Shown here in pieces: positions 1 to 64,000 of a DNA stretch of 64,000 nt. Below the pieces are notes generated by a model that saw only the letters and a program-made list of their open reading frames with translations, was not told where the DNA came from and did not search any database. Location of the stretch: assembly GCF_007833165.1 (NCBI RefSeq), contig NZ_VOBQ01000008.1, positions 124,001 through 188,000 on the forward strand, read 5' to 3'. The DNA comes from Caenimonas sedimenti (GTDB taxonomy: Bacteria; Pseudomonadota; Gammaproteobacteria; Burkholderiales; Burkholderiaceae_C). Each line of letters opens with the position of its first letter. The stretch's first letter is position 1. The position numbers were made by a program, and so were the translations under genes.

Positions 1-210
1 GGCAGCGGCGATGACCGCATCGATGCGCAGATAGCTCTCGGTCGCGCTGCCACCGCCCAGGCTGATCGACTCGCCGATCACGGCCGTGTGCAACGCATCG
101 CGGTCGGCGCTGGAATGCACGCCGGCCACGGCGATGCCCAGGCGCTGACAGGTGCGGGCGATGCGGCAGGCGATCTCGCCGCGGTTGGCGATCAGGATTT
201 TCTTGAACAC
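1..210 (-). CDS. Acyl-CoA carboxylase, biotin carboxylase subunit, N-terminal part (cut by window edge)
   Basis: Only the first 70 codons lie in the window. They encode the start of the biotin-carboxylase domain, with the hallmark IANRGEIACRI and the VHSSADRDALH stretch of the ATP-grasp carboxylases that load CO2 onto biotin. The product begins with GTG at 210, whose G is also the last base of the TAG stop of the upstream crotonase, so translation is probably coupled. It closely resembles the start of the complete copy at 48778-50772, differing mainly around residues 43-55. It is the last visible gene of the minus-strand operon that starts at 11990, and its partner would be the carboxyltransferase at 3417-5024. 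Whether the C-terminus carries a biotin domain cannot be seen. Confidence 0.9.
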   Translation of the reverse strand, partial: MFKKILIANRGEIACRIARTCQRLGIAVAGVHSSADRDALHTAVIGESISLGGGSATESYLRIDAVIAAA

Positions 211-1010
211 TAGCGTCCGTTCCAGCGCGGGGCGCGCTTCTCGTTGAAGGCCTTGACACCTTCGAGCCGGTCGCCGGAGGACACCAGCACGTTGTAGGCG
301 GCGATGTCGAGCGCGTAGCCGGTATGGAAATCGACCTCGCCGCCGCGCGAGGCGGCGAGCTTGGCGTAGTGCACCGCCATCGGTGCGGCGAGCCCAATTT
401 CGCGTGCCTCGGCCACGGCCACGGCCAGCGCCTGGCCGGGCTCGGCCAGGGTGGTCACCATGCTCCAGGCCGCGGCCTGCTCCGACGAGAAGCGCCGTGC
501 CGTCAGCAGCAGCTGCTTGGCGCGCCGCGCGCCGACGGCGCGCACGAGGTTCTGAATGCCGCCACCGCCGGGCATGATGCCGCGCCGGACCTCGGGCAGC
601 GAGAACACCGCCGTTCTGGCCGCCACGATCCAGTCGCACATCAGCGCCAGCTCGCAGCCGCCGCCGTGGGCATGGCCCTCGACTGCGGCGATCACCGGGC
701 GCGGGAAGTCTTTCACCGCCAGCAGCACTTCCTCGGCCAACTGGTGCTGGCGGCGCCAGGCGGCATCGGTCATGCCATCGCGCTGCTTCAGGTCACCGCC
801 GGTGCAGAAGGCGCGTTCACCGGCGCCGGTGATGATCAGCACCAGCAGGCCGTCGTCGAAGGCCAGTTCGTGCAGGGCGTTGCGCAAGTCGGCGAACATC
901 TGCGTGTTCATCGCGTTCATCACCTCGGGCCGGTTCAGCACCAGGCAGCGGATGCCATCCTCGGGCGCGGTGCCCGGCGCGGGCTGGATCAGCAGGGTTT
1001 CGTAGTCCAT
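210..1010 (-). CDS. Enoyl-CoA hydratase/isomerase family protein
   Basis: A 266-residue crotonase. Family members hydrate or isomerise enoyl-CoA esters, or hydrate glutaconyl-type products of acyl-CoA carboxylases. Both catalytic acids of classical crotonase are in place: Glu120 in GGGCELA and Glu140 in SLPEV, with the CoA-binding FCTGGDL around residue 69. The ATG at 1010 gives a normal length; a longer frame upstream would overlap the preceding acyl-CoA dehydrogenase and lacks family similarity. Seven bases separate it from the upstream gene and its stop overlaps the next start. Between a dehydrogenase and biotin carboxylase, it may act as the hydratase after a carboxylation step, as in leucine or acyclic-terpene catabolism; that role is inferred. 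Confidence 0.9.
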   Translation of the reverse strand: MDYETLLIQPAPGTAPEDGIRCLVLNRPEVMNAMNTQMFADLRNALHELAFDDGLLVLIITGAGERAFCTGGDLKQRDGMTDAAWRRQHQLAEEVLLAVKDFPRPVIAAVEGHAHGGGCELALMCDWIVAARTAVFSLPEVRRGIMPGGGGIQNLVRAVGARRAKQLLLTARRFSSEQAAAWSMVTTLAEPGQALAVAVAEAREIGLAAPMAVHYAKLAASRGGEVDFHTGYALDIAAYNVLVSSGDRLEGVKAFNEKRAPRWNGR

Positions 1011-1017
1011 CAGGCTG

Positions 1018-2178
1018 TCAATACGAACGCGGCATGCCCAGCAGGTGCTCTGCCACCTGCGCCAGCACCAGGTTGTTCGAGATCGGCGCGGTGCGGAACA
1101 GCCGGCTCTCCTTCCATTTGCGCTCGATGTCGTATTCGCAGGCCACGCCATAGCCGCCGAAGGTGGTCATGGCCGCCTCAGCCGCCTCCCAGGCCGCTTC
1201 GCTGGCCAGGTACTTGACCATCGTCGCCTCGCGCCCGCACGGCAGGCCGGCGTCGAACAGAGTCGCGGCCTTGTTGCGCATCAGTTCGGCAGCCTCGATG
1301 TTCATGTAAGCGCGCGCGATCGGGAACTGCACGCCCTGGTTGGCACCGATCGGACGGTCGAAGACGACGCGCTCGCTGCCGTAGCGCGCGGCCTTGCCGA
1401 CGAACCAGTGGCCGTCCCCGATGGCTTCGCTGGCCACGAGCAGACGCTCGGAATGCAGCGAATCCAGCAGGTAGTGGAAGCCCTTGCCTTCCTCACCGAT
1501 GCGGTCGTCGTCGGTGAGCTCGAGGTTGTCGATGAAGACCTGGAAGGTGTGGTGGTTGATCATCGTGCGGATCGGCGTGGCCTTCAGCGACGCGCCGGCC
1601 TTCGCGATGTCGATCAGGAACAGGCTCAGGCCCTCGGTCTTCTTCTTCACCGCGTCGATCGGCGTGGTGCGCGCGATCAGCAGGTACATGTGCGAGTGGC
1701 TGTAGCGCGAAGTCCAGATCTTCTGGCCGTTGACGACGTAGCCGCCGGGTACCTTGCGCGCGAAGGTCTTGATCGCCAGCGTGTTGGAGCCCGCGTCGGG
1801 CTCGGTCACGCCGAAGGCCTGCAGCCGCAGGCTGCCGTCGGCGATGCGGGGCAGCGTGCGGCGCTTTTGCTGTTCGGAGCCGTGGCGCATGATCGACGCC
1901 ATCGTGTACATCTGCGCATGGCAGTGCACCGCGCTGCCGCCGTTCTGGTTGATCTCCTGCAGGATCAGGCAGGCGTCGAGCAGCGGCAGCCCTGCGCCGC
2001 CGTATTCCTCGGGAATCAGCGCTGCCAGCCAGCCGGCCTTGGCCATCGCGTCGACGAAGGCTTCCGGATAGGCGCCGTCCTGGGCGCACTGGCGCCAGTA
2101 TTCGGGGCCGAAGCCCTTGCACAGCTCCTTGACGGCGGCGCGGATCTGGCCCTGGGTCTCGGTGTAGTCGAAGTTCAT
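1018..2178 (-). CDS. Acyl-CoA dehydrogenase family protein
   Basis: A 386-residue flavoprotein expected to oxidise an acyl-CoA to its 2,3-enoyl-CoA. The FAD-binding segment AFGVTEPDAGSN and the WTSRY region near residue 158 are normal. The C-terminal motif that carries the base in medium-chain enzymes (YEGT) reads TAPISNN, so the usual glutamate is absent and the base, if the enzyme is active, must come from elsewhere, as in the isovaleryl-CoA dehydrogenase type. The start at 2178 gives MNFDYTE, a standard N-terminus; 22 bases separate it from the CoA-transferase upstream. Substrate is unknown, although the setting with carboxylase genes would suit a branched acyl-CoA. Confidence 0.92.
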   Translation of the reverse strand: MNFDYTETQGQIRAAVKELCKGFGPEYWRQCAQDGAYPEAFVDAMAKAGWLAALIPEEYGGAGLPLLDACLILQEINQNGGSAVHCHAQMYTMASIMRHGSEQQKRRTLPRIADGSLRLQAFGVTEPDAGSNTLAIKTFARKVPGGYVVNGQKIWTSRYSHSHMYLLIARTTPIDAVKKKTEGLSLFLIDIAKAGASLKATPIRTMINHHTFQVFIDNLELTDDDRIGEEGKGFHYLLDSLHSERLLVASEAIGDGHWFVGKAARYGSERVVFDRPIGANQGVQFPIARAYMNIEAAELMRNKAATLFDAGLPCGREATMVKYLASEAAWEAAEAAMTTFGGYGVACEYDIERKWKESRLFRTAPISNNLVLAQVAEHLLGMPRSY

Positions 2179-2200
2179 TTGGATGTCGGCCTTGCTTCTC

Positions 2201-3394
2201 TCAATCGACGACGCGTTGCTGTCGCAGCGCCGCCAGCTCATTGGCATCCAGGCCGAGCGCCGTCAGCACCTCGTCGGTGCTCGCGCCGAGCACAGGCGGC
2301 GGCTGCCCGCTGCGCCCGCGCCGGCCCTGCGAACTGAAGGGCAGGCCCATGGCCTGATGTTGCGGTGCGCCGGGCAGCGGCAGAGCGCCCAGCATGCCCA
2401 CCGCCTGCACCTGTTCGTGCGCCAGCATCTGGGCCACGTCGTGCATCTCGCTGCAGGGCGCACCGGCCGCACGCAGCGCCGCCACGCAGTCCGCGGTGCT
2501 GAACTGCCGGGTGCGCGCTTCGAGCTCGGCGTGCAGCGCCTCGCGGTGGCCGATGCGCGCCGACATGTCGATGAAGCGCGGGTCCTGCGCCAGCCCGGGG
2601 CAAGCCAGCGCGCTGCAGATGCGGCCGAACAGCCGGTCGTTGGCGGCGGCGATGAAGACCTTGCCATCGGCGCTGTCGAAGAGCTCGTAGGGCGCCATCA
2701 TCGCCATCGCCGAACCCATCTTGCGCGGCAGGCGCTGGGTGGCCAGGTAGTTCGCCACCGGTACCGTCATCCACGACAATCCTGTCTCGAGCAGGCTGGC
2801 GTGCACGCGCATGCCTTCGCCCGTGCTGGCGCGGCGCAGCAGCGCGGCCAGGATCGCCATCGTGGCCCACATGCCGGTGCCCATGTCGATCAGCGACACG
2901 CCGACGCGCGCCGGCTCGTCACCTTCGTGGCCGCTGACGCTCATGATGCCGGTGAAGGCCTGCATCAGCGGGTCGTAGCCGGGCAACGCGCGCATCGGGC
3001 CGACCTCGCCGAAGGCGCTGATCGCGCAGTACACCAGGCGCGGATTGGTCGGCCGCAGGTGGTCGTCGCCGAGGCCGCGCGCTTCGGCGCTGCCGGGCTT
3101 GAGCGAATGCACCAGCACGTCGGCACTGGCGGCCAGGCGCGCGACCAGCTGCTGACCCGCCGCGCTGTCGAGGTCGATGCAGACACTCTTCTTGTTGCGG
3201 TTGAGCGCCGCGAAGCCGGTCGAGACGCCGGCCATTTCGGGCGGCTTCCATTGGCGCGCATCGTCGCCGCTGACCGGGCGTTCGATCTTGATGACCTCGG
3301 CGCCGAGGTCGCCGAGAATCTGGGTGCAGAACGGGCCGGCCACGTTCTGCGTCAGATCGATGACGCGGCAGCCCTGAAGGATGTTCTCGAGCAT
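2201..3394 (-). CDS. CaiB/BaiF family CoA-transferase
   Basis: A 397-residue class III CoA-transferase, the family of formyl-CoA transferase and succinyl-CoA-dependent transferases that move CoA between carboxylic acids through an aspartyl-CoA intermediate. The N-terminal VIDLTQNVAGPFCTQ and LGAEVIKIERP motifs are present and the expected nucleophile is Asp170 in SLIDMGTGMW. The HDINY-type histidine of alpha-methylacyl-CoA racemases is missing (GYDPLMQ here), which favours transferase over racemase activity. The ATG at 3394 was chosen over an upstream extension that would overlap the carboxyltransferase gene. It sits mid-operon between carboxyltransferase and acyl-CoA dehydrogenase. Confidence 0.9.
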   Translation of the reverse strand: MLENILQGCRVIDLTQNVAGPFCTQILGDLGAEVIKIERPVSGDDARQWKPPEMAGVSTGFAALNRNKKSVCIDLDSAAGQQLVARLAASADVLVHSLKPGSAEARGLGDDHLRPTNPRLVYCAISAFGEVGPMRALPGYDPLMQAFTGIMSVSGHEGDEPARVGVSLIDMGTGMWATMAILAALLRRASTGEGMRVHASLLETGLSWMTVPVANYLATQRLPRKMGSAMAMMAPYELFDSADGKVFIAAANDRLFGRICSALACPGLAQDPRFIDMSARIGHREALHAELEARTRQFSTADCVAALRAAGAPCSEMHDVAQMLAHEQVQAVGMLGALPLPGAPQHQAMGLPFSSQGRRGRSGQPPPVLGASTDEVLTALGLDANELAALRQQRVVD

Positions 3395-3416
3395 GGGTGG
3401 TGAGTTGCCTGCGGCC

Positions 3417-5024
3417 CTACATCCGGAACACGCCGAACTGCGTGTCGCGCTGCGGCTGGCGGCCCGCCATCTCGAACAGCAGGGCCATCGTGTCGCGCGT
3501 CTCCAGCGGGTCGATGACCATGTCGCACCACATGTTGGCGGCGAAGTTGTAGGGGCTGGCGAAGGCCTCGAACTGCTCGCGGATCGGCTGCTTGAAGCGC
3601 TCCTTCTCTTCCTCGGTCCAGCTCGTGCCCTCACGCTCGTGGATGTTGTCGCGCACCATCGTCATGGTCGTCGCCGCCTGCTCGGGCCCCATCAGCGCGG
3701 CGCGGCCGGTGGGCCACATCATCATCACGTGCGGCTTGAAGGGGCGACCGCACATCGCCAGGTAGGCAGCGGCATACGAGCCGCCGGTGATGAGCGTGTA
3801 GCGTGGCACGTTGGCCGAGGCCATCGCGGTCATGAACTTGGCGCCGTGCTTGGCGATGCCTTCGCGCTCGACCGCCTGGCCGACCATGAAGCCCGACACG
3901 TCGGCGATGAAAAGCAGCGGGATGTCGCGCTGGCAGGCCAGCTCGATGAAGTGCGCACCCTTCAGTGCGCTCTCGGAGAAGATGACGCCGTTGTTGGCCA
4001 GGATGCCGACCTGAAAGCCTTTGATGCGGGCGAAGCCGCAGATCATCGAGCTGCCGTAGAGCGGCTTGAATTCCTGCAGGTCGCTGTCGTCAATCAGCCG
4101 CGCTAGCACCTCGCGGTTGTCGGTGGGGTGGCGGTTGTCGGCGCTGACGATGCCGTAAATCTCGCGCGCGTCGAAGCGCGGCGGCTTCGACGCGGCCACA
4201 TCCCAGCGCTGCTTCGGGCCGGTGCCCAGGTTGGCAACGATGCCGCGCACGATGGCGATGGCATGGCTATCGCTCTCGGCCAGGTGGTCGGTGACGCCGC
4301 TGACGCGGCTGTGCATGTCGCCGCCACCGAGCGTTTCGACATCGACCACTTCCTTGGTCGCCGCGTACACCAGCTGCGGCCCGCCGAGGAACATCGCGCC
4401 CTGGTTGCGCACGATCACCGCCTCGTCGCACAGCGCCGGCAGGTAGGCGCCGCCGGCCGTGGACGGGCCGTGTACGGTGGCGATCTGCGTGATGCCTTCG
4501 CCCGACATGCGGATCTGGTTATAGAAGATCGATCCGAACTGCCCGTCGTCCGGAAAGATGTGCGCCTGCTCGGGCAGGTTGGCGCCGCCCGACTGAACCA
4601 TGGTGATGCACGGCAGCCGGTGCTGCCAGGCGAACATCTGCGCCCGCACATGCTTCTTCGAGGTGATGCCGTAGTAGGTGCCGCCCTTCACCGTGGCGTC
4701 GTGAATCATCAACATGCACGGCCGGCCGCTGACCAGGCCCACGCCTGTGATGATGCTGCCGCCCGGAGGCACGCCTTCGTAGAGCCCCTCGCCGGCGAGC
4801 TGGCCGAACTCGAGGAAGGGCGAGCCCGGGTCGAGCACCGCCGCCAGCCTCTCACGCGGCAGCAACTGGCCGCGCTCCTTGTGCAGGCGGCGCGCCTTCT
4901 CCGGGCCGCCGACCAGGGCGCGTGCGCGGCGCGCGTGCAGGTCGGCGATGCGCGCCAGGTAGGCGTCGCGATTGCGCGCGAAGTCGTGGCTGCCGGGCGA
5001 CACGGTGGTCGTCATCAGGGTCAT
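3417..5024 (-). CDS. Acyl-CoA carboxylase, carboxyltransferase (beta) subunit
   Basis: A 535-residue carboxyltransferase of the methylcrotonyl/geranyl-CoA carboxylase type, which transfers CO2 from carboxybiotin to an acyl-CoA. Both crotonase-like domains look intact. The N-domain has the GGANLPEQ segment, GPSTAGGAYLPALCDE and the GGGDMHSRVSGVTDH motif; the C-domain has GGSYAAAYLAMCGR, WPTGRAALMGPEQAA and ends in FGVFRM. It is the reference copy for the two altered paralogues at 50789 and 52550. The partner biotin carboxylase is probably the gene cut by the window edge at 1-210. A second in-frame ATG four codons in is an alternative start. Confidence 0.94.
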   Translation of the reverse strand: MTLMTTTVSPGSHDFARNRDAYLARIADLHARRARALVGGPEKARRLHKERGQLLPRERLAAVLDPGSPFLEFGQLAGEGLYEGVPPGGSIITGVGLVSGRPCMLMIHDATVKGGTYYGITSKKHVRAQMFAWQHRLPCITMVQSGGANLPEQAHIFPDDGQFGSIFYNQIRMSGEGITQIATVHGPSTAGGAYLPALCDEAVIVRNQGAMFLGGPQLVYAATKEVVDVETLGGGDMHSRVSGVTDHLAESDSHAIAIVRGIVANLGTGPKQRWDVAASKPPRFDAREIYGIVSADNRHPTDNREVLARLIDDSDLQEFKPLYGSSMICGFARIKGFQVGILANNGVIFSESALKGAHFIELACQRDIPLLFIADVSGFMVGQAVEREGIAKHGAKFMTAMASANVPRYTLITGGSYAAAYLAMCGRPFKPHVMMMWPTGRAALMGPEQAATTMTMVRDNIHEREGTSWTEEEKERFKQPIREQFEAFASPYNFAANMWCDMVIDPLETRDTMALLFEMAGRQPQRDTQFGVFRM

Positions 5025-5078
5025 GCAGGGGCTTTCACAAGGAGTGCGGGCCGACCACGGCGGTGCGATGCACTGCCA

Positions 5079-6215
5079 TCACGCATCGCGCAAGGAGGCA
5101 AAGCGCTGCAGGTGATGGTCGCTGCCACCGAAGGCGTGCTGAAACAGCGTCAGGCGGCGAAAGTAGTGGCCGATGTCCAGTTCCTCGGTCATGCCCACGC
5201 CGCCGTGCAGCTGCACGCCTTGCTGCGCCACGTAGCGGGCGCGTTCGCCGATCGCCGCCTTGGCCGCGGACACCGCCCGCGCGCGTTCGCCGGGCACCGC
5301 GCTGTCGGCCTGCAGCGCCGCCAGCAGCAGCATCGAGCGGCTGGCTTCGACGGCCGCGAACATGTCCACCAGACGGTGCTGGAGAACCTGGAAGCTGGCC
5401 AGAGGGGCGTCGAACTGCCGCCGCGTGGCGAGGTACTCGCCAGTCTTGGACAGCACGGCCGTCATCGCCCCCAGCGCGTCGGCGCAGGCGGCGACGGTGG
5501 CCAGGTCGACGGCGCGTTCCAGCGCGGCCAGGCCAGCGGCCGAGTCACCTAGCGCAGCGGCCGCATCCACAGCGACAGCGTCGAGCTGCAACTCGCCGGC
5601 GCGGGCACCGTCGTAGCGCGGGTAGGCATCGACGCGGACACCAGTCGCGCCGGCCGGCACCACGAACAGGCCGATCCCGCCGCGCTCTCCCGCCGCGCCT
5701 GCGGTGCGCGCCGCGACCACGAAGGCGTCGGCCCAGGGCGCCGCCGGCACGCCCGTCTTTCGGCCCGACAACACCCAACGACCGCCCTCTAGGCGCGCGC
5801 TGGTCGTCACCCAGGCCAAGTCGGCTCCAGCGTCGGCTTCGGTGTGGGCCAGGGTGTAGATCTTCCCCCCAGTCACCAAGGGCGGCAGCAGGGCCGCGCA
5901 TTGGGTCGGGTTGCCCGCGGCGGCGATCACCTGCCCGGCCAGCACGGTGCTGGCGACATAGGGTTCGACGACCAGCGCCGCGCCCAGGGCTTCGGCCACC
6001 TGCACGACGTCGGGCATGCCGCCGAAGCCCCCATGGGCTTCGGGCAGGCCCAGGCCGAGCCAGCCGAACTCGGCAAAGCGGCGCCAGTGCGCGGCGCTCA
6101 TGCCGGCCTCGGTCGCCATCAGATGGCGGCGCGTGTCGAAGGCGTATTCGGCGCGCAGGTACTTGTGCGCGGCATCGCGCAACATCTTCTGTTCGGAGGT
6201 GGGCGTCAGGTCCAT
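5079..6215 (-). CDS. Acyl-CoA dehydrogenase, small-subunit type (pairs with the next gene)
   Basis: A 378-residue acyl-CoA dehydrogenase-fold protein of the PimD/FadE small-subunit type. The mid-domain reads LAHTEADAGADL rather than the usual SEPxxGSD, and the C-terminal YEGT base is replaced by FGGSD, so it is unlikely to work alone. In this family, such subunits combine with a larger partner in alpha2beta2 heterotetramers that share one FAD site between chains. The large partner is the gene immediately upstream (6239-7420), 23 bases away. The same two-part architecture appears as a single fused chain at 56579-58888. Substrate is not determined; related pairs act on dicarboxylic, alicyclic and sterol side-chain CoA esters. 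Confidence 0.88.
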   Translation of the reverse strand: MDLTPTSEQKMLRDAAHKYLRAEYAFDTRRHLMATEAGMSAAHWRRFAEFGWLGLGLPEAHGGFGGMPDVVQVAEALGAALVVEPYVASTVLAGQVIAAAGNPTQCAALLPPLVTGGKIYTLAHTEADAGADLAWVTTSARLEGGRWVLSGRKTGVPAAPWADAFVVAARTAGAAGERGGIGLFVVPAGATGVRVDAYPRYDGARAGELQLDAVAVDAAAALGDSAAGLAALERAVDLATVAACADALGAMTAVLSKTGEYLATRRQFDAPLASFQVLQHRLVDMFAAVEASRSMLLLAALQADSAVPGERARAVSAAKAAIGERARYVAQQGVQLHGGVGMTEELDIGHYFRRLTLFQHAFGGSDHHLQRFASLRDA

Positions 6216-6238
6216 CGCAAATCGTCGTCGTGTCGGTG

Positions 6239-7420
6239 TCAGGCGGCGGTCTTGCCCAGCAGGGACCTGGCCAGCACGGTTTTCTGGACCTCGTCGCTGC
6301 CACCGTAAATGGTGGCCGCCCGCAGGAAGGCGTAGCGTTCCATCGCATGCGCGTGGTCGGTCTCGCCTAGCGCGCCCGATGCATACCAGGGCCAGGCCTG
6401 CTCGCCGCCGAACTCCACGCTCAGCTCCGACAGCGTCTGCTGCACCGCCGTGCCCATGATCTTCAGCAGCGACGATTCCGGCCCCGGCGCTTTGCCGGCC
6501 GCGGTGGACGAAAGCACGCGCAGGTTGGTGTATTCCAGCGCCATCAGGTCGATCTCGGCGCGCGCCAGCTTGATGCGTACCGCCGGGTCGTCGAGCAACG
6601 GCCTGCCGCCCGCGCGCCGCCGCGCTGCTTCAGCATAAAGGTTGGCCAGCGCGGCCTTGCTGTCGGCCACCCCGGCGATGCTGGTGCGCTCGTGGGTCAA
6701 CAGGTACTTGGCGATCTCCCAGCCCTGGCCTTCGCGGCCCACGAGATTGGATCTGGGCACGCACAGGTCGGTGAAGAAGACCTGGTTCAGGTGGTGCTCG
6801 CCGTCGATCGAGACGATGGGCCGCACCTCGATGCCGGGGCGGTCCATCTCGATCAGCAGAAAGGAGATGCCCTCCTGCTTCTTGCCGGTGTTGGCGGTGC
6901 GCACCAGGCAGAACATCATGTTCGCCCAGTGCGCGTAGGTGGTCCAGATCTTCGAGCCGTTGATGACGTAGTCGTCGCCATCGGTCACCGCGCTGGTCTT
7001 CAGGCTGGCCAGGTCGGAGCCCGCGCCGGGCTCGGAGTAGCCCTGGCACCACCAGTCCTCGCAGCGCCTGATGCGAGGCAGGTACCGCGCCTTCTGCGCC
7101 TCGGTGCCGAAAGCCATCAGCACCGGCCCGAGCATGATGACGCCCATCGACAGGCCCACGGGCGCATTGGCCGCGGCGCGCTCCAGGTCGAACAGGTAAC
7201 GCTGCGTCGGCGTCCAGCCGGAGCCGCCATGCTCCTTCGGCCAGCCAACGACCAGGTAGCCCTGGTCGTCGAGCCGGCGCTGCCACTGCACGATCTCGTC
7301 CTTGTTCAGCATCTGGCCAGTCACCACCTTGCGGCGCAGGTGCCCGGGCGTGTTCGCGGCAAACCAGCCGCGTACTTCGCGCTGGAAGGCACGCTCGCTG
7401 TCACTGAAGGAAAGGTCCAT
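6239..7420 (-). CDS. Acyl-CoA dehydrogenase, large-subunit type
   Basis: A 393-residue acyl-CoA dehydrogenase of the PimC type. Visible marks are WPKEHGGSGW near residue 64, the FAD-binding WCQGYSEPGAGSDLASL, the KIWTTYAHWANMMF region and a C-terminal YGGSDEVQ in which glycine replaces the classical base. The ATG at 7420 was chosen because it is preceded by the ribosome-binding-like AGCGGAG at good spacing; a TTG six codons upstream is poorer. It lies 23 bases from the small-subunit gene at 5079-6215, and the two probably form a heterotetramer. It closely parallels the C-terminal half of the fused protein at 56579-58888. Confidence 0.92.
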   Translation of the reverse strand: MDLSFSDSERAFQREVRGWFAANTPGHLRRKVVTGQMLNKDEIVQWQRRLDDQGYLVVGWPKEHGGSGWTPTQRYLFDLERAAANAPVGLSMGVIMLGPVLMAFGTEAQKARYLPRIRRCEDWWCQGYSEPGAGSDLASLKTSAVTDGDDYVINGSKIWTTYAHWANMMFCLVRTANTGKKQEGISFLLIEMDRPGIEVRPIVSIDGEHHLNQVFFTDLCVPRSNLVGREGQGWEIAKYLLTHERTSIAGVADSKAALANLYAEAARRRAGGRPLLDDPAVRIKLARAEIDLMALEYTNLRVLSSTAAGKAPGPESSLLKIMGTAVQQTLSELSVEFGGEQAWPWYASGALGETDHAHAMERYAFLRAATIYGGSDEVQKTVLARSLLGKTAA

Positions 7421-7441
7421 GGCCGGCTCCGCTGGCAACGA

Positions 7442-8269
7442 TCAGATGGAAATGCCGCCGCCGCAGATCAGCGTCTGGCCGCTGATGTAGTTCGACTCGG
7501 GCGTGCACAGCAGGTACACCGAGCCGGCAGCCTCTTCGGTCGTGCCGCTGCGGCCGAGCGGGATGGTGCGCTCCATCATCGCCAGCAGGTCCGGGTTGAC
7601 GCCGACCTTGATCTTGCGCCCCTCGACGTCGATCGAGGCGTTGCCGCCGGCCGTCGCTTCGGTCAGGCGCGTCTTGATCATGCCGAACGCGACCGCGTTG
7701 ACGTTGACCTTGTAGCGTCCCCATTCCTTGGACAGCGCCTTGGTCAGGCCGATGATGCCGGCCTTGCCGGCCGAGTAGTTGGCCTGGCCGGCGTTGCCGC
7801 CGGTGCCGGCGATCGACGAGATGTTGACGACCTTGCGGAACACTTCCTTGCCGGCCTCGGCCTCGACCTTGGACTGGTGGCGGAAGTAGTCGGCGGCAGC
7901 GCGCAGGATCTTGAACGGTGCCGTGAGGTGCACGTCCAGGATCGAGTGCCACTGCTCGTCGGTCATCTTCTGGATCACGTTGTCCCAGGTGTAGCCGGCG
8001 TTGTTGATGATGATGTCCAGGCCGCCGAAACCGTCGATCGCGCTTTTGACGATCGTGTCGGCAAAGCCGTCGGCGGTGACGCTGCCGGCGCAGGCCAGCG
8101 CCTGGCCGCCAGCGGCCCTGATGTCGGCGACAGTCTGCTCGGCCGGTGCCGGGTCGAGGTCATTGACGACGACCTTCGCGCCCTCGCTGGCGAGCTTCAT
8201 GGCGATGGCGCGGCCGATGCCGCGGCCGGAGCCGGAGACGATGGCGACCTTGCCTTCGAGCTTCTTCAT
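7442..8269 (-). CDS. Short-chain dehydrogenase/reductase, 3-hydroxyacyl-CoA dehydrogenase-like
   Basis: A 275-residue NAD(P)-dependent oxidoreductase of the FabG-like classical SDR group. The cofactor-binding SGSGRGIG lies at residues 12-19, NNAG at 89-92, a serine in NISS near residue 152 and the catalytic YSAGK with Tyr165 and Lys169. It has two extra segments, around residues 134-145 and 193-205, that lengthen it beyond the usual 250 residues. In this operon, between hydratases and acyl-CoA dehydrogenases, it most likely oxidises the 3-hydroxyacyl-CoA made by the MaoC pair. This is inferred from context; the SDR fold alone does not fix the substrate. Confidence 0.9.
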   Translation of the reverse strand: MKKLEGKVAIVSGSGRGIGRAIAMKLASEGAKVVVNDLDPAPAEQTVADIRAAGGQALACAGSVTADGFADTIVKSAIDGFGGLDIIINNAGYTWDNVIQKMTDEQWHSILDVHLTAPFKILRAAADYFRHQSKVEAEAGKEVFRKVVNISSIAGTGGNAGQANYSAGKAGIIGLTKALSKEWGRYKVNVNAVAFGMIKTRLTEATAGGNASIDVEGRKIKVGVNPDLLAMMERTIPLGRSGTTEEAAGSVYLLCTPESNYISGQTLICGGGISI

Positions 8270-8301
8270 GGGTTTGTCCTCGATGTCGGTTGGAAAATGC
8301 G

Positions 8302-8718
8302 TCAGTCCAGTGCCACCAGCGCTTCGCCGGCAAGCGTCACTTCACCGCTGCCCTTGGCAGCGGTGAGTTCAATGCGCGCACAGGGGCGTCCCGCGTGCGT
8401 CAGCTTCTCTACCACCTTGCCGCTGCACTGCACGCGGTCGCCGAGTTGCGTGATGGCGGCAAAACGCACCCCGTAACTGAGGATGCGCCGCTGCGGAACC
8501 CACAGGGTGAGCGCGCGGGCCAGGTAGGCCATCGACAACATCCCATGCGCGAAGACGTCCTTCATGCCCGCCTTCTGAGCGAAGTCGATATCGATGTGGA
8601 TCGGGTTGTGGTCGCCCGAGGCGCCGGCAAACAGGGCCAGCGTGGTGCGGCTGATGGGTGGCAGCTGCAGCACGGGCATAGCGTCGCCCACGGCGACATT
8701 TTGAGCGTTGAATGTCAT
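8302..8718 (-). CDS. MaoC family dehydratase, catalytic subunit
   Basis: A 138-residue single hotdog-domain protein of the R-specific enoyl-CoA hydratase group. The hydratase motif GDHNPIHID places the catalytic Asp36 and His41 as expected, followed by FAHGMLSMAYLAR. Ten bases upstream is another MaoC-like gene (8729-9172), and the two probably form a heterodimeric hydratase in the manner of mycobacterial HadA/HadB or the ChsH1/ChsH2 N-domain pair, with this chain supplying the active site. The hydrated product would be passed to the SDR encoded 32 bases downstream. Confidence 0.9.
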   Translation of the reverse strand: MTFNAQNVAVGDAMPVLQLPPISRTTLALFAGASGDHNPIHIDIDFAQKAGMKDVFAHGMLSMAYLARALTLWVPQRRILSYGVRFAAITQLGDRVQCSGKVVEKLTHAGRPCARIELTAAKGSGEVTLAGEALVALD

Positions 8719-8728
8719 GGTGGGTCCT

Positions 8729-9172
8729 TCAACCGTGGCGCACGACGATGACCGAGTGCAGGTCGGCGACGTGCTCGCCGAGCTGGTTGGTCACTTTCGT
8801 GCCGTTGACGACGAATTCGAGCGCGCCGCCCTTCTTGTCGTAGATGTCGCTGACCTTCGACTGGAAGCGCAGCGTGTCGCCGGCGCACACCGGCGCGTGG
8901 AAGTCGAAACGCTGCTCGCCGTGCAGTACCTTACCGAGGTCGATCTCCAGCGTCTCGATCAGCTTCATCGTCTCGCCGGAGTCTCCCGGGGCGCCGAAGA
9001 TGAAGGTCGGCGGCGCGACGATGCCGCGGTAGCCGGCTGCCTTGGCAGCGGCCTCGTCGGTGTGGATCGGGTCAGTGAGGCCGATCACCTTGGCAAAGAA
9101 GGCGATGCGGCCCTTCTCCACGTCCCACAGGATGGGAGGCGGCGCGTAGCCGATGTGCTTCTTGTCGATCAT
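8729..9172 (-). CDS. MaoC-like dehydratase, FAS1-type N-terminal partner subunit
   Basis: A 147-residue hotdog protein of the FAS1-like dehydratase group. It shows YAPPPILWDVEKGRIAFFAKVIG and DPIHTDEAAAKAAGYRGIVAPPTFIF; Asp34 and His37 are present, but in a DPIH arrangement without the usual asparagine. Members of this group often serve as the substrate-binding partner of a catalytic MaoC chain. That partner is the adjacent gene at 8302-8718. The ATG at 9172 is 25 bases from the thiolase stop. The heterodimer is inferred from adjacency and from known two-subunit enzymes of this type. Confidence 0.87.
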   Translation of the reverse strand: MIDKKHIGYAPPPILWDVEKGRIAFFAKVIGLTDPIHTDEAAAKAAGYRGIVAPPTFIFGAPGDSGETMKLIETLEIDLGKVLHGEQRFDFHAPVCAGDTLRFQSKVSDIYDKKGGALEFVVNGTKVTNQLGEHVADLHSVIVVRHG

Positions 9173-9197
9173 GGGGTTGGGTCCTCGGCGCTGCGCT

Positions 9198-10382
9198 TCA
9201 GGCGGCCTTGTAGAGCGTCACGACGCAGGCGCCACCGAGTCCCAGGTTGTGCTGCAGCGCCACCCGCGCTCCCTGCACCTGGCGCTGGTCCGCCGTCCCG
9301 CGCAACTGGTGTGTCAGCTCATAACACTGCGCCAAGCCGGTGGCGCCGAGTGGATGGCCCTTGGACAGCAGCCCGCCCGACGGGTTCGTGACGACCTTGC
9401 CGCCGTAGGTGTTGTCGCCGTCGCGCACGAACTTCTCGGCACCGCCTTCCGGGCACAGGCCCAGGCCCTCGTAGGTGATCAGCTCGTTCTGGGCGAAGCA
9501 GTCGTGCAGTTCGACGACGTCGACGTCGCCGGGGCCGATGCCGGCCGCTTCATAGACCTGGCGCCCCGCGTCGCGCGCCATGTCGTAGCCGACGACGCGC
9601 ATCATGTCCTTCGAGTCGAAGGTGCTGTGGAAATCGGTGGTCATGGCCTGGGCCGCGATGCTGACCTGGGCGTTCAGGCCGTGCTTCTTGGCGAAGCCTT
9701 CCGAGCAGATCACGGCGGCTGCGGCGCCGCAGGTCGGCGGGCAGGCCATCAGGCGCGTCATCACACCGTCCCAGAGCATCGGCGACGCCATCACGTCCTC
9801 GGTGCTGACTTCCTTGCGGAACAGCGCGAGCGGGTTGTTTGCAGCGTGCCGGCTGGCCTTGGCACGGATGGCCGCGAAGGTCTCCAGCTGCGTACCGTAC
9901 TTGTCCATGTGAGCTTTGCCGGCCCCGCCGAAGTAGCGCAGCGCGAGCGGAATCTCGGCGTGGCCGACCAGCTCGTCGGTGATCTGGTCGAATTCGTCGA
10001 AGGGCGTCGGCCGGTCGGCGAAGGCCGCCTTGATGGCGCCGGGCTGCATCTGCTCAAAGCCCAGCGCGAGGACGCAATCGGCGGCACCCGACTGCACTGC
10101 CTGGCGCGCCAGGAACAGCGCCGACGAGCCGGTGGAGCAGTTGTTGTTGACGTTGAGCACCGGAATGCCTGTCATGCCCACCGGGTAGAGCGCGCGCTGG
10201 CCGCATGTCGAATCGCCATAGACATAGCCGACGTAGGCCTGCTGGATGGCCTTGTAGTCGACGCCTGCGTCCTGCAGGGCCAGCCGGGCGGCCTTCTCGC
10301 CCATCACGTGGTAGGGCTCGCTGGCCCCAGGCTTGGCGAAGGGGATCATGCCGACGCCGGCGACGATGACTTGATTGCTCAT
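9198..10382 (-). CDS. Thiolase family protein (SCP-x type acetyl-CoA acyltransferase)
   Basis: A 394-residue thiolase resembling the N-terminal domain of sterol carrier protein x. The nucleophilic cysteine is Cys82 in NNNCSTGSS and the C-terminal SKGHPLGATG supplies the catalytic histidine. It should cleave 3-oxoacyl-CoA with free CoA, ending a beta-oxidation turn. SCP-x type thiolases accept branched or bulky chains, which fits the branched-acid theme of the region, although this is family knowledge. The ATG at 10382 gives MSNQVIVAGVG, a normal thiolase N-terminus; the longer frame upstream runs into the intergenic gap after the ligase gene. Confidence 0.92.
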   Translation of the reverse strand: MSNQVIVAGVGMIPFAKPGASEPYHVMGEKAARLALQDAGVDYKAIQQAYVGYVYGDSTCGQRALYPVGMTGIPVLNVNNNCSTGSSALFLARQAVQSGAADCVLALGFEQMQPGAIKAAFADRPTPFDEFDQITDELVGHAEIPLALRYFGGAGKAHMDKYGTQLETFAAIRAKASRHAANNPLALFRKEVSTEDVMASPMLWDGVMTRLMACPPTCGAAAAVICSEGFAKKHGLNAQVSIAAQAMTTDFHSTFDSKDMMRVVGYDMARDAGRQVYEAAGIGPGDVDVVELHDCFAQNELITYEGLGLCPEGGAEKFVRDGDNTYGGKVVTNPSGGLLSKGHPLGATGLAQCYELTHQLRGTADQRQVQGARVALQHNLGLGGACVVTLYKAA

Positions 10383-10457
10383 GAGAACTCCAGTTGAAGG
10401 GGATGAGGGCCAGACAGGGGAACTGCGAGGAGGAACATGTACCGGGACCACCTCGTG

Positions 10458-11990
10458 TCAGGACGGCGACGCGAGCCACAGGCGCTCGATCTCGTGGCGC
10501 TGGATCTTGCCGGTGCTGCTGCGCGGAAAAGCCGCCGGATCCACGACCCGGAATTCCCTGGGGATCTTGTAGCCGGCCAGCTGCTCGCGACAGCGGGCCT
10601 TGAGCGCCTCGGTGTCGGCACCCGCGCCTGGCTTGAAGGCGATGAAGGCCACGGGCACCTCGCCCCAGCGTTCGTCGCGCTGGCGCACCACCGCGGCATC
10701 GGCCACGGCGGCCTGGGCCAGCAACACCCGTTCGATCTCGGCCGGGTAGATGTTCTCTCCACCCGACTTGATCAGGTACTTGGCGCGGTCGACGAAGTCC
10801 AGCGTGCCGTCGGCGCGGCGCACGAACAGGTCGCCCATGTGGAACCAGCCGCCGCGGAAGTCGTGCGCGTTCGCCTCGGGCGCGTTCCAGTAGCCGGAGA
10901 ACAGCGTCGGCCCGCGCACTGCCGCTTCGCCTGGTGTGCCCAGGGGCACGTCGCGGTCTTCGGGATCGAGCAGGCGCACGCAGCAGAACGCCGATTCGCG
11001 CTTGGCCAGGCTGGTCGGCGCCACTCCGGGTGCGAGCAGCGCCCCCGAGGCCGGCGCGAGCCCGGTCTCGGTGGCGCCGAAGCTGTTGATGTACGGCGCG
11101 TTCAGCAGGCCGGTGAGATCGGCGATCTGCTGCAGCGGTACCAGGTCGGCCATGGCGCCGACCACGCGCACACCGCGCGGGCGGGTGGCGTTGCGGCGCA
11201 GACCGTCGATCAACACGTCGATCATGCCCGGCATGGCCACCAGCCAGCCGATCGACTCGGCGGCGATCGCCGCACACAGGCTGTCGACGTCAAAGCCATC
11301 GTGCAAGACGACCTTGCCACCGATCATCAACGTGGCCAGGCTGAAATCGGTGGCGGCCATGTGGAACAGCGGCGACCAGGCGACATAGGTGTGTTCCGCA
11401 CCGATGCCGTATTCGGTCGCGAAGCACATGGCACGAGCGACCATCGCGCGCTGGCTGATCACCGCACCCTTAGGAAGGCCGGTGGTGCCACTGGTATAGA
11501 GGATGACCAGGCCCTGCTCGGGGTCGATCTCGGTGTGTGGATCGTCTTCCTGCGCACCGCCCATGAGCGTGCCGAACTGGGTCTCGATCAGGACGACCAG
11601 CGGCGCGCCATGTTCGATGCGCGCGAGCGCTGGCGCGTGTCGCGCCGAGACAAAGACGATGCATGGCGACACCAGGCGCAGGCAGTGCGACAGCTCGGCA
11701 TCGGCCAGGCGCCAGTTCAGGCAGGCCACGATGACACCGATCTTCGCAGCCGCGAGTTGCAGCTGGATGTACTCGCGGCGGTTCTCGGACAGGATCGCGA
11801 CCCGGTCTCCCGCCCGCGCTCCGCGCCCGCGCAATGCCTGCGCCAGCCGGCTGGCCGACCGGTCCAGGTCCCCATAGCTCAGCGCGCCGCGCGCGTCTTG
11901 CAGCGCCACGGCCTCGCCGCGCATGCCGGCTTGCTTGCGCAACAGGTCCGCCACCGTCAAGGCATGTGCGCCAAGGTCGGTCATGGCCAT
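10458..11990 (-). CDS. AMP-dependent acyl-CoA ligase
   Basis: A 510-residue adenylate-forming enzyme (ANL family) that activates a carboxylic acid with ATP and CoA. The phosphate-binding loop is [13 protein letters not shown], followed by the GWFHMGDLF and VDRAKYLIKSGGENIYPAEIE signatures and the C-terminal lysine region SSTGKIQRHE. It is the first gene of the 12-gene minus-strand operon and would supply the CoA ester on which the later enzymes act. Two in-frame ATGs (11990 and 11984) are equally possible. The gap upstream carries the inverted TAAC element at 12071-12083, shared with the divergent crotonase. Confidence 0.92.
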   Translation of the reverse strand: MAMTDLGAHALTVADLLRKQAGMRGEAVALQDARGALSYGDLDRSASRLAQALRGRGARAGDRVAILSENRREYIQLQLAAAKIGVIVACLNWRLADAELSHCLRLVSPCIVFVSARHAPALARIEHGAPLVVLIETQFGTLMGGAQEDDPHTEIDPEQGLVILYTSGTTGLPKGAVISQRAMVARAMCFATEYGIGAEHTYVAWSPLFHMAATDFSLATLMIGGKVVLHDGFDVDSLCAAIAAESIGWLVAMPGMIDVLIDGLRRNATRPRGVRVVGAMADLVPLQQIADLTGLLNAPYINSFGATETGLAPASGALLAPGVAPTSLAKRESAFCCVRLLDPEDRDVPLGTPGEAAVRGPTLFSGYWNAPEANAHDFRGGWFHMGDLFVRRADGTLDFVDRAKYLIKSGGENIYPAEIERVLLAQAAVADAAVVRQRDERWGEVPVAFIAFKPGAGADTEALKARCREQLAGYKIPREFRVVDPAAFPRSSTGKIQRHEIERLWLASPS

Positions 11991-12070
11991 TTCAGGGTTG
12001 TCTCTCGTTCATGGGTCCGGCCGCCGCCGAGGGGTCGGCACACCGCAGGCTAACTGGGGAGTTGCTTATC

Positions 12071-12083
12071 TGTCAAGCGTTAG
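12071..12083 (-). promoter_or_regulatory. Candidate operator in the divergent gap between ligase and crotonase operons
   Basis: Read on the minus strand, the site is CTAACGCTTGACA. It matches CTAACACTTGTTA at 36701-36713 and CTAACAGTTGGCA at 62529-62541 in the positions CTAAC-N2-TTG, and all three lie in divergent gaps. It is 43 bases upstream of the crotonase start at 12126 and about 80 upstream of the ligase start at 11990. No convincing sigma-70 boxes were found in this gap. Binding protein unknown; the local IclR regulator is one candidate. Confidence 0.45.
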
Positions 12084-12125
12084 GTAGACTGCGCCGAACA
12101 ATCTTTCCAGCAGTGAGCCAGACGG

Positions 12126-12926
12126 ATGCAAGATACCAAGGCGATTCGCTTCGAGCAGCGCGGCGCCGCGGCCTGGATCACGCTCGACCGGCCGGACGCG
12201 ATGAACGCGCTGTCCGATTCGATGTGCAGCGAGCTGATGGACGCCCTGGACACGGTCGAACGCGATGCCGAGATCCGTGTTCTGGTACTGACCGGCAGCG
12301 GGCGTGCTTTCTGTGCCGGGGCCGACCTCAAAGGCGTGTTGGACAGCAGTACCGGCGCACCGGGCCGCGCCGACCCGATGAGCACCTTCCTCGACCTGGT
12401 GGCCGGCATGATCGACCGCGTCCGCATGCTGCCCATGCCCACCATTGCCGCTCTGAACGGCCTCACGATGGCCGGCGGCCTGGAACTGGCGATGGCCTGC
12501 GACCTGATCATCGCCGCTGAAAGCACCCGCATCGGCGATGCGCACGCCAACTTCGGTGTCTTTCCCGGCGCCGGCGGTACCGCCGTGCTGCCCCGTCGCA
12601 TCGGGCCCACGGCCGCCAAATACCTGCTTTTCACGGGCGAAGCCCAGAGCGCGGCCGAGCTGGTGCCGCTGGGCCTGGTCAACCGGGTTGTGCCGGATGC
12701 CGATCTGGTGTCCGAGATCGACAAGCTGGCCACCCGCATCGCCAGCAAAAGCCCCCTGGTGCTGCGCCGCATGAAGCAGGCCGTGGCTGACGGGCTTGAG
12801 CAGCCACAGGCGGCGGCTCTGCGACTCGAGCGGCTGGTGCTCGACGCGCACCGGTACTCACACGACATCCGCGAGGGCCTGGCGGCCTTCACCGGCAAAC
12901 GCAAGCCCGAGTTCAAGGGCTACTGA
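12126..12926 (+). CDS. Enoyl-CoA hydratase/isomerase family protein
   Basis: A 266-residue crotonase-fold protein and first gene of a 17-gene plus-strand run. The CoA-site FCAGADLKG and the first catalytic acid, Glu120 in AGGLELA, are present. At the second acid position (Glu140 in the copy at 210-1010) it has His140, in GDAHANFG. Crotonase-fold isomerases, hydrolases and ring-cleaving enzymes commonly keep only one of the two acids, so simple hydration is not assured. It is followed 28 bases later by a thiolase, so a beta-oxidation role is still the best guess. Confidence 0.9.
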   Translation: MQDTKAIRFEQRGAAAWITLDRPDAMNALSDSMCSELMDALDTVERDAEIRVLVLTGSGRAFCAGADLKGVLDSSTGAPGRADPMSTFLDLVAGMIDRVRMLPMPTIAALNGLTMAGGLELAMACDLIIAAESTRIGDAHANFGVFPGAGGTAVLPRRIGPTAAKYLLFTGEAQSAAELVPLGLVNRVVPDADLVSEIDKLATRIASKSPLVLRRMKQAVADGLEQPQAAALRLERLVLDAHRYSHDIREGLAAFTGKRKPEFKGY

Positions 12927-12954
12927 AGCACCTCTGCCCCGAAGGATTCGATCA

Positions 12955-14202
12955 ATGAACCACCCGCAACCCGCCGTCTACGTGGCCGGCATCGGCATGA
13001 CTCCAACCGGCAAGTTTGTCGACCGCAGCATCAAACAGCTGACTGCGGACGCGGTGAACGCGGCGCTGGCCGACGCCGGCCTGCAGCTGGCCGATATTCA
13101 GAGCGCCTTCTTCTCCAACGCGACGCAAGGGGTGCTCGAAGGCCAGACCATGGTGCGCGGACAGATCGCGCTGCGCTCGATGGGCATCGAGTCCATCCCC
13201 GTCTACAACATAGAGAATGCCTGCGCCAGCGCCAGTTCGGCCTTCAACCTGGCAGTGCAGTACGTGCGGTCCGGCGAGGGCGACATCGCGCTGGCGGTCG
13301 GCGCCGAGAAGATGTTCTGCGCCGACAAGGCCAGGATGTTCAGCGTCTTCGACGGCGCCTGGGACTTGTCGACCATCGAGGCCAACAAGCGCAGCCTGCT
13401 GGCCCTGGGCGAAGGCATCACGCCGCCCGAAGGCAGCACGTCGAAAGCCCCGTACAGCCTGTTCATGGATATCTACGCCGCGTTCGGCCGCTTCCACATG
13501 CGCGAATTCGGAAGCACGCAACGCCAGTTCGCGGCCGTCGCGGCCAAGAACCACGGGCACTCGGTGCACAACGCCTTGGCCCAGTACCGAACCGCCTACA
13601 GCATCGACGAAGTGCTGGCCGCGCCGCCCATTACCTATCCGCTGACTCTTCCCATGTGCGCGCCGATCAGCGATGGCGCCGCCGCCGCGCTGGTGTGCTC
13701 CGAAGCCGCACTGGCCCGCCTGGCCGACCGTCGGCGCGCCATCCGGGTGCTGGCTTGCGTGCTTGGCACCGGCAGCACGCGCCGTCCGCACGACGTGGGC
13801 CAGCACGTCACTGTCAAGGCCGCCAAGCTGGCCTACGAACGCGCCGGCGTCGGTCCGAAGGACATCTCGCTGGCCGAAGTCCATGACGCCACCGCCATCG
13901 GCGAGATCGTGCAGAGCGAAAACCTGGGTTTCTGTGAGTTCGGCGCCGGCGGCGCGCTGGCCGAAAGCGGCGCGACCACGATCGGCGGGCGCATTCCCAT
14001 CAACACCTCGGGCGGACTGGAATCCAAAGGCCACCCCATCGGCGCCACGGGGCTGGGCCAGCTGCACGAACTGGTGACGCAGCTGCGGGCCGAAGCCGGC
14101 GCGCGTCAGGTGCAGGGCGCGCGGCTGGCCGTCGCCGAGAACGGCGGCGGCATCTTCGGCATCGAAGAGGCGGTGTGCGCCATCACCATCCTCAGCCGCT
14201 GA
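12955..14202 (+). CDS. Thiolase family protein (SCP-x type)
   Basis: A 415-residue thiolase. The nucleophile is Cys90 in ENACASASSAF and the C-terminal ESKGHPIGATG motif is complete, so 3-oxoacyl-CoA cleavage is expected. The ATG at 12955 yields MNHPQPAVYVAGIG, a normal thiolase start; the frame is open further upstream but overlaps the crotonase. It is more divergent from the thiolase at 9198 than expected for a recent duplicate, sharing motifs but few long blocks. Gene order (crotonase, thiolase, acyl-CoA dehydrogenase, importer, ligase) suggests one substrate-dedicated beta-oxidation set. Confidence 0.91.
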   Translation: MNHPQPAVYVAGIGMTPTGKFVDRSIKQLTADAVNAALADAGLQLADIQSAFFSNATQGVLEGQTMVRGQIALRSMGIESIPVYNIENACASASSAFNLAVQYVRSGEGDIALAVGAEKMFCADKARMFSVFDGAWDLSTIEANKRSLLALGEGITPPEGSTSKAPYSLFMDIYAAFGRFHMREFGSTQRQFAAVAAKNHGHSVHNALAQYRTAYSIDEVLAAPPITYPLTLPMCAPISDGAAAALVCSEAALARLADRRRAIRVLACVLGTGSTRRPHDVGQHVTVKAAKLAYERAGVGPKDISLAEVHDATAIGEIVQSENLGFCEFGAGGALAESGATTIGGRIPINTSGGLESKGHPIGATGLGQLHELVTQLRAEAGARQVQGARLAVAENGGGIFGIEEAVCAITILSR

Positions 14203-14245
14203 CGCGCGCTCGCCGCCCCGTTGCAACAGAACCTGACCCTAACGC

Positions 14246-15406
14246 ATGAACTTCCTGCCCACCGATGAACAGCGACTGGCCGTCGAAGGCTTCAATCGCT
14301 TCCTCGAGACCAAGTTGCAGCCCATCGTCCGGCGCTACCAGCCCGACAAGCTGATCGAGAAGGAGCGCATGCTGGAAATCTTCCAGCTGATGCTGCCCTA
14401 CGGCATGGGCGGCAACGGCATCATTGCCGAGAAGCACGGCGGGATGGGGATGCCGTGGTTGACCTACGCGCTGATGTACGAGCAGCTCGCGCGGGTGTCC
14501 GGCGACGTCGCGATCTCGCTGCTGATCCAGCAGCTCGGCGCCTATTCGCTGGAGGTGTGCAGCAATGACGCGATGCGAGACAAATATCTGCCGCGCATGC
14601 TGCGCGCCGAGATCATCGCCTGCAGCGGCATCAGCGAACCCGGCGTCGGATCCAACGTAGCCGAGGTGACCTGCCGCGCGAAGAAGGACGGCGACCTCTA
14701 TGTCGTCACCGGCGAGAAGACCTGGATCTCCAACGGCCATTACTCCGACTTCTGCATGGTCATCGTTCGCACCTCGGACGATGGCGCCAAGGGCCTGTCG
14801 ATGATCCTGGTCGACCGCGCCGAGCACGGCTACGACAGCCGCAACATCGACAAGCTGGGGCTCAACAGCACCTCGACCGCGCAGCTGTTCTTCGACGGCG
14901 TGCGCGTGCCCGCCGCCAACATGCTGATCGCGCCCGGCGCCGGGCTGAAGAACACGCTGGTGCTGTTCGAGAAGGCGCGGCCGATGGTCGGCCTGACCTC
15001 CGTGGGCATCGCCCAGGCGGCGCTCGACAAGGCGGTGGCCTACGCCAAGGAGCGTCGCCAGCACGGCAAGCCGATCGGCGCCCACCAGCTCATCCAGGGC
15101 ATGCTGGCCGAGGCCGCGATCGAACTCGACGCGGCCAAGCTGCTGGTCTACCGCGCCTTCAACCTGATCGACCACGGCGTGCGCTGCGAGGTCGAAAGCG
15201 CGATGGCCAAGTGCTACGCCACCGAGATCGCGGTCGACGTGGCCTCCAAGGCGGTGCAGATCCACGGCGGCAACGGCATCACCAAGGACTTCGGCGTCGA
15301 GTTGCTGTTCCGCAATGCCCGCATGATGACCATCCCGGACGGCACGACCGAGATCCAGAAACTCATCATCGGGCGTGCCCTCACCGGGCTCAACGCCTTC
15401 TCCTGA
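14246..15406 (+). CDS. Acyl-CoA dehydrogenase
   Basis: A 386-residue acyl-CoA dehydrogenase. It has CSGISEPGVGSNVAEV for FAD and substrate contacts, KTWISNGHYSDF in the middle domain and QIHGGNGITKDFGVE in the last helix bundle. The base motif reads IPDGTTEIQK, with aspartate where medium-chain enzymes have glutamate (YEGT). Such a change can shift chain-length preference in this family, but the effect here is unknown. Stop and next start (ATP-binding protein, 15409) are two bases apart, so it is tightly coupled to the importer genes. Confidence 0.93.
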   Translation: MNFLPTDEQRLAVEGFNRFLETKLQPIVRRYQPDKLIEKERMLEIFQLMLPYGMGGNGIIAEKHGGMGMPWLTYALMYEQLARVSGDVAISLLIQQLGAYSLEVCSNDAMRDKYLPRMLRAEIIACSGISEPGVGSNVAEVTCRAKKDGDLYVVTGEKTWISNGHYSDFCMVIVRTSDDGAKGLSMILVDRAEHGYDSRNIDKLGLNSTSTAQLFFDGVRVPAANMLIAPGAGLKNTLVLFEKARPMVGLTSVGIAQAALDKAVAYAKERRQHGKPIGAHQLIQGMLAEAAIELDAAKLLVYRAFNLIDHGVRCEVESAMAKCYATEIAVDVASKAVQIHGGNGITKDFGVELLFRNARMMTIPDGTTEIQKLIIGRALTGLNAFS

Positions 15407-15408
15407 CC

Positions 15409-16188
15409 ATGGCCACGCCTGCCGCACCCGTCCTCCGCGCCGAGGGCATCACGCTGCGATTCGGTGGTGTCGTCGCGCTGTCCGAGGTCAGCATCGAAGT
15501 CCGGCCCGACGAGATGCTGGCCATCATCGGCCCCAACGGCGCTGGCAAGAGCTCGCTGCTCAACGTGCTGAGCGGCTTCTACCGCCCGCAGCAGGGCAGC
15601 GTGCAGTACGAAGGCCGCGATCTGCTGGGCCGGGCCGTGCACTCCATCGCCCGCGACGGCGTGGTGCGCACCTTCCAGGGCACGCACCTGTTCTCCAACA
15701 TGAGCGTGCTCGACAACATCCTGATCGGGCGCTTCAGCCACATGCATTCCAGCCTCGCCCAAGCCTTCTTGTACTTCCCGTGGACACAGCGCGAGGAAGC
15801 GCGGCACCGCGAAGTGGCCGAGAACATCGTGGAATTCCTGGAGATCGAGAACATCCGCCACCAGCCGGTCGGCTCGCTCGGTTACGGTTTGCGCAAGCGC
15901 GTCGACCTCGGCCGCGCCCTGGCGATGGAACCCAAAGTGTTGCTGATGGACGAGCCCATGGCCGGCATGAACACCGAGGAAAAGGAAGACCTGGCGCGTT
16001 TCGTCATCGATGTGCGCGAGGCCAGGCGCATCCCCGTGGTGCTGGTCGAGCACGACATGGGCGTAGTCATGGACCTTGCCGACCGCGTTGCCGTGCTCGA
16101 CTTTGGTCGCAAGATCGCCGACGGCACACCGGCGCAAGTGCAGGCTGACCCGGCCGTGATCCAGGCCTATCTCGGAGCCGCGGCATGA
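15409..16188 (+). CDS. livG: ABC transporter ATP-binding protein, LivG type
   Basis: A 259-residue ATPase of the branched-chain amino acid/organic acid importer family. The Walker A motif is GPNGAGKSS near residue 42, the signature is LGYGLRKRVDLGRALAMEP and Walker B is VLLMDEPMAGM; the HDMGVVMDLADR switch region and the C-terminal VIQAYLG tail are typical of LivG. It probably forms a heterodimer with the LivF-type protein at 21415. It starts two bases after the acyl-CoA dehydrogenase stop, and its own stop overlaps the start of the acyl-CoA ligase. The signature motif has GYGLRKR instead of the usual SGGxxR pattern, a variation often seen in LivG. Confidence 0.93.
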   Translation: MATPAAPVLRAEGITLRFGGVVALSEVSIEVRPDEMLAIIGPNGAGKSSLLNVLSGFYRPQQGSVQYEGRDLLGRAVHSIARDGVVRTFQGTHLFSNMSVLDNILIGRFSHMHSSLAQAFLYFPWTQREEARHREVAENIVEFLEIENIRHQPVGSLGYGLRKRVDLGRALAMEPKVLLMDEPMAGMNTEEKEDLARFVIDVREARRIPVVLVEHDMGVVMDLADRVAVLDFGRKIADGTPAQVQADPAVIQAYLGAAA

Positions 16189-18209
16189 ACGGCGGCGTCA
16201 CTGCCGTGATCAAGGAAGCGATGCCCCCTGCCGAGGCACGCCGGTCTGCCCGGTCTGCCACTGCCACGGACGCCGACGATACCGCGTTGCGCACGCTACC
16301 CCAGACCCTGCTGGCCCACGCACGAAATCAACCGGCGCGACTGGCCCAGCGGGCCAAGCGCAAGGGCATCTGGCGCGAGTACGACTTCGCCCACGTGCTG
16401 GAGCACGTGCGCAGCATTGCCCTGGGCGCGGCCGCGCTGGGTCTGGCGCGCGGTGACACCGCGGTCGTGATCGGTGAGAACGAGCCCGAGCATTATTGGG
16501 CCGTCTTCGCGGTCCAGTCGCTGGGCGCCAAGACGGTGTCGGTCTACCCCGACGCCACTGCGGAAGAACTTCACTACCTGTGCGAGGATTCGGGCGCCAG
16601 ATTCATCTTCGCCCAGGACCAGGAGCAGGTCGACAAGGCGCTTGCGGTGGCGCCCCGGCTGCCGGCGATCATCGGCATCGCCTACTGGGATGACGGCGGC
16701 ATGTGGTCGTACAGTCACGACCTGCTTCACGCCTTCGACGCCCTGTTGGCCGCCGGCCGCGAGGGGCACCGCCGCAACCCGGAGCGCTTCGCCCGCGAGG
16801 TCGAGGCCGGCAGCCTGGATGACCTCGCGCTGCTGACGTACACCTCGGGCACGACCAGCAAGCCCAAGGGCGTGATGATCAGCCACCGCTGGCTGGTCGA
16901 CAACGCCAGCCGCATGCGCAGCGCACTACCCATCGAACCCGGCATGGAGTACCTGTCGTACACGCCGCTGGCCTGGATCACCGAGCAGCTGCTCGGTGTG
17001 ACGCTGGGACTGACGCTGCCGCTGGTGGTCAACTTCCCCGAGGGTCCGGACCAGGTGCTGCCGAACCTGCGCGAGCTCGCGCCGCACATGGTGCTGTTCG
17101 GTCCACGCCAGTGGGAGAGCATTGCCGCCACCATCGAGGCGCGCATGCTGCACGCCAGCTGGCCGGCGCGAATGATCTACCGCTGGGGCGTGCGCATCGG
17201 CCACGATGTGCACGTGGCCCGGCTCGAAGGCCGGTCCGCGCCGACGCGGTCGCGGCTACTGCTGCCTCTGGCCGAGCTGCTGACACTGCATGCCGTACGC
17301 GACCAGTTCGGCTTCCTGCGCTCAAGGATCGCAGTTTCGGGAGGCACCGCAATGGCACCCGACGTGTTCCGCCTGTTCCACGCACTGGGAGTGCCGCTGC
17401 GCAACATCTACGGCTGCTCCGAGTTCGGCCTGATTGCCGGCCACCGCGGCGAACGCTACGACCTGGAAACCGTGGGTCCGCTGCTCGATGTCGACCCGGC
17501 CTTCGGTGCGCCGCTGCAGGCCCGCATCGAACCGAGCGGCGAACTGCTGCTGCGCGGCGGCACCGGCTTTTTGGGCTACTGGCACAAGCCGGACAAGACC
17601 GCGGCACTCGACCGCGACGGCTGGTTCGCCAGCGGCGACGCGGTGCAACGCACCGAGCGTGGCGAGCTCGTGTTCCTCGACCGGGTCGAGCACCTGGTGA
17701 AGCTGGCCAACGGCCACCCCTACCCGCCGCAGTTCATCGAGACCCGGCTGCGCTTCTCGGCCTTCATCAAGGACGTGATGGTGCTCGGCGACGGGACCCG
17801 GCCCTGGGTCGGCGCACTGATCAACATCGACATGGGCGTGGCCGCGCGTTGGGCCGAGGAGCGACGCATCACCTTCTCGACTTTCACCGACCTGTCACAA
17901 CGGCCCGAGATCCGCGCCCTGGTGCGCGACGAGATCGCGCGCATCAATACCTTGCTTCCCGACGGCTCTCGCATCGTTCGCTTCGCCAACTTCCCGAAGG
18001 AGCTGGACGCCGATGAGGGCGAACTCACCCGCACCCGCAAGCTGCGCCGCGAGTTCCTGGAGCAGCGCTACGAGGCTCTGATCGAGGGTCTGTACGCTGG
18101 TGCGAACGACATCGATTGCGCAATCGCCATCACCTACCAGGACGGTCGCCAGGGGGTGCTGCGCGCCACCGTGGCCGCCACCGACATCACCAGGGCCAGC
18201 CCGCGATGA
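16185..18209 (+). CDS. Long-chain fatty-acid-type AMP-forming acyl-CoA ligase
   Basis: A 674-residue adenylate-forming ligase of the long FadD15-like subfamily. The phosphate loop is TYTSGTTSKPKGVMISH, later signatures are YGCSEFGL, DGWFASGD and FLDRVEHLVKLANGHP, and it ends with the TRTRKLRREFLE region of this group. It lies inside the importer operon, overlapping the LivG stop by ATGA at its start and the LivH start by ATGA at its end. This suggests that import and CoA activation of the same hydrophobic acid are produced together. Long ligases of this type act on long-chain or bulky acids; the substrate is not known. Confidence 0.93.
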   Translation: MNGGVTAVIKEAMPPAEARRSARSATATDADDTALRTLPQTLLAHARNQPARLAQRAKRKGIWREYDFAHVLEHVRSIALGAAALGLARGDTAVVIGENEPEHYWAVFAVQSLGAKTVSVYPDATAEELHYLCEDSGARFIFAQDQEQVDKALAVAPRLPAIIGIAYWDDGGMWSYSHDLLHAFDALLAAGREGHRRNPERFAREVEAGSLDDLALLTYTSGTTSKPKGVMISHRWLVDNASRMRSALPIEPGMEYLSYTPLAWITEQLLGVTLGLTLPLVVNFPEGPDQVLPNLRELAPHMVLFGPRQWESIAATIEARMLHASWPARMIYRWGVRIGHDVHVARLEGRSAPTRSRLLLPLAELLTLHAVRDQFGFLRSRIAVSGGTAMAPDVFRLFHALGVPLRNIYGCSEFGLIAGHRGERYDLETVGPLLDVDPAFGAPLQARIEPSGELLLRGGTGFLGYWHKPDKTAALDRDGWFASGDAVQRTERGELVFLDRVEHLVKLANGHPYPPQFIETRLRFSAFIKDVMVLGDGTRPWVGALINIDMGVAARWAEERRITFSTFTDLSQRPEIRALVRDEIARINTLLPDGSRIVRFANFPKELDADEGELTRTRKLRREFLEQRYEALIEGLYAGANDIDCAIAITYQDGRQGVLRATVAATDITRASPR

Positions 18210-19093
18210 TCATCGAATTCTTCAATTACGCGCTCAACGGCGCCCTGCTCGGCCTGCTGTACTCGCTGGTGGCGATGGGTTTCGTCGTCATCTACCGCGC
18301 CAGCAAGGTCTTCAACATGGCAGTCGGCGAGATGCTGGTGGTCGGTGCCTTCCTGGTGTGGTGGGCCGTGCAGTCGCGCGGCATGCACCCGGCCGTGGGC
18401 ATCGGCGTGGCGCTGGCGATCTCGGTCCTGATCGGACTGGCGATCGAACGCCTGCTGTTCCGTCGCCTGATCGGCGAGTCGGTGTTCTCGATGATCATGG
18501 TCACCATCGGTCTGCTGATCCTGATGCGCGGCCTGGTGCTGCTGATCTGGGGCCCGCAGGAACGCCAGTTCCCGGCCATCATTTCGCTGGCGCCGTTGAT
18601 CGTCGGCGACCTGATCGTGCCGCGCTCGCTGGCTGCCGGCGGCATGATCGCCGTGGTCTGCGCCGCCGGTCTGCACTGGTTCTTCAACCGCAGCCGGGCC
18701 GGCCTGGCCATGTCGGCGGTGGCCGAGGACCACCAGATCGCGCTGGCCATGGGGATCAGCGTGCGGCGCTCGATCGCCTTCGCCTGGGCGCTGGGGGGTG
18801 TGCTGTCGGTCATCACGTCGATGGTCTACCTCAGCGGCAAGTCGCTGACCTTCCTGTCGTCCGAGATCGGCTTCGCGGCGTTGCCGGTGGCGCTGCTGGC
18901 CGGCCTGGAGTCGATCGGCGGGCTGCTGCTGGCCGGCATCATCGTCGGCGTCGTGCAGGGCCTGACTGCCGCGTACATCGACCCGCTGATCGGTGGCAAC
19001 GCCGCCGCAGTGGTGCCCTACATCTTCATGCTGGTCGTGCTCATCGTCCGGCCCACCGGCATGTTCGGCTGGAAGCGCATCGAAAGAGTCTGA
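18206..19093 (+). CDS. livH: ABC transporter permease, LivH type
   Basis: A 295-residue inner-membrane permease with about eight hydrophobic segments. It opens with FFNYALNGALLGLLYSLVAMGFVVIYRASK and contains the conserved FNMAVGEMLVVGAF segment, the LAMSAVAEDHQIALAMGIS cytoplasmic loop that docks the ATPases, and a C-terminal RPTGMFGWK. These are family marks of LivH. The ATG overlaps the ligase stop (ATGA). It should pair with the LivM-type permease four bases downstream. Confidence 0.94.
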   Translation: MIIEFFNYALNGALLGLLYSLVAMGFVVIYRASKVFNMAVGEMLVVGAFLVWWAVQSRGMHPAVGIGVALAISVLIGLAIERLLFRRLIGESVFSMIMVTIGLLILMRGLVLLIWGPQERQFPAIISLAPLIVGDLIVPRSLAAGGMIAVVCAAGLHWFFNRSRAGLAMSAVAEDHQIALAMGISVRRSIAFAWALGGVLSVITSMVYLSGKSLTFLSSEIGFAALPVALLAGLESIGGLLLAGIIVGVVQGLTAAYIDPLIGGNAAAVVPYIFMLVVLIVRPTGMFGWKRIERV

Positions 19094-19097
19094 ACCC

Positions 19098-20150
19098 ATG
19101 GACCCCTCCGGCATCTTCTCCACCAGCTACGCCCGCGACAGCGCGCTCGTGCGCACCCGTGCCCAGTGGCTGGCCCTGGCACTGCTCGGCGCCGCGCTGC
19201 TGCTCTACCCCTGGCTGGCTTCGCCGCGGCTGGTGGCAGTGGCCAACCTGATGCTGGTCACGGCCATCGTCGTCGTCGGGCTGCAGATCACCACCGGCTA
19301 CGCCGGCCAGATCAACCTGGGCCAGGCCGCCTTCATGGGCGTGGGCGCCTACGGCGCCAGCGTCGTGGAAGTCAAGTTCGGCCTGCCGTTCTGGGTCGCG
19401 GTGCCGGTGGGCGGCATGTTGGCCGCGCTGGCCGGCTGGGCCTTCGGGCTGACGGCCGCGCGCATCAAGGGCTTCTACCTTGCGCTGACCACGATCGCAG
19501 CGCAGTTTCTGTTCGTCTTCGTGGTGCTGAACCTGCCCTCGTCGTGGCTCGGTGGCGTCAACGGGTTCAGCCTGGAACCGGCGCGGCTGGGCCCGCTGGT
19601 GTTCGACAGCGACCGCGCGCTGTACCACCTGTTCCTGTTCAGCACCGTGGTGATGGTGTTCGGCGCCTTCGGCATCCTGCGCAGCCGGCACGGCCGCGCC
19701 TTCGTGGCGGTGCGAGACGACGACGTTGCCGCCGGCATGATGGGCATCGACGTGCCCGGCACCAAAGCCCGCGCTTTCGTACTCGGCGCCTTCTACGCCG
19801 GCATCGGCGGCGCGCTGTGGGCCTACCAGATCCGCTTCGTCTCAGTCGACCAGTTCACGCTATTCAACTCGATCTGGTTCATCGCCATGATGATCGTTGG
19901 CGGACTGGGCTCCATCGTCGGCGCGCTGATCGGCACTGTGCTGATCCGCATCGTGCAAGAAAGCATCACCACCCTGGGCCCCGATCTCATCGAGTTCATC
20001 CCCACCCTGAGCAGTGACATCGTGTTCGCCAGCATGAACGTGTTCCTGGGGCTGGTCATCACTGGTTTCCTGCTGCTCGAGCCCAAGGGCTTGATGCACC
20101 GCTGGAACATCTTCAAGGCGACCTATCGACTCTGGCCCTTCCCGCACTGA
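19098..20150 (+). CDS. livM: ABC transporter permease, LivM type
   Basis: A 350-residue inner-membrane permease. After a short cytoplasmic N-terminus come hydrophobic segments, TGYAGQINLGQAAFMGVGAYGAS, the RIKGFYLALTTIAAQF segment and the ATPase-docking loop AVRDDDVAAGMMGIDVPGTKA, all standard for LivM. It ends in LEPKGLMHRWNIFKATYRLWPF. The ATG at 19098 follows the LivH stop by four bases. Together with LivH it forms the translocation path for the ligand delivered by the binding protein encoded next. Confidence 0.94.
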   Translation: MDPSGIFSTSYARDSALVRTRAQWLALALLGAALLLYPWLASPRLVAVANLMLVTAIVVVGLQITTGYAGQINLGQAAFMGVGAYGASVVEVKFGLPFWVAVPVGGMLAALAGWAFGLTAARIKGFYLALTTIAAQFLFVFVVLNLPSSWLGGVNGFSLEPARLGPLVFDSDRALYHLFLFSTVVMVFGAFGILRSRHGRAFVAVRDDDVAAGMMGIDVPGTKARAFVLGAFYAGIGGALWAYQIRFVSVDQFTLFNSIWFIAMMIVGGLGSIVGALIGTVLIRIVQESITTLGPDLIEFIPTLSSDIVFASMNVFLGLVITGFLLLEPKGLMHRWNIFKATYRLWPFPH

Positions 20151-20191
20151 AGTCACCCCGTTCCGACCCACACCTCCAAGGAGATACCCAC

Positions 20192-21418
20192 ATGCAACGA
20201 CGCCCCTTCCTGACCTGTGCCGCCGCCCTGGCCTCCGGCCTGCTGCTGAGCACAGCCGTGCGCGCCCAGACCACGATCAACGTGGCCGCGCTGGCCGACT
20301 TCGCCGGCCCGTATGCCAACGTGATGAACGACATGCAGGGCGGGCGGCTTGCGGTCCTTGACTGGTGGAACAAGGAGGTCGGCGAGAAGCTCAAGGTGCG
20401 CATCGCCGTCAAGACCTACGACACACGCTATGACGTGGCGCAGACGGCCAGCCTGTGGCCCGGCATCAAGGCCGAACTCAAGCCGGTCATGGTTCTTGGT
20501 CTCGGAGGACCCGATGCCGCCGCTTTGCAGCAGCGACTGCCGGAAGACAAGGTGCCGATGCTGTTCGGCACCGCGGCCTACGGCTTCGGCTGGAAACCCG
20601 GCCAGTGGGCTCTCAACATCCGTCCGACCTATTCGCACGAGGCGGCTGGCTTCGTGGAGTGGTTCCGCGCCACCAAGCTGGAAGGCAAGCGCCCGGTGAA
20701 GGTGGCGATCATCACCTCGGAAGCCACGCCAGCCTACGCGGACATGGCCAAGGGCTTGCAGAGCTACGCCAAAGCGAACCCGGACAAAGCCACCTTCGTG
20801 GAGGCCATCTGGACCGAGGTGCAACCGGCCGACCTGACGCTGCAGGTGCGCCGTCTTGCCAACGCCGGCACCGACGTGATCGTCATCCAGACCAACACCG
20901 CCCAGGCCGTGGCCACCAAGCGCGCGCTGCAGGCGCTGGGAAAGAACATCCCGATCATGCTGTCTCTGCACAACGGCGTGGCCGGGTCGTCGCGCGCGCT
21001 GGGCGACGCCAACGGCTTCGCCGGCGACTATGAAGTGGGCGCCATTGCGGACGCGACCGAGGACGACACCACGGCGCGCAAGTTCTACCGCCTGCTGCAG
21101 GAGAAGCACGGACTGAAGTCGGGCTGGAACGCCATGACCATGATCGGGCTCGGCCAGAGCATCGTCGCGGTGCGCGCCATCGAGGCCGCGGTGAAATCCA
21201 AAGGTGCCGACAAGGTGACCGGTGAAGCCGTGCACGCTGCGCTGCTGGCCACTCAGTTCACCGGTGCAGAGCTGATGGGGCTTCTGCCGGGCGTGGACTT
21301 CAGCGCTGACTCGCCCTTCCCCACGGGCAGCGCCAAGGTCAACGTGGCGACGATGAAGGACGGCAAGGTGGTACGCGCCGCTGGCGAAGTGGCCGTGCCC
21401 ACGGTGCCGAAGTGGTGA
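20192..21418 (+). CDS. livK: ABC transporter substrate-binding protein, LivK type
   Basis: A 408-residue periplasmic binding protein of the type I Leu/Ile/Val family. The N-terminus MQRRPFLTCAAALASG has a twin-arginine-like QRRPFL before the hydrophobic core, and cleavage is likely after VRA near residue 24, so export by Tat is possible though Sec cannot be excluded. A good ribosome-binding site, AAGGAG, precedes the ATG. The mature domain begins with INVAALADFAGPYA, as in aromatic- and fatty-acid-linked Liv proteins. Its operon partners, a ligase and beta-oxidation enzymes, suggest that the ligand is an organic acid, not an amino acid; this is inferred. Confidence 0.92.
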   Translation: MQRRPFLTCAAALASGLLLSTAVRAQTTINVAALADFAGPYANVMNDMQGGRLAVLDWWNKEVGEKLKVRIAVKTYDTRYDVAQTASLWPGIKAELKPVMVLGLGGPDAAALQQRLPEDKVPMLFGTAAYGFGWKPGQWALNIRPTYSHEAAGFVEWFRATKLEGKRPVKVAIITSEATPAYADMAKGLQSYAKANPDKATFVEAIWTEVQPADLTLQVRRLANAGTDVIVIQTNTAQAVATKRALQALGKNIPIMLSLHNGVAGSSRALGDANGFAGDYEVGAIADATEDDTTARKFYRLLQEKHGLKSGWNAMTMIGLGQSIVAVRAIEAAVKSKGADKVTGEAVHAALLATQFTGAELMGLLPGVDFSADSPFPTGSAKVNVATMKDGKVVRAAGEVAVPTVPKW

Positions 21419-22299
21419 CGGACAGCAGTGAATCGGCCGCAGTGGAGGCACGGCGCCAGTCCGCGCAGCATGCGCCGGCGCACCCGGCCCCCGCCACGGC
21501 AGGCGCACTGCTGGCGTTGAGCAACGTCGAGGTGCTCTACGCCGAGGTCATCCTGGCGCTCAAGGGGGTTTCGATGCAGGTTCCGCAGCGCGGCTGCGTT
21601 GCGCTGCTGGGCGCCAACGGTGCGGGCAAGAGCACGACGCTGAAGGCCATCTCCGGCGTGATCGACTCCGAAGACGGACGCGTCTCGGGCGGCCTCATCG
21701 CCTTCGAAGGACAGCCGATCCACGGCCAGGATTCGGCCACCGTGGTGCGCGCCGGCCTGGTCCACGTGATGGAAGGTCGCCGCGTGCTGCCGCACATGAC
21801 CGTGGAGCAGAACCTCATCATTGGCGGCCACATGTTCAAGTCCGCCGCCGCGATGCGCCAGGCGCTGGCGGCGGTGTATCAGGCCATCCCGCGGCTGGCC
21901 GACCTGCGCAGGCGCGTCGCCGGCTACCTCTCGGGCGGCGAGCAGCAGATGCTGGTGATCGGTCGCGCCATCATGGCCGAGCCCAGGCTGATGTTGATCG
22001 ACGAGCCATCGCTGGGGCTGGCGCCGCGCATGATCGAGGAGGTGTTCGCCTTGCTGCACCGGCTGCGCGAACAGGGCCTGGCGCTGCTGATCGTCGAGCA
22101 GAACACGCGTGTGGCGCTCGAGATCGCGGACTACGGCTACGTGATGGAGAGCGGGCGCATCGTTCTGGAGGGGGATGCGCAAGAGTTGCGCGCCAACGAG
22201 GACGTGCGCGAGTTCTACCTGGGCCTGGACCGCGAAGGCGGGCGCAAGAGCTTCCGCGAAGTCAAGCATTACCGCCGGCGCAAGCGCTGGCTGGGCTGA
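21415..22299 (+). CDS. livF: ABC transporter ATP-binding protein, LivF type
   Basis: A 294-residue ATPase. Walker A is LGANGAGKSTTL, the signature is YLSGGEQQMLVIGRAIM and Walker B is LMLIDEPSLGLAP, followed by IVEQNTRVALEIADYGYVMESG; these identify LivF. It has about 35 extra N-terminal residues, rich in Ala and His, ahead of LALSNVEVLYAEV, and a basic tail after VREFYLG. The GTG at 21415 forms a GTGA overlap with the binding-protein stop; a GTG one codon earlier is equally possible. It completes the LivGHMKF importer. Confidence 0.92.
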   Translation: MTDSSESAAVEARRQSAQHAPAHPAPATAGALLALSNVEVLYAEVILALKGVSMQVPQRGCVALLGANGAGKSTTLKAISGVIDSEDGRVSGGLIAFEGQPIHGQDSATVVRAGLVHVMEGRRVLPHMTVEQNLIIGGHMFKSAAAMRQALAAVYQAIPRLADLRRRVAGYLSGGEQQMLVIGRAIMAEPRLMLIDEPSLGLAPRMIEEVFALLHRLREQGLALLIVEQNTRVALEIADYGYVMESGRIVLEGDAQELRANEDVREFYLGLDREGGRKSFREVKHYRRRKRWLG

Positions 22300-22320
22300 A
22301 CCAACGAAAGGAACAGCGAC

Positions 22321-23421
22321 ATGAGCGGACCCCTCCAGGGCCTGAAAGTCATCGAGTTCGGCGGCATCGGGCCCGGACCCTTCTGCGCCATGATGCTGGC
22401 GGACATGGGAGCCGACGTGATCCGCCTCGACCGCAAGGCCGACAAGGGCAGGGACCGCGGCGACCCGGCATTCCTGGCCAGCGGCCGGCGCGGCGTGCTG
22501 CACCGCGGCCGGCGCTCGGTGGCGGTCGATCTCAAGTCGCCGCCCGATCGCGACAAGGTGCTGGCCATGCTGGACAGCGCCGACGCGCTGATCGAAGGCT
22601 ACCGCCCCGGCGTGATGGAACGCCTGGGCCTGGGCCCGGACGTGCTGCTGGCGCGCAACCCGCGCCTGGTCTACGGCCGCATGACCGGCTGGGGCCAGGA
22701 AGGCCCGCTGGCGCAGGCCGCGGGGCACGACATCAACTACATCGCGCTGTCGGGCGCGCTGGCCACCATCGGCCGCAAGGTCGGCGGGCCCATCGCGCCG
22801 GCCGCGATGATCGGCGACCTGGGCGGCGGCGGCATGATGCTGGCCTTCGGCATCATGTGCGCCGTGTTCGAGGCCAGAAACTCGGGCCACGGCCAGGTCG
22901 TCGACGCGGCGGTGCTGGACGGCGCGGCGCTGCTCACCGCCATCGTCTGCGAGCTGCGCGCCGTCGGCCACTGGAAGGACGAGCGCGAGTCCAACCTACT
23001 CGACGGCGGCTCGCATTTCTACGACACCTACGAGTGCGCCGACGGGCAGTGGATTTCCCTGGGCGCGCTGGAGCCGCAGTTCTACGCGCTGCTGCTGCAG
23101 AAGCTCGCCATCACCGACCCGGAGTTCCAGCGCCAGCGCGACCCGTCGGCGTGGCCGTCGCTGAAGGCCAAGCTGGCCGCCATCTTCAGCAGCCAGCCCA
23201 GCGCCCACTGGTGCGCGCTGCTGGAGAACACCGACGTCTGCTTCGGCCCCGTGCTGAGCACCGGCGAGGCCGCGCGCCACCCGCACAACGTCGCGCGCGA
23301 CACCTTCTTCGAAAGCCAGGGCGTGGTGCAGCCCTCGCCGGCGCCGCGTTTCAGCCGCACGCCGGCCACCCGGCCCGTGCCTGCGCCCTACATCGGCGAG
23401 CACGACGATCAACTGTTGTGA
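22321..23421 (+). CDS. Alpha-methylacyl-CoA racemase-like CaiB/BaiF protein
   Basis: A 366-residue family III protein. Unlike the transferases elsewhere in the window, it shows the racemase pattern: GGIGPGPFCAMMLADMGADVI at the start, His136 in AGHDINY, Asp166 in MIGDLGGGG and YECADGQWISLGALEPQFY, all typical of alpha-methylacyl-CoA racemase. That enzyme interconverts 2R and 2S methyl-branched acyl-CoA so that the S-specific dehydrogenases can proceed, as in phytanic acid and sterol side-chain breakdown. This supports a methyl-branched substrate for the operon. Racemase activity is well supported by motifs but was not tested. Confidence 0.88.
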   Translation: MSGPLQGLKVIEFGGIGPGPFCAMMLADMGADVIRLDRKADKGRDRGDPAFLASGRRGVLHRGRRSVAVDLKSPPDRDKVLAMLDSADALIEGYRPGVMERLGLGPDVLLARNPRLVYGRMTGWGQEGPLAQAAGHDINYIALSGALATIGRKVGGPIAPAAMIGDLGGGGMMLAFGIMCAVFEARNSGHGQVVDAAVLDGAALLTAIVCELRAVGHWKDERESNLLDGGSHFYDTYECADGQWISLGALEPQFYALLLQKLAITDPEFQRQRDPSAWPSLKAKLAAIFSSQPSAHWCALLENTDVCFGPVLSTGEAARHPHNVARDTFFESQGVVQPSPAPRFSRTPATRPVPAPYIGEHDDQLL

Positions 23422-23433
23422 TTTGAGAGCGCC

Positions 23434-24186
23434 ATGCAACTCGGACTGAAGGACAAGGTCGCCATCGTCACGGGCTCGGGCCGCGGCATCGGGGCCGAAA
23501 CCGCACGCGCGCTGGCCGAGGAAGGCGCGCGCATCGTCGTCACCGACATCGACGCGAAAGTGGCAGCGGACCACTGCGCCGCATTGCAGCGCGACGGCTT
23601 CGAGGCCATTGCCGTGGCCGCCGACGTGACCAAGGCCGCCGAGGTCGAGCGCCTGGTGCAGTCGGCCCGCGACGCCTTCGGCAGCGTGCACGTGCTGGTC
23701 AACAACGCAGGCTTCGCGCGCGACGCCCGCATCACCAAGCTGAGCGAAGCGGACTGGGACGCCGTCGTCGACACCGTGCTCAAGGGCGCCTTCCTGTGCA
23801 CCAAGGCGGTGGCGCCGGTGATGGCCGCGCAGCACTGGGGCCGCGTTGTCAACATCTCGTCGCGCGCCCACCTGGGCAATCCGGGCCAGGCCAATTACTC
23901 GGCCGCCAAGGCCGGCCTGCTCGGCTTCAGCGCCGCGCTGGCGCTCGAACTCGGCCGCGACGGCATCACCGTCAACACCATCGCCCCGGGCTTCATCGAG
24001 ACCGACGGCGTGCGCAACCTGCCGCACTACCAGAAGATCAAGGACAACGCGATCGCCCGCACGCCCATCGGGCGCCTGGGCGTGCCGCGCGACATCGCTG
24101 GCGCGGTGGCCTTCCTGGCCAGCGAGGCGGCCGGCTACATCACGGGCGCCACGCTGCACGTGACCGGCGGCCGCTTCGCGACCTGA
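23434..24186 (+). CDS. Short-chain dehydrogenase/reductase, 3-oxoacyl reductase-like
   Basis: A 250-residue classical SDR of normal FabG length. The nucleotide-binding TGSGRGIG lies at residues 12-19, followed by NNAGFARDARI, the serine in NISSRAH and the catalytic YSAAK. It ends with the typical GATLHVTGGRF. With a hydratase (26909) and acyl-CoA dehydrogenases in the same operon, it probably serves as a 3-hydroxyacyl-CoA dehydrogenase. It starts 12 bases after the racemase-like gene and ends 7 bases before the next acyl-CoA dehydrogenase. Confidence 0.9.
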   Translation: MQLGLKDKVAIVTGSGRGIGAETARALAEEGARIVVTDIDAKVAADHCAALQRDGFEAIAVAADVTKAAEVERLVQSARDAFGSVHVLVNNAGFARDARITKLSEADWDAVVDTVLKGAFLCTKAVAPVMAAQHWGRVVNISSRAHLGNPGQANYSAAKAGLLGFSAALALELGRDGITVNTIAPGFIETDGVRNLPHYQKIKDNAIARTPIGRLGVPRDIAGAVAFLASEAAGYITGATLHVTGGRFAT

Positions 24187-24193
24187 ACAAGAG

Positions 24194-25342
24194 ATGGACT
24201 TCGGCTTCAGCCCCGAGCAGGACACGATGCGCGAATCGGTGCGCCGCTTCATGCGCGAGCGCGTCGCGCCGCGCGTGGCCGAATGCGAGAAGCAGCGTGA
24301 ATTCGCCTGGGACCTGCTGCCGCAGTTGCAGCCTTTCGGCTACCTCGGCGGCCTGCTCCCCGAAGAGGCCGGCGGCTTCGGCATGCGCTACGCCGACTGG
24401 GCGATCCTGATGGAAGAGGCCGGCTACTGCTGGCTGTCGCTGCGCGTGATGATGAACTCGCTCAACATCCTGGCGCAGCTGCTGCACAGGCAGGGCACGC
24501 CCGCGCAGCAGCAGCGCTGGCTGAAGCCGCTTCTGGCCGGGCAGTTGAAGCACTGGATGGCGATCACCGAGCCCAACCACGGCTCCAACGTCGCTGGCAT
24601 CGAAACGCGCGCCGAGGACAAGGGCGACCACTACCTCGTCAACGGCAACAAGCTGTGGATCACCAACGGCATCCACGGCAATTTCGGCGTGCTGGTGGCG
24701 CGCACCTTCAGCGCGACCTGCGACGGCGGCATCAGCATGTTCATCGTCGAGCGCGCGCAGACGGCCTACGAGGCGCGGCGCGCCGACGTGATGTTCATCC
24801 GCGCCACCGGCACCTCGCAACTGAGCTTCAACGACGCCGTGGTGCCCAAGGCCAACCTGCTGGGCAAAGAAGGCGAAGGCCTGAAGGCGATCCTCACCGG
24901 GCTGAACTTCGGCCGTCTGAACGTGGCCATGGGTGCGGTCGGCGCGGCCCGTTCGGCGCTCGACCTGTCGATCGATTATTCCAAGCAGCGCAAGCAGTTC
25001 GGCAAGCCGATCGCCGGCTTCCAGCTGGTGCAGAAGCTGATCGTCGACATGATGGTGCGCTGCGAAGCCGCACGCGCGCTGGGCTACCGCGCCGCCTGGG
25101 CGCTCGACCAGGGCGGCAGCGCGCGCACCGAGTGCTCGATCGCCAAGCTCTACGCCGCCGAAGCCGCGCACGAGGTGGCGGGCATGGCGCTGCAGGTGCA
25201 CGGCGGCTCGGGCTACAGCGAAGAACTGCCGATCGAGCGCATCTTCCGCGACACGCGCGGCGGCATGATCCCCGAGGGCACGACCGAGATCCAGACCCTC
25301 ATTGTCGGCCGCGAGGTGCTCGGCATCTCGGCGTTCCAATGA
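24194..25342 (+). CDS. Acyl-CoA dehydrogenase
   Basis: A 382-residue acyl-CoA dehydrogenase with all standard features. AITEPNHGSNVAG supplies the FAD contacts, KLWITNGIHGNFGVL the middle domain, QVHGGSGYSEELPIERI the last domain, and IPEGTTEIQ retains the catalytic glutamate in the medium-chain position. It ends in GREVLGISAFQ. The N-terminus MDFGFSPEQDTMRESVRRF is normal. It resembles the dehydrogenase at 29401-30561 in its overall layout; the two may act on successive intermediates. Confidence 0.93.
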   Translation: MDFGFSPEQDTMRESVRRFMRERVAPRVAECEKQREFAWDLLPQLQPFGYLGGLLPEEAGGFGMRYADWAILMEEAGYCWLSLRVMMNSLNILAQLLHRQGTPAQQQRWLKPLLAGQLKHWMAITEPNHGSNVAGIETRAEDKGDHYLVNGNKLWITNGIHGNFGVLVARTFSATCDGGISMFIVERAQTAYEARRADVMFIRATGTSQLSFNDAVVPKANLLGKEGEGLKAILTGLNFGRLNVAMGAVGAARSALDLSIDYSKQRKQFGKPIAGFQLVQKLIVDMMVRCEAARALGYRAAWALDQGGSARTECSIAKLYAAEAAHEVAGMALQVHGGSGYSEELPIERIFRDTRGGMIPEGTTEIQTLIVGREVLGISAFQ

Positions 25343-25376
25343 GCTGAAACGGTGAAGACATGACGCATCGCCTCAC

Positions 25377-26912
25377 ATGGGCATGACCCTGCTCCACGCG
25401 CTGCGCCTGAACGCGCGGCGCCACCCGCAGCGCATCGCGTTCTGTTTCCGCGAAAGCGCCCTCAGCTACGCCGAACTGCTGGCCTGCACCGAACGCGCGA
25501 TGTGCGCGCTGGCCGCCCTGGGCCTGGCGCCGGGCGAGAAGGTGCCGATGCTGTCGACCAACCACGCCGACATGCTGGTGGCCTACTTCGCGCTCACCGG
25601 CGTCGGCGCAATCCCGGCGCCGCTGAACTACCGCCTGGCCGACGACGACCTGCGCCACGGCATCGCCGCCGCGCACGCGCGCTTCGTGCTGCTTGGCTCG
25701 GGCTTCGCCGAGCGCGCCGAAGCGCTGGCCGATCCGGCACGGCGCTGGATCTGGTTTGCCGATGCCGAAGACCACGCGCCGGCCGACGCGCTGCGCTGGC
25801 AGGCGCTGCAGGCCGGCGCCACCGGTGCGGTGCCCGAGGGCCGCGCCGGCAGCACCGTGATGCTGCACACCTCGGGCACGACGGGCCGGCCGAAGGGCGC
25901 GCTGCGTTCACGCTTCGGCTTCGAGGAACGCGCCATCGAACAGGGCTTCGGCATGGACGACCGCACGCTGTGCGTGCTGCCGATCTGCCTGGGCGCCGGC
26001 TGCGTCTACACCCTGCTGCCGCTGTACCTGGGTGCCAGCATCCGGCTTCACGAACACTTCGACGCCGGTGCGGTGATCGACGCGATCGAACAAGAACGCA
26101 TCCACTCGACGATGTTGCTGCCGGCGATGCTGCAGGCCATGGTCGAACACCCGCGCTTCGGCGGCGCCGATCTGTCGAGCCTGCACGTCATCCAGTCCGG
26201 CGCCGGGGCGCTGTCGGGCACGCTCAAGCGTGCGCTGCTCGCGCGTTTCGGCGACGGCGTTCTCAACATCTACGCCGCCTCCAGCGAGGTCGGCCCCTAC
26301 GCCAACCTGAAGGGCGCCGAGGTCCGCGACCACCTCGACGGCAACTGCGTCGGCCGGCCCTTCTTCGGCGTCGAGCTGAAGCTGCTCGGCGACGACGGCG
26401 CCGAGGTGGCGCCCGGCGAGGTGGGCGAGATCTGCTGCCGCAGCGAGTCGCAGTACGACGAATACTTCGAGGACCCCGAACTGACCGCCAGCACGCGGCG
26501 CGGCGACTTCCTGACCGTCGGCGACCTAGGGCGGCTGGATGCCAACGGCCTGCTGCACTTCGTCGGCCGCAAGCGCGACATCATCAAGAGCGGCGGCATC
26601 AACATCTACGCCTCGGAGATCGAGGAGGTGCTGCAGCAGCACCCGGGCGTCGCCGAGGCGCATTGCGTGGGCCTGCCCGACAACCGCTGGACCGAGCTGA
26701 TCTGCGCCGTCGTCGTGCCGCGTGCCGGCCAGCAGCCGACGGCCGACGACATCACCGCGTTCGCCGCGGCGCACCTGGCCGCCTACAAGAAGCCCCGGCG
26801 CGTGGTCTTCATGGCCGAGGTACCCAAAAACCTGACCGGCCGCGTGCTCAAGACCCAGCTCGTCGAGCAGGTGCTGGCCATGCCGAAACCCGACATGAAA
26901 GAGAACGCATGA
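25377..26912 (+). CDS. AMP-dependent acyl-CoA ligase
   Basis: A 511-residue adenylate-forming ligase. The phosphate loop is LHTSGTTGRPKGALRS, with IYAASSEVGPYANL, the hinge region FVGRKRDIIKSGGINIYASEIE and the C-terminal lysine region VPKNLTGRVLKTQL. It is closer to short and medium CoA ligases such as crotonobetaine or aromatic-acid ligases than to the long ligase at 16185. Its stop overlaps the start of the MaoC gene (ATGA). It begins a block of four genes, ligase, hydratase, lyase-like and transferase, that may form one sub-pathway. Confidence 0.92.
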   Translation: MGMTLLHALRLNARRHPQRIAFCFRESALSYAELLACTERAMCALAALGLAPGEKVPMLSTNHADMLVAYFALTGVGAIPAPLNYRLADDDLRHGIAAAHARFVLLGSGFAERAEALADPARRWIWFADAEDHAPADALRWQALQAGATGAVPEGRAGSTVMLHTSGTTGRPKGALRSRFGFEERAIEQGFGMDDRTLCVLPICLGAGCVYTLLPLYLGASIRLHEHFDAGAVIDAIEQERIHSTMLLPAMLQAMVEHPRFGGADLSSLHVIQSGAGALSGTLKRALLARFGDGVLNIYAASSEVGPYANLKGAEVRDHLDGNCVGRPFFGVELKLLGDDGAEVAPGEVGEICCRSESQYDEYFEDPELTASTRRGDFLTVGDLGRLDANGLLHFVGRKRDIIKSGGINIYASEIEEVLQQHPGVAEAHCVGLPDNRWTELICAVVVPRAGQQPTADDITAFAAAHLAAYKKPRRVVFMAEVPKNLTGRVLKTQLVEQVLAMPKPDMKENA

Positions 26913-27385
26913 TCCTGTCCGCCCTGCGCGCTGAACCCTGCTACTTCGAAGACCTGGGCATCGGCGACACCTTCGACAGCCCGACCCGCACCGTCACCGA
27001 AGCCGACGTCGTCAACTTCGCCGGCCTGTCGGCCGACTACAACCGCCTGCACGTCGACGCCGAGTTCGCCAAGGACACGCCCTACGGCCAGCGCATCGCT
27101 CACGGCCTGTTAGTGCTGGCGGTGATGTCGGGGCTGGTGACGCGCATGCAGCTCAACCAGCACCTCGAACCCAGCCTGCTGGGCCTGCTCGACATCCAGT
27201 GCCGCTTCCCCATGCCCACCTTCATCGGCGACACCCTGCGCGTGCGCGTCGAGGTAGCCGAGAAGAGCGAGACCTCCAAACCCGACCGCGGCGTCGTGGC
27301 CTTCAGGCGCCAGGTCATCAACCAGCGCGGCGAGGTCGTGGTCGAAGGCGTCTGGAAGCTGTTGGTGAAGCGCCGCCCGGCCTGA
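26909..27385 (+). CDS. MaoC family hydratase
   Basis: A 158-residue hotdog hydratase. The motif SADYNRLHVD supplies the catalytic aspartate and histidine, and GQRIAHGLLVLAVMSGL completes the fold core. It starts with an ATGA overlap on the ligase stop. Unlike its relatives at 42624 and 62030, it keeps the complete catalytic pair. Proteins of this size and order hydrate enoyl-CoA, mesaconyl-CoA or itaconyl-CoA; the neighbouring lyase-like gene makes a methyl-branched dicarboxylic substrate attractive, but this is speculative. Confidence 0.91.
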   Translation: MILSALRAEPCYFEDLGIGDTFDSPTRTVTEADVVNFAGLSADYNRLHVDAEFAKDTPYGQRIAHGLLVLAVMSGLVTRMQLNQHLEPSLLGLLDIQCRFPMPTFIGDTLRVRVEVAEKSETSKPDRGVVAFRRQVINQRGEVVVEGVWKLLVKRRPA

Positions 27386-27407
27386 GTGACTGAAACGAGA
27401 AGCCAGC

Positions 27408-28235
27408 ATGACCATCAAGACCCCCATCGGCTACACCACGCGCGACGAGATCTTCGTGCGCGACCGCAACATCGCCACCGAGATCCTCGGCCAGCTCGAC
27501 TTCATCGACATGATTTTCCTGGCCGCTACCGGCCAGACACCCAGCGCGCCGATGAAGCGCATGGCCAACACGCTGATGGTGGCCGTCACCGACCACGGCC
27601 TGACGCCCAGCGCCATCGCGGCACGGCTGACGATCCTCGGCGCACCCGAGTCGATCCAGGGCGCAGTGGCGGCCGGTCTGCTGGGCGCGGGCAACCACTT
27701 CCTGGGCACCATGCAGCTCAGCGCCCAGATGCTGAAGGACGCCGTGGCCGGCCTGGCGCCTGACGCCGACGGCGCCGCGTTCGACGCCTGCGCAGCGGCA
27801 TTGGTGCGCGAGTACCGCGCCGGCAAGCGCATCGTGCCCGGCATCGGCCACCCCATCCACATCAAGGGCGACCCGCGCGTGCCGGCGCTGCGCCGCGTGG
27901 CCCGCGAATGCGGCTTCGAAGGCCGGCACTGGCAACTGGCCACGGCCATCGAGCGTGCCGCGCAGGCCGAGTACGGCAAGCTCTTGCCGCTGAACGCCGC
28001 CGGCGCCGTGGGCGCCTGCGTCGCCGATATGGAGCTGGACCCGCTGTGGGCGCGCGGCTTCGCGCTGATCGGCCGCTCGGCCGGGCTGGTGGCGCACCTG
28101 CTCGACGAGAAGCGCGCACCGCTGGGCCAGAAGCTGTGGGACCTGGTGCTGGCGCAGGACGACAGCGCCGAGCTTGCCGGTCACGACAACCCGATCCCGC
28201 AGCGCGCCCGGGCTCTGAACGCGGGCAAGGCATGA
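27408..28235 (+). CDS. Citryl-CoA lyase-like protein (citrate synthase superfamily)
   Basis: A 275-residue protein matching the C-terminal part of citrate synthase. The lyase/synthase histidines can be placed: His63 in VTDHGLTPS, His97 in GAGNHFLG and His148 in VPGIGHPIH, which aligns with the GFGH motif of citrate synthase, followed by KGDPRVPAL. Stand-alone short forms of this fold are annotated as citryl-CoA lyases, which split citryl-CoA or similar hydroxy-acyl-CoA esters into acetyl-CoA and an oxo acid. The upstream hydratase and downstream CoA-transferase would supply such an ester. The reaction could also run as a condensation; the direction is not evident from sequence. Confidence 0.82.
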   Translation: MTIKTPIGYTTRDEIFVRDRNIATEILGQLDFIDMIFLAATGQTPSAPMKRMANTLMVAVTDHGLTPSAIAARLTILGAPESIQGAVAAGLLGAGNHFLGTMQLSAQMLKDAVAGLAPDADGAAFDACAAALVREYRAGKRIVPGIGHPIHIKGDPRVPALRRVARECGFEGRHWQLATAIERAAQAEYGKLLPLNAAGAVGACVADMELDPLWARGFALIGRSAGLVAHLLDEKRAPLGQKLWDLVLAQDDSAELAGHDNPIPQRARALNAGKA

Positions 28236-29395
28236 GCGTGGTCAATACAGGCGGCAGCCCACCGCTGGCCGGCCTGCGCGTGCTCGACCTGTCCGAACTA
28301 CTGCCCGGGCCCTACGCCACGTCGCTGCTGGCCGATCTGGGGGCCGAGGTCATCAAGGTCGAACGGCCCGGCGGCGACAACGCACGCGCGATCGTGCCCG
28401 ACATGGTGGAGGCCTTGAACCGCGGCAAGCGCAGCATCTGCATCGACCTGAAGACCGAAGCCAGCCGCGCCGTGCTGCGCCAGCTGGCCGAGCGCAGCGA
28501 CGTGCTGGTCGAAGGTTTCCGCCCCGGAGTGACGCGCCGTCTCGGCGTCGACTACGACAACTTGAGCAGGTTCAACCCGCGCCTGATCTACGCCTCGATC
28601 TCGGGCTACGGCGCCAGCGGGCCGCAGGTGCTGCGCCCGGGACACGATCTGAACTACCTGAGCGCCGCCGGCGTGGTGGGCCTCACGCAGCGTGGCGGCG
28701 CGCCGACCCACGACGTCAACATCCCGGTGGCCGACATCGCGGGCAGCATGTTCGCGGTGGTGTCCATCCTGGCCGCGCTGGCGCAGCGCGAGCGCGACGG
28801 CCGCGGCCAGTTCCTGGACGTCGCCATTGCCGACGCCGTATTGCACTGGACCACGCCGCGGCTCGGGCCGTGGTTGGCGGCACGGGCGCGCGGCACGGCA
28901 GCCAGTGCAGGTCTACCGCGCCAGCCGGCCTACGGCGTGTACCCGACCGCCGACAGACGCTACCTCAGCATCGCGGCGATCGAAGACCCGTTCTTCGCCC
29001 GCCTGGTCGCTGCGCTCGGGCTGACCGATCTGCAGGGGCCCGCGCTCGCGCGGCACCACGACCGCGTGGCGCACCGCGCTCGCATTGACGCGGCCATCGC
29101 CGAATGCCTGCGCACGCAACCGCTCGCTCACTGGGCCGCGCTGTTCGATGCCCAGGACATCCCCTGCGCGCCGGTCAACAGCCTCGACGACGTGCTTGCC
29201 GACCCGCACTTCCAGGCCCGCGGCATGGTGAGCGAGGGCTACGGCCAGCCGCGCCTGCGATTCCCGGTGCCGCTGCGCGACCTGCCCGCTGCCAGCACCA
29301 AGGCGCCGACGATCGGCGAGCACACGCAAGCCATTCTGGCCGAGCTGGGCCTGCCGACCGACGCGCTGACGACCGCGACACGGTCCGTGATCTGA
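28232..29395 (+). CDS. CaiB/BaiF family CoA-transferase or racemase
   Basis: A 387-residue family III protein. VLDLSELLPGPYATSLLADLGAEVIKVERP is the standard start and Asp168 in PVADIAGSM is the expected nucleophile. It also has His138 in PGHDLNYLS, the histidine that marks alpha-methylacyl-CoA racemases, so transferase and racemase are both possible. The start overlaps the lyase-like stop (ATGA). Downstream of a citryl-CoA lyase-like gene, a transferase recycling CoA between acids would be a natural role; I favour transferase slightly because of this context. Confidence 0.85.
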   Translation: MSVVNTGGSPPLAGLRVLDLSELLPGPYATSLLADLGAEVIKVERPGGDNARAIVPDMVEALNRGKRSICIDLKTEASRAVLRQLAERSDVLVEGFRPGVTRRLGVDYDNLSRFNPRLIYASISGYGASGPQVLRPGHDLNYLSAAGVVGLTQRGGAPTHDVNIPVADIAGSMFAVVSILAALAQRERDGRGQFLDVAIADAVLHWTTPRLGPWLAARARGTAASAGLPRQPAYGVYPTADRRYLSIAAIEDPFFARLVAALGLTDLQGPALARHHDRVAHRARIDAAIAECLRTQPLAHWAALFDAQDIPCAPVNSLDDVLADPHFQARGMVSEGYGQPRLRFPVPLRDLPAASTKAPTIGEHTQAILAELGLPTDALTTATRSVI

Positions 29396-29400
29396 CCCGC

Positions 29401-30561
29401 ATGGACTTCGAACTCGCCGACTGGCAGCGCGCCGCGAGCGACGCCTTCGCCGACTACCTGGCGCGTGAAGTCGCGCCCATCGTCGGCGCGCACGAACGCG
29501 AACGCCGCCTGCCACCGCGCGAGCTGGTGCGCGCGATGAGCGGCTACGGCCTGCTCGGCGGCCTGCTGCCAGAGGCACTCGGCGGCCAGGGGCTGGATCA
29601 CGTCACTTACGGCACGCTGCTGGCTCAGCTGGCCGGCACCTGGGCGTCGCTGCGCAGCATGATCAGCACCTCGAATCTGGTGCTGTCCATCATCGCCGAG
29701 CGCGGCAGCGCCGAGCAGCGCGAGCGGTTCCTGCCGGCGCTGATCCGCGGCGACACGCTGGCCTTCTTCGGCCTGACCGAACCCAACGTGGGCTCCGACG
29801 CGAGTGGCGTCGAGACCCGCGCCGAACGCGACCTCGCCAGCGGCGGCTGGCGCCTGCGCGGGCGCAAGCTGTACATCTCCAACGGCATACACGCCGATCT
29901 GGGCGTGGTGTTCGCGCGCACCGGCAGCGGGGAAGACCGTGCCGTCTCGGCCTTCATCGTCGAACGCGGCACGGCCGGCTTCTCGGCGCGCGAGGTGCAT
30001 GCGATGGGCATGCACTGCTGCCCACTCGGCGAGCTGCTATTCGACGACGTGCTGCTGCCGGCCGGCAACCTCATCGGCGTCGAAGGCCAGGCCTTCGCCA
30101 TCGCCAAGCACTACCTCAACCTCGGCCGCTGCTTTGTCGCCTATGTCTGCGCCGGCGTGGCCGAGGCCGCGTACCGGGAAGCCTGCCGCTACGCCGGCCA
30201 GCGCCAGCAGTTCGGCCGGCCGATCGGCCAGTTCCAACTGGTGCAGCAGATGGTGGCCGACATGATGACGCGGGTGGAAACCTCGCGCCTGCTGGCCGCG
30301 CGCGCCGCCGATGCGCTCGACCGAAAGAGTGCCGACGCGCAGCGCTGGTGCTCGATGGCCAAGCGCCACAACAGCGACGCCGTGCTGCGCGTGTGCGAGG
30401 ATGCCATGCAGGTGCTGGGCGGTGCCGGCTACACCAGCGACTTTCCGCTCGAGCGCCACTACCGCGACGTGCGCCACCTCGCCATCGCCGAGGGCAGCAA
30501 CCAGATCCAGGCGCTGCTGCTGGCGCAGGGCGAACTCGGCCTGTCGGCGCTGCGCGGCTAG
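29401..30561 (+). CDS. Acyl-CoA dehydrogenase
   Basis: A 386-residue acyl-CoA dehydrogenase and the last gene of the long plus-strand run. FAD contacts lie in FGLTEPNVGSDASGV, the middle domain has KLYISNGIHADLGVV, and the C-terminal base is present as the glutamate of AEGSNQIQ, with GGAGYTSDFPLERHYRD before it. The ATG at 29401 is six bases after the transferase stop; the frame is open upstream but without family similarity. The gene faces the minus-strand operon ending at 30755 across a 193-base gap. Confidence 0.93.
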   Translation: MDFELADWQRAASDAFADYLAREVAPIVGAHERERRLPPRELVRAMSGYGLLGGLLPEALGGQGLDHVTYGTLLAQLAGTWASLRSMISTSNLVLSIIAERGSAEQRERFLPALIRGDTLAFFGLTEPNVGSDASGVETRAERDLASGGWRLRGRKLYISNGIHADLGVVFARTGSGEDRAVSAFIVERGTAGFSAREVHAMGMHCCPLGELLFDDVLLPAGNLIGVEGQAFAIAKHYLNLGRCFVAYVCAGVAEAAYREACRYAGQRQQFGRPIGQFQLVQQMVADMMTRVETSRLLAARAADALDRKSADAQRWCSMAKRHNSDAVLRVCEDAMQVLGGAGYTSDFPLERHYRDVRHLAIAEGSNQIQALLLAQGELGLSALRG

Positions 30562-30754
30562 GGCCCGATGCTGGTTCGCCGTCGCGGGCGGCATCGTCGG
30601 CATGTTGCTGATCGAGCGCGGCGCGGTGCAGGCGACCAAGCAGGTCGAGTTCGTCGCCGAACTGCGCCGCTCACGCCGCCGAACAAGAGGGTGATGCCCG
30701 AGTCATTTGCCCGCCGCCGCCCGGGCCCTTCGGGTCGAGCGGCGCGGCGTCGCC

Positions 30755-31537
30755 TCAGCGGAACCGGCTGAAGTCGGGCTTGCGCTTCTGCAGAAAAGCG
30801 TTGGCGCCCTCCTGCTGCTCTTCGGTCTTGAAGTAGTTCGGCGCCACCTCCTCGATCAGTTCCTTCATGTCGCGGGCCATGATGGGCTGCATGTGGTGGT
30901 AGAACGAGCGCTTGACGATGCGCAGGCAGGTCGGGCTCAGCGACAGCAGCTCGTCGGCGTACTTGCGTACTTCCTCGTCGAGCTTCTCCTTCGGCACCAC
31001 CGAGTTCACCAGCCCCCAGTCCAGCGCCTGCGCCGCGTTGTAGCGCCGGCACAGCATCCACAGTTCGCGCGCCCGCTTGTGGCCAAGCACGTTGGCCGAG
31101 TGCGAGACGATGTAGCCGCCGGCCGGCGAGCCGACGCGCGGGCCGTTCTGGCCGAAGATGGAGTGGTCGGCGGCGACCGTGAAGTCGCAGAAGTAGGCGA
31201 TGTGGTGGCCGCCGCCTATGGCGTAGCCGCTGACGCGCGCGATCACCGGCTTGGGGCACTCGACGATCTGGCGGTTGAACGTGAAGTTCAGGTCCTCCAG
31301 GCCGCTCTTGCCGCCGGCGCCCTTCTCCCAGTTGACGTCGCCGCCGACGCAGAAGGCGCGGTCGCCGGCGCCGGTGAGCACGATCACGCCGACATTCTTG
31401 TCGGCCGACGCCACATCGAGCAGCCGCTGCATCTCGACGATGTTGTCGCCGGTGAAGGCGTTCAGCGACTTCTGCCGGTTGATGGTGATGGTGCCGACGT
31501 AGTCCTTGACTTCGTAGTAGATCTCTTTGTCCGACAT
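30755..31537 (-). CDS. Crotonase-fold protein of the MenB/BadI type (ring-cleaving 2-ketocyclohexanecarboxyl-CoA hydrolase-like)
   Basis: A 260-residue crotonase-fold protein. Both catalytic glutamates of ordinary hydratases are absent: the first motif reads GGGHHIA with histidine at residue 112, and the second reads FGQNGPRVGSPAGGY. This FGQxGPxxGS pattern, with ARELWMLCRRYNAAQALDWGLVNSVVP after it, is typical of naphthoate synthase MenB and the alicyclic ring hydrolase BadI. No other menaquinone genes are present, so a BadI-like C-C bond cleavage of a cyclic 3-oxoacyl-CoA is more likely. It is the last gene of the operon starting at 36642. Confidence 0.82.
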   Translation of the reverse strand: MSDKEIYYEVKDYVGTITINRQKSLNAFTGDNIVEMQRLLDVASADKNVGVIVLTGAGDRAFCVGGDVNWEKGAGGKSGLEDLNFTFNRQIVECPKPVIARVSGYAIGGGHHIAYFCDFTVAADHSIFGQNGPRVGSPAGGYIVSHSANVLGHKRARELWMLCRRYNAAQALDWGLVNSVVPKEKLDEEVRKYADELLSLSPTCLRIVKRSFYHHMQPIMARDMKELIEEVAPNYFKTEEQQEGANAFLQKRKPDFSRFR

Positions 31538-31611
31538 TCTGGGTCTCCAGTGTTGATGGGTTGAGGGAAAACAGGTGGTGCGCAGCCCGCCGCGCTGCGG
31601 GCGTCCGGGAC

Positions 31612-32604
31612 TCAGTTCACCTTGATGTTGGCATCGCGGATCACCTTGCCCAGCTTGGCCATCTCGGAGCGGATGTGGGCCGCGAACTCGTCGGGCGTGG
31701 ACGTGGTGATCTCGGCGCCGAAGCCGGCCATGCGTTCGCGCGTCTCGGGCAGCGCCATGACCTTGAGGACGGCGGCGTTAATCTGCTCGACGATGGCCTT
31801 GGGCGTGCCCGCCGGCGCGAGCAGTCCGACCCAGGCCGTGGACTGGAAGCCCGGGTAGCCCGACTCGGCCACGGTGGGCAGCTCTGGCAGGACCAGCAGC
31901 CGCTTCGGGCTGGTCGTTGCCAGGGCCTTGAGCTTGCCGCCCTTGACCTGAGCCGTCGATGAGGCCACGCTGTCCACCAGCACCGGCACCTGACCGGCGA
32001 TGACGTCGTTCACCGCCGGCGCACTGCCCTTGTAGGGAATATGCGCCATCTCGATGCCGGCAGCCGCCTTGAACAGTTCGCCGGCGAGATGGGTGGACGT
32101 GCCGTTGCCCGATGAGGCATAGCTCAGTTGGCCTGGTTTGGCCTTCGCAAGGGCCACCAACTCCGCGAGCGAGTTCACCGGCAGCGCCGGGGTCGCCGAA
32201 ATGATGTTGGGCACCGCTGCGAGCAGGCTGATGGGGGCGAAGTCACCGACCGGGTCGTAGCTCAGCTTGCCGAACAGCGCCAGGTTGGCTCCGTGCGTCG
32301 CGTTGAAGCCGATGAATAGGGTGTAGCCGTCGGCCGAGGAGCGCGCCGCGGCCTCGGCGCCGATGTTGCCGCCGGCACCGCCCTTGTTGTCGATGACGAT
32401 GGACTGGCCGAGTTGGTCGCCCAGCCGCATGGCCAGCGTGCGCGCCACGTTGTCCAGCACACCGGCCGGTGTCGAAGGAACGATGATGCGCACCGGCTTG
32501 TTCGGGTAGGCCGGCTGGGCCAGCGCCGGCGCGAACGTCGCACCGGCCAGCAACAGTGCCACACCGGCGCTCAGCGCAACGCGGCGGACGTTCTCTCTTC
32601 TCAT
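31612..32604 (-). CDS. Bug family tripartite tricarboxylate transporter substrate-binding protein
   Basis: A 330-residue periplasmic protein. The N-terminus MRRENVRRVALSAGVALLLAG is a Sec-type signal with probable cleavage at ALA-QP, and the mature part starts with YPNKPVRIIVPSTPAGVLDN, a Bug-family hallmark. LPTVAESGYPGFQSTAW and the C-terminal AAHIRSEMAKLGKVIRDANIKVN are also characteristic. These proteins bind carboxylates; most are orphans without adjacent membrane subunits, as here. The ATG at 32604 begins the signal peptide; the longer frame lacks one. It lies 13 bases after the acetoacetyl-CoA synthetase gene. Confidence 0.93.
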   Translation of the reverse strand: MRRENVRRVALSAGVALLLAGATFAPALAQPAYPNKPVRIIVPSTPAGVLDNVARTLAMRLGDQLGQSIVIDNKGGAGGNIGAEAAARSSADGYTLFIGFNATHGANLALFGKLSYDPVGDFAPISLLAAVPNIISATPALPVNSLAELVALAKAKPGQLSYASSGNGTSTHLAGELFKAAAGIEMAHIPYKGSAPAVNDVIAGQVPVLVDSVASSTAQVKGGKLKALATTSPKRLLVLPELPTVAESGYPGFQSTAWVGLLAPAGTPKAIVEQINAAVLKVMALPETRERMAGFGAEITTSTPDEFAAHIRSEMAKLGKVIRDANIKVN

Positions 32605-32617
32605 CACGAGAGCTCCT

Positions 32618-34609
32618 TCAGTGGTGATCGGCCGGCTGGTCACGCTGGCGCGCCAGCGCCACGAACCAGTCCAGGCTGTCGGGGTTGGCCATGGCGTCGC
32701 GGTGGGCCACCTTGTCGGCCGGCTGGCCGAGCAGCAGCTTCTTCACCGGCACCTCGAGCTTCTTGCCGGTGAGCGTGCGCGGCACCTCGGGCACGGCGAT
32801 GACGTCGTTGGGAACGTGGCGCGCCGACAGCGCACCACGGATGGCCGATTTGATGCGCGCGGTCAGCGCGGCGTCGAGTTCATGCCCCGGCCGCAGCACC
32901 ACGAACAGCGGCATCCAGCTTTCGCGGCCCAGGAACTCCAGGTCGACCACCAGGCTGTCCATCACTTCGGGCAGGGCCTCGACCACGCGGTAGAGTTCGC
33001 TGGTGCCCATGCGCACGCCGTGGCGGTTGATGGTGGCGTCGCTGCGGCCATAGATGATGGCGCCGCCGCGCGGCGTGATGCGCAGCCAGTCGCCATGGCG
33101 CCAGACGCCAGGGTAGACGTCGAAATAGCTCTCGTGCAGTCGCTTGCCGCCCGGGTCGTTCCACAGGTACAGCGGCATCGACGGGATGGGCGCGGTGCAG
33201 ACCAGCTCGCCCACTTCGTCGACCAACGGCCGGCCCGCGTCGTCCCAGGCCTGCACATTGGCACCCAGGCAGCGCACCTGCATCTCGCCCACCACCACCG
33301 GCAGCGTGGGCACGCCGGCGACGAAGGCGCCGGCGAAGTCGGTGCCGCCGGACATCGGCGTCAGCCAGACATCGCGCATCACCTTGTCGTAGACCCAGCG
33401 GTAGCTCTCGGGCGACAGTGGCGAGCCGGTGGACCCGATCGTGCGCAACCGGCCCAGCGCCGCCACCTTGCGGGGCTCGATGCCGCTCTTTTCGCACATG
33501 GTGAAGAAGGCGGCGCCGGCACCGAAGAAGTCGAGATTCATCTCGCCACAGAAGCGCCACAGCGTCGAGTAATCGGGCCAGGCCGGGTTGCCGTCGTAGA
33601 CACACATGGTGGCACCGACCAGCAGCGCGGCCACGTTCAGGTTCCACATCACCCAGCCGGTGGTGGTGTACCAGTGGAAGCGGTCACCGGCGGCAACGTC
33701 GTTGTGCAACGCCATGGTCTTGACGTGTTCGACCAGGATGCCGCCATGGCCGTGCACGATGGGCTTGGGCAGGCCCGTGGTGCCCGACGAATACACCACC
33801 CACAGCGGTTGGTCGAAAGGCTGCAGGTCGATCTGCAGCGGCACCTCGCGCCGCAGCGTGTCGCGCCAGGCCACGCCCTGCCGCCATGCCGAAGCGTCGG
33901 CCGCCGGGTCGAGGTAGGGCACCAGCACCAGCCGCTCGACGCTGGGCAGTTCGCCGAGCATCGCCGTCAGCACATCGCGGCGGTCATGCGCCTTGCCGCT
34001 CCACCAATAGCCGTCGACGGCGATCATCACTTTCGGCTCGATCTGGCGGAAGCGGTCGACGACGGCCGCCACGCCCATCTCGGGCGAGCACAGCGACCAC
34101 ACAGCGCCGACGCTGGCCACCGCCAGGAAGGCCACCACGGCCTGGGGGATGTTCGGCAGGTAGGCGACCACGCGGTCCCCAGGCTGGACGCCCAGCTCCC
34201 GCAACCACTGCGCCAGCGCCGCCACATCGCGCTCCAGCCGGGCCCACGACACCTCGTCGCGTGCGCCGGCCTCACTGCGGAAGACAATCGCCGGCCGCGC
34301 GGCGCTTGCATGCTTGAAGATCTGGCTGACGTAGTTGGTGCGCGTGTTCGGGAACCAGCGTGCGCCGGGCATGCTGCGATCCACCAGCACCGGCGTACGC
34401 TCACCCTGCAGCGGGATGTCCAAGTACTCGACCATCGCCGCCCAGGAGGCCTCGAGTTCGTCGACCGACCATTGCCACAGCGCGGTGTAGTCGGGGAAGT
34501 CCAGGCCCTTGCGGTCCTTCAGCCAGCGCCCGAAGTCGGTGATCCGGGCGCGCTCCACGCGCTGCGCGGATGGCCGCCAGATCACTTCGGCAGTGTCGAG
34601 TGGATTCAT
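32618..34609 (-). CDS. Acetoacetyl-CoA synthetase-like AMP-forming ligase
   Basis: A 663-residue ligase of acetoacetate-CoA ligase length. The N-terminal [16 protein letters not shown] is the ACAS_N domain, the phosphate loop is [19 protein letters not shown], and later motifs are [36 protein letters not shown] and [18 protein letters not shown] with the catalytic lysine. Acetoacetate is released in leucine-type degradation when HMG-CoA is cleaved, so this enzyme could recover it; other 3-oxo acids are possible. The ATG at 34609 lies ten bases from the upstream transferase stop. Confidence 0.9.
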
Positions 34610-34619
34610 GCTCGGGTTC

Positions 34620-35819
34620 TCATGCGGTGGGTCGGTCCAGGCGAACGACACGCTCGCGCACCAGGCGCTGCACTTCGGCAGCGTCACAACCCAGTTCGTG
34701 CAGCAGCGCCGCGGTGTGCTGGCCGGCGCGCGGCGGCGGTGCCATCTGGTCCGGGCTCAGCATGCCCCGCGAAAGGTGTGCGGGGAACGGGATCAGCGGC
34801 AGGCCTGGCAACGCCGGGTGCGCAACGAAGCGGGCGGCCAGGTGCGGATCGGCCATGGCCTGCGAAACGGTGTTCACCGGCCCGCTGGGAATGTCGGCGT
34901 CGGCGAACGCGGACAGCCAGTGCGTTGCGGGTTGCGTGGCGAAGATCGCCCCCAATTCGGCCGCCATCTCGGGCCGGTGCGCCACGCGGCCGGCGTTGCT
35001 GGCGTAGCGCGGGTCGGTCACCCAATGGCGGCGGCCGATGGCGTCGCAGAAGCGGGCAAAGGCGCCGTCGCTGATCACGGAGACGCTGAACCACTGGCCG
35101 TCGCCGGCGCGAAAGTGGCGGCTGGGCGCGGCGATCGGCAGATTCACGGCCCGCGCCGGCTCGCGCTGCTCGACGGCCTGCTCGGCCACCTTGGCAGCCA
35201 TCAGGTTGAACATGGCGTCGACGAGCACGGTCTCGACCTGCTGGCCGCGGCCGGTCTGGCGCCAGTGCATCAATGCGGCAAGGATGCCGAAGGCGCCACA
35301 CATGCCGCAGGCGACATCGACCAGCGGAATGCCCATGCGGATTGGGTCGTCGCCCTCGTTGCCGCTGGCATAGAAGCCCCCGGCCATGCCCTGCACCACA
35401 CTGTCCACCGCCGGGCGCAGCCGGTACGCGGCCTGTTCGCCGAAGGCCGTGACGGCGGCGTAGATCACCTCGGGCTGCAGCGCGCGCACGTCGTCGTAGG
35501 TCAGGGCGTGCCTTTCGGCGAAGTCGGGCCTGAAGTTGTGCACCACGACCTGCGAACGCTTGATCAGGCGGTCGAGGATGTCGCGCCCGTCCGGCTTGCG
35601 CAAATCCAGCGCAAGCGATTCCTTGCCGCGGTTGCAGGACATGAAAGTGACGCTGGATTCGCCGTAGAACGGCGGCCCAAGGTGGCGGCCGTCCTCACCC
35701 GCCCGGGCTTCGACCTTGATGACGCGTGCACCCAGGTCCGCCAGAGCCATGGTCGAGTACGGCCCCGCGATCAATCGCGACAGGTCGACGACCGTGATTC
35801 CTTCGAGAATGCCCTCCAT
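34620..35819 (-). CDS. CaiB/BaiF family CoA-transferase
   Basis: A 399-residue class III CoA-transferase. VVDLSRLIAGPYSTMALADLGARVIKVEARAGEDGRHLGPPF is the usual start and Asp168 in IPLVDVACGM the expected nucleophile. The position of the racemase histidine reads RPAVDSVVQ, so it should be a true transferase. It lies between a crotonase and the acetoacetyl-CoA synthetase-like gene. With a Bug binding protein in the same operon, it may activate an imported acid, using succinyl-CoA or another CoA donor; that role is inferred. Confidence 0.9.
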   Translation of the reverse strand: MEGILEGITVVDLSRLIAGPYSTMALADLGARVIKVEARAGEDGRHLGPPFYGESSVTFMSCNRGKESLALDLRKPDGRDILDRLIKRSQVVVHNFRPDFAERHALTYDDVRALQPEVIYAAVTAFGEQAAYRLRPAVDSVVQGMAGGFYASGNEGDDPIRMGIPLVDVACGMCGAFGILAALMHWRQTGRGQQVETVLVDAMFNLMAAKVAEQAVEQREPARAVNLPIAAPSRHFRAGDGQWFSVSVISDGAFARFCDAIGRRHWVTDPRYASNAGRVAHRPEMAAELGAIFATQPATHWLSAFADADIPSGPVNTVSQAMADPHLAARFVAHPALPGLPLIPFPAHLSRGMLSPDQMAPPPRAGQHTAALLHELGCDAAEVQRLVRERVVRLDRPTA

Positions 35820-35853
35820 GCCGGCCCAACGATGGATTGCGGTGCGCCGGCGG

Positions 35854-36642
35854 TTAGGCCTTGCCGCGCGCGCGATTGCGGAACGCGGCGATGCCGTCGC
35901 GGTGCTCGGGCAGGTCTTCCAGCACGGCCATGTGCGAAGACACCATATCCAGGTGCGCGCCCAGCGCCATGGTCTGGCTCTGGTAGACGGCCCGGCGGAA
36001 GAAGCGCACCGCCTGCTGCGGCTTGGCGGCGACGGTGCGCGCGAAGTCGTAGGTCACCTTCAGCAGATCGGCGTCGGGCACGCTACGGTTGACCATGCCG
36101 ATGCGCTCGGCTTCCTCGGCGCCGACCACGCGACCCGACCAGAACAGCTCGAGCGCGCGCGCCGTGCCGATCAGGCGCGGCAGGAACCACGAGCCGGCAT
36201 CGCCGGCGATGAGGCCGATGTTGATGTAGGTCTCGGCGAGGGTGGCCGACTGCGCCATGAAACGCATGTCGCACATCAGCGCCATGTCCAGACCGGCGCC
36301 GCGCGCCGCGCCGTTGATGGCGGCGATGACCGGCTTGTCCATGCGCTCCAGCGCCAGCGGGATGCGGTGCACGTTGCGGTAGAGGAAGTTCTTACGGTCC
36401 AGGCTGTTCATCTCGCTGAACTTGGCCATCTCCTCGAAGTCGCCGCCAGCGCAGAAGGCGCGGCCGGCGCCGGTAACCACCACCACCTTGACACGCTCGT
36501 CGGCCTCGGCCGCTTCGAGCGCGGCACGCCAAGCCTCGATCATCTTCAGGTCGAAGGCGTTGAGCTGCTCCGGGCGGTTCAGCGTCAGCGTGGCGATGCC
36601 ATCGGCATCGACATCCAGGCGAACCGGCGGCTGGTCGGACAT
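35854..36642 (-). CDS. Enoyl-CoA hydratase/isomerase family protein
   Basis: A 262-residue crotonase and first gene of the minus-strand operon. The CoA-site FCAGGDFEEM is present. At the first catalytic position it has Asp119 (GAGLDMALMCD) in place of glutamate; the second acid, Glu137 in LAETY, is kept. The second methionine at 36642 was chosen as start because AAGGAG lies nine bases ahead of it. The promoter gap to the divergent thioesterase is only about 100 bases and includes the palindrome at 36701-36713. Confidence 0.9.
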   Translation of the reverse strand: MSDQPPVRLDVDADGIATLTLNRPEQLNAFDLKMIEAWRAALEAAEADERVKVVVVTGAGRAFCAGGDFEEMAKFSEMNSLDRKNFLYRNVHRIPLALERMDKPVIAAINGAARGAGLDMALMCDMRFMAQSATLAETYINIGLIAGDAGSWFLPRLIGTARALELFWSGRVVGAEEAERIGMVNRSVPDADLLKVTYDFARTVAAKPQQAVRFFRRAVYQSQTMALGAHLDMVSSHMAVLEDLPEHRDGIAAFRNRARGKA

Positions 36643-36651
36643 GTTCTCGGA

Positions 36652-36657
36652 CTCCTT
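36652..36657 (-). promoter_or_regulatory. Ribosome-binding site that sets the crotonase start
   Basis: AAGGAG on the minus strand, nine bases before the ATG at 36642. It lies just inside an alternative upstream start, which supports MSDQPP as the true N-terminus. Confidence 0.7.
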
Positions 36658-36700
36658 CAAAACGGCCGCACGGCGCGTGCGTCAGGCTTTTACGATAACA

Positions 36701-36713
36701 TAACAAGTGTTAG
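36701..36713 (-). promoter_or_regulatory. Palindromic candidate operator between crotonase and thioesterase operons
   Basis: TAACAAGTGTTAG on the plus strand, a near-perfect inverted repeat (TAACA-AG-TGTTA). On the minus strand it contains AACACTTGTT, the same ten bases that form the core of the operator at 37533-37546 ahead of the IclR gene. It lies 34 bases before the thioesterase start and 59 before the crotonase start, in an AT-richer patch. This makes it the best candidate target of the local IclR regulator apart from autoregulation. Confidence 0.55.
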
Positions 36714-36746
36714 TTTGGCGATTTTGCAGTCAATCAACCCCCTCCC

Positions 36747-37226
36747 ATGGACACCAACCGCAACCGCGAAGTCATCGCCACCATCAAGCGCGGCTGGAAC
36801 GAAGATACCTTCATGCGCGCGCAGGGTCTGACCTTTCAGGAGCACGCGCCAGGCGAGGTCACGATCCTCCTGGCGCAAGCGACGCCATCGCAGCGCGGCG
36901 GCGGCGCCGGCGGCGACGCGGCGAAGGTGCTCAACGGCGGCGTGATCTCGTACATGTGCGACGGTGCGCTCGGCTACTCGATCATCTCGGGCTTGCTGGC
37001 GCTGCCCGAAGCCCAGAAGGTCGACGCGCGCGAACTGCGCACCTTCACCATCACGCTGACCATGACCTACCTCGACGTGGCGCGCGGCGATCGCTTCGAG
37101 GCCCGCGGCCGCGTGCTGCGCCTGGGCCGCGGCACGGCCTTTGCCGAAGGCCAGTTCATCAATGCCGACGGCAAGGTCTGCGCTACGGCGCAGGGCATCT
37201 GGCGAGTGCTCTGGCCCCGCGGATGA
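36747..37226 (+). CDS. PaaI-type hotdog thioesterase
   Basis: A 159-residue single hotdog-domain protein of the acyl-CoA thioesterase group. The core motif reads NGGVISYMCDGALGYS, where many relatives have HGG, followed by TITLTMTYLDVARGDRFEARGRVLRLGRGTAFAEGQ, which is typical of PaaI/YbgC-like enzymes. It should release CoA from dead-end acyl-CoA esters and so relieve CoA trapping. Its TGA overlaps the ATG of a truncated crotonase (37223) as ATGA, as though a fuller gene once followed. First gene of the plus-strand unit opposite the crotonase at 35854. Confidence 0.88.
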   Translation: MDTNRNREVIATIKRGWNEDTFMRAQGLTFQEHAPGEVTILLAQATPSQRGGGAGGDAAKVLNGGVISYMCDGALGYSIISGLLALPEAQKVDARELRTFTITLTMTYLDVARGDRFEARGRVLRLGRGTAFAEGQFINADGKVCATAQGIWRVLWPRG

Positions 37227-37486
37227 ACGACCCCATCCGGGGCGGCATGGCAGTGGCTATCGGACTGGCCGACGATCTGGCCTCCGCGCAGGACGTCCGC
37301 GCCAAAGCGCTGGAACTGGCCGCCGAGATCGCAGCCGGTGCGCCGCTGGCGGTGTCCTCCATGCGCCAAACCTTGCGGCGTGGCCTGGCCGACAAAATCC
37401 AGGCCGCGACCGAAAGGGAAGCACATGAGCAGTGCTGGCAGCGCGCCACCGTTGACCACCGGTCGCCTGTTTTCAATGGCGGGTGA
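37223..37486 (+). pseudogene. C-terminal fragment of an enoyl-CoA hydratase
   Basis: An 87-codon reading frame that overlaps the thioesterase stop by ATGA. Residues from GLADDLASAQDVRAKALELA through APLAVSSMRQTLRRGLADKI to EHEQCWQRATVDHR match the last third of crotonases (the GLV-V-P region, the SP-A helix and the final helix). The catalytic core, CoA loop and both acids are missing, and the end SPVFNGG replaces the usual REGVxAF tail. It is most likely the remnant of a crotonase gene after a deletion that brought its end next to the thioesterase. It could still be translated; no function is proposed. Confidence 0.7.
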
Positions 37487-37492
37487 GTCCGC

Positions 37493-37521
37493 TTGACGCT
37501 GGAATCAACCGTCGCTAGGAT
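37493..37521 (+). promoter_or_regulatory. Sigma-70-type promoter of the IclR-crotonase operon
   Basis: TTGACG at 37493-37498 and TAGGAT at 37516-37521 are separated by exactly 17 bases. This is the clearest housekeeping promoter in the window. Transcription would begin near 37528, placing the palindrome at 37533-37546 in the initially transcribed region. Confidence 0.7.
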
Positions 37522-37532
37522 GGACTCATACG

Positions 37533-37546
37533 GGAACACTTGTTCC
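37533..37546 (+). promoter_or_regulatory. Palindromic operator, probable IclR autoregulatory site
   Basis: GGAACACTTGTTCC is a 14-base inverted repeat (GGAACA-CT-TGTTCC), 11 bases after the -10 box and 31 before the GTG start of the IclR gene. A protein bound here would block the promoter. IclR regulators bind such 14-16 base palindromes and often repress their own gene. Core shared with 36701-36713. Confidence 0.65.
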
Positions 37547-37560
37547 GATATAAGAACTAT

Positions 37561-37567
37561 GAAGGAG
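37561..37567 (+). promoter_or_regulatory. Ribosome-binding site that sets the GTG start of the IclR gene
   Basis: GAAGGAG ends ten bases ahead of the GTG at 37578. It supports this non-ATG start over the internal methionine at codon 21. Confidence 0.7.
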
Positions 37568-37577
37568 ACACACCACC

Positions 37578-38420
37578 GTGCAGTCATCGTTGGCGTCGGT
37601 CAGGTTTGCCGCCCCAAGGCGCAGCGATGTGGCGCCCATGGCGTTGGAGCGGGTGCTGCGGACGCTGCGCTTGCTCGCCGATGAGCCGGATGGGCTGACG
37701 CTGTCACAGCTGATGGCACAGATGGAGGCGCCCAAGACCAGCGTGCATTCGCTGTTGCAAGGCTTGGCTGCAGCAAATTACGTGCAGCGACACGATTCCC
37801 TCTACCGGCTCGGCCCGGAATCCTTTGTACTCGGCGCGGCGCTCGTTGCGGCCCGCTCGCTGACCATCGTGGCCACGCCGTATCTGCGTGAAGCACGGGC
37901 GCAGTCCGGCGAGACGGTCCTGCTCGCGGTCATCGACCGGATCGCGGGCAGGTTGACATATACCCAGATCCTGGAGAGCCACAAGCCGGTGCGCTATGCC
38001 GTGCCGGTGGGCACCACCCGACCGCTCTTCGCGACGTCGGCGGGCCGCGTGCTACTCGCATTCCAGGATGAAGGTTGGCGACGCGAGTACCTGAAGACGG
38101 CCGACGTCCGGGCGATGACCGACAAGTCGGTGACCGACCGTCGCCAACTGGCCAGGATCATCGAACGGATACGCACCACCGGCCATGGAGTGACCATCGG
38201 CGAGGTGACGCCCGACGTGGCCGGCTTTGCTGCGCCCATCTTCGAACCCAGCGGTCAGGTGAATGCAGCGCTCATCATCGCCGCCCCACTCGAACGGGGG
38301 CGCGCCGTGGCGGAGCGGCTCACCGGCATCGTGATCCAGATCGCCGCGCAGCTGTCGCAAGCCCTCGGTTACCGCGCCGAGAGTCTTCCCACTCCCCAGC
38401 TATTGAACGGAAAGCAATGA
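37578..38420 (+). CDS. IclR family transcriptional regulator
   Basis: A 280-residue regulator. Residues 20-80 form the winged helix-turn-helix (ALERVLRTLRLLADEPDGLTLSQL, KTSVHSLLQGLAAANYVQR), and residues 90-265 the IclR effector domain, with YAVPVGTTRPLFATSAGRVLLAF and GVTIGEVTPDVAGFAAPIF. Such proteins sense small organic acids or aromatic compounds and control the adjacent catabolic genes. The only transcription factor in the catabolic part of the window, it is co-transcribed with a crotonase through an ATGA overlap and sits just behind a palindromic operator. It is the leading candidate controller of the neighbouring divergent operons. Confidence 0.94.
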   Translation: MQSSLASVRFAAPRRSDVAPMALERVLRTLRLLADEPDGLTLSQLMAQMEAPKTSVHSLLQGLAAANYVQRHDSLYRLGPESFVLGAALVAARSLTIVATPYLREARAQSGETVLLAVIDRIAGRLTYTQILESHKPVRYAVPVGTTRPLFATSAGRVLLAFQDEGWRREYLKTADVRAMTDKSVTDRRQLARIIERIRTTGHGVTIGEVTPDVAGFAAPIFEPSGQVNAALIIAAPLERGRAVAERLTGIVIQIAAQLSQALGYRAESLPTPQLLNGKQ

Positions 38421-39178
38421 GCAACGAACTGCTGTATGAGGTCAGCGATGGCATCGCCGTCATCACCATCAATCGCCCGGAGCGCAAGAACGCCCTCAAC
38501 CGGGCGGTGCGCCAGGCCTTCTTCGAGGTGTGGCCGCGCTTCGAGGCGGACGCGTCGGCGCAGGTTGCCATCCTCACCGGCGCAGGTGACACGTTCTGCG
38601 CCGGAATGGATCTGGTCGAGGCCGCCGACACGGTGCTGCGCATCCCGCCCAAGAACTTCATGCCCGTGCTTGGCGACAACATCGAGGTCACCAAGCCCGT
38701 GATCGCCGCCGTGCAGGGATATGCCTACGCCGGTGGCTGGCTCCTGGCGCAGATGTGCGACCTGTGCGTGGCCGACGAGACGGCCAAGTTCGCCATCACC
38801 GAAGGCCGTGTCGGCCGCGGCATGCCGTGGGCATCGCCGGTGATCCACATGCTGCCGCAGCGCATCCTCATGGAAGTGGCCATGACCTGCGACCCGCTGA
38901 CCGCGCAGCGCGCCTACGAACTGGGCTACGTCAACCGTGTCGTTCCCAAGGGCGAGGCGCTGCAAGGTGCCAAGGAACTGGCCTCCCGCATCCTGGTCAA
39001 CGCGCCGCTCACCGTACGCGGCGCCAAGGAGATGGTGCGCATGGCCACCGAAATGGGACGGACGGCAGCGCTGCGTGCATCGCATCGCGCGTTCGACGCT
39101 GTTTACCTCAGTGAGGACGCGATCGAAGGACCGCGTTCGTTCCGCGAAAAGCGCAAACCGCAATGGAAGGGGCAATGA
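38417..39178 (+). CDS. Enoyl-CoA hydratase/isomerase family protein
   Basis: A 253-residue crotonase-fold protein. The CoA loop is FCAGMDLVEA. The first catalytic glutamate is replaced by leucine (AGGWLLAQMCD, residue 109 or 110), while the second is retained as Glu129 in AITEGRVGRGMPW. Enzymes with only the second acid are more often isomerases or lyases than hydratases. Its ATG overlaps the IclR stop (ATGA), so it is translationally coupled to the regulator, a hint that it acts on the regulator's signal compound. The next gene, MmgE/PrpD, starts at once. Confidence 0.9.
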   Translation: MSNELLYEVSDGIAVITINRPERKNALNRAVRQAFFEVWPRFEADASAQVAILTGAGDTFCAGMDLVEAADTVLRIPPKNFMPVLGDNIEVTKPVIAAVQGYAYAGGWLLAQMCDLCVADETAKFAITEGRVGRGMPWASPVIHMLPQRILMEVAMTCDPLTAQRAYELGYVNRVVPKGEALQGAKELASRILVNAPLTVRGAKEMVRMATEMGRTAALRASHRAFDAVYLSEDAIEGPRSFREKRKPQWKGQ

Positions 39179-39179
39179 C

Positions 39180-40628
39180 ATGAATACCAGTTATGCAACC
39201 GCACGGGCAAGCGCATCTGCAGGCTCGGTTCTGATGGCGGTGGCCAAGCCGTCGCAGCGGGACCTGCGCTTCACTCGCGCCCTGGCAGCGCAAAACGCCG
39301 CATGGACCTTCGAAGGCGTGCCCGCTGACGCGCGCACGCTCGTTCGCCATTGCCTGCTGGACTGGATCGCGGTCACGTTGGCCGGCGCGCAGGAACCGGT
39401 GACGCACATGCTCGCGGAGGAAGCGCGCGAGCAAGGCGGCTTCCCCCAGGCCACCGTCGTCGGGCATGGCTTCGCCGCCAGCAGCCGCCAGGCCGCGCTG
39501 ATCAACGGTGCCGCGTCACATGCGCTCGATTTCGACGACGTCAACATGTCGTTCACGGGCCATCCGAGTGTGGTGCTGGTGCCGGCCTTGCTGGCGCTGG
39601 CCGAAGCGCGCGGTGCCAGCGGTGCGGAGTTCATGACGGCATTCGTGGCGGGGTACGAGACGCTTTGCCGCATTGGTGCGGCCGTGGCGCCGGGGCACTA
39701 CGCGCTGGGCTTCCACAGCACCGGCACCATCGGCACGTTCGGCGCGGCCGCAGCCTGCGCCCGCCTGCTGCAGCTGGATGCCGACGACACCGCCGATGCC
39801 CTGGGTATCGCGGCCACGCAGGCTGCGGGCTTGAAAGCGATGTTCGGCTCCATGTGCAAGCCCTTGCACGCCGGCAAGGCCAGCGCCGACGGCATGATGG
39901 CTGCCCAGCTGGCGGCACGCGGCTTCACCGGCCGCAGCGACGCGATCGAAGCGCTGCAGGGCTTCGCCGCCACACACGGCCCAGACTTCGACCCCGCCGC
40001 CGGGTTGCAGGATGCCCCCCACGGGTTGTACCTGCGCGACAACCTGTTCAAGTATCACGCTGCCTGTTACGGCACACACGCGGCCATCGAAGCCGCGCGC
40101 CACCTGCGCGAAGAGCATGGCATCGAGGAGCAGCACGTCCGGCGAGTCACCGTGCATACGTCGGCCCAAAGCGAAGGTGTGTGCAACATTGCCGCACCGC
40201 GCACCGGCCTGGAGGCCAAATTCAGCCTTCGTCATGTCGTGGCCATGGCCCTGGCAGGCCTGGACACCGCCAAGCTGGCCAGCTACAGCGACGCGTCGAC
40301 GAACGAGCCGGCGCTGACCGGGTTGCGTGATCGGGTGCAGGTGGAACTGGTCCGCGCGTGCGGCTCCATGACGCAGGCCGAGGTGGTCATCGAAACCGTC
40401 GATGGCTCGATCCTGCGTCGGCGACACGACTGCGGCATGGCGGCGACGGACCTGGGCGCCCAGGGCGCGAGGCTGAACACCAAGTTTCGCGCCATCGCAC
40501 ACCCCTTGCTCGACCAGGAGTCGAGCGACGAAGTGTTGGACTTGATCGATCGCCTCGAAGATTTGCCAGATCTGTCGCCGCTGGCGGGCCTGCTGGCCTG
40601 CCAGCCGGTGCGCATCCGGCGTCACTGA
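39180..40628 (+). CDS. MmgE/PrpD family protein
   Basis: A 482-residue protein of the 2-methylcitrate dehydratase/cis-aconitate decarboxylase family. Motifs include GAASHALDFDDV near residue 115, GFHSTGTIGTFGAAAACARLL, MFGSMCKPLHAGKAS and DNLFKYHAACYGTHAAIEAAR, all conserved in the family. Members dehydrate or decarboxylate tricarboxylic acids, but many in catabolic clusters are uncharacterised. The ATG at 39180 follows the crotonase stop by one base. Residues 1-30 are more variable than usual. A role on a branched di- or tricarboxylate would agree with the citryl-CoA lyase-like gene at 27408; speculative. Confidence 0.9.
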   Translation: MNTSYATARASASAGSVLMAVAKPSQRDLRFTRALAAQNAAWTFEGVPADARTLVRHCLLDWIAVTLAGAQEPVTHMLAEEAREQGGFPQATVVGHGFAASSRQAALINGAASHALDFDDVNMSFTGHPSVVLVPALLALAEARGASGAEFMTAFVAGYETLCRIGAAVAPGHYALGFHSTGTIGTFGAAAACARLLQLDADDTADALGIAATQAAGLKAMFGSMCKPLHAGKASADGMMAAQLAARGFTGRSDAIEALQGFAATHGPDFDPAAGLQDAPHGLYLRDNLFKYHAACYGTHAAIEAARHLREEHGIEEQHVRRVTVHTSAQSEGVCNIAAPRTGLEAKFSLRHVVAMALAGLDTAKLASYSDASTNEPALTGLRDRVQVELVRACGSMTQAEVVIETVDGSILRRRHDCGMAATDLGAQGARLNTKFRAIAHPLLDQESSDEVLDLIDRLEDLPDLSPLAGLLACQPVRIRRH

Positions 40629-40646
40629 CTCGGCGAGAACAACCGT

Positions 40647-41789
40647 ATGAACTTCCTCTCCGAAGAGCAGCAGGCCTGGAAGGACTCCGCCCGTCGCTGG
40701 GTGGATCGCGAGATCGGCCGCGAGTATATCCGCAAGTGCGACATGGACCGGGCCTTCCCTTTCGAAGCCTACGAGAAGGCCGCCAAACTCGGCTTCCACA
40801 GCCTGCTCGTGCCCGAGGCCGACGGTGGCGATGGTGGCGACGTATTCTCCTATGCGCTCTTGTGCGAGGCGCTGTCGTGCTACGGCGTAGACTTCTCGGT
40901 GGCCATCGCCGGTGGCATCTTCACCGCGATGAACCTGTCGCTGCATGGCACCGAAGGCCAGAAGCAGCGCTTTCTCAAGCCCTTCATGCGCGGCGAGATC
41001 CGCTTCCCGATCTCGATGTCCGAGCCGAACGCCGGCTCAGACGTGGCCAACGTGCAGACCCGGGCCGAGCGCGTCGACGACGATTACGTCGTCAACGGCC
41101 AGAAGCTGTGGTGCAGCGGCGCCGGCAACCGCGGCGCCGTCATCGTGATGCTGGTGCGCACCGCCAGCACGCCGGACAAGCGCGATGGCCTGTCGGTGCT
41201 GATCGTGCCCAACGACCTGCCGGGCCTGACCATCCGCCCGTTGCAGACGCTGGCCCGCCGTTCCGTCGTGACCACGGAGATCTTCCTCGACAACGTGCGT
41301 GTTCCGGCGGCCAACATGCTGGGCGCGCCCGGCGAGGGCTTCAAGATCATCGCCGGCGAACACTTGGCGCTGGAGCGCGTTGCGGTTGCGGCCAGCTATG
41401 TCGGCAATGCGCAGGGCGCCGTCGACGATGCGCTGGCCTACGCCCAGCAGCGGGTGCAGTTCGGCAAGCCGATCTACGAATTCCAGGTCATCCGCCACAT
41501 GCTGGCAGACATGCAGACGCAGACCGACGCAGCCCGCCTGATCACCTACCGCGCCGCCGACCTGGCCGCGCGTGGCCTGCCCTGCCGCAAGGAAGTGGCG
41601 ATGGCCAAGCTGTTCGCGTCCGAGACCCTGCAGACCGTGACCCGCCAGGGCATGCAGATCCTGGGTGGCTACGGCATGACGCCCGAGGGCGACATGGAGC
41701 GCTACTTCCGCGAGGGCATGCAGTCCACCGTGGGCGGCGGCACGTCGCAGATCCAACGCACGATCATCGCGCAAGAGATGCGGGTCTGA
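40647..41789 (+). CDS. Acyl-CoA dehydrogenase
   Basis: A 380-residue acyl-CoA dehydrogenase. FAD contacts are ISMSEPNAGSDVAN; the middle domain has KLWCSGAGNRGAVIVM; the last domain has QILGGYGMTPEGDMERYFRE. The base motif reads STVGGGTSQIQR, with glycine where YEGT has glutamate, so a base from another helix is needed. The N-terminus MNFLSEEQQAWKDSARRWVDREIG is standard. It sits between MmgE/PrpD and the Nudix gene, which begins one base after its stop. Confidence 0.92.
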   Translation: MNFLSEEQQAWKDSARRWVDREIGREYIRKCDMDRAFPFEAYEKAAKLGFHSLLVPEADGGDGGDVFSYALLCEALSCYGVDFSVAIAGGIFTAMNLSLHGTEGQKQRFLKPFMRGEIRFPISMSEPNAGSDVANVQTRAERVDDDYVVNGQKLWCSGAGNRGAVIVMLVRTASTPDKRDGLSVLIVPNDLPGLTIRPLQTLARRSVVTTEIFLDNVRVPAANMLGAPGEGFKIIAGEHLALERVAVAASYVGNAQGAVDDALAYAQQRVQFGKPIYEFQVIRHMLADMQTQTDAARLITYRAADLAARGLPCRKEVAMAKLFASETLQTVTRQGMQILGGYGMTPEGDMERYFREGMQSTVGGGTSQIQRTIIAQEMRV

Positions 41790-41790
41790 C

Positions 41791-42600
41791 GTGGTCGGCT
41801 CGACGAGCAGCGAGCCGGCAGTCGCGGCAGTGGCCGCCACCGTGGTGCTGGTACGCGACGGCCCGCGGGGGCTCGAGACGCTGATGGTGGTTCGGCACCA
41901 CGAGGTCGACTTCGCCCGCGGCGCTGCGGTGTTCCCCGGGGGCAAGATATCCGCGTCCGACACCGACCCGCGCATCGCCGCGCGCGTGGCTGGCGGCCAC
42001 CTGCCGGGCGAGCCGCAGTTTGGCCTGCGGGTGGCTGCGGTCCGCGAGACCTTCGAGGAAAGCGGCTTGCTGCTGGCCCGGCACCGCGGCGCCATGATCG
42101 ATGGCACGCAGCGTGCCGCCCTGCACCAGCGCTGGCAGGCGCGGCTGGCCGGCGGCGGCAATGCCTTCGTCGACATGGTGTGCGAAGAAGACCTGGTGCT
42201 GGCGCTGGAGCAACTGGTGCCTTATGCCCATTGGGTGACGCCCGAGGTCTCCCCCAAGCGCTTCGACACCCACTTCTTCATCGCCGAAGCGCCGGCCGGC
42301 CAGGTGGCACGGCACGATGGATCAGAGGCGGTGGACTCGTTCTGGATACGCCCGGCCGATGCGCTGGACGACTGCGCGCAGCGGCGCCGCACCATCATCT
42401 TCCCGACCTTGTGCAACCTGGCCCTGCTCGCCCAGACAGGCGACATGGCCGGCGCAGTGCAAGCCGCGCGTTCACGGCCGCTGCGGCGCATCCAGCCGAC
42501 GCTGGGCACGCGTGCGGACGGCAAGCTGTTCCCTGTGCTGACACCGGATTCCGGCTATCCCGACCTCAGCCCGGACCTGATGAATCTGGTCGCCCGTTGA
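41791..42600 (+). CDS. Nudix hydrolase, NUDT7/NUDT19-like (probable acyl-CoA diphosphatase)
   Basis: A 269-residue Nudix protein. FPGGK at residues 48-52 is separated from the helix motif AAVRETFEESGLLL (Glu86, Glu89, Glu90) by an insertion of about 30 residues; this spacing is typical of the NUDT19-like branch, which cleaves CoA and acyl-CoA into phosphopantetheine derivatives and 3',5'-ADP. In an acyl-CoA operon this could clear unwanted or stalled CoA esters. The GTG at 41791 starts one base after the dehydrogenase stop. The final third (LVPYAHWVTPEVSPKRFDTHFF) also matches that group. Confidence 0.87.
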   Translation: MVGSTSSEPAVAAVAATVVLVRDGPRGLETLMVVRHHEVDFARGAAVFPGGKISASDTDPRIAARVAGGHLPGEPQFGLRVAAVRETFEESGLLLARHRGAMIDGTQRAALHQRWQARLAGGGNAFVDMVCEEDLVLALEQLVPYAHWVTPEVSPKRFDTHFFIAEAPAGQVARHDGSEAVDSFWIRPADALDDCAQRRRTIIFPTLCNLALLAQTGDMAGAVQAARSRPLRRIQPTLGTRADGKLFPVLTPDSGYPDLSPDLMNLVAR

Positions 42601-42623
42601 CCGCTACACACAGAGAGAGACCC

Positions 42624-43094
42624 ATGGAAATCCTCGGCATCGGCCTGCACTTCGAAGATCTGCCTCTGGGCCGCCAGTTCCGCACGGTGGGGCGCACGGT
42701 GACCGAAACCGACATCGTCAACTTCTGCACCTGCACTGGCATGACGGAGGTGCTGTTCACCGATCTCGAGTTCCTGCGCACCGAGTCGGACATCAAGGGC
42801 CGCGTCGCCCCGGGCGCACTCGCGTACACCTTCGCCGAAGGCCTGCTGGTGCACGCGACGATGCAGCACACCGGCTTCGCATTCCTCGAGATGGACCTGA
42901 AAGTGCACAACCCGGTGTTCGTCGGTGACACGCTGCATGTCGAGTGCGAGGTGATCGAAGCGCGGCTGAGCAAGAGCCGTCCCGGCCGCGGCCTAGTCCG
43001 CACGCGCAACCGGATTGTCAAGCAGGACGGCACGCTCGCCATCACCTACACGCCGATGCGCATGATCAAGTGCCGCGACAAGGCGGCAGGCTGA
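42624..43094 (+). CDS. MaoC-like hotdog protein lacking the catalytic Asp/His pair
   Basis: A 156-residue hotdog protein related to the hydratases at 26909 and 62030. It has the shared N-terminal FEDLPLGRQFRTVGRTVTETDIVNF and KGRVAPGALAYTFAEGLL. Where the active copy reads SADYNRLHVD, it has TGMTEVLFTD, so both the aspartate and the histidine of the hydratase motif are lost and phenylalanine sits at the histidine position. It may bind acyl-CoA without hydrating it, or pair with another subunit. A purine-rich GAGAGAGA lies before the ATG. Confidence 0.87.
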   Translation: MEILGIGLHFEDLPLGRQFRTVGRTVTETDIVNFCTCTGMTEVLFTDLEFLRTESDIKGRVAPGALAYTFAEGLLVHATMQHTGFAFLEMDLKVHNPVFVGDTLHVECEVIEARLSKSRPGRGLVRTRNRIVKQDGTLAITYTPMRMIKCRDKAAG

Positions 43095-43108
43095 AGGGAC
43101 CGCGGCTC

Positions 43109-44266
43109 ATGCAGCCCTATGCGCTGAACGACGAGCAGCGCGAGATCCAGGCCCTGGTGCGGCGGCTGGCGCGCGACAAGGTGGCAGCGCGTGCCGCCGC
43201 CATCGACCGCAGCGCCGAGTATCCGCAGGACATGTTCGACCTGCTGCGCGAAGTCGGCCTGTTCACGATCCCGTTTCCGCAGGAGTACGGTGGCACGGGC
43301 AGCATGCTGTCGGCCGCCGTGGCCGTGGAGGAACTGGGCCGCGTCTGCTACAACACCGCCTACCTGCTGATCGTGCAGTGGGTGCCGTTCGGCGCCATCC
43401 TCGCCGCCGGCAGCGATGAGCAGAAGCGGCGCCTGCTCGGCCCGCTGGCCGCGGGCGAGCTGCGCGGCGCGTTTTCCACTACCGAGCCGCAGAGCGGGAG
43501 CGACGTCGCCGGCATCCGCACCCGCGCAAAGCGCTGCGATGGCGGCTACCGCATCAGCGGCTCGAAGATCTGGTGCACCAACTCGCACATCGCCGACTTC
43601 GTGCTCGTGGCGGCCAAGACCGGTGATGACGAGGGCGCACGCGCCATCAACCTGTTCATCGTCGAGCGTGGCAGCAAGGGCTTCACTGTCGGCCGCCACG
43701 AAGACAAGATGGGTGCACGCGGCGTGCCGTCGTGCCCGCTGTTTCTCGACGAGGTGTTCGTGCCCGAAACCAACCGCATCGGCGAGGACGGTCGCGGCTT
43801 CAAGAACGTGATGGAGGCCTTCAACAAGAGCCGTCCACTGATCGGCGCGCGCGGCGTCGGCCTGGCGCAGGGTGCCATCGACCACAGCATCGAGTTCGTG
43901 AAGAACCGCGTCACCTGGGGCCGCAAGGTCAGCGAGAACCAGGGCATCCGCTGGATGCTGGCCGACATGGCGATGCAGACCGAGGCCGCGCGCCAGCTGG
44001 TGTACCACTCGGCGGCGGTGGTGGACAGCGGCGCGTCGGGCATCGAGTTGGCGCCGATCGCGGCCATGGCCAAGTGCTTCGCCAGTGACACCGCGATGCG
44101 CGTGGCCACCGACGCCGTGCAGCTGTTTGGCGCCGCGGGCATCTCGGCCGACACGCCGATCAACCGCTACTTCCGCGACGCCAAGGTGCTGCAGATCATC
44201 GAAGGCACGAACCAGATCCAGCGCAACATCATCGGCGACGGCCTGCTCGGGCGCGCGGCGCGCTAA
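43109..44266 (+). CDS. Acyl-CoA dehydrogenase
   Basis: A 385-residue acyl-CoA dehydrogenase and last gene of this run. It has FSTTEPQSGSDVAGI, KIWCTNSHIADFVLV, QLFGAAGISADTPINRYFRD and the intact base motif IIEGTNQIQRN with glutamate in place. The N-terminus MQPYALNDEQREIQALVRRLA is normal. The ATG at 43109 follows the MaoC-like stop by 14 bases. Downstream, base composition and coding style change sharply at the efflux island, so this marks the end of the catabolic block. Confidence 0.93.
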   Translation: MQPYALNDEQREIQALVRRLARDKVAARAAAIDRSAEYPQDMFDLLREVGLFTIPFPQEYGGTGSMLSAAVAVEELGRVCYNTAYLLIVQWVPFGAILAAGSDEQKRRLLGPLAAGELRGAFSTTEPQSGSDVAGIRTRAKRCDGGYRISGSKIWCTNSHIADFVLVAAKTGDDEGARAINLFIVERGSKGFTVGRHEDKMGARGVPSCPLFLDEVFVPETNRIGEDGRGFKNVMEAFNKSRPLIGARGVGLAQGAIDHSIEFVKNRVTWGRKVSENQGIRWMLADMAMQTEAARQLVYHSAAVVDSGASGIELAPIAAMAKCFASDTAMRVATDAVQLFGAAGISADTPINRYFRDAKVLQIIEGTNQIQRNIIGDGLLGRAAR

Positions 44267-44773
44267 CTCCGTCATGACCGACCCGCACGCGCCTCTCCCG
44301 ACCTGGCCATCAGCCGGACAACGCTTTTGTCCGACTTGGCCCCTCGTTCAGCGCCGATGCTCGCACTGGCGTCCCCGGCGATTTGTTTGACCAGCATGCG
44401 AGCCTGCTACGGCAATCACCCTGGCGCCCGTCCGCCGGCCCAGCTGCGCTACGACTAGGCCCATGCCACCGCTTGTCAGGGCTCGTGGAGGCGGGCTATC
44501 TTGCCTGCAACCCGCTGACCGTGAGCTGGGCAGGCGAAGGCACGCTGCGCCGCGGGTGAGCCGGCTCCTGCATTGCTTTCAGGGTAGCGAACAAGGGCCG
44601 GTGATCTTCAGGGGTGAACCGCATGTCCAGGCGAGGCTGGGATTCTCGATTGTCAGATAAGCGACCGCTTGGCGGCGAGCGTTGGGGCGGCTCGCAAGCT
44701 CGATCCCTTTCCTGAGAGCGTATCGGCATTCCGGGCTCTGTCGTAGGCAATGACGTGGCCTGGAACATGAGTA
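44267..44773 (+). other. 507-base stretch without a supported gene, at the left edge of the efflux island
   Basis: No reading frame here has a convincing product. It begins with a short hairpin (44315-44333) and then contains an open stretch of about 75 codons, 44325-44558, that lacks a good start and that I do not recognise. Composition becomes less GC-rich towards 44650-44773. It looks like a recombination scar or the decayed edge of an insertion; no complete insertion-sequence ends were seen. Confidence 0.5.
44315..44333 (+). terminator. Stem-loop after the catabolic operon, possible terminator
   Basis: CGGACAA and TTGTCCG form a perfect 7-base stem with a 5-base loop (CGCTT), 48 bases after the last stop codon. 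There is no T-run after it, so it may only slow or process transcripts. Confidence 0.4.
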
Positions 44774-46339
44774 CTATTCTTCCTTAGTTTTCGGTCGCAT
44801 CCACAATGCCGGCAGGATGCCCACCCAGAAGACAATAGCGACAAGCGCGAAGCCATCGCCATAGGCCAGACTCTGTGCCTGGGCGGCGACCATCTGGCCC
44901 AGGTAGTTCAGCGCGCCAGCGTTTGTCTGGGTCACGGGCACTCCCCACGAGTTGTCCAGCCCGGCAACCCGACTGATGAGTTCCAGCGTGGTTCCATTGC
45001 CTGCGGTCTGGGTCGCCGCCAAGGTGTCCGCATGAAACCCAAAGCGAATCTCCGTTGCGGCAGCCAGCAGACTGACGCCAAATGCGCCCCCTAGTTGGCG
45101 CACGAAGTTGATGGTTCCGGTCCCTTGGGCCAGCATCGCTTGCGGCAGGGCCGATAGTGCGCCTGCGTTCAATGCTGGCATCATCACGCCCAAGCCGACG
45201 CGGCCGAGCAGGACGAGTAATGCCATGTGCCAGAAACCAGTGTCTACGTTCATGTCGTACATCAGCATGTTGGAAAGCCCGAAGAGGAACAGTCCTATGC
45301 CGACCATGTAGTACGCTGGAAACCGGTCTGTCAGTCGACCGGCGATGGGGAATACGAGAGCCAGAATCAGCCCACCCGGGATCAGCAGCTCACCCGCAAG
45401 GGTCGGCGTGTAGCCCTGGACGATCTGCATGAACAATGGCACGAGGTAGGAGGAGCCGTAGATGCCGGCCCCGAAGATCAGTGCCACCACTGCCGCCGCC
45501 GAGTACCGCGATGCGCTGAAGACCGAGAGATTGACCAGCGGTTGGGGGGTCTTGAGTTCCCAGGCAATGAAGGCGAGCATGAGAAGGGCGCCGAGACTGG
45601 ACAACCCGACGATGAAGTTGGAGTTCCACCCCGCGCGCTGGCCGTTGGCCACTGCATAAAGCGAGATCGCCAAGAAGAGAGTGAGCAGCAACAGGCCGAA
45701 GAAATCGAAGCGCGCAGCTTTTTTGTTACCCAGACGCCCAGGCAGAAACACCAAGCCGAGCAGCATCCCGGCGATCGAGGTGGGCAGACCCATGTAGAAG
45801 ACCCAGCGCCAGTTGAAATTGTCGGTGAGCCAGCCACCCAGCGCTGGCCCAAGAGCCGGGGCCAGCACCACCCCGATGCCATAGATGCCCATCGCCCGCC
45901 CGCGCTCGTTGGTCGGGAAGACCCGGAAAATCATGATCATCGCCAAGGGCTGGACGATGCCGGCAGCAATCCCTTGAGCCACTCGCGCCAAGGTCAGCAC
46001 GTCCTCGTTGGGCGCCACCCCGCCGATGATCGAGGCGACAGAAAACAGCGCGAGCGACCCAATGAAGGTTGCGCGAACGCCAATTGCGTCGTTCAGCCAC
46101 GCGTTGAGTAGCATGGACGCGGTCATCGCCGCGAGGAAGCCAGTGGACATCCACTGGACCTGGTCCTGCCCGATCCCGAAGACGCCCATGATGTCGGGCA
46201 ATGCCACGTTCACGACGGTGGACGACAGGACCACCGTGATGGTGGCCATCATGGTGGTGGAGATCACCAGCCATCGGTATGCTGGCCCGTATCGCTCGAA
46301 AAAGGGCGCGAGCCCGTCGCTAGCGCTGGAGGGTGTCAA
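44774..46339 (-). CDS. DHA2-family drug efflux transporter, EmrB/QacA type
   Basis: A 521-residue major-facilitator protein with about 14 membrane segments. After a short cytoplasmic FERYGPAYRWLV comes the first segment, then VNVALPDIMGVFGIGQDQVQWMSTGF (motif D region), RVAQGIAAGIVQPLAM and VLAPALGPALGGWLTDNFNWRWVFYMGLP (motif C), all typical of EmrB. It works with a membrane-fusion protein and an outer-membrane channel to expel hydrophobic toxic compounds. It appears to start at TTG 46339, overlapping the end of the fusion-protein gene by 20 bases; no better start precedes the first membrane segment. Codon use is less GC-biased than in the flanking catabolic genes. Confidence 0.92.
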   Translation of the reverse strand: MTPSSASDGLAPFFERYGPAYRWLVISTTMMATITVVLSSTVVNVALPDIMGVFGIGQDQVQWMSTGFLAAMTASMLLNAWLNDAIGVRATFIGSLALFSVASIIGGVAPNEDVLTLARVAQGIAAGIVQPLAMIMIFRVFPTNERGRAMGIYGIGVVLAPALGPALGGWLTDNFNWRWVFYMGLPTSIAGMLLGLVFLPGRLGNKKAARFDFFGLLLLTLFLAISLYAVANGQRAGWNSNFIVGLSSLGALLMLAFIAWELKTPQPLVNLSVFSASRYSAAAVVALIFGAGIYGSSYLVPLFMQIVQGYTPTLAGELLIPGGLILALVFPIAGRLTDRFPAYYMVGIGLFLFGLSNMLMYDMNVDTGFWHMALLVLLGRVGLGVMMPALNAGALSALPQAMLAQGTGTINFVRQLGGAFGVSLLAAATEIRFGFHADTLAATQTAGNGTTLELISRVAGLDNSWGVPVTQTNAGALNYLGQMVAAQAQSLAYGDGFALVAIVFWVGILPALWMRPKTKEE

Positions 46340-47471
46340 TCGATACCTCGACCATCATTCCGGGCTTGAGCAGCAAGCCTTCTTGCCGGACCGACAAGCG
46401 GACTGGAATGCGCTGCGTGATCTTGGTGAAATTGCCCGACGGATTCGGATTCGGCAGCAATGCGAAAGCGCTGGTCGCACTGTTGCCGATCAGGCTCACC
46501 CGGCCTTCAAAAGTTCGCCCAGGGTAGGCGTCGACACGCACCTGCGCAGACTGGCCAAGCCGGATGTCGGCCAGATCCGTTTCCTTGATGTTGGCTTCCA
46601 CCCAGATCGCTTCGGGATCGTGCATGAGCAACACGCGCTGTCCAGCGGCAAGGTAATCGCCGGTATTGGCGAAGGTGCGGTCCACCACCCCGTTGACAGG
46701 AGCGACCAACCGCAGGTCATGCACGTCCAGACGCGACAGCCTCAGTCGGGCGCGAAGACCTTCCGCGTCCGCTCTCGCCCGCTGCGCTTGAGTAGCCAAT
46801 GAATCAAGGCGCGTCGCAGCCTGCGCCTTCGCCAGGCGCGCTTGAGCGGCCCTCGCCTCGGAAGTCAGCTTCTGCTGCTCGCGCTGAGCAATCTTGTAAA
46901 CCGTCTCGCTACGCTGCACGCGCTGTTCGGACACAAACTGCCGGTCTACCAGATCCCGGTCACGCTGGTAATCGGCCCGAGCATTGGCCTCATTCAGGCG
47001 TGCCTGCTCTTGCGCAAGTGCGACGGAGTCCAGTTGGCTCTGCGCTTCTCGCACGGCAGCCTGGGTCGAAGCTCGAGTTTCCGCAATCAACTGCTCCAGA
47101 CGCAGGACTTCAGCCTCGGCACTTTGCAAGCTGGCTGCCTGGGCGCTCGCGGCCAAGCTTGCACTTTCGGCATAGATTTCCCCCATCGTCTGGCCGCGAT
47201 GGACACGGTCGCCTTCCTGGACGGGGCGGGAGGACAGCCAACCGGGTGAGCGGCTGGCCACTGCGATCATTTCGGAGGCGATTCGCGCATCGGTCACATC
47301 CAGATGCGTCATGCGGTGATGAACGAATCGTCCGCCTGTGACCAATACTGCCACTGCGAGCACCACAAGTAATGCATGACGCAGCCCCCGGCGCTCGCCC
47401 AGCGATTGTTTGAATTTTTGCAGCCGCTCAATCACCGGAGTCTCTCGAGAGGCCCCGGGGTCAAGGGCCAA
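46320..47471 (-). CDS. HlyD/EmrA family membrane-fusion protein
   Basis: A 383-residue periplasmic adaptor. One membrane segment (LRHALLVVLAVAVLVTGG) near residue 40 is followed by a lipoyl-like half domain (GWLSSRPVQEGDRVHRGQTMGEI), a long alpha-helical hairpin rich in Ala, Glu, Gln and Arg (roughly residues 105-225), and the second lipoyl and beta-barrel part (LRLVAPVNGVVDRTFANTGDYLAAGQRVLLM). It links the transporter encoded next to an outer-membrane channel not present here. The start is probably TTG at 47471; an internal GTG (VIERLQ) is an alternative. Confidence 0.91.
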   Translation of the reverse strand: MALDPGASRETPVIERLQKFKQSLGERRGLRHALLVVLAVAVLVTGGRFVHHRMTHLDVTDARIASEMIAVASRSPGWLSSRPVQEGDRVHRGQTMGEIYAESASLAASAQAASLQSAEAEVLRLEQLIAETRASTQAAVREAQSQLDSVALAQEQARLNEANARADYQRDRDLVDRQFVSEQRVQRSETVYKIAQREQQKLTSEARAAQARLAKAQAATRLDSLATQAQRARADAEGLRARLRLSRLDVHDLRLVAPVNGVVDRTFANTGDYLAAGQRVLLMHDPEAIWVEANIKETDLADIRLGQSAQVRVDAYPGRTFEGRVSLIGNSATSAFALLPNPNPSGNFTKITQRIPVRLSVRQEGLLLKPGMMVEVSIDTLQR

Positions 47472-47562
47472 GACCTTGAATTGCGCGCAGCGGGTTGACT
47501 GGCGGCGACAAGGTTTTGGTTCCGGTGTGGATCATGAGCGAAGCGCTTAGGACAACGAGAAC

Positions 47563-48000
47563 TCAGCACTCGCGGCTTGAAGCCAGATTGCGGCGCATCT
47601 TGCCCAGGGCGACGAGAACCGCCGCAGCCTCCTTTTTGTCGAGATCGCGCAAAACATCGGCTTGGATCGCGGCGCCAACTTCTCTGATCGCAGCCAGGTG
47701 CGCAGTCGCGGCATCTGTCAAGAACATTCGATAGGCCCTTCTGTCTGCAGCATCGGCATGACGTTCGACCAATCCCGCCTCGGCCAATTGGTCGATCAAA
47801 CGCGCGAGTGTGATGGGTTGGACTTCCAGCAATTTCGCCAAGTCAATCTGCCGAATGCCCTGATGGCGGGCCAGGTAAACGAGCGCCCGCGCTTGCGCCA
47901 AGGTGATGGAGCTTCCCTCCAATCGCCGCTGGAAAGCCTGCCGCATCATCCGGGAAAGGTCAGCCAGCAAGAAACCCAGACTGTCTTGTTCCGATACCAT
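47563..48000 (-). CDS. MarR family transcriptional regulator
   Basis: A 145-residue winged-helix regulator. ITLAQARALVYLARHQGIRQIDLAKLLEVQPITLARLIDQLAEAGLVERHADAADRRAY covers the helix-turn-helix and wing, including the conserved DxRxx wing turn. It is first in the cassette with the adaptor and the transporter, and MarR proteins of this type repress such pumps until an inducing compound binds. Three GTAGTAT repeats overlap its promoter, and the leader is under 20 bases with no ribosome-binding motif. A lower-GC gene than its catabolic neighbours. Confidence 0.92.
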   Translation of the reverse strand: MVSEQDSLGFLLADLSRMMRQAFQRRLEGSSITLAQARALVYLARHQGIRQIDLAKLLEVQPITLARLIDQLAEAGLVERHADAADRRAYRMFLTDAATAHLAAIREVGAAIQADVLRDLDKKEAAAVLVALGKMRRNLASSREC

Positions 48001-48002
48001 GT

Positions 48003-48030
48003 GTAGTATATGATGTAGTATGCGTAGTAT
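48003..48030. repeat. Three direct GTAGTAT repeats, probable MarR-binding sites
   Basis: Identical heptamers at 48003-48009, 48015-48021 and 48024-48030, spaced 12 and 9 bases apart, directly before the MarR start codon and across its -10 box. Their position suits autorepression of the efflux cassette. MarR operators are usually palindromes, so the direct arrangement is unusual. Confidence 0.55.
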
Positions 48031-48054
48031 TCAACCGGACAAGATGCAAGTCAA
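48026..48054 (-). promoter_or_regulatory. Sigma-70-type promoter of the MarR-efflux cassette
   Basis: On the minus strand, TTGACT (48054-48049) and AATACT (48031-48026) are separated by 17 bases. Transcription would begin near 48019, giving a leader of about 19 bases without a ribosome-binding motif. The -10 box lies inside the third GTAGTAT repeat. Confidence 0.6.
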
Positions 48055-48063
48055 GTGAATGGC

Positions 48064-48485
48064 GTCAGGAGCTTGTCGCGTGCTGTGATCGAGTCGCGCT
48101 TGAATGCCTTGCTGGCCGACTTGCAAGTTGAAAAGCTGCGCACAAACCCGGCGCTGTCGCTATCCGGCGGCGAACGCAGACGGGTGGAGATGGCGCGTGC
48201 CCTGGCGACCAACCCAAGCTTCCTGTTGCTTGATGAGCCATTTCGGGATCGATCCCATTGCGGTCATCGAAATCCAGAGCATTGTTCAATTCTTGCAGGC
48301 ACGCAACATTGGGGTTCTGATCACCGACCACAACGTGCGTGAAACAGATAGATGCGGCGTACCGATTCATTTACGACGATGTCCGCCGGTCGTCCGCTGG
48401 CCACTACAGTTCCTTGATTGATGATATCTGCGCGGTCACAGAAGCCAATCGCCGCATCTATCTGGGTGAACATTTTCGGATGTAG
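48064..48485 (+). pseudogene. lptB: Decayed lptB (LPS-export ABC ATPase) remnant with frameshift and internal inversion
   Basis: The start reads [53 protein letters not shown], which is the second half of LptB; the Walker A half is missing. After DEPF near 48243 a 2-base loss shifts the frame to [34 protein letters not shown], again LptB. The next about 100 bases make no sense on this strand, but their reverse complement reads [16 protein letters not shown] and [16 protein letters not shown], the expected continuation. The end, RRIYLGEHFRM followed by TAG at 48483-48485, is the LptB C-terminus in the original orientation. The gene is thus truncated, frameshifted and partly inverted, and cannot make LptB. 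Confidence 0.88.
48346..48463. repeat. 14-base inverted repeats flanking an inverted segment within the lptB remnant
   Basis: AGATAGATGCGGCG at 48346-48359 and CGCCGCATCTATCT at 48450-48463 are perfect inverted copies enclosing 90 bases (48360-48449) that are inverted relative to lptB. The right arm is native coding sequence (RRIYL). The left arm looks like a copied version of it, since un-inverting the segment does not restore frame at the left junction. That suggests replication template switching. Confidence 0.75.
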
Positions 48486-48777
48486 AAGTTTGTAAGGTGG
48501 CTCCGGCAGGTGAGCAGCGTGGCGAGCCGCGCTGCAGCCGGTTGCCCCCAGGAAAGTCGACAGACAAGGTCGCTCGAGCTAACGTCGAGGGAGCCGCCCA
48601 GAAGAAGCTCTTTCAGGGCTACAGTACGAACCCGGCCGAGCGGAAATGGCGCTGGCACTTCCCTTTTCGGGCCGGGCCATCGCGCCGAGATGACGGTTCA
48701 GGGTCGGAACAGCGCCGCGCGAATACCTACCGGTTGCGCATCCAACCGTGCCGCCTGAAGGTGCCGCCGCCGACGGA
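48486..48777. other. 292-base gap at the right edge of the efflux island
   Basis: No supported gene on either strand. It separates the lptB remnant from the end of the biotin-carboxylase gene. I see no terminator with a T-run, no tRNA and no insertion-sequence end. Composition rises back to the GC level of the catabolic region, so the right junction of the foreign DNA probably lies here. Confidence 0.5.
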
Positions 48778-50772
48778 TCAATCAGGCGTGATCGACGCCA
48801 CCACCGCGCTACGCTCGACCGTCTGCCCGGCCTGGCAAGAGACCGAGGCGACTGTGCCCGCGCACTCGGCGACGATGCGCATCTCCATCTTCATCGACTC
48901 GAGAATCGCCACCACGGCGCCCTTTTCCACGCGGTCGCCGGGCGCCACGTTGACCTTCAGGATCAGGCCCATCATCGGCGCCTTCAGCTCGCCGCTGGCC
49001 TGCGCCGAGGTACTGATGTAAGACAGGTAGGGCACCACCTTCAGGCTGTGCGAGCCGCGGCGGTCGTGCAGGTACAGCATGTCGCCGTCCCGGTGCAGGC
49101 GCACGGTCTCGCGACGGGTGTCGGTGACCGCCAGGAAGCTGCCGGTGTCGCCAGCCTGCGCCAGCTGCACCCGCACCTGCGCGTCGTTCACGCCCACCAG
49201 CATGCTGCCGTCGGAGCGCAAGGGGCCGAAGCGGATCTCGGCACTGACGCCGTCAATCGTTTCCACGTGCAGGCTGGGGATCGGCGCCAGGCTTTCACCG
49301 CCGACGCTCATCTGCCAGCCGCTGCTGTGCCAGCGGCTCCAGGGGCTGCGCGATTCGACCTGGCGCTGCAACTGCAGCCAGTGGCAGGCGGCCACGGCCA
49401 GGGTCTGCGTGTCGTGCAGCGCGTCGCCCAGCGACCAGCCTGCGATCTGCTCGTCGATCAGCCGCGTGTGGAAGGTGGCGGTGCGGGTCTCGGGCAGGTC
49501 GAGCAGGCGGCGCAGGAAGCTGCGGTTGGTGGTGACGCCGAAGACCACGGTGTCCTCGAGCGCCAGTGACAGCCGGTCCAGCGCTTCGTCGCGCGTCGGC
49601 GCATGCGTGATCAGCTTGGCCAGCATCGAGTCGTAGTAGGGCGTGACTTCCATGCCGCTTTCGATGCCGGTCTCGACGCGCACGCCCAGGTCGGGAAAGC
49701 GCACCTGCGACAGCTTGCCGGTGGACGGCAGGAAGCCTGCCGCCGGGTCCTCGGCGCAGATGCGCGCCTCGACGGCATGGCCGTGGATGCGCACATCGCC
49801 CTGCTGTACGGGCAGTCCTTCGCCGCTGGCGATGCGCAGCATGATCTCGACGATGTCCAGGCCCGTCACCATTTCAGTCACCGGGTGCTCGACCTGCAGG
49901 CGCGGATTGACCTCGAGGAAGTGGTACTCGTCGGCACCGACGATGAACTCGACCGTGCCCACGCCGCGGTACTTGAGCCGTTCGCCCAGCCGCACTGCAT
50001 CGGCCGCCATGCTATCGCGCATCTTGGCGCTCAGGTTGGCCGCAGGCGCCTCCTCGATCACCTTCTGGTGGCGTCGCTGCAGCGTGCACTCGCGCTCAAA
50101 CAGATGGATCACCCGGCCCTGGCCATCGCCGGCGATCTGGATCTCGACGTGGCGGCCCTGGCGGATCAGCTTCTCGACGATCAGGCCGGCGTCTCCGAAT
50201 GAGTTCTTCGCCTCGCGCATCGCCGATTCGATCTCCAGCTCCAGGCCTTCGAAGCTGGTGATGCCGCGCATGCCCTTGCCGCCGCCACCGGCCGCGGCCT
50301 TGAGCATCACCGGCAGGCCGACAGCGCGCACCGACGCGGCGATCACGGCCGCGTCGACGCTAGGCGCTTCGCTGCCCGGCACGATCGGCACCTTGGCGGC
50401 CTTGGCCTCGCGCTTGGCCGCGGCCTTGTCGCCCAGGCGCTCGATCACGTCGGCGGTCGGGCCGATGAACACCAGGCCCGCCGCTTCGACGGCACGCGCG
50501 AAGGCGGCGTTTTCGGCGAGGAACCCGAATCCCGGATGGATGGCCTCGGCCCCGACGGATTTCGCGGCGGCGATCACCGCGTCGATGCGCAAGTAGCTTT
50601 CGGAGGCGGGCGCGCCGCCAATCTCCACCGTTTCGCCGATTTGCCGCACATGCAGCGCGTCCCGGTCGGCGCTGGAATGAACACCGGCCACGGCCACGCC
50701 CAACCGCCGGCAGGTACGGGCGATGCGGCAGGCGATCTCGCCACGATTGGCTATCAGAATTTTCTTGAACAC
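48778..50772 (-). CDS. Acyl-CoA carboxylase, biotin carboxylase/biotin carrier (alpha) subunit
   Basis: A 664-residue alpha subunit of the methylcrotonyl/geranyl-CoA carboxylase type. Residues 1-450 form the biotin carboxylase: IANRGEIACRIARTC, the glycine-rich AAAGGGGKGM loop, HLFERECTLQRRHQKVIEEAP and EFIVGADEYHFLEVNPRLQVEHPVTE. The C-terminal biotinyl domain has LESMKMEM, with the biotin-bearing lysine at residue 628. It starts with GTG at 50772, 16 bases after the carboxyltransferase stop, so the two are co-expressed. Its N-terminus is nearly the same as the fragment at 1-210. Confidence 0.95.
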   Translation of the reverse strand: MFKKILIANRGEIACRIARTCRRLGVAVAGVHSSADRDALHVRQIGETVEIGGAPASESYLRIDAVIAAAKSVGAEAIHPGFGFLAENAAFARAVEAAGLVFIGPTADVIERLGDKAAAKREAKAAKVPIVPGSEAPSVDAAVIAASVRAVGLPVMLKAAAGGGGKGMRGITSFEGLELEIESAMREAKNSFGDAGLIVEKLIRQGRHVEIQIAGDGQGRVIHLFERECTLQRRHQKVIEEAPAANLSAKMRDSMAADAVRLGERLKYRGVGTVEFIVGADEYHFLEVNPRLQVEHPVTEMVTGLDIVEIMLRIASGEGLPVQQGDVRIHGHAVEARICAEDPAAGFLPSTGKLSQVRFPDLGVRVETGIESGMEVTPYYDSMLAKLITHAPTRDEALDRLSLALEDTVVFGVTTNRSFLRRLLDLPETRTATFHTRLIDEQIAGWSLGDALHDTQTLAVAACHWLQLQRQVESRSPWSRWHSSGWQMSVGGESLAPIPSLHVETIDGVSAEIRFGPLRSDGSMLVGVNDAQVRVQLAQAGDTGSFLAVTDTRRETVRLHRDGDMLYLHDRRGSHSLKVVPYLSYISTSAQASGELKAPMMGLILKVNVAPGDRVEKGAVVAILESMKMEMRIVAECAGTVASVSCQAGQTVERSAVVASITPD

Positions 50773-50788
50773 TGCGTCGATTCCCAGG

Positions 50789-52375
50789 TCACATCCGGAA
50801 CACGCCGAAGCGCGAAGGCACGGCCGGCACGCGGCCGGCCAGGTCGAGCAGCAACGCCATCACGTCGCGCGTCTCGGCCGGCTCGATCACCATGTCGCAC
50901 CAGGTGTTGCGCGCGAAGTTGTAGGCGTTGGCGAAGTCCTCGAAGGTCTTGCGCACCGGCGCCTTGTAATCCTCGCGCTGCGCGTCGGTCCAGCTCGTGC
51001 CGTCGCGCTTGTGCTGGTCGTCCTTGACCATGGCCAGCGTCGTGGCTGCCTGGTCCGGACCCATGATCGCAGCGCGGCCGTTGGGCCACATGATGAGCGC
51101 GTTCGGCTTGAATGCGCGGCCGCACATCGCCAGGTAGCCCGCGCCGTAGGAGCCGCCGATGATCAGCGTGTACTTGGCGACGTTCGCGCAGGTCATGGCG
51201 GTGATCATCTTGGCACCGTGCTTGGCGATGCCAGCCTCCTCGGCCTCGCGGCCGACCATGAAGCCGTTGATGTCGGCCATGAACAGCAACGGGATGTCGC
51301 GTTGGCAGCACAGCTCGATGAACTGCGTCGCTTTCATCGCGCTCTCGGAGAACAGCACGCCGTTGTTGCACAGGATGCCGACCTCGAAGCCCTTGATGCG
51401 CGCGAAGCCGGTGATCAGCGTGTCGCCATAGTCGGGCTTGAACTCGTGCAGGTCGCTGCCGTCGACGAGGCGCAGCAGGATCTCGCGGTTGTTGGTGGGG
51501 ATGCGTGGGTCGGCGCTGATGATGCCGTTGATCTCGACCGGGTCGTGCAGCGGTTCCACGGCCTCGGCCACGTCGCGGCGCTGGCGCGGTACGTCGCCGA
51601 GGTGGGCGACGACGTCGCGCAGGATCGCGATCGCGTGCGCGTCGCTCTCGGCCAGGCGGTCGGTATTGCCGTCTTGGCGGTTGGCGCGGTCGGCATCGGC
51701 GGGCACCGGCACCGCGTTGGAGCCGAAGGCCAGCGCGCCCTGGTTGCGCACGACCACCACCTCGTCGCACACCGCCGGCACGAACGCTCCGCTGTCGGCG
51801 GCCGGGCCGTGCACGCTGGCTATCTGCGCGATGCCCTCGCGCGACATGCGCAGCTGGCTGTACAGGATGGAGCCGAACTGGCCGTCATCGGCGAACACGC
51901 CAGGCTGGCCGCCACCTGCGCTCAAGACCTCGCGCCCGCCCGACTGCACCATCGTCAGGCAGGGCAAGCGGTGTACCCAGGCGAAGCGCAGCGCCCGCAC
52001 ATGCTTCTTGCTGGTGATGGTGTTGTAGGCGCCATCATGCACCGCGGCGTCGTTGGCGATCACCATGCAGGGCCGGCCCGACACCATGCCCACGCCGGCC
52101 ACGATGCCGGCGCCCGGCGCGGTGTCGCCGTGCAGGCCTTCGCCGGCGAGCTGGCACAACTCGAGGAACGGCGAACCCGGGTCGAGCAGCGCGCTGACGC
52201 GCTCGCGCACCAGCAGCTGACCCGCTTCGCGCAGGGCCGCGCGGGCAGATTCCGTGCCGGCGGCCACCGCCGCGGCGCGGCGCGCGCGCAGATCGGCCAC
52301 GCGGCCCTCGTAGAACTCGCGGTTGGCGCGCAACTCATCGGGGCTGGCCGCGAGGGCCGATTTGATGACGCTCAT
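50789..52375 (-). CDS. Acyl-CoA carboxylase carboxyltransferase paralogue with altered N-domain
   Basis: A 528-residue carboxyltransferase-fold protein. Its C-domain is intact: GGSYGAGYLAMCGRAFKPNAL, WPNGRAAIMGPDQAATTL and the final FGVFRM. The N-domain is changed in three places usually lining the CoA side of the active site: an inserted loop in GGREVLSAGGGQPGVFADDGQ, GPAADSGAFVPAVCDE in place of GPSTAGGAY, and residues 214-241, where the GGxxxHxxxSGVxDH motif is replaced by an 11-residue-shorter unrelated stretch. The start at 52375 is chosen because the open frame beyond it runs antisense through the divergent paralogue. It is followed by the biotin carboxylase. Confidence 0.9.
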   Translation of the reverse strand: MSVIKSALAASPDELRANREFYEGRVADLRARRAAAVAAGTESARAALREAGQLLVRERVSALLDPGSPFLELCQLAGEGLHGDTAPGAGIVAGVGMVSGRPCMVIANDAAVHDGAYNTITSKKHVRALRFAWVHRLPCLTMVQSGGREVLSAGGGQPGVFADDGQFGSILYSQLRMSREGIAQIASVHGPAADSGAFVPAVCDEVVVVRNQGALAFGSNAVPVPADADRANRQDGNTDRLAESDAHAIAILRDVVAHLGDVPRQRRDVAEAVEPLHDPVEINGIISADPRIPTNNREILLRLVDGSDLHEFKPDYGDTLITGFARIKGFEVGILCNNGVLFSESAMKATQFIELCCQRDIPLLFMADINGFMVGREAEEAGIAKHGAKMITAMTCANVAKYTLIIGGSYGAGYLAMCGRAFKPNALIMWPNGRAAIMGPDQAATTLAMVKDDQHKRDGTSWTDAQREDYKAPVRKTFEDFANAYNFARNTWCDMVIEPAETRDVMALLLDLAGRVPAVPSRFGVFRM

Positions 52376-52489
52376 CGAGCGCTCCCGCCGGCGCGCGGCC
52401 GGCCTGTTGCGGGCCGCGCCGCGGATAGGGGGGATTTCATCGGATGGGGGGTGTACGTGGATTGCAGTGGGTGCAGCAAGGCCGTAAGA

Positions 52490-52506
52490 TAACAAACATT
52501 CGTTAG
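52490..52506. promoter_or_regulatory. Imperfect palindrome between the two divergent carboxyltransferase genes
   Basis: TAACAAACATTCGTTAG. The outer arms TAAC and GTTA pair, with two internal mismatches. It is 44 bases before the plus-strand gene at 52550 and 115 before the minus-strand gene at 52375. It shares the TAACAAAC arm with the site at 59051 but has different spacing. TetR-family operators often look like this; the regulator is unknown. Confidence 0.45.
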
Positions 52507-52549
52507 GCTGCCAATCCCTGCCGACCCGTCGGCGCCGCACCACCCCGCC

Positions 52550-54049
52550 ATGCACCCGATCCAATCCGACATCGCCACCGACAGTTCCGACTTCCAGCGC
52601 CAGCGCGACGCCTTCCTGGCGCGGATAGCGGCGCTCAAGCCGCGCCGCGCCGAGGCCACGCTGGGTGGCAACGAGAAGTCGCGCAAGCTGCACAAGAGCC
52701 GCGGCCAGATGCTGCCGCGCGAACGCATTGCGGCCCTGCTCGACCCGGGCTCGCCATTCCTGGAGATCGGCCACCTCGCCGGCGCCGACCTGTACGACGG
52801 CGTGCCGCCGGGGGCGACCATCATCACGGGCGTCGGTCAGGTCAGCGGCCGGGCCTGCATGTTGATTGTCAACGACGCCACCGTGAAGGGCGGCACCATG
52901 TTCGGCATGACAACCAAGCGCCACACCCGGGCGCAGTTGTTCGCCTGGCAGCACCGTCTGCCCTGCATCACCATGGTGCAGTCCGGCGGCGGCTTCCTGC
53001 CCGACTTGGCCAACATCTTTCCCGACGAAGGCCAGGCCGGCTCGATCATGTACAACCAGGTGAAGATGTCGGCCGAAGGCATCGCCCAGATCGCGTTGGT
53101 GCACGGCCCGTCCACAGCCGGCGGGGCCTACATCCCGTCCCTGTGCGACGAGGTGGTCATCATCCGCAACCAGGGTGCGATGTTCCTCGGCAGCCCGCAG
53201 CTGGTGTTCGCCGCCACCGGCGAGGTTATCGATATCGAACCGCTGGGCGGCGCCGAGATGCACAGCCGTCTCAGTGGTGTCACCGACCACATGGCGGAAA
53301 ACGACGCGCATGCCTTGCAGATCACGCGAAACATCGTCGCCCATCTTGGCGAGGCGCCGTGTCTGCGCTGGACGCGCACCGCTGTCGAGGCGCCCCGCTA
53401 CGACCCGCAGGAGTTGCTCGGCCTGGCGCGCATGGGCGACCAGCCCGGCGGCGATTGCCGCGAGATCATCGCCCGCCTGGCCGACGGCAGCCGCTTCCAG
53501 GAGTTCAAGCAACTCCACGGTGAGACCCTGGTCTGCGGCTTCGCGCGCATCGAGGGCTTCGAGGTCGGCATCCTGGCCGGCAACGGCCTGCTCACTTCGC
53601 AGGCCTGCGCCAAGGGCGCGCACTTCATCGAGCTGTGCTGCCAGCGCGACATCCCGCTGCTGTTCCTGGTCGATTCGCCGGGCTTCGCCGACAGCGACCA
53701 GGGCGACCAGCGCGGCGTGGGCAAGCATGGCGCCAAGCTGCTCAACGCCGTGGCCAACGCCGACGTGCCCAAGTTCACCCTCATCGTCGGCGCAGCCTAC
53801 GGCGCGGCCTACCACGCGCTATGCGGCCGCGCCTTCAAGCCCAACGCGCTGCTGATGTGGCCCAACGCCCGCGCCGCCGCCTCGCGCGACGCCGCCGACG
53901 AAGTGGCTGGCGCGCTGAACTGGGCCCGCCATCTCTGGTGCGACATGGTCATCGATCCGGCCGAGACCCGCCCCGCCCTCGCCCAGCTGCTCGACGTGGC
54001 CGGCCGGACTCCCGCCAGACCCACCGAGTTCGCCGTGTTCCGCATGTAG
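52550..54049 (+). CDS. Acyl-CoA carboxylase carboxyltransferase paralogue with shortened C-domain
   Basis: A 499-residue carboxyltransferase-fold protein. Its N-domain is intact: GGGFLPDLANIFPDEGQ, GPSTAGGAYIPSLCDE, FLGSPQLVFAATGEV and GGAEMHSRLSGVTDH. In the C-domain the catalytic-side motif reads GAAYGAAYHALCGRA instead of GGSYxAxYLAMCGR, and about 36 residues are missing after WPNARAA, removing the MGPEQAA helix and the segment that follows. Normal sequence resumes at WCDMVIDPAETR and ends in FAVFRM. It is the mirror case of the paralogue at 50789 and may complement it. It faces the hydrolase gene across six bases. Confidence 0.9.
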   Translation: MHPIQSDIATDSSDFQRQRDAFLARIAALKPRRAEATLGGNEKSRKLHKSRGQMLPRERIAALLDPGSPFLEIGHLAGADLYDGVPPGATIITGVGQVSGRACMLIVNDATVKGGTMFGMTTKRHTRAQLFAWQHRLPCITMVQSGGGFLPDLANIFPDEGQAGSIMYNQVKMSAEGIAQIALVHGPSTAGGAYIPSLCDEVVIIRNQGAMFLGSPQLVFAATGEVIDIEPLGGAEMHSRLSGVTDHMAENDAHALQITRNIVAHLGEAPCLRWTRTAVEAPRYDPQELLGLARMGDQPGGDCREIIARLADGSRFQEFKQLHGETLVCGFARIEGFEVGILAGNGLLTSQACAKGAHFIELCCQRDIPLLFLVDSPGFADSDQGDQRGVGKHGAKLLNAVANADVPKFTLIVGAAYGAAYHALCGRAFKPNALLMWPNARAAASRDAADEVAGALNWARHLWCDMVIDPAETRPALAQLLDVAGRTPARPTEFAVFRM

Positions 54050-54055
54050 CGGTTT

Positions 54056-54928
54056 TCAGATGAACGCGCCGGCCTTGTCACGGCGACCACGCGCACCGAG
54101 AAATTCGATCATCAGCCGGTTGACGTCGTCCGGCGCCTCGAACGCCACCCAGTGGCTGGCGCCGGGAACGATACGGCACGTGATGCGTGGCGCGGTGCGT
54201 TCCAGGTAGGCGGCGCGCGACGCGGCGTCGGGTTGCGGCAGCGGATCGCGCTCGGGCAGGAGGCCCAGCACCGGGCAACGGGTCTGGCGCAGGCTCGGGC
54301 CCAACGTGTCGCGGTAGCCCAGAAAGCGCGACTTGAAGCGTGTCATCCCATGGTTGCGGCGCTGCATCGCGACCGTGAGGTCATCGATCCGCTTCGGGTC
54401 GCCGATCATCATCAGCTCCAGATTGCGGCGGTGCACGGCGTTCGTCTCGGCGTCGCTGGCGCCCGCCGGCACCGGGCGCAAGGGTGGCCGTGACCAGCTG
54501 CCCGGTGGAAATCCGCCCGGTGCGAGCAGGCAGATGCCGGCCACACGCTCGGGCAGGCGCGCCGCCAGCCAGGCCGTCATCACGCCGCCGTAGGAGAAGC
54601 CCGCCGCCAGGAAGGGGACGCCTGCCGGCACCAGGCCGCCCACCACGGCGGCCAGCAGAAACTCGCCGTACCCATCGAGATCGGAATCGTGCGGCACGTC
54701 GAGCGACTCACCCATGCCGGGCAGGTCCGGCAGCACCAGACGGAAGTGCTGCGACAGGGCCCGGATGTTGCGCACCCAGTGCGTCCAGGAACCGGTACCG
54801 CCATGCAGCAGCAGCAGGGTCGGCCCTTGGCCGACCTCGCGGGCCACCACGCCAGCAACCGTTCGGGTCTGGAATTCGAGGTCCGGAAACAGCCCCTCGG
54901 GCGTGATCTCGGGCAGCGGCACCGTCAA
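54056..54928 (-). CDS. Alpha/beta-fold hydrolase
   Basis: A 290-residue alpha/beta hydrolase. LLLLHGGTGSWTHW is the oxyanion-hole region, Ser112 in AAGFSYGGV is the nucleophile, and GASHWVAFEAPDD near the end has the catalytic histidine; an acid in LLPERDPLP is the likely third member. Relatives include ring-fission (C-C bond) hydrolases and esterases. The start is set at TTG 54928, which forms a TTGA overlap with the thiolase-like stop; an ATG further up would overlap that gene by 70 bases. It ends the operon that starts with the fused acyl-CoA dehydrogenase. Confidence 0.85.
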   Translation of the reverse strand: MTVPLPEITPEGLFPDLEFQTRTVAGVVAREVGQGPTLLLLHGGTGSWTHWVRNIRALSQHFRLVLPDLPGMGESLDVPHDSDLDGYGEFLLAAVVGGLVPAGVPFLAAGFSYGGVMTAWLAARLPERVAGICLLAPGGFPPGSWSRPPLRPVPAGASDAETNAVHRRNLELMMIGDPKRIDDLTVAMQRRNHGMTRFKSRFLGYRDTLGPSLRQTRCPVLGLLPERDPLPQPDAASRAAYLERTAPRITCRIVPGASHWVAFEAPDDVNRLMIEFLGARGRRDKAGAFI

Positions 54929-56094
54929 AGGGTGGCCTCCGTTCCCAGGATGTTGGTCACCTGGCTCGACAACACGCCGCCGTTGCCGTGGCACAGCGCC
55001 AGTTCGGCGCCGGCCACCTGGCGCGCGCCTGCTGCGCCGCGCAACTGCTGCACCGCCTCCACCAGCGTGAACATGCCGTACATGCCGGGATGCACGCAGG
55101 ACAGCCCACCGCCATTGGTGTTGACCGGCAGCGCGCCACCAGGCGCGATGGCCCCGCTCGCCACGAAAGCACCGCCCTCACCTTTCTTGCAGAAGCCCAG
55201 GTCTTCGAGGAACAGGATGGTGTTGATCGTGAAGGCGTCGTAGAGCTCGATCACGTCCATGTCGCGCGGCGCCAGGCCGGCCATCTCGAAGGCGCGCCGG
55301 CCGGAATCGACGGCCGCGGTCTGCGTGAGGTCGGCCATCGCGACGATGTTCATGTGGGTCGTGGCCGCCGCCGCGCCCAGCAGGTAGACCGGCTTCCTGG
55401 GCAGGTCGCGGGCACGCGGGGCCGTGGTCATCACCAAGGCTGCGCCGCCGTCGGTGACGAGGCAGCAGTCGCGCACCGTCAGCGGGCTCGACACCATGCG
55501 CGACGCCAGCACTTCGGCCACGCTCAGTGGCCCGCGCATGAAGGCCTCGGGGTTGAGGTTGGCCCAGGCGCGCGCCGCCACGGCGACTGCCGCGAGTTGC
55601 TCGCGCGTGGTGCCGTACTGGTGCATGTGGCGCGAGGCCGCGAGCGCGTACGAAGTGGCCGGGAAGATCGGCGCATACGGCGCCTCATAGGCGAAGGGCT
55701 TGACCGACGAGACCAGCTTGCCCGATGCGGTGCGCTGGTTGCTGCCGTAGAAGATCAGCGCCGTCTCGCACAGCCCTTCCTGCAGCGCCAGCGCCGCCAT
55801 CAGCGTGTACGACAGGAAGGTCGAACCGCCGGTGCGGTTGTTATCGGTGAACTTCGGCTGGATGCCCAGCATCTCGGCGATTAGCAGCGCCGACAGCGGG
55901 TTGGCGTTGCCGGGCAGCGAGCCGAACACGGCATCGACATGGCGGGTGGTGAGCCCCGCTTCGGCCAGCGCCTTGACGCTGGCCTCGACAGCGATGTCTT
56001 CCGAGCTGCGGCCCGGCGCCTCGCCCAGGCCGGCGAGCGCCGCGCCGACGAAGGCGGCCTGGCCGCGCAGGCCGTGCTTCGCACCGCCGCTCAT
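54925..56094 (-). CDS. Thiolase-like protein without the nucleophilic cysteine (Ltp2-like aldolase candidate)
   Basis: A 389-residue thiolase-fold protein. At the cysteine position it reads DNNRTGGSTF, so Thr88 replaces cysteine, and a standard thiolase reaction is not possible. The C-terminal part has VIELYDAFTINTILFLEDLGFCKKGEGGAFV, GGALPVNTNGGGLSCVHPGMYG; the YDxFT motif is that of the lipid-transfer proteins Ltp2, which perform retro-aldol cleavage of sterol side-chain CoA esters. Ltp2 needs a DUF35 partner, and such a gene lies directly upstream, joined by an ATGA overlap. Aldolase activity is inferred from these two facts. Confidence 0.84.
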   Translation of the reverse strand: MSGGAKHGLRGQAAFVGAALAGLGEAPGRSSEDIAVEASVKALAEAGLTTRHVDAVFGSLPGNANPLSALLIAEMLGIQPKFTDNNRTGGSTFLSYTLMAALALQEGLCETALIFYGSNQRTASGKLVSSVKPFAYEAPYAPIFPATSYALAASRHMHQYGTTREQLAAVAVAARAWANLNPEAFMRGPLSVAEVLASRMVSSPLTVRDCCLVTDGGAALVMTTAPRARDLPRKPVYLLGAAAATTHMNIVAMADLTQTAAVDSGRRAFEMAGLAPRDMDVIELYDAFTINTILFLEDLGFCKKGEGGAFVASGAIAPGGALPVNTNGGGLSCVHPGMYGMFTLVEAVQQLRGAAGARQVAGAELALCHGNGGVLSSQVTNILGTEATL

Positions 56095-56507
56095 GCTGCA
56101 CCCCCGGGGGCGGCATCGAAGACCACGCAAGGGGTGCCGTCAGCGCCCGGGGCCACGCGCGCCTGCACCGCCATGCCGATGCGCACCGCGTCGTGCGCCA
56201 CCCCGTCGACGCGCGCCATCATGCGCGGCCCCTCGGACAGGTCGACCAGCACCACGTTGTACGGTCCGCCCTTGTCGGCGCTGCGGTTGACGATGCTGAC
56301 GGCGTAGACCGTGCCGCGGCCGCTGGCCGCCACCCAGTCGAGCTCGACGCTGCCGCAGTGGCTGCAGACCAGGCGCGGGTAGAACACATGCCGGCTGCAA
56401 GCGCGGCAGCGCTGGATGCGCAACTCGCTGGTGGCCAGGTGCTGCGCGTACACCGCGTCGGGGCCAGGCCCCTGGGTCCAGCCGGAGGCGGCCGTGGCTT
56501 CGCTCAT
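56091..56507 (-). CDS. DUF35 zinc-ribbon/OB-fold protein
   Basis: A 138-residue two-part protein. Residues 34-51 form a zinc ribbon with Cys34, Cys37, Cys48 and Cys51 (CRAC, CSHC), followed by an OB fold (GRGTVYAVSIVNRSADKGGPYNVVLVDLSEGPRMMARV). DUF35 proteins bind thiolase-fold partners and position the acyl-CoA or the zinc site. Its stop overlaps the start of the thiolase-like gene (ATGA), as expected for a heteromeric enzyme. The ATG at 56507 follows GGAGAACC; a longer frame upstream is less likely. Confidence 0.9.
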   Translation of the reverse strand: MSEATAASGWTQGPGPDAVYAQHLATSELRIQRCRACSRHVFYPRLVCSHCGSVELDWVAASGRGTVYAVSIVNRSADKGGPYNVVLVDLSEGPRMMARVDGVAHDAVRIGMAVQARVAPGADGTPCVVFDAAPGGAA

Positions 56508-56578
56508 CGCATGGTTCTCCTCGGAATCAGTATTCAGTTGCTGTCGCACCCCGGCGCACGCACGGACCCAATGCCGGA

Positions 56579-58888
56579 TCAGCCCGGCAGTTCAAGCACG
56601 CCCTTGGCCAGGATGTTGCGCTGGATCTCATTGCTGCCGCCGTAGATGCTGGCCGGCCGCGCCGAGAAGAAGACGTTGGCCGGGTGCAGCGCACCGCCCG
56701 GCAGGTCCAGGGACTGGTCGCCGACGCCGCTCTCGCCAGCGGTCTCGAGCATCAGGTCGGCCACGCGCTGCTGCGTCTCGGTGACCCAGATCTTCAGCAT
56801 CGAGACCTCGGGCCCCAGATCGCGGCCGCGGCGCAGCACGTCGACGCAGCGCACGAACAGCGCGTCCAGGTCGTCGACGTCCAGCCGCAGTTCATCGTGG
56901 CGGGCGCGCCACGCGGCGTCCTCGTCCAGCCCGTTGGCGCGCGCCAGTTCGCGCAGCCGCAGCAGCGGCGCACGCGCGCCGCGCGGGTTGCCGATCATGA
57001 TGCGCTCGGAGCCGAGCAGCGACTTGGCCATCGTCCAGCCCTGGTTCAGGCCACCCACCAGGTTGGCGCGCGGCACGCGCACGTCGTCGAAGAAGACTTC
57101 GCAGAACTCGGCGCCGCCGCTGAGGTTGCGGATGCGCTTGACGGTGATGCCCGGGCTGCGCATGTCGGCCAGCAGGAAGCTGATGCCTTCCTGCTTCTTG
57201 GCCTGGGGGTCGGTGCGCACCAGCAGGAAGATCATGTCGGCCTCGTGCGCGAACGAGGTCCAGATCTTCTGCCCGTTGACGATGAAGTCGTCGCCGTCGG
57301 CCACGGCGGAGGTGCGCACGTTGGCCAGGTCGGAGCCGGCCGAGGGCTCGGAATAGCCCTGGCACCAGCGCACCTCGCCGGCCAGAATGCGCGGCAGGAT
57401 CTCGCGCTTCTGCGCTTCGGTGCCGTAGCGGATGATCAGCGGGCCGAGCATCACGACCGCCATGTTGGGTGCGATCTGGATGCCATGGCGGTCGAATTCC
57501 GATTGCAGGGCCACCTGCTCGTAAGCACCCAGGCCCATGCCCCCGTGCTCCTTCGGCCAGTTGGGCGCCGCCCAGCCGCGGGCATTGAGCTTCACGTGCC
57601 ACTCGTGCGTGTCGCGCAGACTCAGCCGGCTTGGCGGAAAACGCCACGCCGGCGGGAAGCTGTCGGCCAGCCAGCGCCGCAACGCGTCGCGCCGGATCGG
57701 CTGCTCGCCGCCGACGATGACTTCGGGCGCAGCCGCGTCGTCGCCGGCCGGTGCCAGCTCGTTGTAGCGCCGCCGGTGCCAGGCCGCGGCGCCCAGCCAG
57801 GCGGCGCCGACCATAGCCTTCTTCAGGTACAGGCCGATGGCGCATTCGTCGGTGTAGCCGATGCCGCCGTGCAGCTGGATGCAGCCCTTGGTGACCTCCA
57901 GCGCCGCGGCCGAAGCGCGCGCCTTGGCCTGGCTGGCGGCTGCCGCCAGCCGGGCGGCATCGGTACCCTCGGCATCGGCCAGCGCGGCCGACTGCGCCAC
58001 CACGGCGCGCGTCAGCTCGACCTGGATCAGCAGGTTGGCCGCGCGGTGCTGCAGCGCCTGGAAGCTGCCGACCGGGCGGCCAAATTGCTCGCGCACGGCG
58101 ATGTACTGCACGCTGCTGTCCAGCGCACGCCCCATCACGCCCAGCAGTTCGGCGGCGGCGGCGATGCGCGCCAGGTCGAGTGCACGCTGCAGCACGGCGT
58201 CGGCCCGCGGCGCATCGGCGACGAGCTGCGCCGCGCCCGTTTCGACGCCCTTGAATTGCAGCTCGCCCCAGAAGCCGCCGTCGACGCGCACCAGCGTGCC
58301 CAGCGTCAGCCCGGGCTGGCCGGCCTCGACCAGCAGCAGCACCGGCCCTTGCGGCGCGAGGGCCGACACGACGAAGGCCCCGGCGCCTTCGGCCGCGGCC
58401 ACGAAACATTTGGCGCCGTCCAGCACGAAGCCGTCGCCGCGCGGCGTGGCACGCAGGCTCTGGGGCCGCGGGGACTGCTCGTGCTCGCATTCCTGCCAGG
58501 CCAGCGCGAACGCCTGTTCGCCGCGCGCCAGCCTCGGCAGCCAGCGCGCGCGCAGCGCCTCGTTGTCGCCATGCAGCAGTGCCCAGGCCGGCAGCAGCGC
58601 CCCGCCGACCAGTGGCTCGGGCGCCAGCGCGCGGCCGCATTGTTCGAGCAGCAGCACGGCCTGCGCCAGGCCGCAGCCGCTGCCGCCGTAAGCCTCCGGC
58701 AGGCACAGGCCAGTCCAGCCCAATGCAGCCATCTCGTGCCAGCGCGCGCGGTCGTAGCCTGGCGCGCAGCCACGCCAGGCGCGCAAGCGTCGGCCCTCTT
58801 CGTCGGCGGCGAAGAAATCCGCGCCGGCGTCACGCAGCATGCGCTGCTCGTCACCCAGGTCGTCGAGCTTGGCGGCCAGGTCGATCAT
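56579..58888 (-). CDS. Fused double acyl-CoA dehydrogenase (FadE34-like)
   Basis: A 769-residue chain made of two acyl-CoA dehydrogenase folds. The N-half (about 1-375) resembles small subunits, with ECEHEQSPRPQ in place of the GSD segment, QLHGGIGYTDECAIGLYLKKA and no classical base. The C-half (about 380-769) is a full large-subunit type, with WPKEHGGMGLGAY, WCQGYSEPSAGSDLANV, KIWTSFAHEADMIFLL and YGGSNEIQRN. This matches the fused FadE34 architecture of mycobacteria, where one chain replaces an alpha2beta2 pair acting on sterol or bile-acid side chains. The split version occurs here at 5079-7420. The ATG at 58888 overlaps a possible short upstream frame (ATGA). Confidence 0.9.
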   Translation of the reverse strand: MIDLAAKLDDLGDEQRMLRDAGADFFAADEEGRRLRAWRGCAPGYDRARWHEMAALGWTGLCLPEAYGGSGCGLAQAVLLLEQCGRALAPEPLVGGALLPAWALLHGDNEALRARWLPRLARGEQAFALAWQECEHEQSPRPQSLRATPRGDGFVLDGAKCFVAAAEGAGAFVVSALAPQGPVLLLVEAGQPGLTLGTLVRVDGGFWGELQFKGVETGAAQLVADAPRADAVLQRALDLARIAAAAELLGVMGRALDSSVQYIAVREQFGRPVGSFQALQHRAANLLIQVELTRAVVAQSAALADAEGTDAARLAAAASQAKARASAAALEVTKGCIQLHGGIGYTDECAIGLYLKKAMVGAAWLGAAAWHRRRYNELAPAGDDAAAPEVIVGGEQPIRRDALRRWLADSFPPAWRFPPSRLSLRDTHEWHVKLNARGWAAPNWPKEHGGMGLGAYEQVALQSEFDRHGIQIAPNMAVVMLGPLIIRYGTEAQKREILPRILAGEVRWCQGYSEPSAGSDLANVRTSAVADGDDFIVNGQKIWTSFAHEADMIFLLVRTDPQAKKQEGISFLLADMRSPGITVKRIRNLSGGAEFCEVFFDDVRVPRANLVGGLNQGWTMAKSLLGSERIMIGNPRGARAPLLRLRELARANGLDEDAAWRARHDELRLDVDDLDALFVRCVDVLRRGRDLGPEVSMLKIWVTETQQRVADLMLETAGESGVGDQSLDLPGGALHPANVFFSARPASIYGGSNEIQRNILAKGVLELPG

Positions 58889-59010
58889 CGTGCCACCGCC
58901 CTCACGACCTCGGCCGGCGTCACGCCGTCGGTGCCCAGGAAGGACATCTCCTTGAGGATGGCGTGCGCGGGGTGCAGCGACACCGGCGCGGCGAATGGAA
59001 GGTAGGTCAC
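58885..59010 (-). CDS. Possible 41-residue small protein upstream of the fused dehydrogenase
   Basis: A GTG at 59010 opens a short frame ending in FLGTDGVTPAEVVRAVAR, whose TGA overlaps the dehydrogenase ATG (ATGA). The overlap and coding-like composition favour a leader peptide or small protein. No ribosome-binding motif or recognised domain is present, so it may be a vestige. The operator-like palindrome at 59051 lies 40 bases ahead. Confidence 0.35.
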   Translation of the reverse strand: MTYLPFAAPVSLHPAHAILKEMSFLGTDGVTPAEVVRAVAR

Positions 59011-59050
59011 GGCTGGCGCTCGGATGGTCTTTGTGGCATGGTACGAGTCT

Positions 59051-59068
59051 AACAAACGGCCGTTCGTT
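59051..59068. promoter_or_regulatory. Near-perfect 18-base palindrome in the divergent gap before the SDR gene
   Basis: AACAAACGGCCGTTCGTT has 8 of 9 paired positions. It lies 60 bases before the SDR start (59129) and 162 before the fused dehydrogenase start. This size and symmetry is typical of TetR-family operators. No TetR gene lies in the window, so a regulator encoded elsewhere is implied. Confidence 0.6.
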
Positions 59069-59115
59069 TTGCCAACGTGTGGCCGGCCCTGCCGGCCCCG
59101 GGCCGGCACCAGCAC

Positions 59116-59120
59116 AGGAG
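59116..59120 (+). promoter_or_regulatory. Ribosome-binding site that sets the SDR start
   Basis: AGGAG eight bases before the ATG at 59129. It rules in MFNGKALDNK as N-terminus, excluding the open frame further upstream that crosses the operator. Confidence 0.75.
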
Positions 59121-59128
59121 ATCACAGA

Positions 59129-59887
59129 ATGTTCAACGGCAAGGCACTCGACAACAAGGTCGCCATCGTCACCGGCGCCGGCCAGGGCATCGGCGCGGGG
59201 GTGGCACGGGCCTACGCGGCGCAGGGCGCCAAGGTGGCGGTCGTCGACTGGAACCTGGAGACCGCCGAGCTGGTGGCGCAGTCGATCCGCGCCGCCGGCG
59301 GCCAGGCCGTGGCCCTGAAGTGCGATGTGGCCGACCGCGCCGCTGTCGACGCGATGGTGGCCGCCACGGTGGCCCAGTTCGGTCCGGTCGATGTGCTGGC
59401 CAACAACGCCGGTATCACGCGCACGGCCATGCTGCACAAGATGACGCCGCACCAGTGGGACCAGGTGCTGGCCGTGCACCTGACCGGCAGCTTCAACTGC
59501 CTGCAGGCGGTGGTGGGCAGCATGATGGAACGCCAGCGCGGCTGGATCATCAACACCATCTCCACCGCCGGCATCCTGGGCACCATCGGCCAGATCAACT
59601 ACGGCTCGGCCAAGGCCGGCCTGATCGGCTTCACCAAGTCGGCGGCACGCGAGCTGGCGCGCTACAACATCATCGTCAACTGCGTGGCGCCGGGCGCATC
59701 CACTCCGATGACCGAGACCATCCGCACCGACGAGCGCTTCAGGCAGCGCACCCTGGATCGCATCCCGCTCGGCCGCTGGGCCGAGCCGGAAGAGATCGCG
59801 CCGGTGTGGGTGTTCCTGGCCTCGGAGGGCGCGAGCTACGTCACCGGCCAGCTGATCGGTGCCGACGGCGGCATGTCGATCCACTGA
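59129..59887 (+). CDS. Short-chain dehydrogenase/reductase, 3-hydroxyacyl-CoA dehydrogenase-like
   Basis: A 252-residue classical SDR. TGAGQGIG lies at residues 15-22, NNAG follows DVLA, the serine lies in NTISTAG and the catalytic pair in YGSAK. It ends in GADGGMSIH, as in FabG-like proteins. Directly downstream, nine bases away, is an ADP-forming acyl-CoA synthetase. It most likely oxidises a 3-hydroxyacyl-CoA; its divergence from the SDRs at 7442 and 23434 suggests a different chain or position. Confidence 0.9.
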   Translation: MFNGKALDNKVAIVTGAGQGIGAGVARAYAAQGAKVAVVDWNLETAELVAQSIRAAGGQAVALKCDVADRAAVDAMVAATVAQFGPVDVLANNAGITRTAMLHKMTPHQWDQVLAVHLTGSFNCLQAVVGSMMERQRGWIINTISTAGILGTIGQINYGSAKAGLIGFTKSAARELARYNIIVNCVAPGASTPMTETIRTDERFRQRTLDRIPLGRWAEPEEIAPVWVFLASEGASYVTGQLIGADGGMSIH

Positions 59888-59895
59888 CGCCGCAC

Positions 59896-62025
59896 ATGGG
59901 CAGCCCCATCGAGGCCCCGCGCGGGTCGTTGCACCCGCTGTTCCACCCGCGTGCCATCGCGGTCTACGGTGCATCGTCCGACCCCACCAAGATCGGCGGG
60001 CGGCCGCTCGACTTCCTGAAGGGCTGCGGCTTCGACGGCCCCTTGTACCCCATCAACCCCAAGGCGCCCGTGATCCAGGGGTTGCCGTCGTTTGCGACCG
60101 TGTCGGCGGTGCCTGGCCCGGTGGACCTGGCCATCGTCGCGGTGCCGGCGCCGGCGGTGCTGCCGGCGCTGGAGGACTGCGCCGCCAAGGGCGTGGGCGC
60201 GGCGGTGGTGCTGAGCTCGGGCTTCGCCGAAGTCGGCGGCGTCGGTGCCGAGTGGCAGCAGGGCATCACCGCGCTGGCGCGACGCAGCGGCATGCGCGTC
60301 GTCGGCCCAAACTGCATGGGCGTGATCAACGTCAGGCGCCGCATCGTGGGCACCTTCACGCCCAGTGCCACCGGCTTCGGGCTGGTGCCCGGCCGCATCA
60401 GTCTGGTCAGCCAGAGCGGCGCCTTCGGCGGCTATTGCCTGTCGCTGATCCGCCAGCGCGGCCTGGGCCTGAACCTGTGGGTCACCACCGGCAACCAGAG
60501 CGACGTCGACTTCGCCGACTGCGTCAGCCATTTCGCGCAGGACGAGGGCACCCAGGTCATCGTCGGCTACATCGAGGCCGCCACCGACAAGGACCGCCTG
60601 ATCGCAGCGCTGGACCTGGCGCGCGAAAACGGCAAACGCATCGTCGTCATGAAGGTCGGCAGTTCCGAAGCCGGTGCGCAAGCGGCGGCCTCGCACACTG
60701 CGTCGCTGGCCGGATCGGACCAGGTCTACGACGGACTGTTCAGGCAGTACGGCGTGTATCGAGCACGCAGCATCGACGAACTCTTCGACGTCGCCTATGC
60801 CTGCTCGCTGCCCACGCCGGTACCGAAGGGCCGCCGCTTGGGCCTGCTCACCGTATCGGGCGGCGTCGGCGCGCTGATGGCCGACGTGGCCGCCGAGTGC
60901 GGCCTCGACGTCGCGCCGATGCCCGAGGACGCGCAGCGCCGGCTCAAGGTGATCCTGCCCTTTTGCGGCCCGCGCAACCCGGTCGACATGACGGCGCAGC
61001 TGGTCAACGACCTGAGTCTGTTCGAGAAGAACTTCGAGCTCATGCTGGAAGAAGGCGGCTACGACCTGATCGTCGCCTTCCTGTCCAGCGTCGGCCAGGT
61101 GCTCGATCTGAGCAGCGCGCTGCTGCTGCAGTTGCAGAAAGTGCTGGCCCGGTTCCCCGACCGCACGGTGATCATGTCGATGCTGGCCTCGCCCGAGGTG
61201 CGCAAGGTCTACGAGGCCGCCGGGGTGATGCTGTTCGACGAACCCACTCGCGCGGTGCGCGCCGCGCAAGCCCTGGTGTACTTCGCGCAGGAAGCGCAAC
61301 GCGCCCGGACGCGCGCCGCTCCGCCGGATCTGCCGGGGACGGCATTGGCGCCGCCGCGGCGTGCCGTCAACGAGGTCGAGGCCAAGGCCGTGCTGGCCAG
61401 CGCCGGCATCCCGGCAGTACGCGAGCTCGTCGCCGCGACCGAGGACGCGGCCGCGCGCTGCGCCGCGCAGATCGGCTATCCGGTGGTGCTGAAGATCGCC
61501 TCGGCCGACATCGCGCACAAGAGCGAGATCGGTGGCGTGCTCGTCGGCCTGCAGGACGAGGCGCAGGTGCGCGCGGCTTTCGGCACGCTGCTGCAGCGCG
61601 CCCGGCAGCACGCGCCGCAGGCGCGGATCGACGGCATGGTCGTCGCACAAATGGCCGGCAAGGGCGTCGAGACCATCCTCGGCGTGGTCCGCGACCCGGT
61701 GTTCGGCGCGGTGATCATGTTCGGACTGGGCGGGGTCTTCGTCGAGGCTTTCAAGGACGTCGCCTTCCGCGTCGCGCCCTTTGGCGTGGACGAAGCCCGC
61801 GCGATGATCGACGAGGTCAAGGGCCGCATCCTGCTGACCGGACTGCGCGGGCAGCCGCCGTCGGACGAAGCGGCGCTGGCTGATGCCATCGCGGCGCTGT
61901 CGGTCTATGCCGCGCGGCACGAGGCCGCCCTCGAGAGCATCGACATCAACCCCTTCGTCGTGCTGCCGCGCGGCCAGGGTGCGCTCGCCCTGGATGCGCT
62001 GATCATGCCGCGCCCGAAGGGCTGA
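59896..62025 (+). CDS. ADP-forming acyl-CoA synthetase (acetate-CoA ligase type), fused alpha-beta chain
   Basis: A 709-residue nucleoside-diphosphate-forming acyl-CoA synthetase. Residues 15-135 are the CoA-binding domain (AIAVYGASSDPTKIGGRP), 145-470 the ligase-CoA domains with His267 in SHTASLAG, the phosphorylated residue in this family, and 480-705 an ATP-grasp domain (VLKIASADIAHKSEIGGVL, GVVRDPVFGAVIMFGLGGVFVEAFKD). It activates an acid reversibly, making ADP and phosphate, or generates ATP from an acyl-CoA. It is the only ligase of this kind in the window, the other four being AMP-forming. It ends 4 bases from the convergent MaoC gene. Confidence 0.9.
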   Translation: MGSPIEAPRGSLHPLFHPRAIAVYGASSDPTKIGGRPLDFLKGCGFDGPLYPINPKAPVIQGLPSFATVSAVPGPVDLAIVAVPAPAVLPALEDCAAKGVGAAVVLSSGFAEVGGVGAEWQQGITALARRSGMRVVGPNCMGVINVRRRIVGTFTPSATGFGLVPGRISLVSQSGAFGGYCLSLIRQRGLGLNLWVTTGNQSDVDFADCVSHFAQDEGTQVIVGYIEAATDKDRLIAALDLARENGKRIVVMKVGSSEAGAQAAASHTASLAGSDQVYDGLFRQYGVYRARSIDELFDVAYACSLPTPVPKGRRLGLLTVSGGVGALMADVAAECGLDVAPMPEDAQRRLKVILPFCGPRNPVDMTAQLVNDLSLFEKNFELMLEEGGYDLIVAFLSSVGQVLDLSSALLLQLQKVLARFPDRTVIMSMLASPEVRKVYEAAGVMLFDEPTRAVRAAQALVYFAQEAQRARTRAAPPDLPGTALAPPRRAVNEVEAKAVLASAGIPAVRELVAATEDAAARCAAQIGYPVVLKIASADIAHKSEIGGVLVGLQDEAQVRAAFGTLLQRARQHAPQARIDGMVVAQMAGKGVETILGVVRDPVFGAVIMFGLGGVFVEAFKDVAFRVAPFGVDEARAMIDEVKGRILLTGLRGQPPSDEAALADAIAALSVYAARHEAALESIDINPFVVLPRGQGALALDALIMPRPKG

Positions 62026-62029
62026 CCCG

Positions 62030-62488
62030 TCATACCAGGTCGTCGACCCGACCGCGGCGCATCATCAGCTTCTCGCTGAACTCGAACACCTGCTCGGCGC
62101 GCTGGTTGAACACGCGCACCCGGCCGCTCATCACGCCGCGCTTGCCGTCCGAGAGCTCCTTCTTGCCCTCGACCGTGATCTCGGCCCGCAGCGTGTCGCC
62201 GGGGCGGACCGGCACCGTGAATTTGAAGTCGGTCAGCTCGAGCGCGGCGATCGTTGCCGGGCCGAGGATCTCCTCCATCATCCCGGCGGCGATGCTGGCC
62301 GTCAGCAGGCCGGGGCAGATGCGGCCGCCGAAGTTGGTGTGCTTCCTGGCGAACTCCTCGTTGATGAAGATCGGCAGCTTCAGGCCGGCCAGGCAGGTGA
62401 AGTTGACGATGTCGGTCTCGGTCACGGTGCGACCGTAACTCTTGAAGACGTCGCCGGGGTTGAGGTCGTCGAGCGAGCGGTTGGACAT
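62030..62488 (-). CDS. MaoC-like hotdog protein lacking the catalytic Asp/His pair
   Basis: A 152-residue hotdog protein of the same group as 42624-43094. It has LNPGDVFKSYGRTVTETDIVNF and FGGRICPGLLTASIAAGMM, but the hydratase motif reads AGLKLPIFIN, without aspartate or histidine; phenylalanine again sits at the histidine position. It probably binds a CoA ester or acts as a partner subunit. It is a single gene, divergent from the dehydrogenase at 62638, with the candidate operator at 62529-62541 between them. Confidence 0.87.
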   Translation of the reverse strand: MSNRSLDDLNPGDVFKSYGRTVTETDIVNFTCLAGLKLPIFINEEFARKHTNFGGRICPGLLTASIAAGMMEEILGPATIAALELTDFKFTVPVRPGDTLRAEITVEGKKELSDGKRGVMSGRVRVFNQRAEQVFEFSEKLMMRRGRVDDLV

Positions 62489-62528
62489 GGGTGTCGCCTT
62501 GGTTCAGGTTGCGCTGGGATGAATCAAA

Positions 62529-62541
62529 CTAACAGTTGGCA
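62529..62541 (+). promoter_or_regulatory. Candidate operator between MaoC-like and acyl-CoA dehydrogenase genes
   Basis: CTAACAGTTGGCA, matching CTAAC-N2-TTG as at 12071 and 36701. It is 41 bases upstream of the MaoC-like gene and about 97 upstream of the dehydrogenase. Symmetry is weaker than at 36701. Assignment rests mainly on position and on the shared half-site. Confidence 0.4.
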
Positions 62542-62637
62542 GGATACTCTCTCCGGCGCATAATGCACTAGCCCGCCGGGCTTTGATCGTGTTCGCCGGG
62601 TCCGGGCTCCGGCCCCTTGCCTCACGCCACCTGCCGC

Positions 62638-63798
62638 ATGCTGTTCCTCCGACCCGATTTCGAACTTCCTTGCGTAGGCGCCAGCACCGCCGGCCTGCGC
62701 AGTGCCGTGCGGGCCTTCGTCGCCGATGAGATCGCCGGCGGCCGCATCACGCCACGATGCAACTCATGGACCGAGAGCCTCGCGGCGGACTTCAGCCGCC
62801 GCCTGGGTGAACGCGGCTGGATCGGCTATCACTGGCCCACCCAGTACGGCGGGCGCGGCGGCACTGCCTTCGACACGCTCACGATCAACGAGGAACTGCT
62901 CGCTGCCGGCGCGCCCGTCGGTGCGCACTGGATCGCGGCACGCCAGAGCGCCCCGTTGCTGATGCGCTTCGGCAACGAGGCGCAACGCCAGGAATTCCTA
63001 CCGGGCATCGCCGCCGGCACCACCTATTTCGGCATCGGCATGAGCGAGCCCGATGTCGGCTCCGACCTGGCTTCGGTGCGCAGCCGCGCCGAGCTGGCCG
63101 ACGGCAGGTGGGTGCTCAACGGCCGCAAGGTGTGGACCAGCGGCGCCCACCTGTGCCACTACGCCATCGTGCTGTGCCGCACCGCGCCGGCCGACCCCAA
63201 GGCGCGCCATGCCGGCCTGAGCCAGCTCATCGTCGACCTGAAGGCCCCGGGCGTGACCATCCGCCCGATCCGCATGCTCGACGGCAGCCACCACTTCAAC
63301 GAGGTGATCTTCGACAACGTGCAGGTGCCGACCGAGCGTCTGGTGGGCAACGCCGGCGACGGCTGGAAGCAGGTGAGCAGCGAGCTGGCCTACGAGCGCA
63401 GCGGCCCCGAGCGCTTCCTCAGCACGATGCCGCTGGTCGAACGCTGCCTGCAGCTCGTGCTGGCCGGACCGGCTGCCGTGGGCGACATCGCCGCCGGCCG
63501 CCTGCTGGCGCGGCTGATGACGTTGCGCAACATGAGCCTGGGGGTCTGGGGCGCGCTCGGCGCCGGCCAGTCGCCGGCGATCGAGGCCGCGATGGTCAAG
63601 GACCTGGGCACAAACTTCGAGCGCGACGCGATCGAGGTCGTGCGCGAGGCGATGACGGCCGACCCGCGCGTGGCCGGCGACGAAGCGCTAGCGCAACTGA
63701 TGGCCGACGCGCTGCCGCTGTCTCCCACCTACAACCTGCGCGGCGGCACCAACGAAGTGCTGCGCAACATGATCGCGAAGAACCTGCAAGGCAAATGA
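62638..63798 (+). CDS. Acyl-CoA dehydrogenase, large-subunit type
   Basis: A 386-residue acyl-CoA dehydrogenase. WPTQYGGRGG, IGMSEPDVGSDLASV, KVWTSGAHLCHYAIVL and the final RGGTNEVLRNMIAKNLQGK are present; glycine replaces the YEGT base, as in the large subunits of two-part enzymes. A small-subunit-like gene starts within its stop codon (ATGA), so the two probably form a heterotetramer. The ATG at 62638 gives MLFLRPDFEL; a TTG seven codons earlier cannot be excluded, and neither has a good ribosome-binding site. Confidence 0.9.
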   Translation: MLFLRPDFELPCVGASTAGLRSAVRAFVADEIAGGRITPRCNSWTESLAADFSRRLGERGWIGYHWPTQYGGRGGTAFDTLTINEELLAAGAPVGAHWIAARQSAPLLMRFGNEAQRQEFLPGIAAGTTYFGIGMSEPDVGSDLASVRSRAELADGRWVLNGRKVWTSGAHLCHYAIVLCRTAPADPKARHAGLSQLIVDLKAPGVTIRPIRMLDGSHHFNEVIFDNVQVPTERLVGNAGDGWKQVSSELAYERSGPERFLSTMPLVERCLQLVLAGPAAVGDIAAGRLLARLMTLRNMSLGVWGALGAGQSPAIEAAMVKDLGTNFERDAIEVVREAMTADPRVAGDEALAQLMADALPLSPTYNLRGGTNEVLRNMIAKNLQGK

Positions 63799-64000
63799 GC
63801 GAACTCGCCCGCCCCCTGGCCGAGGCGGCCGACCGATTGTTCGCCCAGCGCTGCGGCACCGATGTGGTCGCCAGCGCCGAAGCCGGTACCTGGCCGCAGA
63901 CCCTATGGTCGGCGCTCGAGGCCTTGACCCCCGCGCAGCTGCTGGTCCCCGAAGACCGCGGCGGCGCGGGCGGTGACTGGTCCGACGCCTGCGCCTTGCT
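63795..64000 (+). CDS. Acyl-CoA dehydrogenase, small-subunit type (cut by window edge)
   Basis: Only the first 68 codons are visible. The N-terminal helices run SELARPLAEAADRLFAQRCG, followed by PAQLLVPEDRGGAGGDWSDAC, the loop corresponding to PEEYGGxG of this family. The start overlaps the preceding stop by ATGA. By analogy with the pair at 5079-7420, it should be the non-catalytic or FAD-sharing partner of the gene at 62638; the part that would show this is outside the window. Confidence 0.8.
   Translation, partial: MSELARPLAEAADRLFAQRCGTDVVASAEAGTWPQTLWSALEALTPAQLLVPEDRGGAGGDWSDACAL

Follow-up and report, generated by a model that had tools for sequence, protein, structure and literature searches.

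The window analysed here is a stretch of 64,000 nucleotides from the genome of Caenimonas sedimenti. It contains two divergently oriented genes for carboxyltransferase (CT) beta paralogues, named A and B, which share a gap of 174 bp. The relevant features, in window positions, are the following:

3417 to 5024, minus strand: F (P0003), intact close paralogue of 535 aa, our yardstick
38075 to 43094: enoyl-CoA hydratase, MmgE/PrpD, acyl-CoA dehydrogenase and MaoC-like genes
42944 to 44266, plus strand: acyl-CoA dehydrogenase
48778 to 50772, minus strand: biotin carboxylase (BC) / biotin carrier (BCCP) alpha subunit, directly downstream of A, with ESMKMEM in its C-terminal biotinyl domain
50789 to 52375, minus strand: subunit A, CT beta paralogue of 528 aa, N-domain half-site decayed and C-domain intact
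51692 to 51724, minus strand: residues 218-228 of A, where the GGxxxHxxxSGVxDH stretch is deleted or replaced (alignment with F)
52490 to 52505: palindrome TAACGAATGTTTGTTA, putative common operator, in the gap common to A and B
52550 to 54049, plus strand: subunit B, CT beta paralogue of 499 aa, N-domain intact and C-domain decayed
53876 to 53890, plus strand: approximately residues 443-447 of B, site of the absent 36-residue MGPEQAA... segment (alignment with F)
54925 to 56130, minus strand: thiolase-fold protein (PRK06158, Thiolase_C_1), a possible retro-aldolase
56091 to 56549, minus strand: ChsH2-type zinc ribbon / OB-fold (DUF35) protein, a partner type of steroid side-chain aldolases

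The BC-BCCP alpha subunit is the sole alpha near both A and B, and its gene, whole, cut or in pieces, adjoins A in 19 of 20 A-bearing loci, L123 ending before alpha. A census of the genome found 8 other CT genes, each at most about 3.3 kb from its own biotin carboxylase, whereas A and B share one. Six loci (L101, L106, L108, L110, L116 and L123) have both the thiolase-fold and the DUF35 protein near A/B, and both the acyl-CoA dehydrogenase and the gene group at 38075-43094 lie near A/B in L106, L108, L110 and L111 and partly in L101 and L116. No Pfam match was obtained for the first 370 residues of the fused dehydrogenase.

Complementary losses in the two paralogues

F shares 61% identity with each of A and B. 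When A is aligned with F, 11 residues and the letters of the GGxxxHxxxSGVxDH motif are gone, a 4-residue insertion directly follows SGG, and AADSGA stands where F has STAGGA; the N-domain loss extends to Lys113 and to the SGG and Gly-Gly loops. Relative to F, B is shorter by 36 residues, with the gap at MGPEQAA..., and it retains the N-domain motifs; the degradation of its C-domain extends beyond the gap. The N-domain stretch is lost in 17/17 aligned A rows (an SG remnant is left in Extensimonas and at locus L112) and the MGPEQAA... segment is missing from 24/24 aligned B rows, the gap being partly occupied by unrelated residues in the same two cases. The preliminary description had assigned these two losses, each beside an intact opposite domain, and the coordinates, the frames and the alignments with F bear it out. 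Sequencing or assembly error, or chance, was rejected as the cause, since the same losses recur across several separate assemblies.

A motif survey of the 148 distinct CT ORFs in the collected loci gave the same division. The N-domain motifs are present in 0 of 31 A-type ORFs, while the C motif is found in 22 of them and the locus ends before it in the other 9; among 42 B-type ORFs, 41 have the N motifs without the C motif and 1 is a fragment of a broken copy. All three motifs occur in 70 of the 75 other CT ORFs; of the remaining 5, some are cut (L127, L124) and the others are too distant for the motif patterns (L007, L145, L008). Apart from such cut and distant genes, no half-site copy was seen outside the A and B types among these 148 ORFs, and on this survey we rejected the notion that half-site loss is a common trait of single enzymes.

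The active-site residues of the beta subunit of methylcrotonyl-CoA carboxylase (MCC), K113, G191, L455 and V458 among them, are assigned by alignment in PMC5991677. Mapped to our columns, the N-domain residues of that list are lost in A and the C-domain CoA-contacting ones in B. K113 and G191 are each present in 23/23 B rows and 0/16 A rows, T116 is present in 23/23 B rows, and the K113, A148 and G191 columns are altered in 16/16 A rows. Conversely, the L455 and V458 columns are deleted in 23/23 B rows and hold Leu/Val in 16/16 A rows, and M445, G446, Q449 and A451 are lost in B. By sequence, B has the complete N-domain acyl-CoA half-site, which A lacks, and A has the complete C-domain half-site with the MGxEQAA segment, which B lacks. 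In these counts identical rows were taken once (17 A rows becoming 16, 24 B rows becoming 23) and near-identical rows remain; the table omits H_G585 (row incomplete, ORF whole), X_G462 (contig end) and F_G000x (distant), and the intact copy L044 was left out of the alignment set. The positions A46 and A50 of the same list vary even among intact copies. The oxyanion Phe is kept in 22/23 B rows, and the second oxyanion position is Ala in 22/23 B rows and likewise in 8/20 intact copies; little on the oxyanion residues was found in the open-access literature. Because such C-domain features persist, the C-domain of B is judged dead mainly from the absent CoA-contacting segment and the lost MG..Q.A.

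The acyl pocket is formed mostly by the N-domain, and the exchange of MCC Phe191 and GCC (geranyl-CoA carboxylase) Gly162 swaps the substrate preference, according to PMC4673880. In the gatekeeper column, which we located through the alignment with human MCC, Phe stands in 16/16 A rows, and the 23 B rows hold Ala (16) or Gly (7), Gly being the residue in the aligned second B copies. With Ala or Gly in place of the MCC Phe, the pocket of B should take a larger acyl chain, as far as the alignment tells.

The pattern of constraint follows the same division. Of the columns in which 20 intact homologues do not vary, A retains 42/83 in the N-domain vs 63/68 in the C-domain (Fisher p 1.2e-8) and B retains 72/83 vs 29/68 (Fisher p 1.1e-8), the p values being descriptive since the rows are related. 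Pooled pN/pS is 0.231 in the N-domain and 0.115 in the C-domain of A, 0.16 and 0.276 in those of B, and 0.124 and 0.126 in intact F. Over hand-picked pairs with shared members, 7 of the 10 for A show the asymmetry, 1 has equal values and 2 are reversed; of the 11 for B, 9 show it and 2 are reversed. The residue table and the pN/pS values thus agree that the catalytic halves lost in A and B are complementary.

Pairing of A and B and their shared promoter gap

The preliminary description had named a survey of conserved pairing as the decisive computation, and lone homologues with the same motif losses as the observation that would speak against it. In the survey that we ran, A and B always occur together and side by side. 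Among 399 family genomes, the 8 that carry A are also the 8 that carry B, and the two likewise coincide in 2 of the 59 genus genomes. A contig scan, queried with two peptide patterns and a profile of A, shares several genomes with the family and genus samples; in it the 5' flank was readable for 18 copies of A, and a divergent B adjoins every one of the 18. In that scan L118 and L119 end before the 5' end of A, and L117, L120, L121, L122 and L124 are without A; L119 and L123 stem from one MAG, in which they are probably two pieces of a single gene. No lone B was seen in overlapping samples of 59 genus, 399 family, 399 order and 398 phylum genomes, and no lone A in 59 genus, 399 family and 239 class genomes or in the contig scan; the best 3 candidates per genome were scored in the family, order and phylum scans and the best 6 in the class scan. 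The pair is kept in at least 18 genomes, Caenimonas sedimenti included. B copies occur up to two in tandem, Schlegelella koreensis has four B and two A, the second B copy is broken in one MAG and the alpha gene is broken in another. With the complementary losses, such constant side-by-side pairing strongly suggests that A and B work only together as one enzyme.

The palindrome reported earlier for the gap between the two genes is real. The pattern TAACRAATGTTTGKTA, derived from the A/B gaps themselves, is exact in 17 of these 19 gaps, with 1 mismatch in L116 and 4 in L112, and the single exact site found in the genome is the one in the A/B gap. A wider operator regulon was considered and rejected: with at most 2 mismatches the pattern gives 5 rows, 2 of which are the A/B-gap site on both strands, vs 4 for a reversed-pattern control. 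The further genomic rows are no more than chance.

A candidate heteromeric carboxylase and its alternatives

The AlphaFold models of A and B each reach pLDDT 83 and pTM 0.86. Foldseek assigned to both the full MCC-beta fold in the N-C arrangement, the best TM to MCC chains being 0.92 for A and 0.93 for B, vs 0.40-0.44 to PCC-type chains.

We consider it highly probable that A and B form a heteromer of the MCC/GCC lineage, in which each dimer has a live site beside a dead one and the acyl pocket of B is enlarged. They would be two beta-type subunits of a single biotin-dependent acyl-CoA carboxylase, arranged, by analogy, as three A-B heterodimers per beta6 core. The alpha subunit at 48778 would carboxylate its own biotin, and the carboxybiotin would dock on the intact C-domain of A, opposite the acyl-CoA held in the intact N-domain of B, which would be the live site. 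The other site, made of the A N-domain and the B C-domain, would be dead and serve as scaffold. The substrate would be determined by B, with its Ala gatekeeper (Gly in second B copies) instead of the MCC Phe, and gamma-carboxylation would be the probable reaction. The pairing survey and the residue mapping support the heterodimer with one complete and one dead site that had been proposed from this locus. Some observations weigh against it: the pocket Phe persists in A, some C-domain features such as the oxyanion Phe persist in B, and the pN/pS asymmetry fails in 3/10 A pairs and 2/11 B pairs.

One would argue that A and B each form heteromers chiefly with F, which would supply the absent half-site. 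Indeed, 9/9 sampled genomes with the pair (that of Caenimonas sedimenti, G016 and seven of the family) also have an F-type copy with 61-64% identity to A, so that F could complement either. However, F has its own same-strand biotin carboxylase nearby in G000, G016, G255 and G347 (on contig C45 at 122243-124210 in the case of P0003, overlapping the left edge of the window), and an F-like copy (61%) occurs without A/B in G033. Additionally, if F completed both, there would be no reason for the adjacency, divergence and reciprocal decay of A and B. Thus we regard such three-way mixing as improbable.

Less probable still is that A and B are degenerating or catalytically inactive (pseudogenes, or pseudoenzymes with a regulatory role) and accompany a carboxylase that works. 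Both have lost residues that are invariant in 20 intact homologues, and the broken second B copy and the broken alpha gene would fit such decay. Yet pooled pN/pS is only 0.115-0.276 in all A/B domains, most invariant columns are held in the A C-domain and the B N-domain, and internal stops are absent from the 17 A and 24 B aligned rows. On the pN/pS values, together with the conserved pairing in at least 18 genomes, we rejected pseudogenes.

The crotonase fold is versatile and half-sites could in principle be repurposed, so that A and B might be separate homomeric enzymes of altered chemistry (B a biotin-free acyl-CoA decarboxylase or hydrolase, A a biotin-side transferase with another acceptor), but this is very unlikely, since the losses complement each other and a separate repurposing of each protein would not account for the constant pairing, the gap that they share or the presence of just one alpha.

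Related systems and origin of the pair

In bacterial acetyl-CoA carboxylase the CT half-sites lie on separate polypeptides, AccA and AccD, each subunit being single-domain. A and B likewise divide the half-sites between two polypeptides, but each of them retains both domains, one presumably dead. The mycobacterial two-beta carboxylase probably keeps complete sites in both beta chains. Its complexes in the PDB (9t97 with chains D4a and D5a, which we take to be AccD4 and AccD5, and 9yx1, long-chain acyl-CoA carboxylase) contain two beta-type sequences as A/B would, but their fold is PCC-type (TM ~0.43). MCC-type enzymes are not known to contain more than one kind of beta chain, and the site of that chain is complete. 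MCC beta (P. aeruginosa 3u9r/3u9s, human 8j4z, L. pneumophila 9tqc), which forms six-beta cores (PMC4673880), resembles A/B in fold, N-C order and BC-BCCP partner; however, here there are two paralogues with one half-site each. Geranyl-CoA carboxylase beta (5ikl) has a small gatekeeper residue like B (PMC4673880), but again one kind of beta chain, which is 34-39% identical to A/B in the Foldseek alignments.

The same logic, in which two paralogues form a heterodimer with a single live site, is described for the steroid acyl-CoA dehydrogenases ChsE1/2 and ChsE4/5 and the hydratase ChsH1-ChsH2, where the inert partner ChsH2 is adapted to a bulky substrate (PMC8399759, PMC11321319); these belong to other families and are not biotin-dependent carboxylases. 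The view that a degenerate half-site carboxyltransferase of this kind had not been described therefore does not hold as a principle, but it stands for biotin-dependent carboxyltransferases in the open-access literature, where a search partly aimed elsewhere found no heteromeric half-site example and nothing relevant on the A/B host organisms.

An intact sister of each of A and B exists elsewhere, in a Bradyrhizobium MAG and another Burkholderiales genome, and the pair would therefore have arisen from two intact paralogues that decayed in complementary fashion. If true, this is a clean, testable case of the transition from homomer to obligate heteromer with intact sisters surviving. With somewhat less than even confidence we propose a modular carboxylase, in which one A-alpha pair would provide the carboxybiotin half, while the acyl-CoA pockets for several bulky substrates would come from B subunits that can replace one another, the dead site acting as scaffold and both states of the complementary decay being visible in living genomes. 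An acyl pocket confined to one partner would mean that the substrate range could change by partner swap, which would be useful for enzyme engineering. There is also a warning for annotation, as each gene alone resembles a broken carboxylase and could be misnamed or called non-functional.

Adjacency eases co-inheritance, so that agreement of trees alone proves little. The placement of the F clade is unstable, with Y/B in one tree (87/83) and with X/A in the other (89/85), neither being well supported. In the L117 pair X and Y, another ORF sits between the two genes.

The divergent A/B pair and the half lost from each gene

The preliminary description held that two neighbouring carboxyltransferase (CT) beta paralogues, A and B, carry complementary motif losses, and the alignment of both with the intact close paralogue P0003 (F) proves this account accurate. 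The genes concerned are the following.

Features of the A/B locus and of the intact reference copy (window coordinates unless a contig is named)
G000:C45:124001-188000: the window, within the 5.9-Mb source genome (G000)
50789-52375, minus strand: A, CT paralogue, N-domain motif gone
48778-50772, minus strand: alpha, biotin carboxylase/biotin-carrier subunit, coming after A
52550-54049, plus strand: B, CT paralogue, starting 174 bp from A in the opposite direction
3417-5024, minus strand: P0003 (F), intact copy, reference for the alignment of A and B
C45:122243-124210: biotin carboxylase of F, at the left edge of the window

Both A and B share 61% identity with P0003. Compared with this copy, A has 11 residues missing, the letters of the N-domain GGxxxHxxxSGVxDH motif are gone and the SGG and STAGGA loops are altered; B retains the N-domain and lacks 36 C-domain residues at MGPEQAA. 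Within each type, the same regions are missing from every aligned row (17 for A, 24 for B). The A proteins of Extensimonas and of locus L112 keep an SG-containing remnant without the GGxxxH part, and in the corresponding B proteins a part of the gap is filled with unrelated residues. A motif survey of the CT reading frames in the retrieved loci found the N-domain motifs in 0/31 A-type and the C-domain motif in 0/42 B-type frames; all three motifs were present in 70 of the 75 others, the remaining five being cut or distant genes.

In this family, the N-domain of one chain and the C-domain of a second chain flank the active site. Proposed CoA contacts of the methylcrotonyl-CoA carboxylase (MCC) beta subunit are A46, A50, K113, T116, L455 and V458, its pocket is formed by A148, F163 and G191, and the oxyanion sites involve F380, G421, A148 and G191, all roles being assigned there by alignment to P. 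aeruginosa MCC (PMC5991677). Mapped by alignment, K113 and G191 are each retained in 23/23 B and 0/16 A, the A148 column holds A/G in B versus R/Q/E/P in A, and 23/23 B have no residue in the L455 and V458 columns, where 16/16 A have L/V. Some features count against a simple picture: the oxyanion Phe is still there in 22/23 B, the pocket Phe163 is still present in A, and the G421 column is Ala in 22/23 B and also in 8/20 intact copies. In addition, intact copies already differ from one another at the A46 and A50 columns.

Among the columns invariant in 20 intact homologues (83 in the N-domain, 68 in the C-domain), A fully retains 42/83 and 63/68 (Fisher p 1.2e-8) and B 72/83 and 29/68 (p 1.1e-8), the p values being descriptive only since the rows are related. 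Columns gone in at least 90% of rows number 19 N-domain and one C-domain in A, and none and 12 in B. Pooled pN/pS for the N- and C-domains is 0.231 and 0.115 in A, 0.16 and 0.276 in B, and 0.124 and 0.126 in the intact copies; the asymmetry is present in 7/10 pairs of A (one equal, two reversed) and in 9/11 pairs of B (two reversed). Therefore, each protein is looser in the lost half and tighter in the retained half, and the pN/pS values indicate purifying selection across the whole of both.

We consider it very probable that each A-B dimer has one live site. Alpha would carboxylate biotin, the biotin would then dock onto the C-domain of A, and the acyl-CoA would be held in the N-domain of B.

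Conservation of the pairing

The source genome has ten CT genes and ten biotin carboxylase genes. When they are matched by position, each of the eight other CT genes has one biotin carboxylase no more than about 3.3 kb away, a further biotin carboxylase (on contig C3) has no CT of the same type nearby, and the A/B locus is the only place with two CT genes per one biotin carboxylase. As A and B share one such subunit and F has its own, this argues that A and B belong to one enzyme rather than partnering F.

The survey for conserved pairing asked for in the preliminary description came out in favour of it. In the genus sample (n=59, source genome included) A and B occur only in G000 and G016, both genes in each; matches to B in the rest of the sample extend no further than residue 456, like those of intact copies. 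In the family sample (n=399) degenerate A and degenerate B occur in the same eight genomes, again including the source genome. No additional degenerate B was found in the order (n=399) and phylum (n=398) samples, and no additional A in the class sample (n=239). An A profile was also run against named genomes, a set that overlaps these samples so that the counts are not additive; it yielded 25 loci, with a whole A in 17 (L100-L116) and an A piece at a contig end in three (L118, L119, L123). B lies directly upstream on the opposite strand in 18/18 A copies whose 5' side is on the contig (L100-L116, L123), and 19/20 A loci have a biotin carboxylase after A, be it complete, truncated or fragmented, L123 stopping before it. 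In all, the pair is found in at least 18 genomes, the window's genome counted; hosts include Schlegelella koreensis, Xenophilus azovorans DSM 13620, Hydrogenophaga intermedia MER 62, Ramlibacter albus, three Extensimonas and Comamonadaceae ALPHA2B, the others being Burkholderiales/Betaproteobacteria MAGs.

A tandem second B is present in at least 9/18 loci (L101, where it is broken, L103, L104, L106, L108, L109, L110, L111 and L123), and Schlegelella koreensis has two loci with two A and four B. The second B genes, apart from the broken one, possibly provide a second substrate specificity. The bolder reading, that one A serves interchangeable B subunits, is tentative and somewhat doubtful. The second B proteins aligned (L103, L106, L108, L110, L111) form a branch of their own with their orthologues in one of the trees, and all five have Gly at the pocket gatekeeper. 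The second B of L101 (4672-6298, a MAG) is split into three reading-frame pieces, either by true decay or by sequencing error. In G255 (C1:916167-917989, in L105) the alpha next to A/B is in two frames, possibly by sequencing error or duplication, with a partial second copy about 9 kb away.

Origin of the two genes

Two maximum-likelihood trees place A and B in separate clades, each with intact sisters. A clusters with a gene of G1108 and with the sisters named X in G462 and in a Bradyrhizobium MAG (L117), with support of 96/97; B clusters with the sister Y of L117 and with both members of a tandem Y pair in G462 (100/99), both support values coming from one of the two trees. The motifs of X and Y are present as far as the sequence extends, X of G462 running off the end of its contig. 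The X and Y genes of L117 are divergent too, with another ORF in between and a biotin carboxylase after X. Therefore, two intact paralogues came first and the complementary decay later. G1108, from another family of the phylum, has a single match to A at E <=1e-150 with all 14 candidates scored, thus the intact form is able to stand alone; degenerate A without B was not seen in the genomes surveyed. The position of the F clade differs between the trees, without good support in either. In G462 (C21:3838-9153, L139) two intact Y-type CTs stand in tandem, followed by one biotin carboxylase; this is perhaps an intact-stage heteromer.

Substrate, precedents and the shared gap

The structure models of A and B (pLDDT 83, pTM 0.86 each) reach best TM scores of 0.92 and 0.93, respectively, to MCC-beta chains versus 0.40-0.44 to PCC-type chains, which puts both into the lineage of MCC and geranyl-CoA carboxylase (GCC). 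Enzymes of this lineage carboxylate the gamma carbon of alpha,beta-unsaturated acids; the acyl pocket is chiefly N-domain, and Phe191 in MCC versus Gly162 in GCC governs access (PMC4673880). With Phe191 read as human numbering, the gatekeeper column corresponds to P0003 Phe163; it is Phe in 16/16 A, Ala (16) or Gly (7) in the 23 B, and one or other of these two in the three intact Y rows. Judged from this small residue, B should hold a bulkier acyl chain.

The neighbours in the window include acyl-CoA dehydrogenases, enoyl-CoA and MaoC hydratases, CoA ligases and a thiolase-fold protein with a ChsH2-type DUF35 protein, so the neighbourhood looks like catabolism of a branched or bulky acid. It is not constant: beyond A, B and alpha, L105, L113 and L114 have no match to window proteins and L112 has one weak CoA-transferase match. 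A block at 38075-44266 (plus strand) encodes an enoyl-CoA hydratase, MmgE/PrpD, two acyl-CoA dehydrogenases and a MaoC-like protein; such a block lies near A/B in L106, L108, L110 and L111 and partly in L116 and L101, which puts an MmgE/PrpD protein beside a carboxylase. An EmrAB-type efflux pair and a MarR-type regulator (44774-48000, minus strand) lie downstream of the carboxylase operon; the set of window genes with matches in the relatives' A/B loci does not include them. An ORF of 1131 aa (56579-59974, minus strand) contains two acyl-CoA dehydrogenase units (about 373-737 and 762-1129), with no Pfam match in its ~370 N-terminal residues. Since a match in Hydrogenophaga L116 (72%) is collinear over 1120 residues, the fusion of the two dehydrogenases seems to be real, and the pair may itself be of the half-site type.

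The preliminary description regarded a half-site enzyme of this kind as not described. The composite-site principle does have precedent: steroid acyl-CoA dehydrogenases have two active sites per heterotetramer (PMC8399759), and ChsH1-ChsH2 has a single site to which both chains contribute, its inert chain being adapted to a bulky substrate (PMC11321319). In Trypanosoma brucei, deoxyhypusine synthase and its paralogue are reported to form a tetramer with much raised activity (PMC7780104). For biotin-dependent carboxyltransferases, searches of an open-access library showed no such half-site heteromer.

The gap between A and B contains TAACRAATGTTTGKTA, a pattern derived from the same A/B gaps in which it was counted: of 19 gaps (window, L100-L116, L123) it is exact in 17, whereas L116 deviates at one position and L112 at four. 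It occurs exactly once in the window (expected matches 0.06 with at most three mismatches), and this site is the sole exact match genome-wide. Its partial symmetry suits a putative repressor dimer site, and a part of it may simply be promoter.
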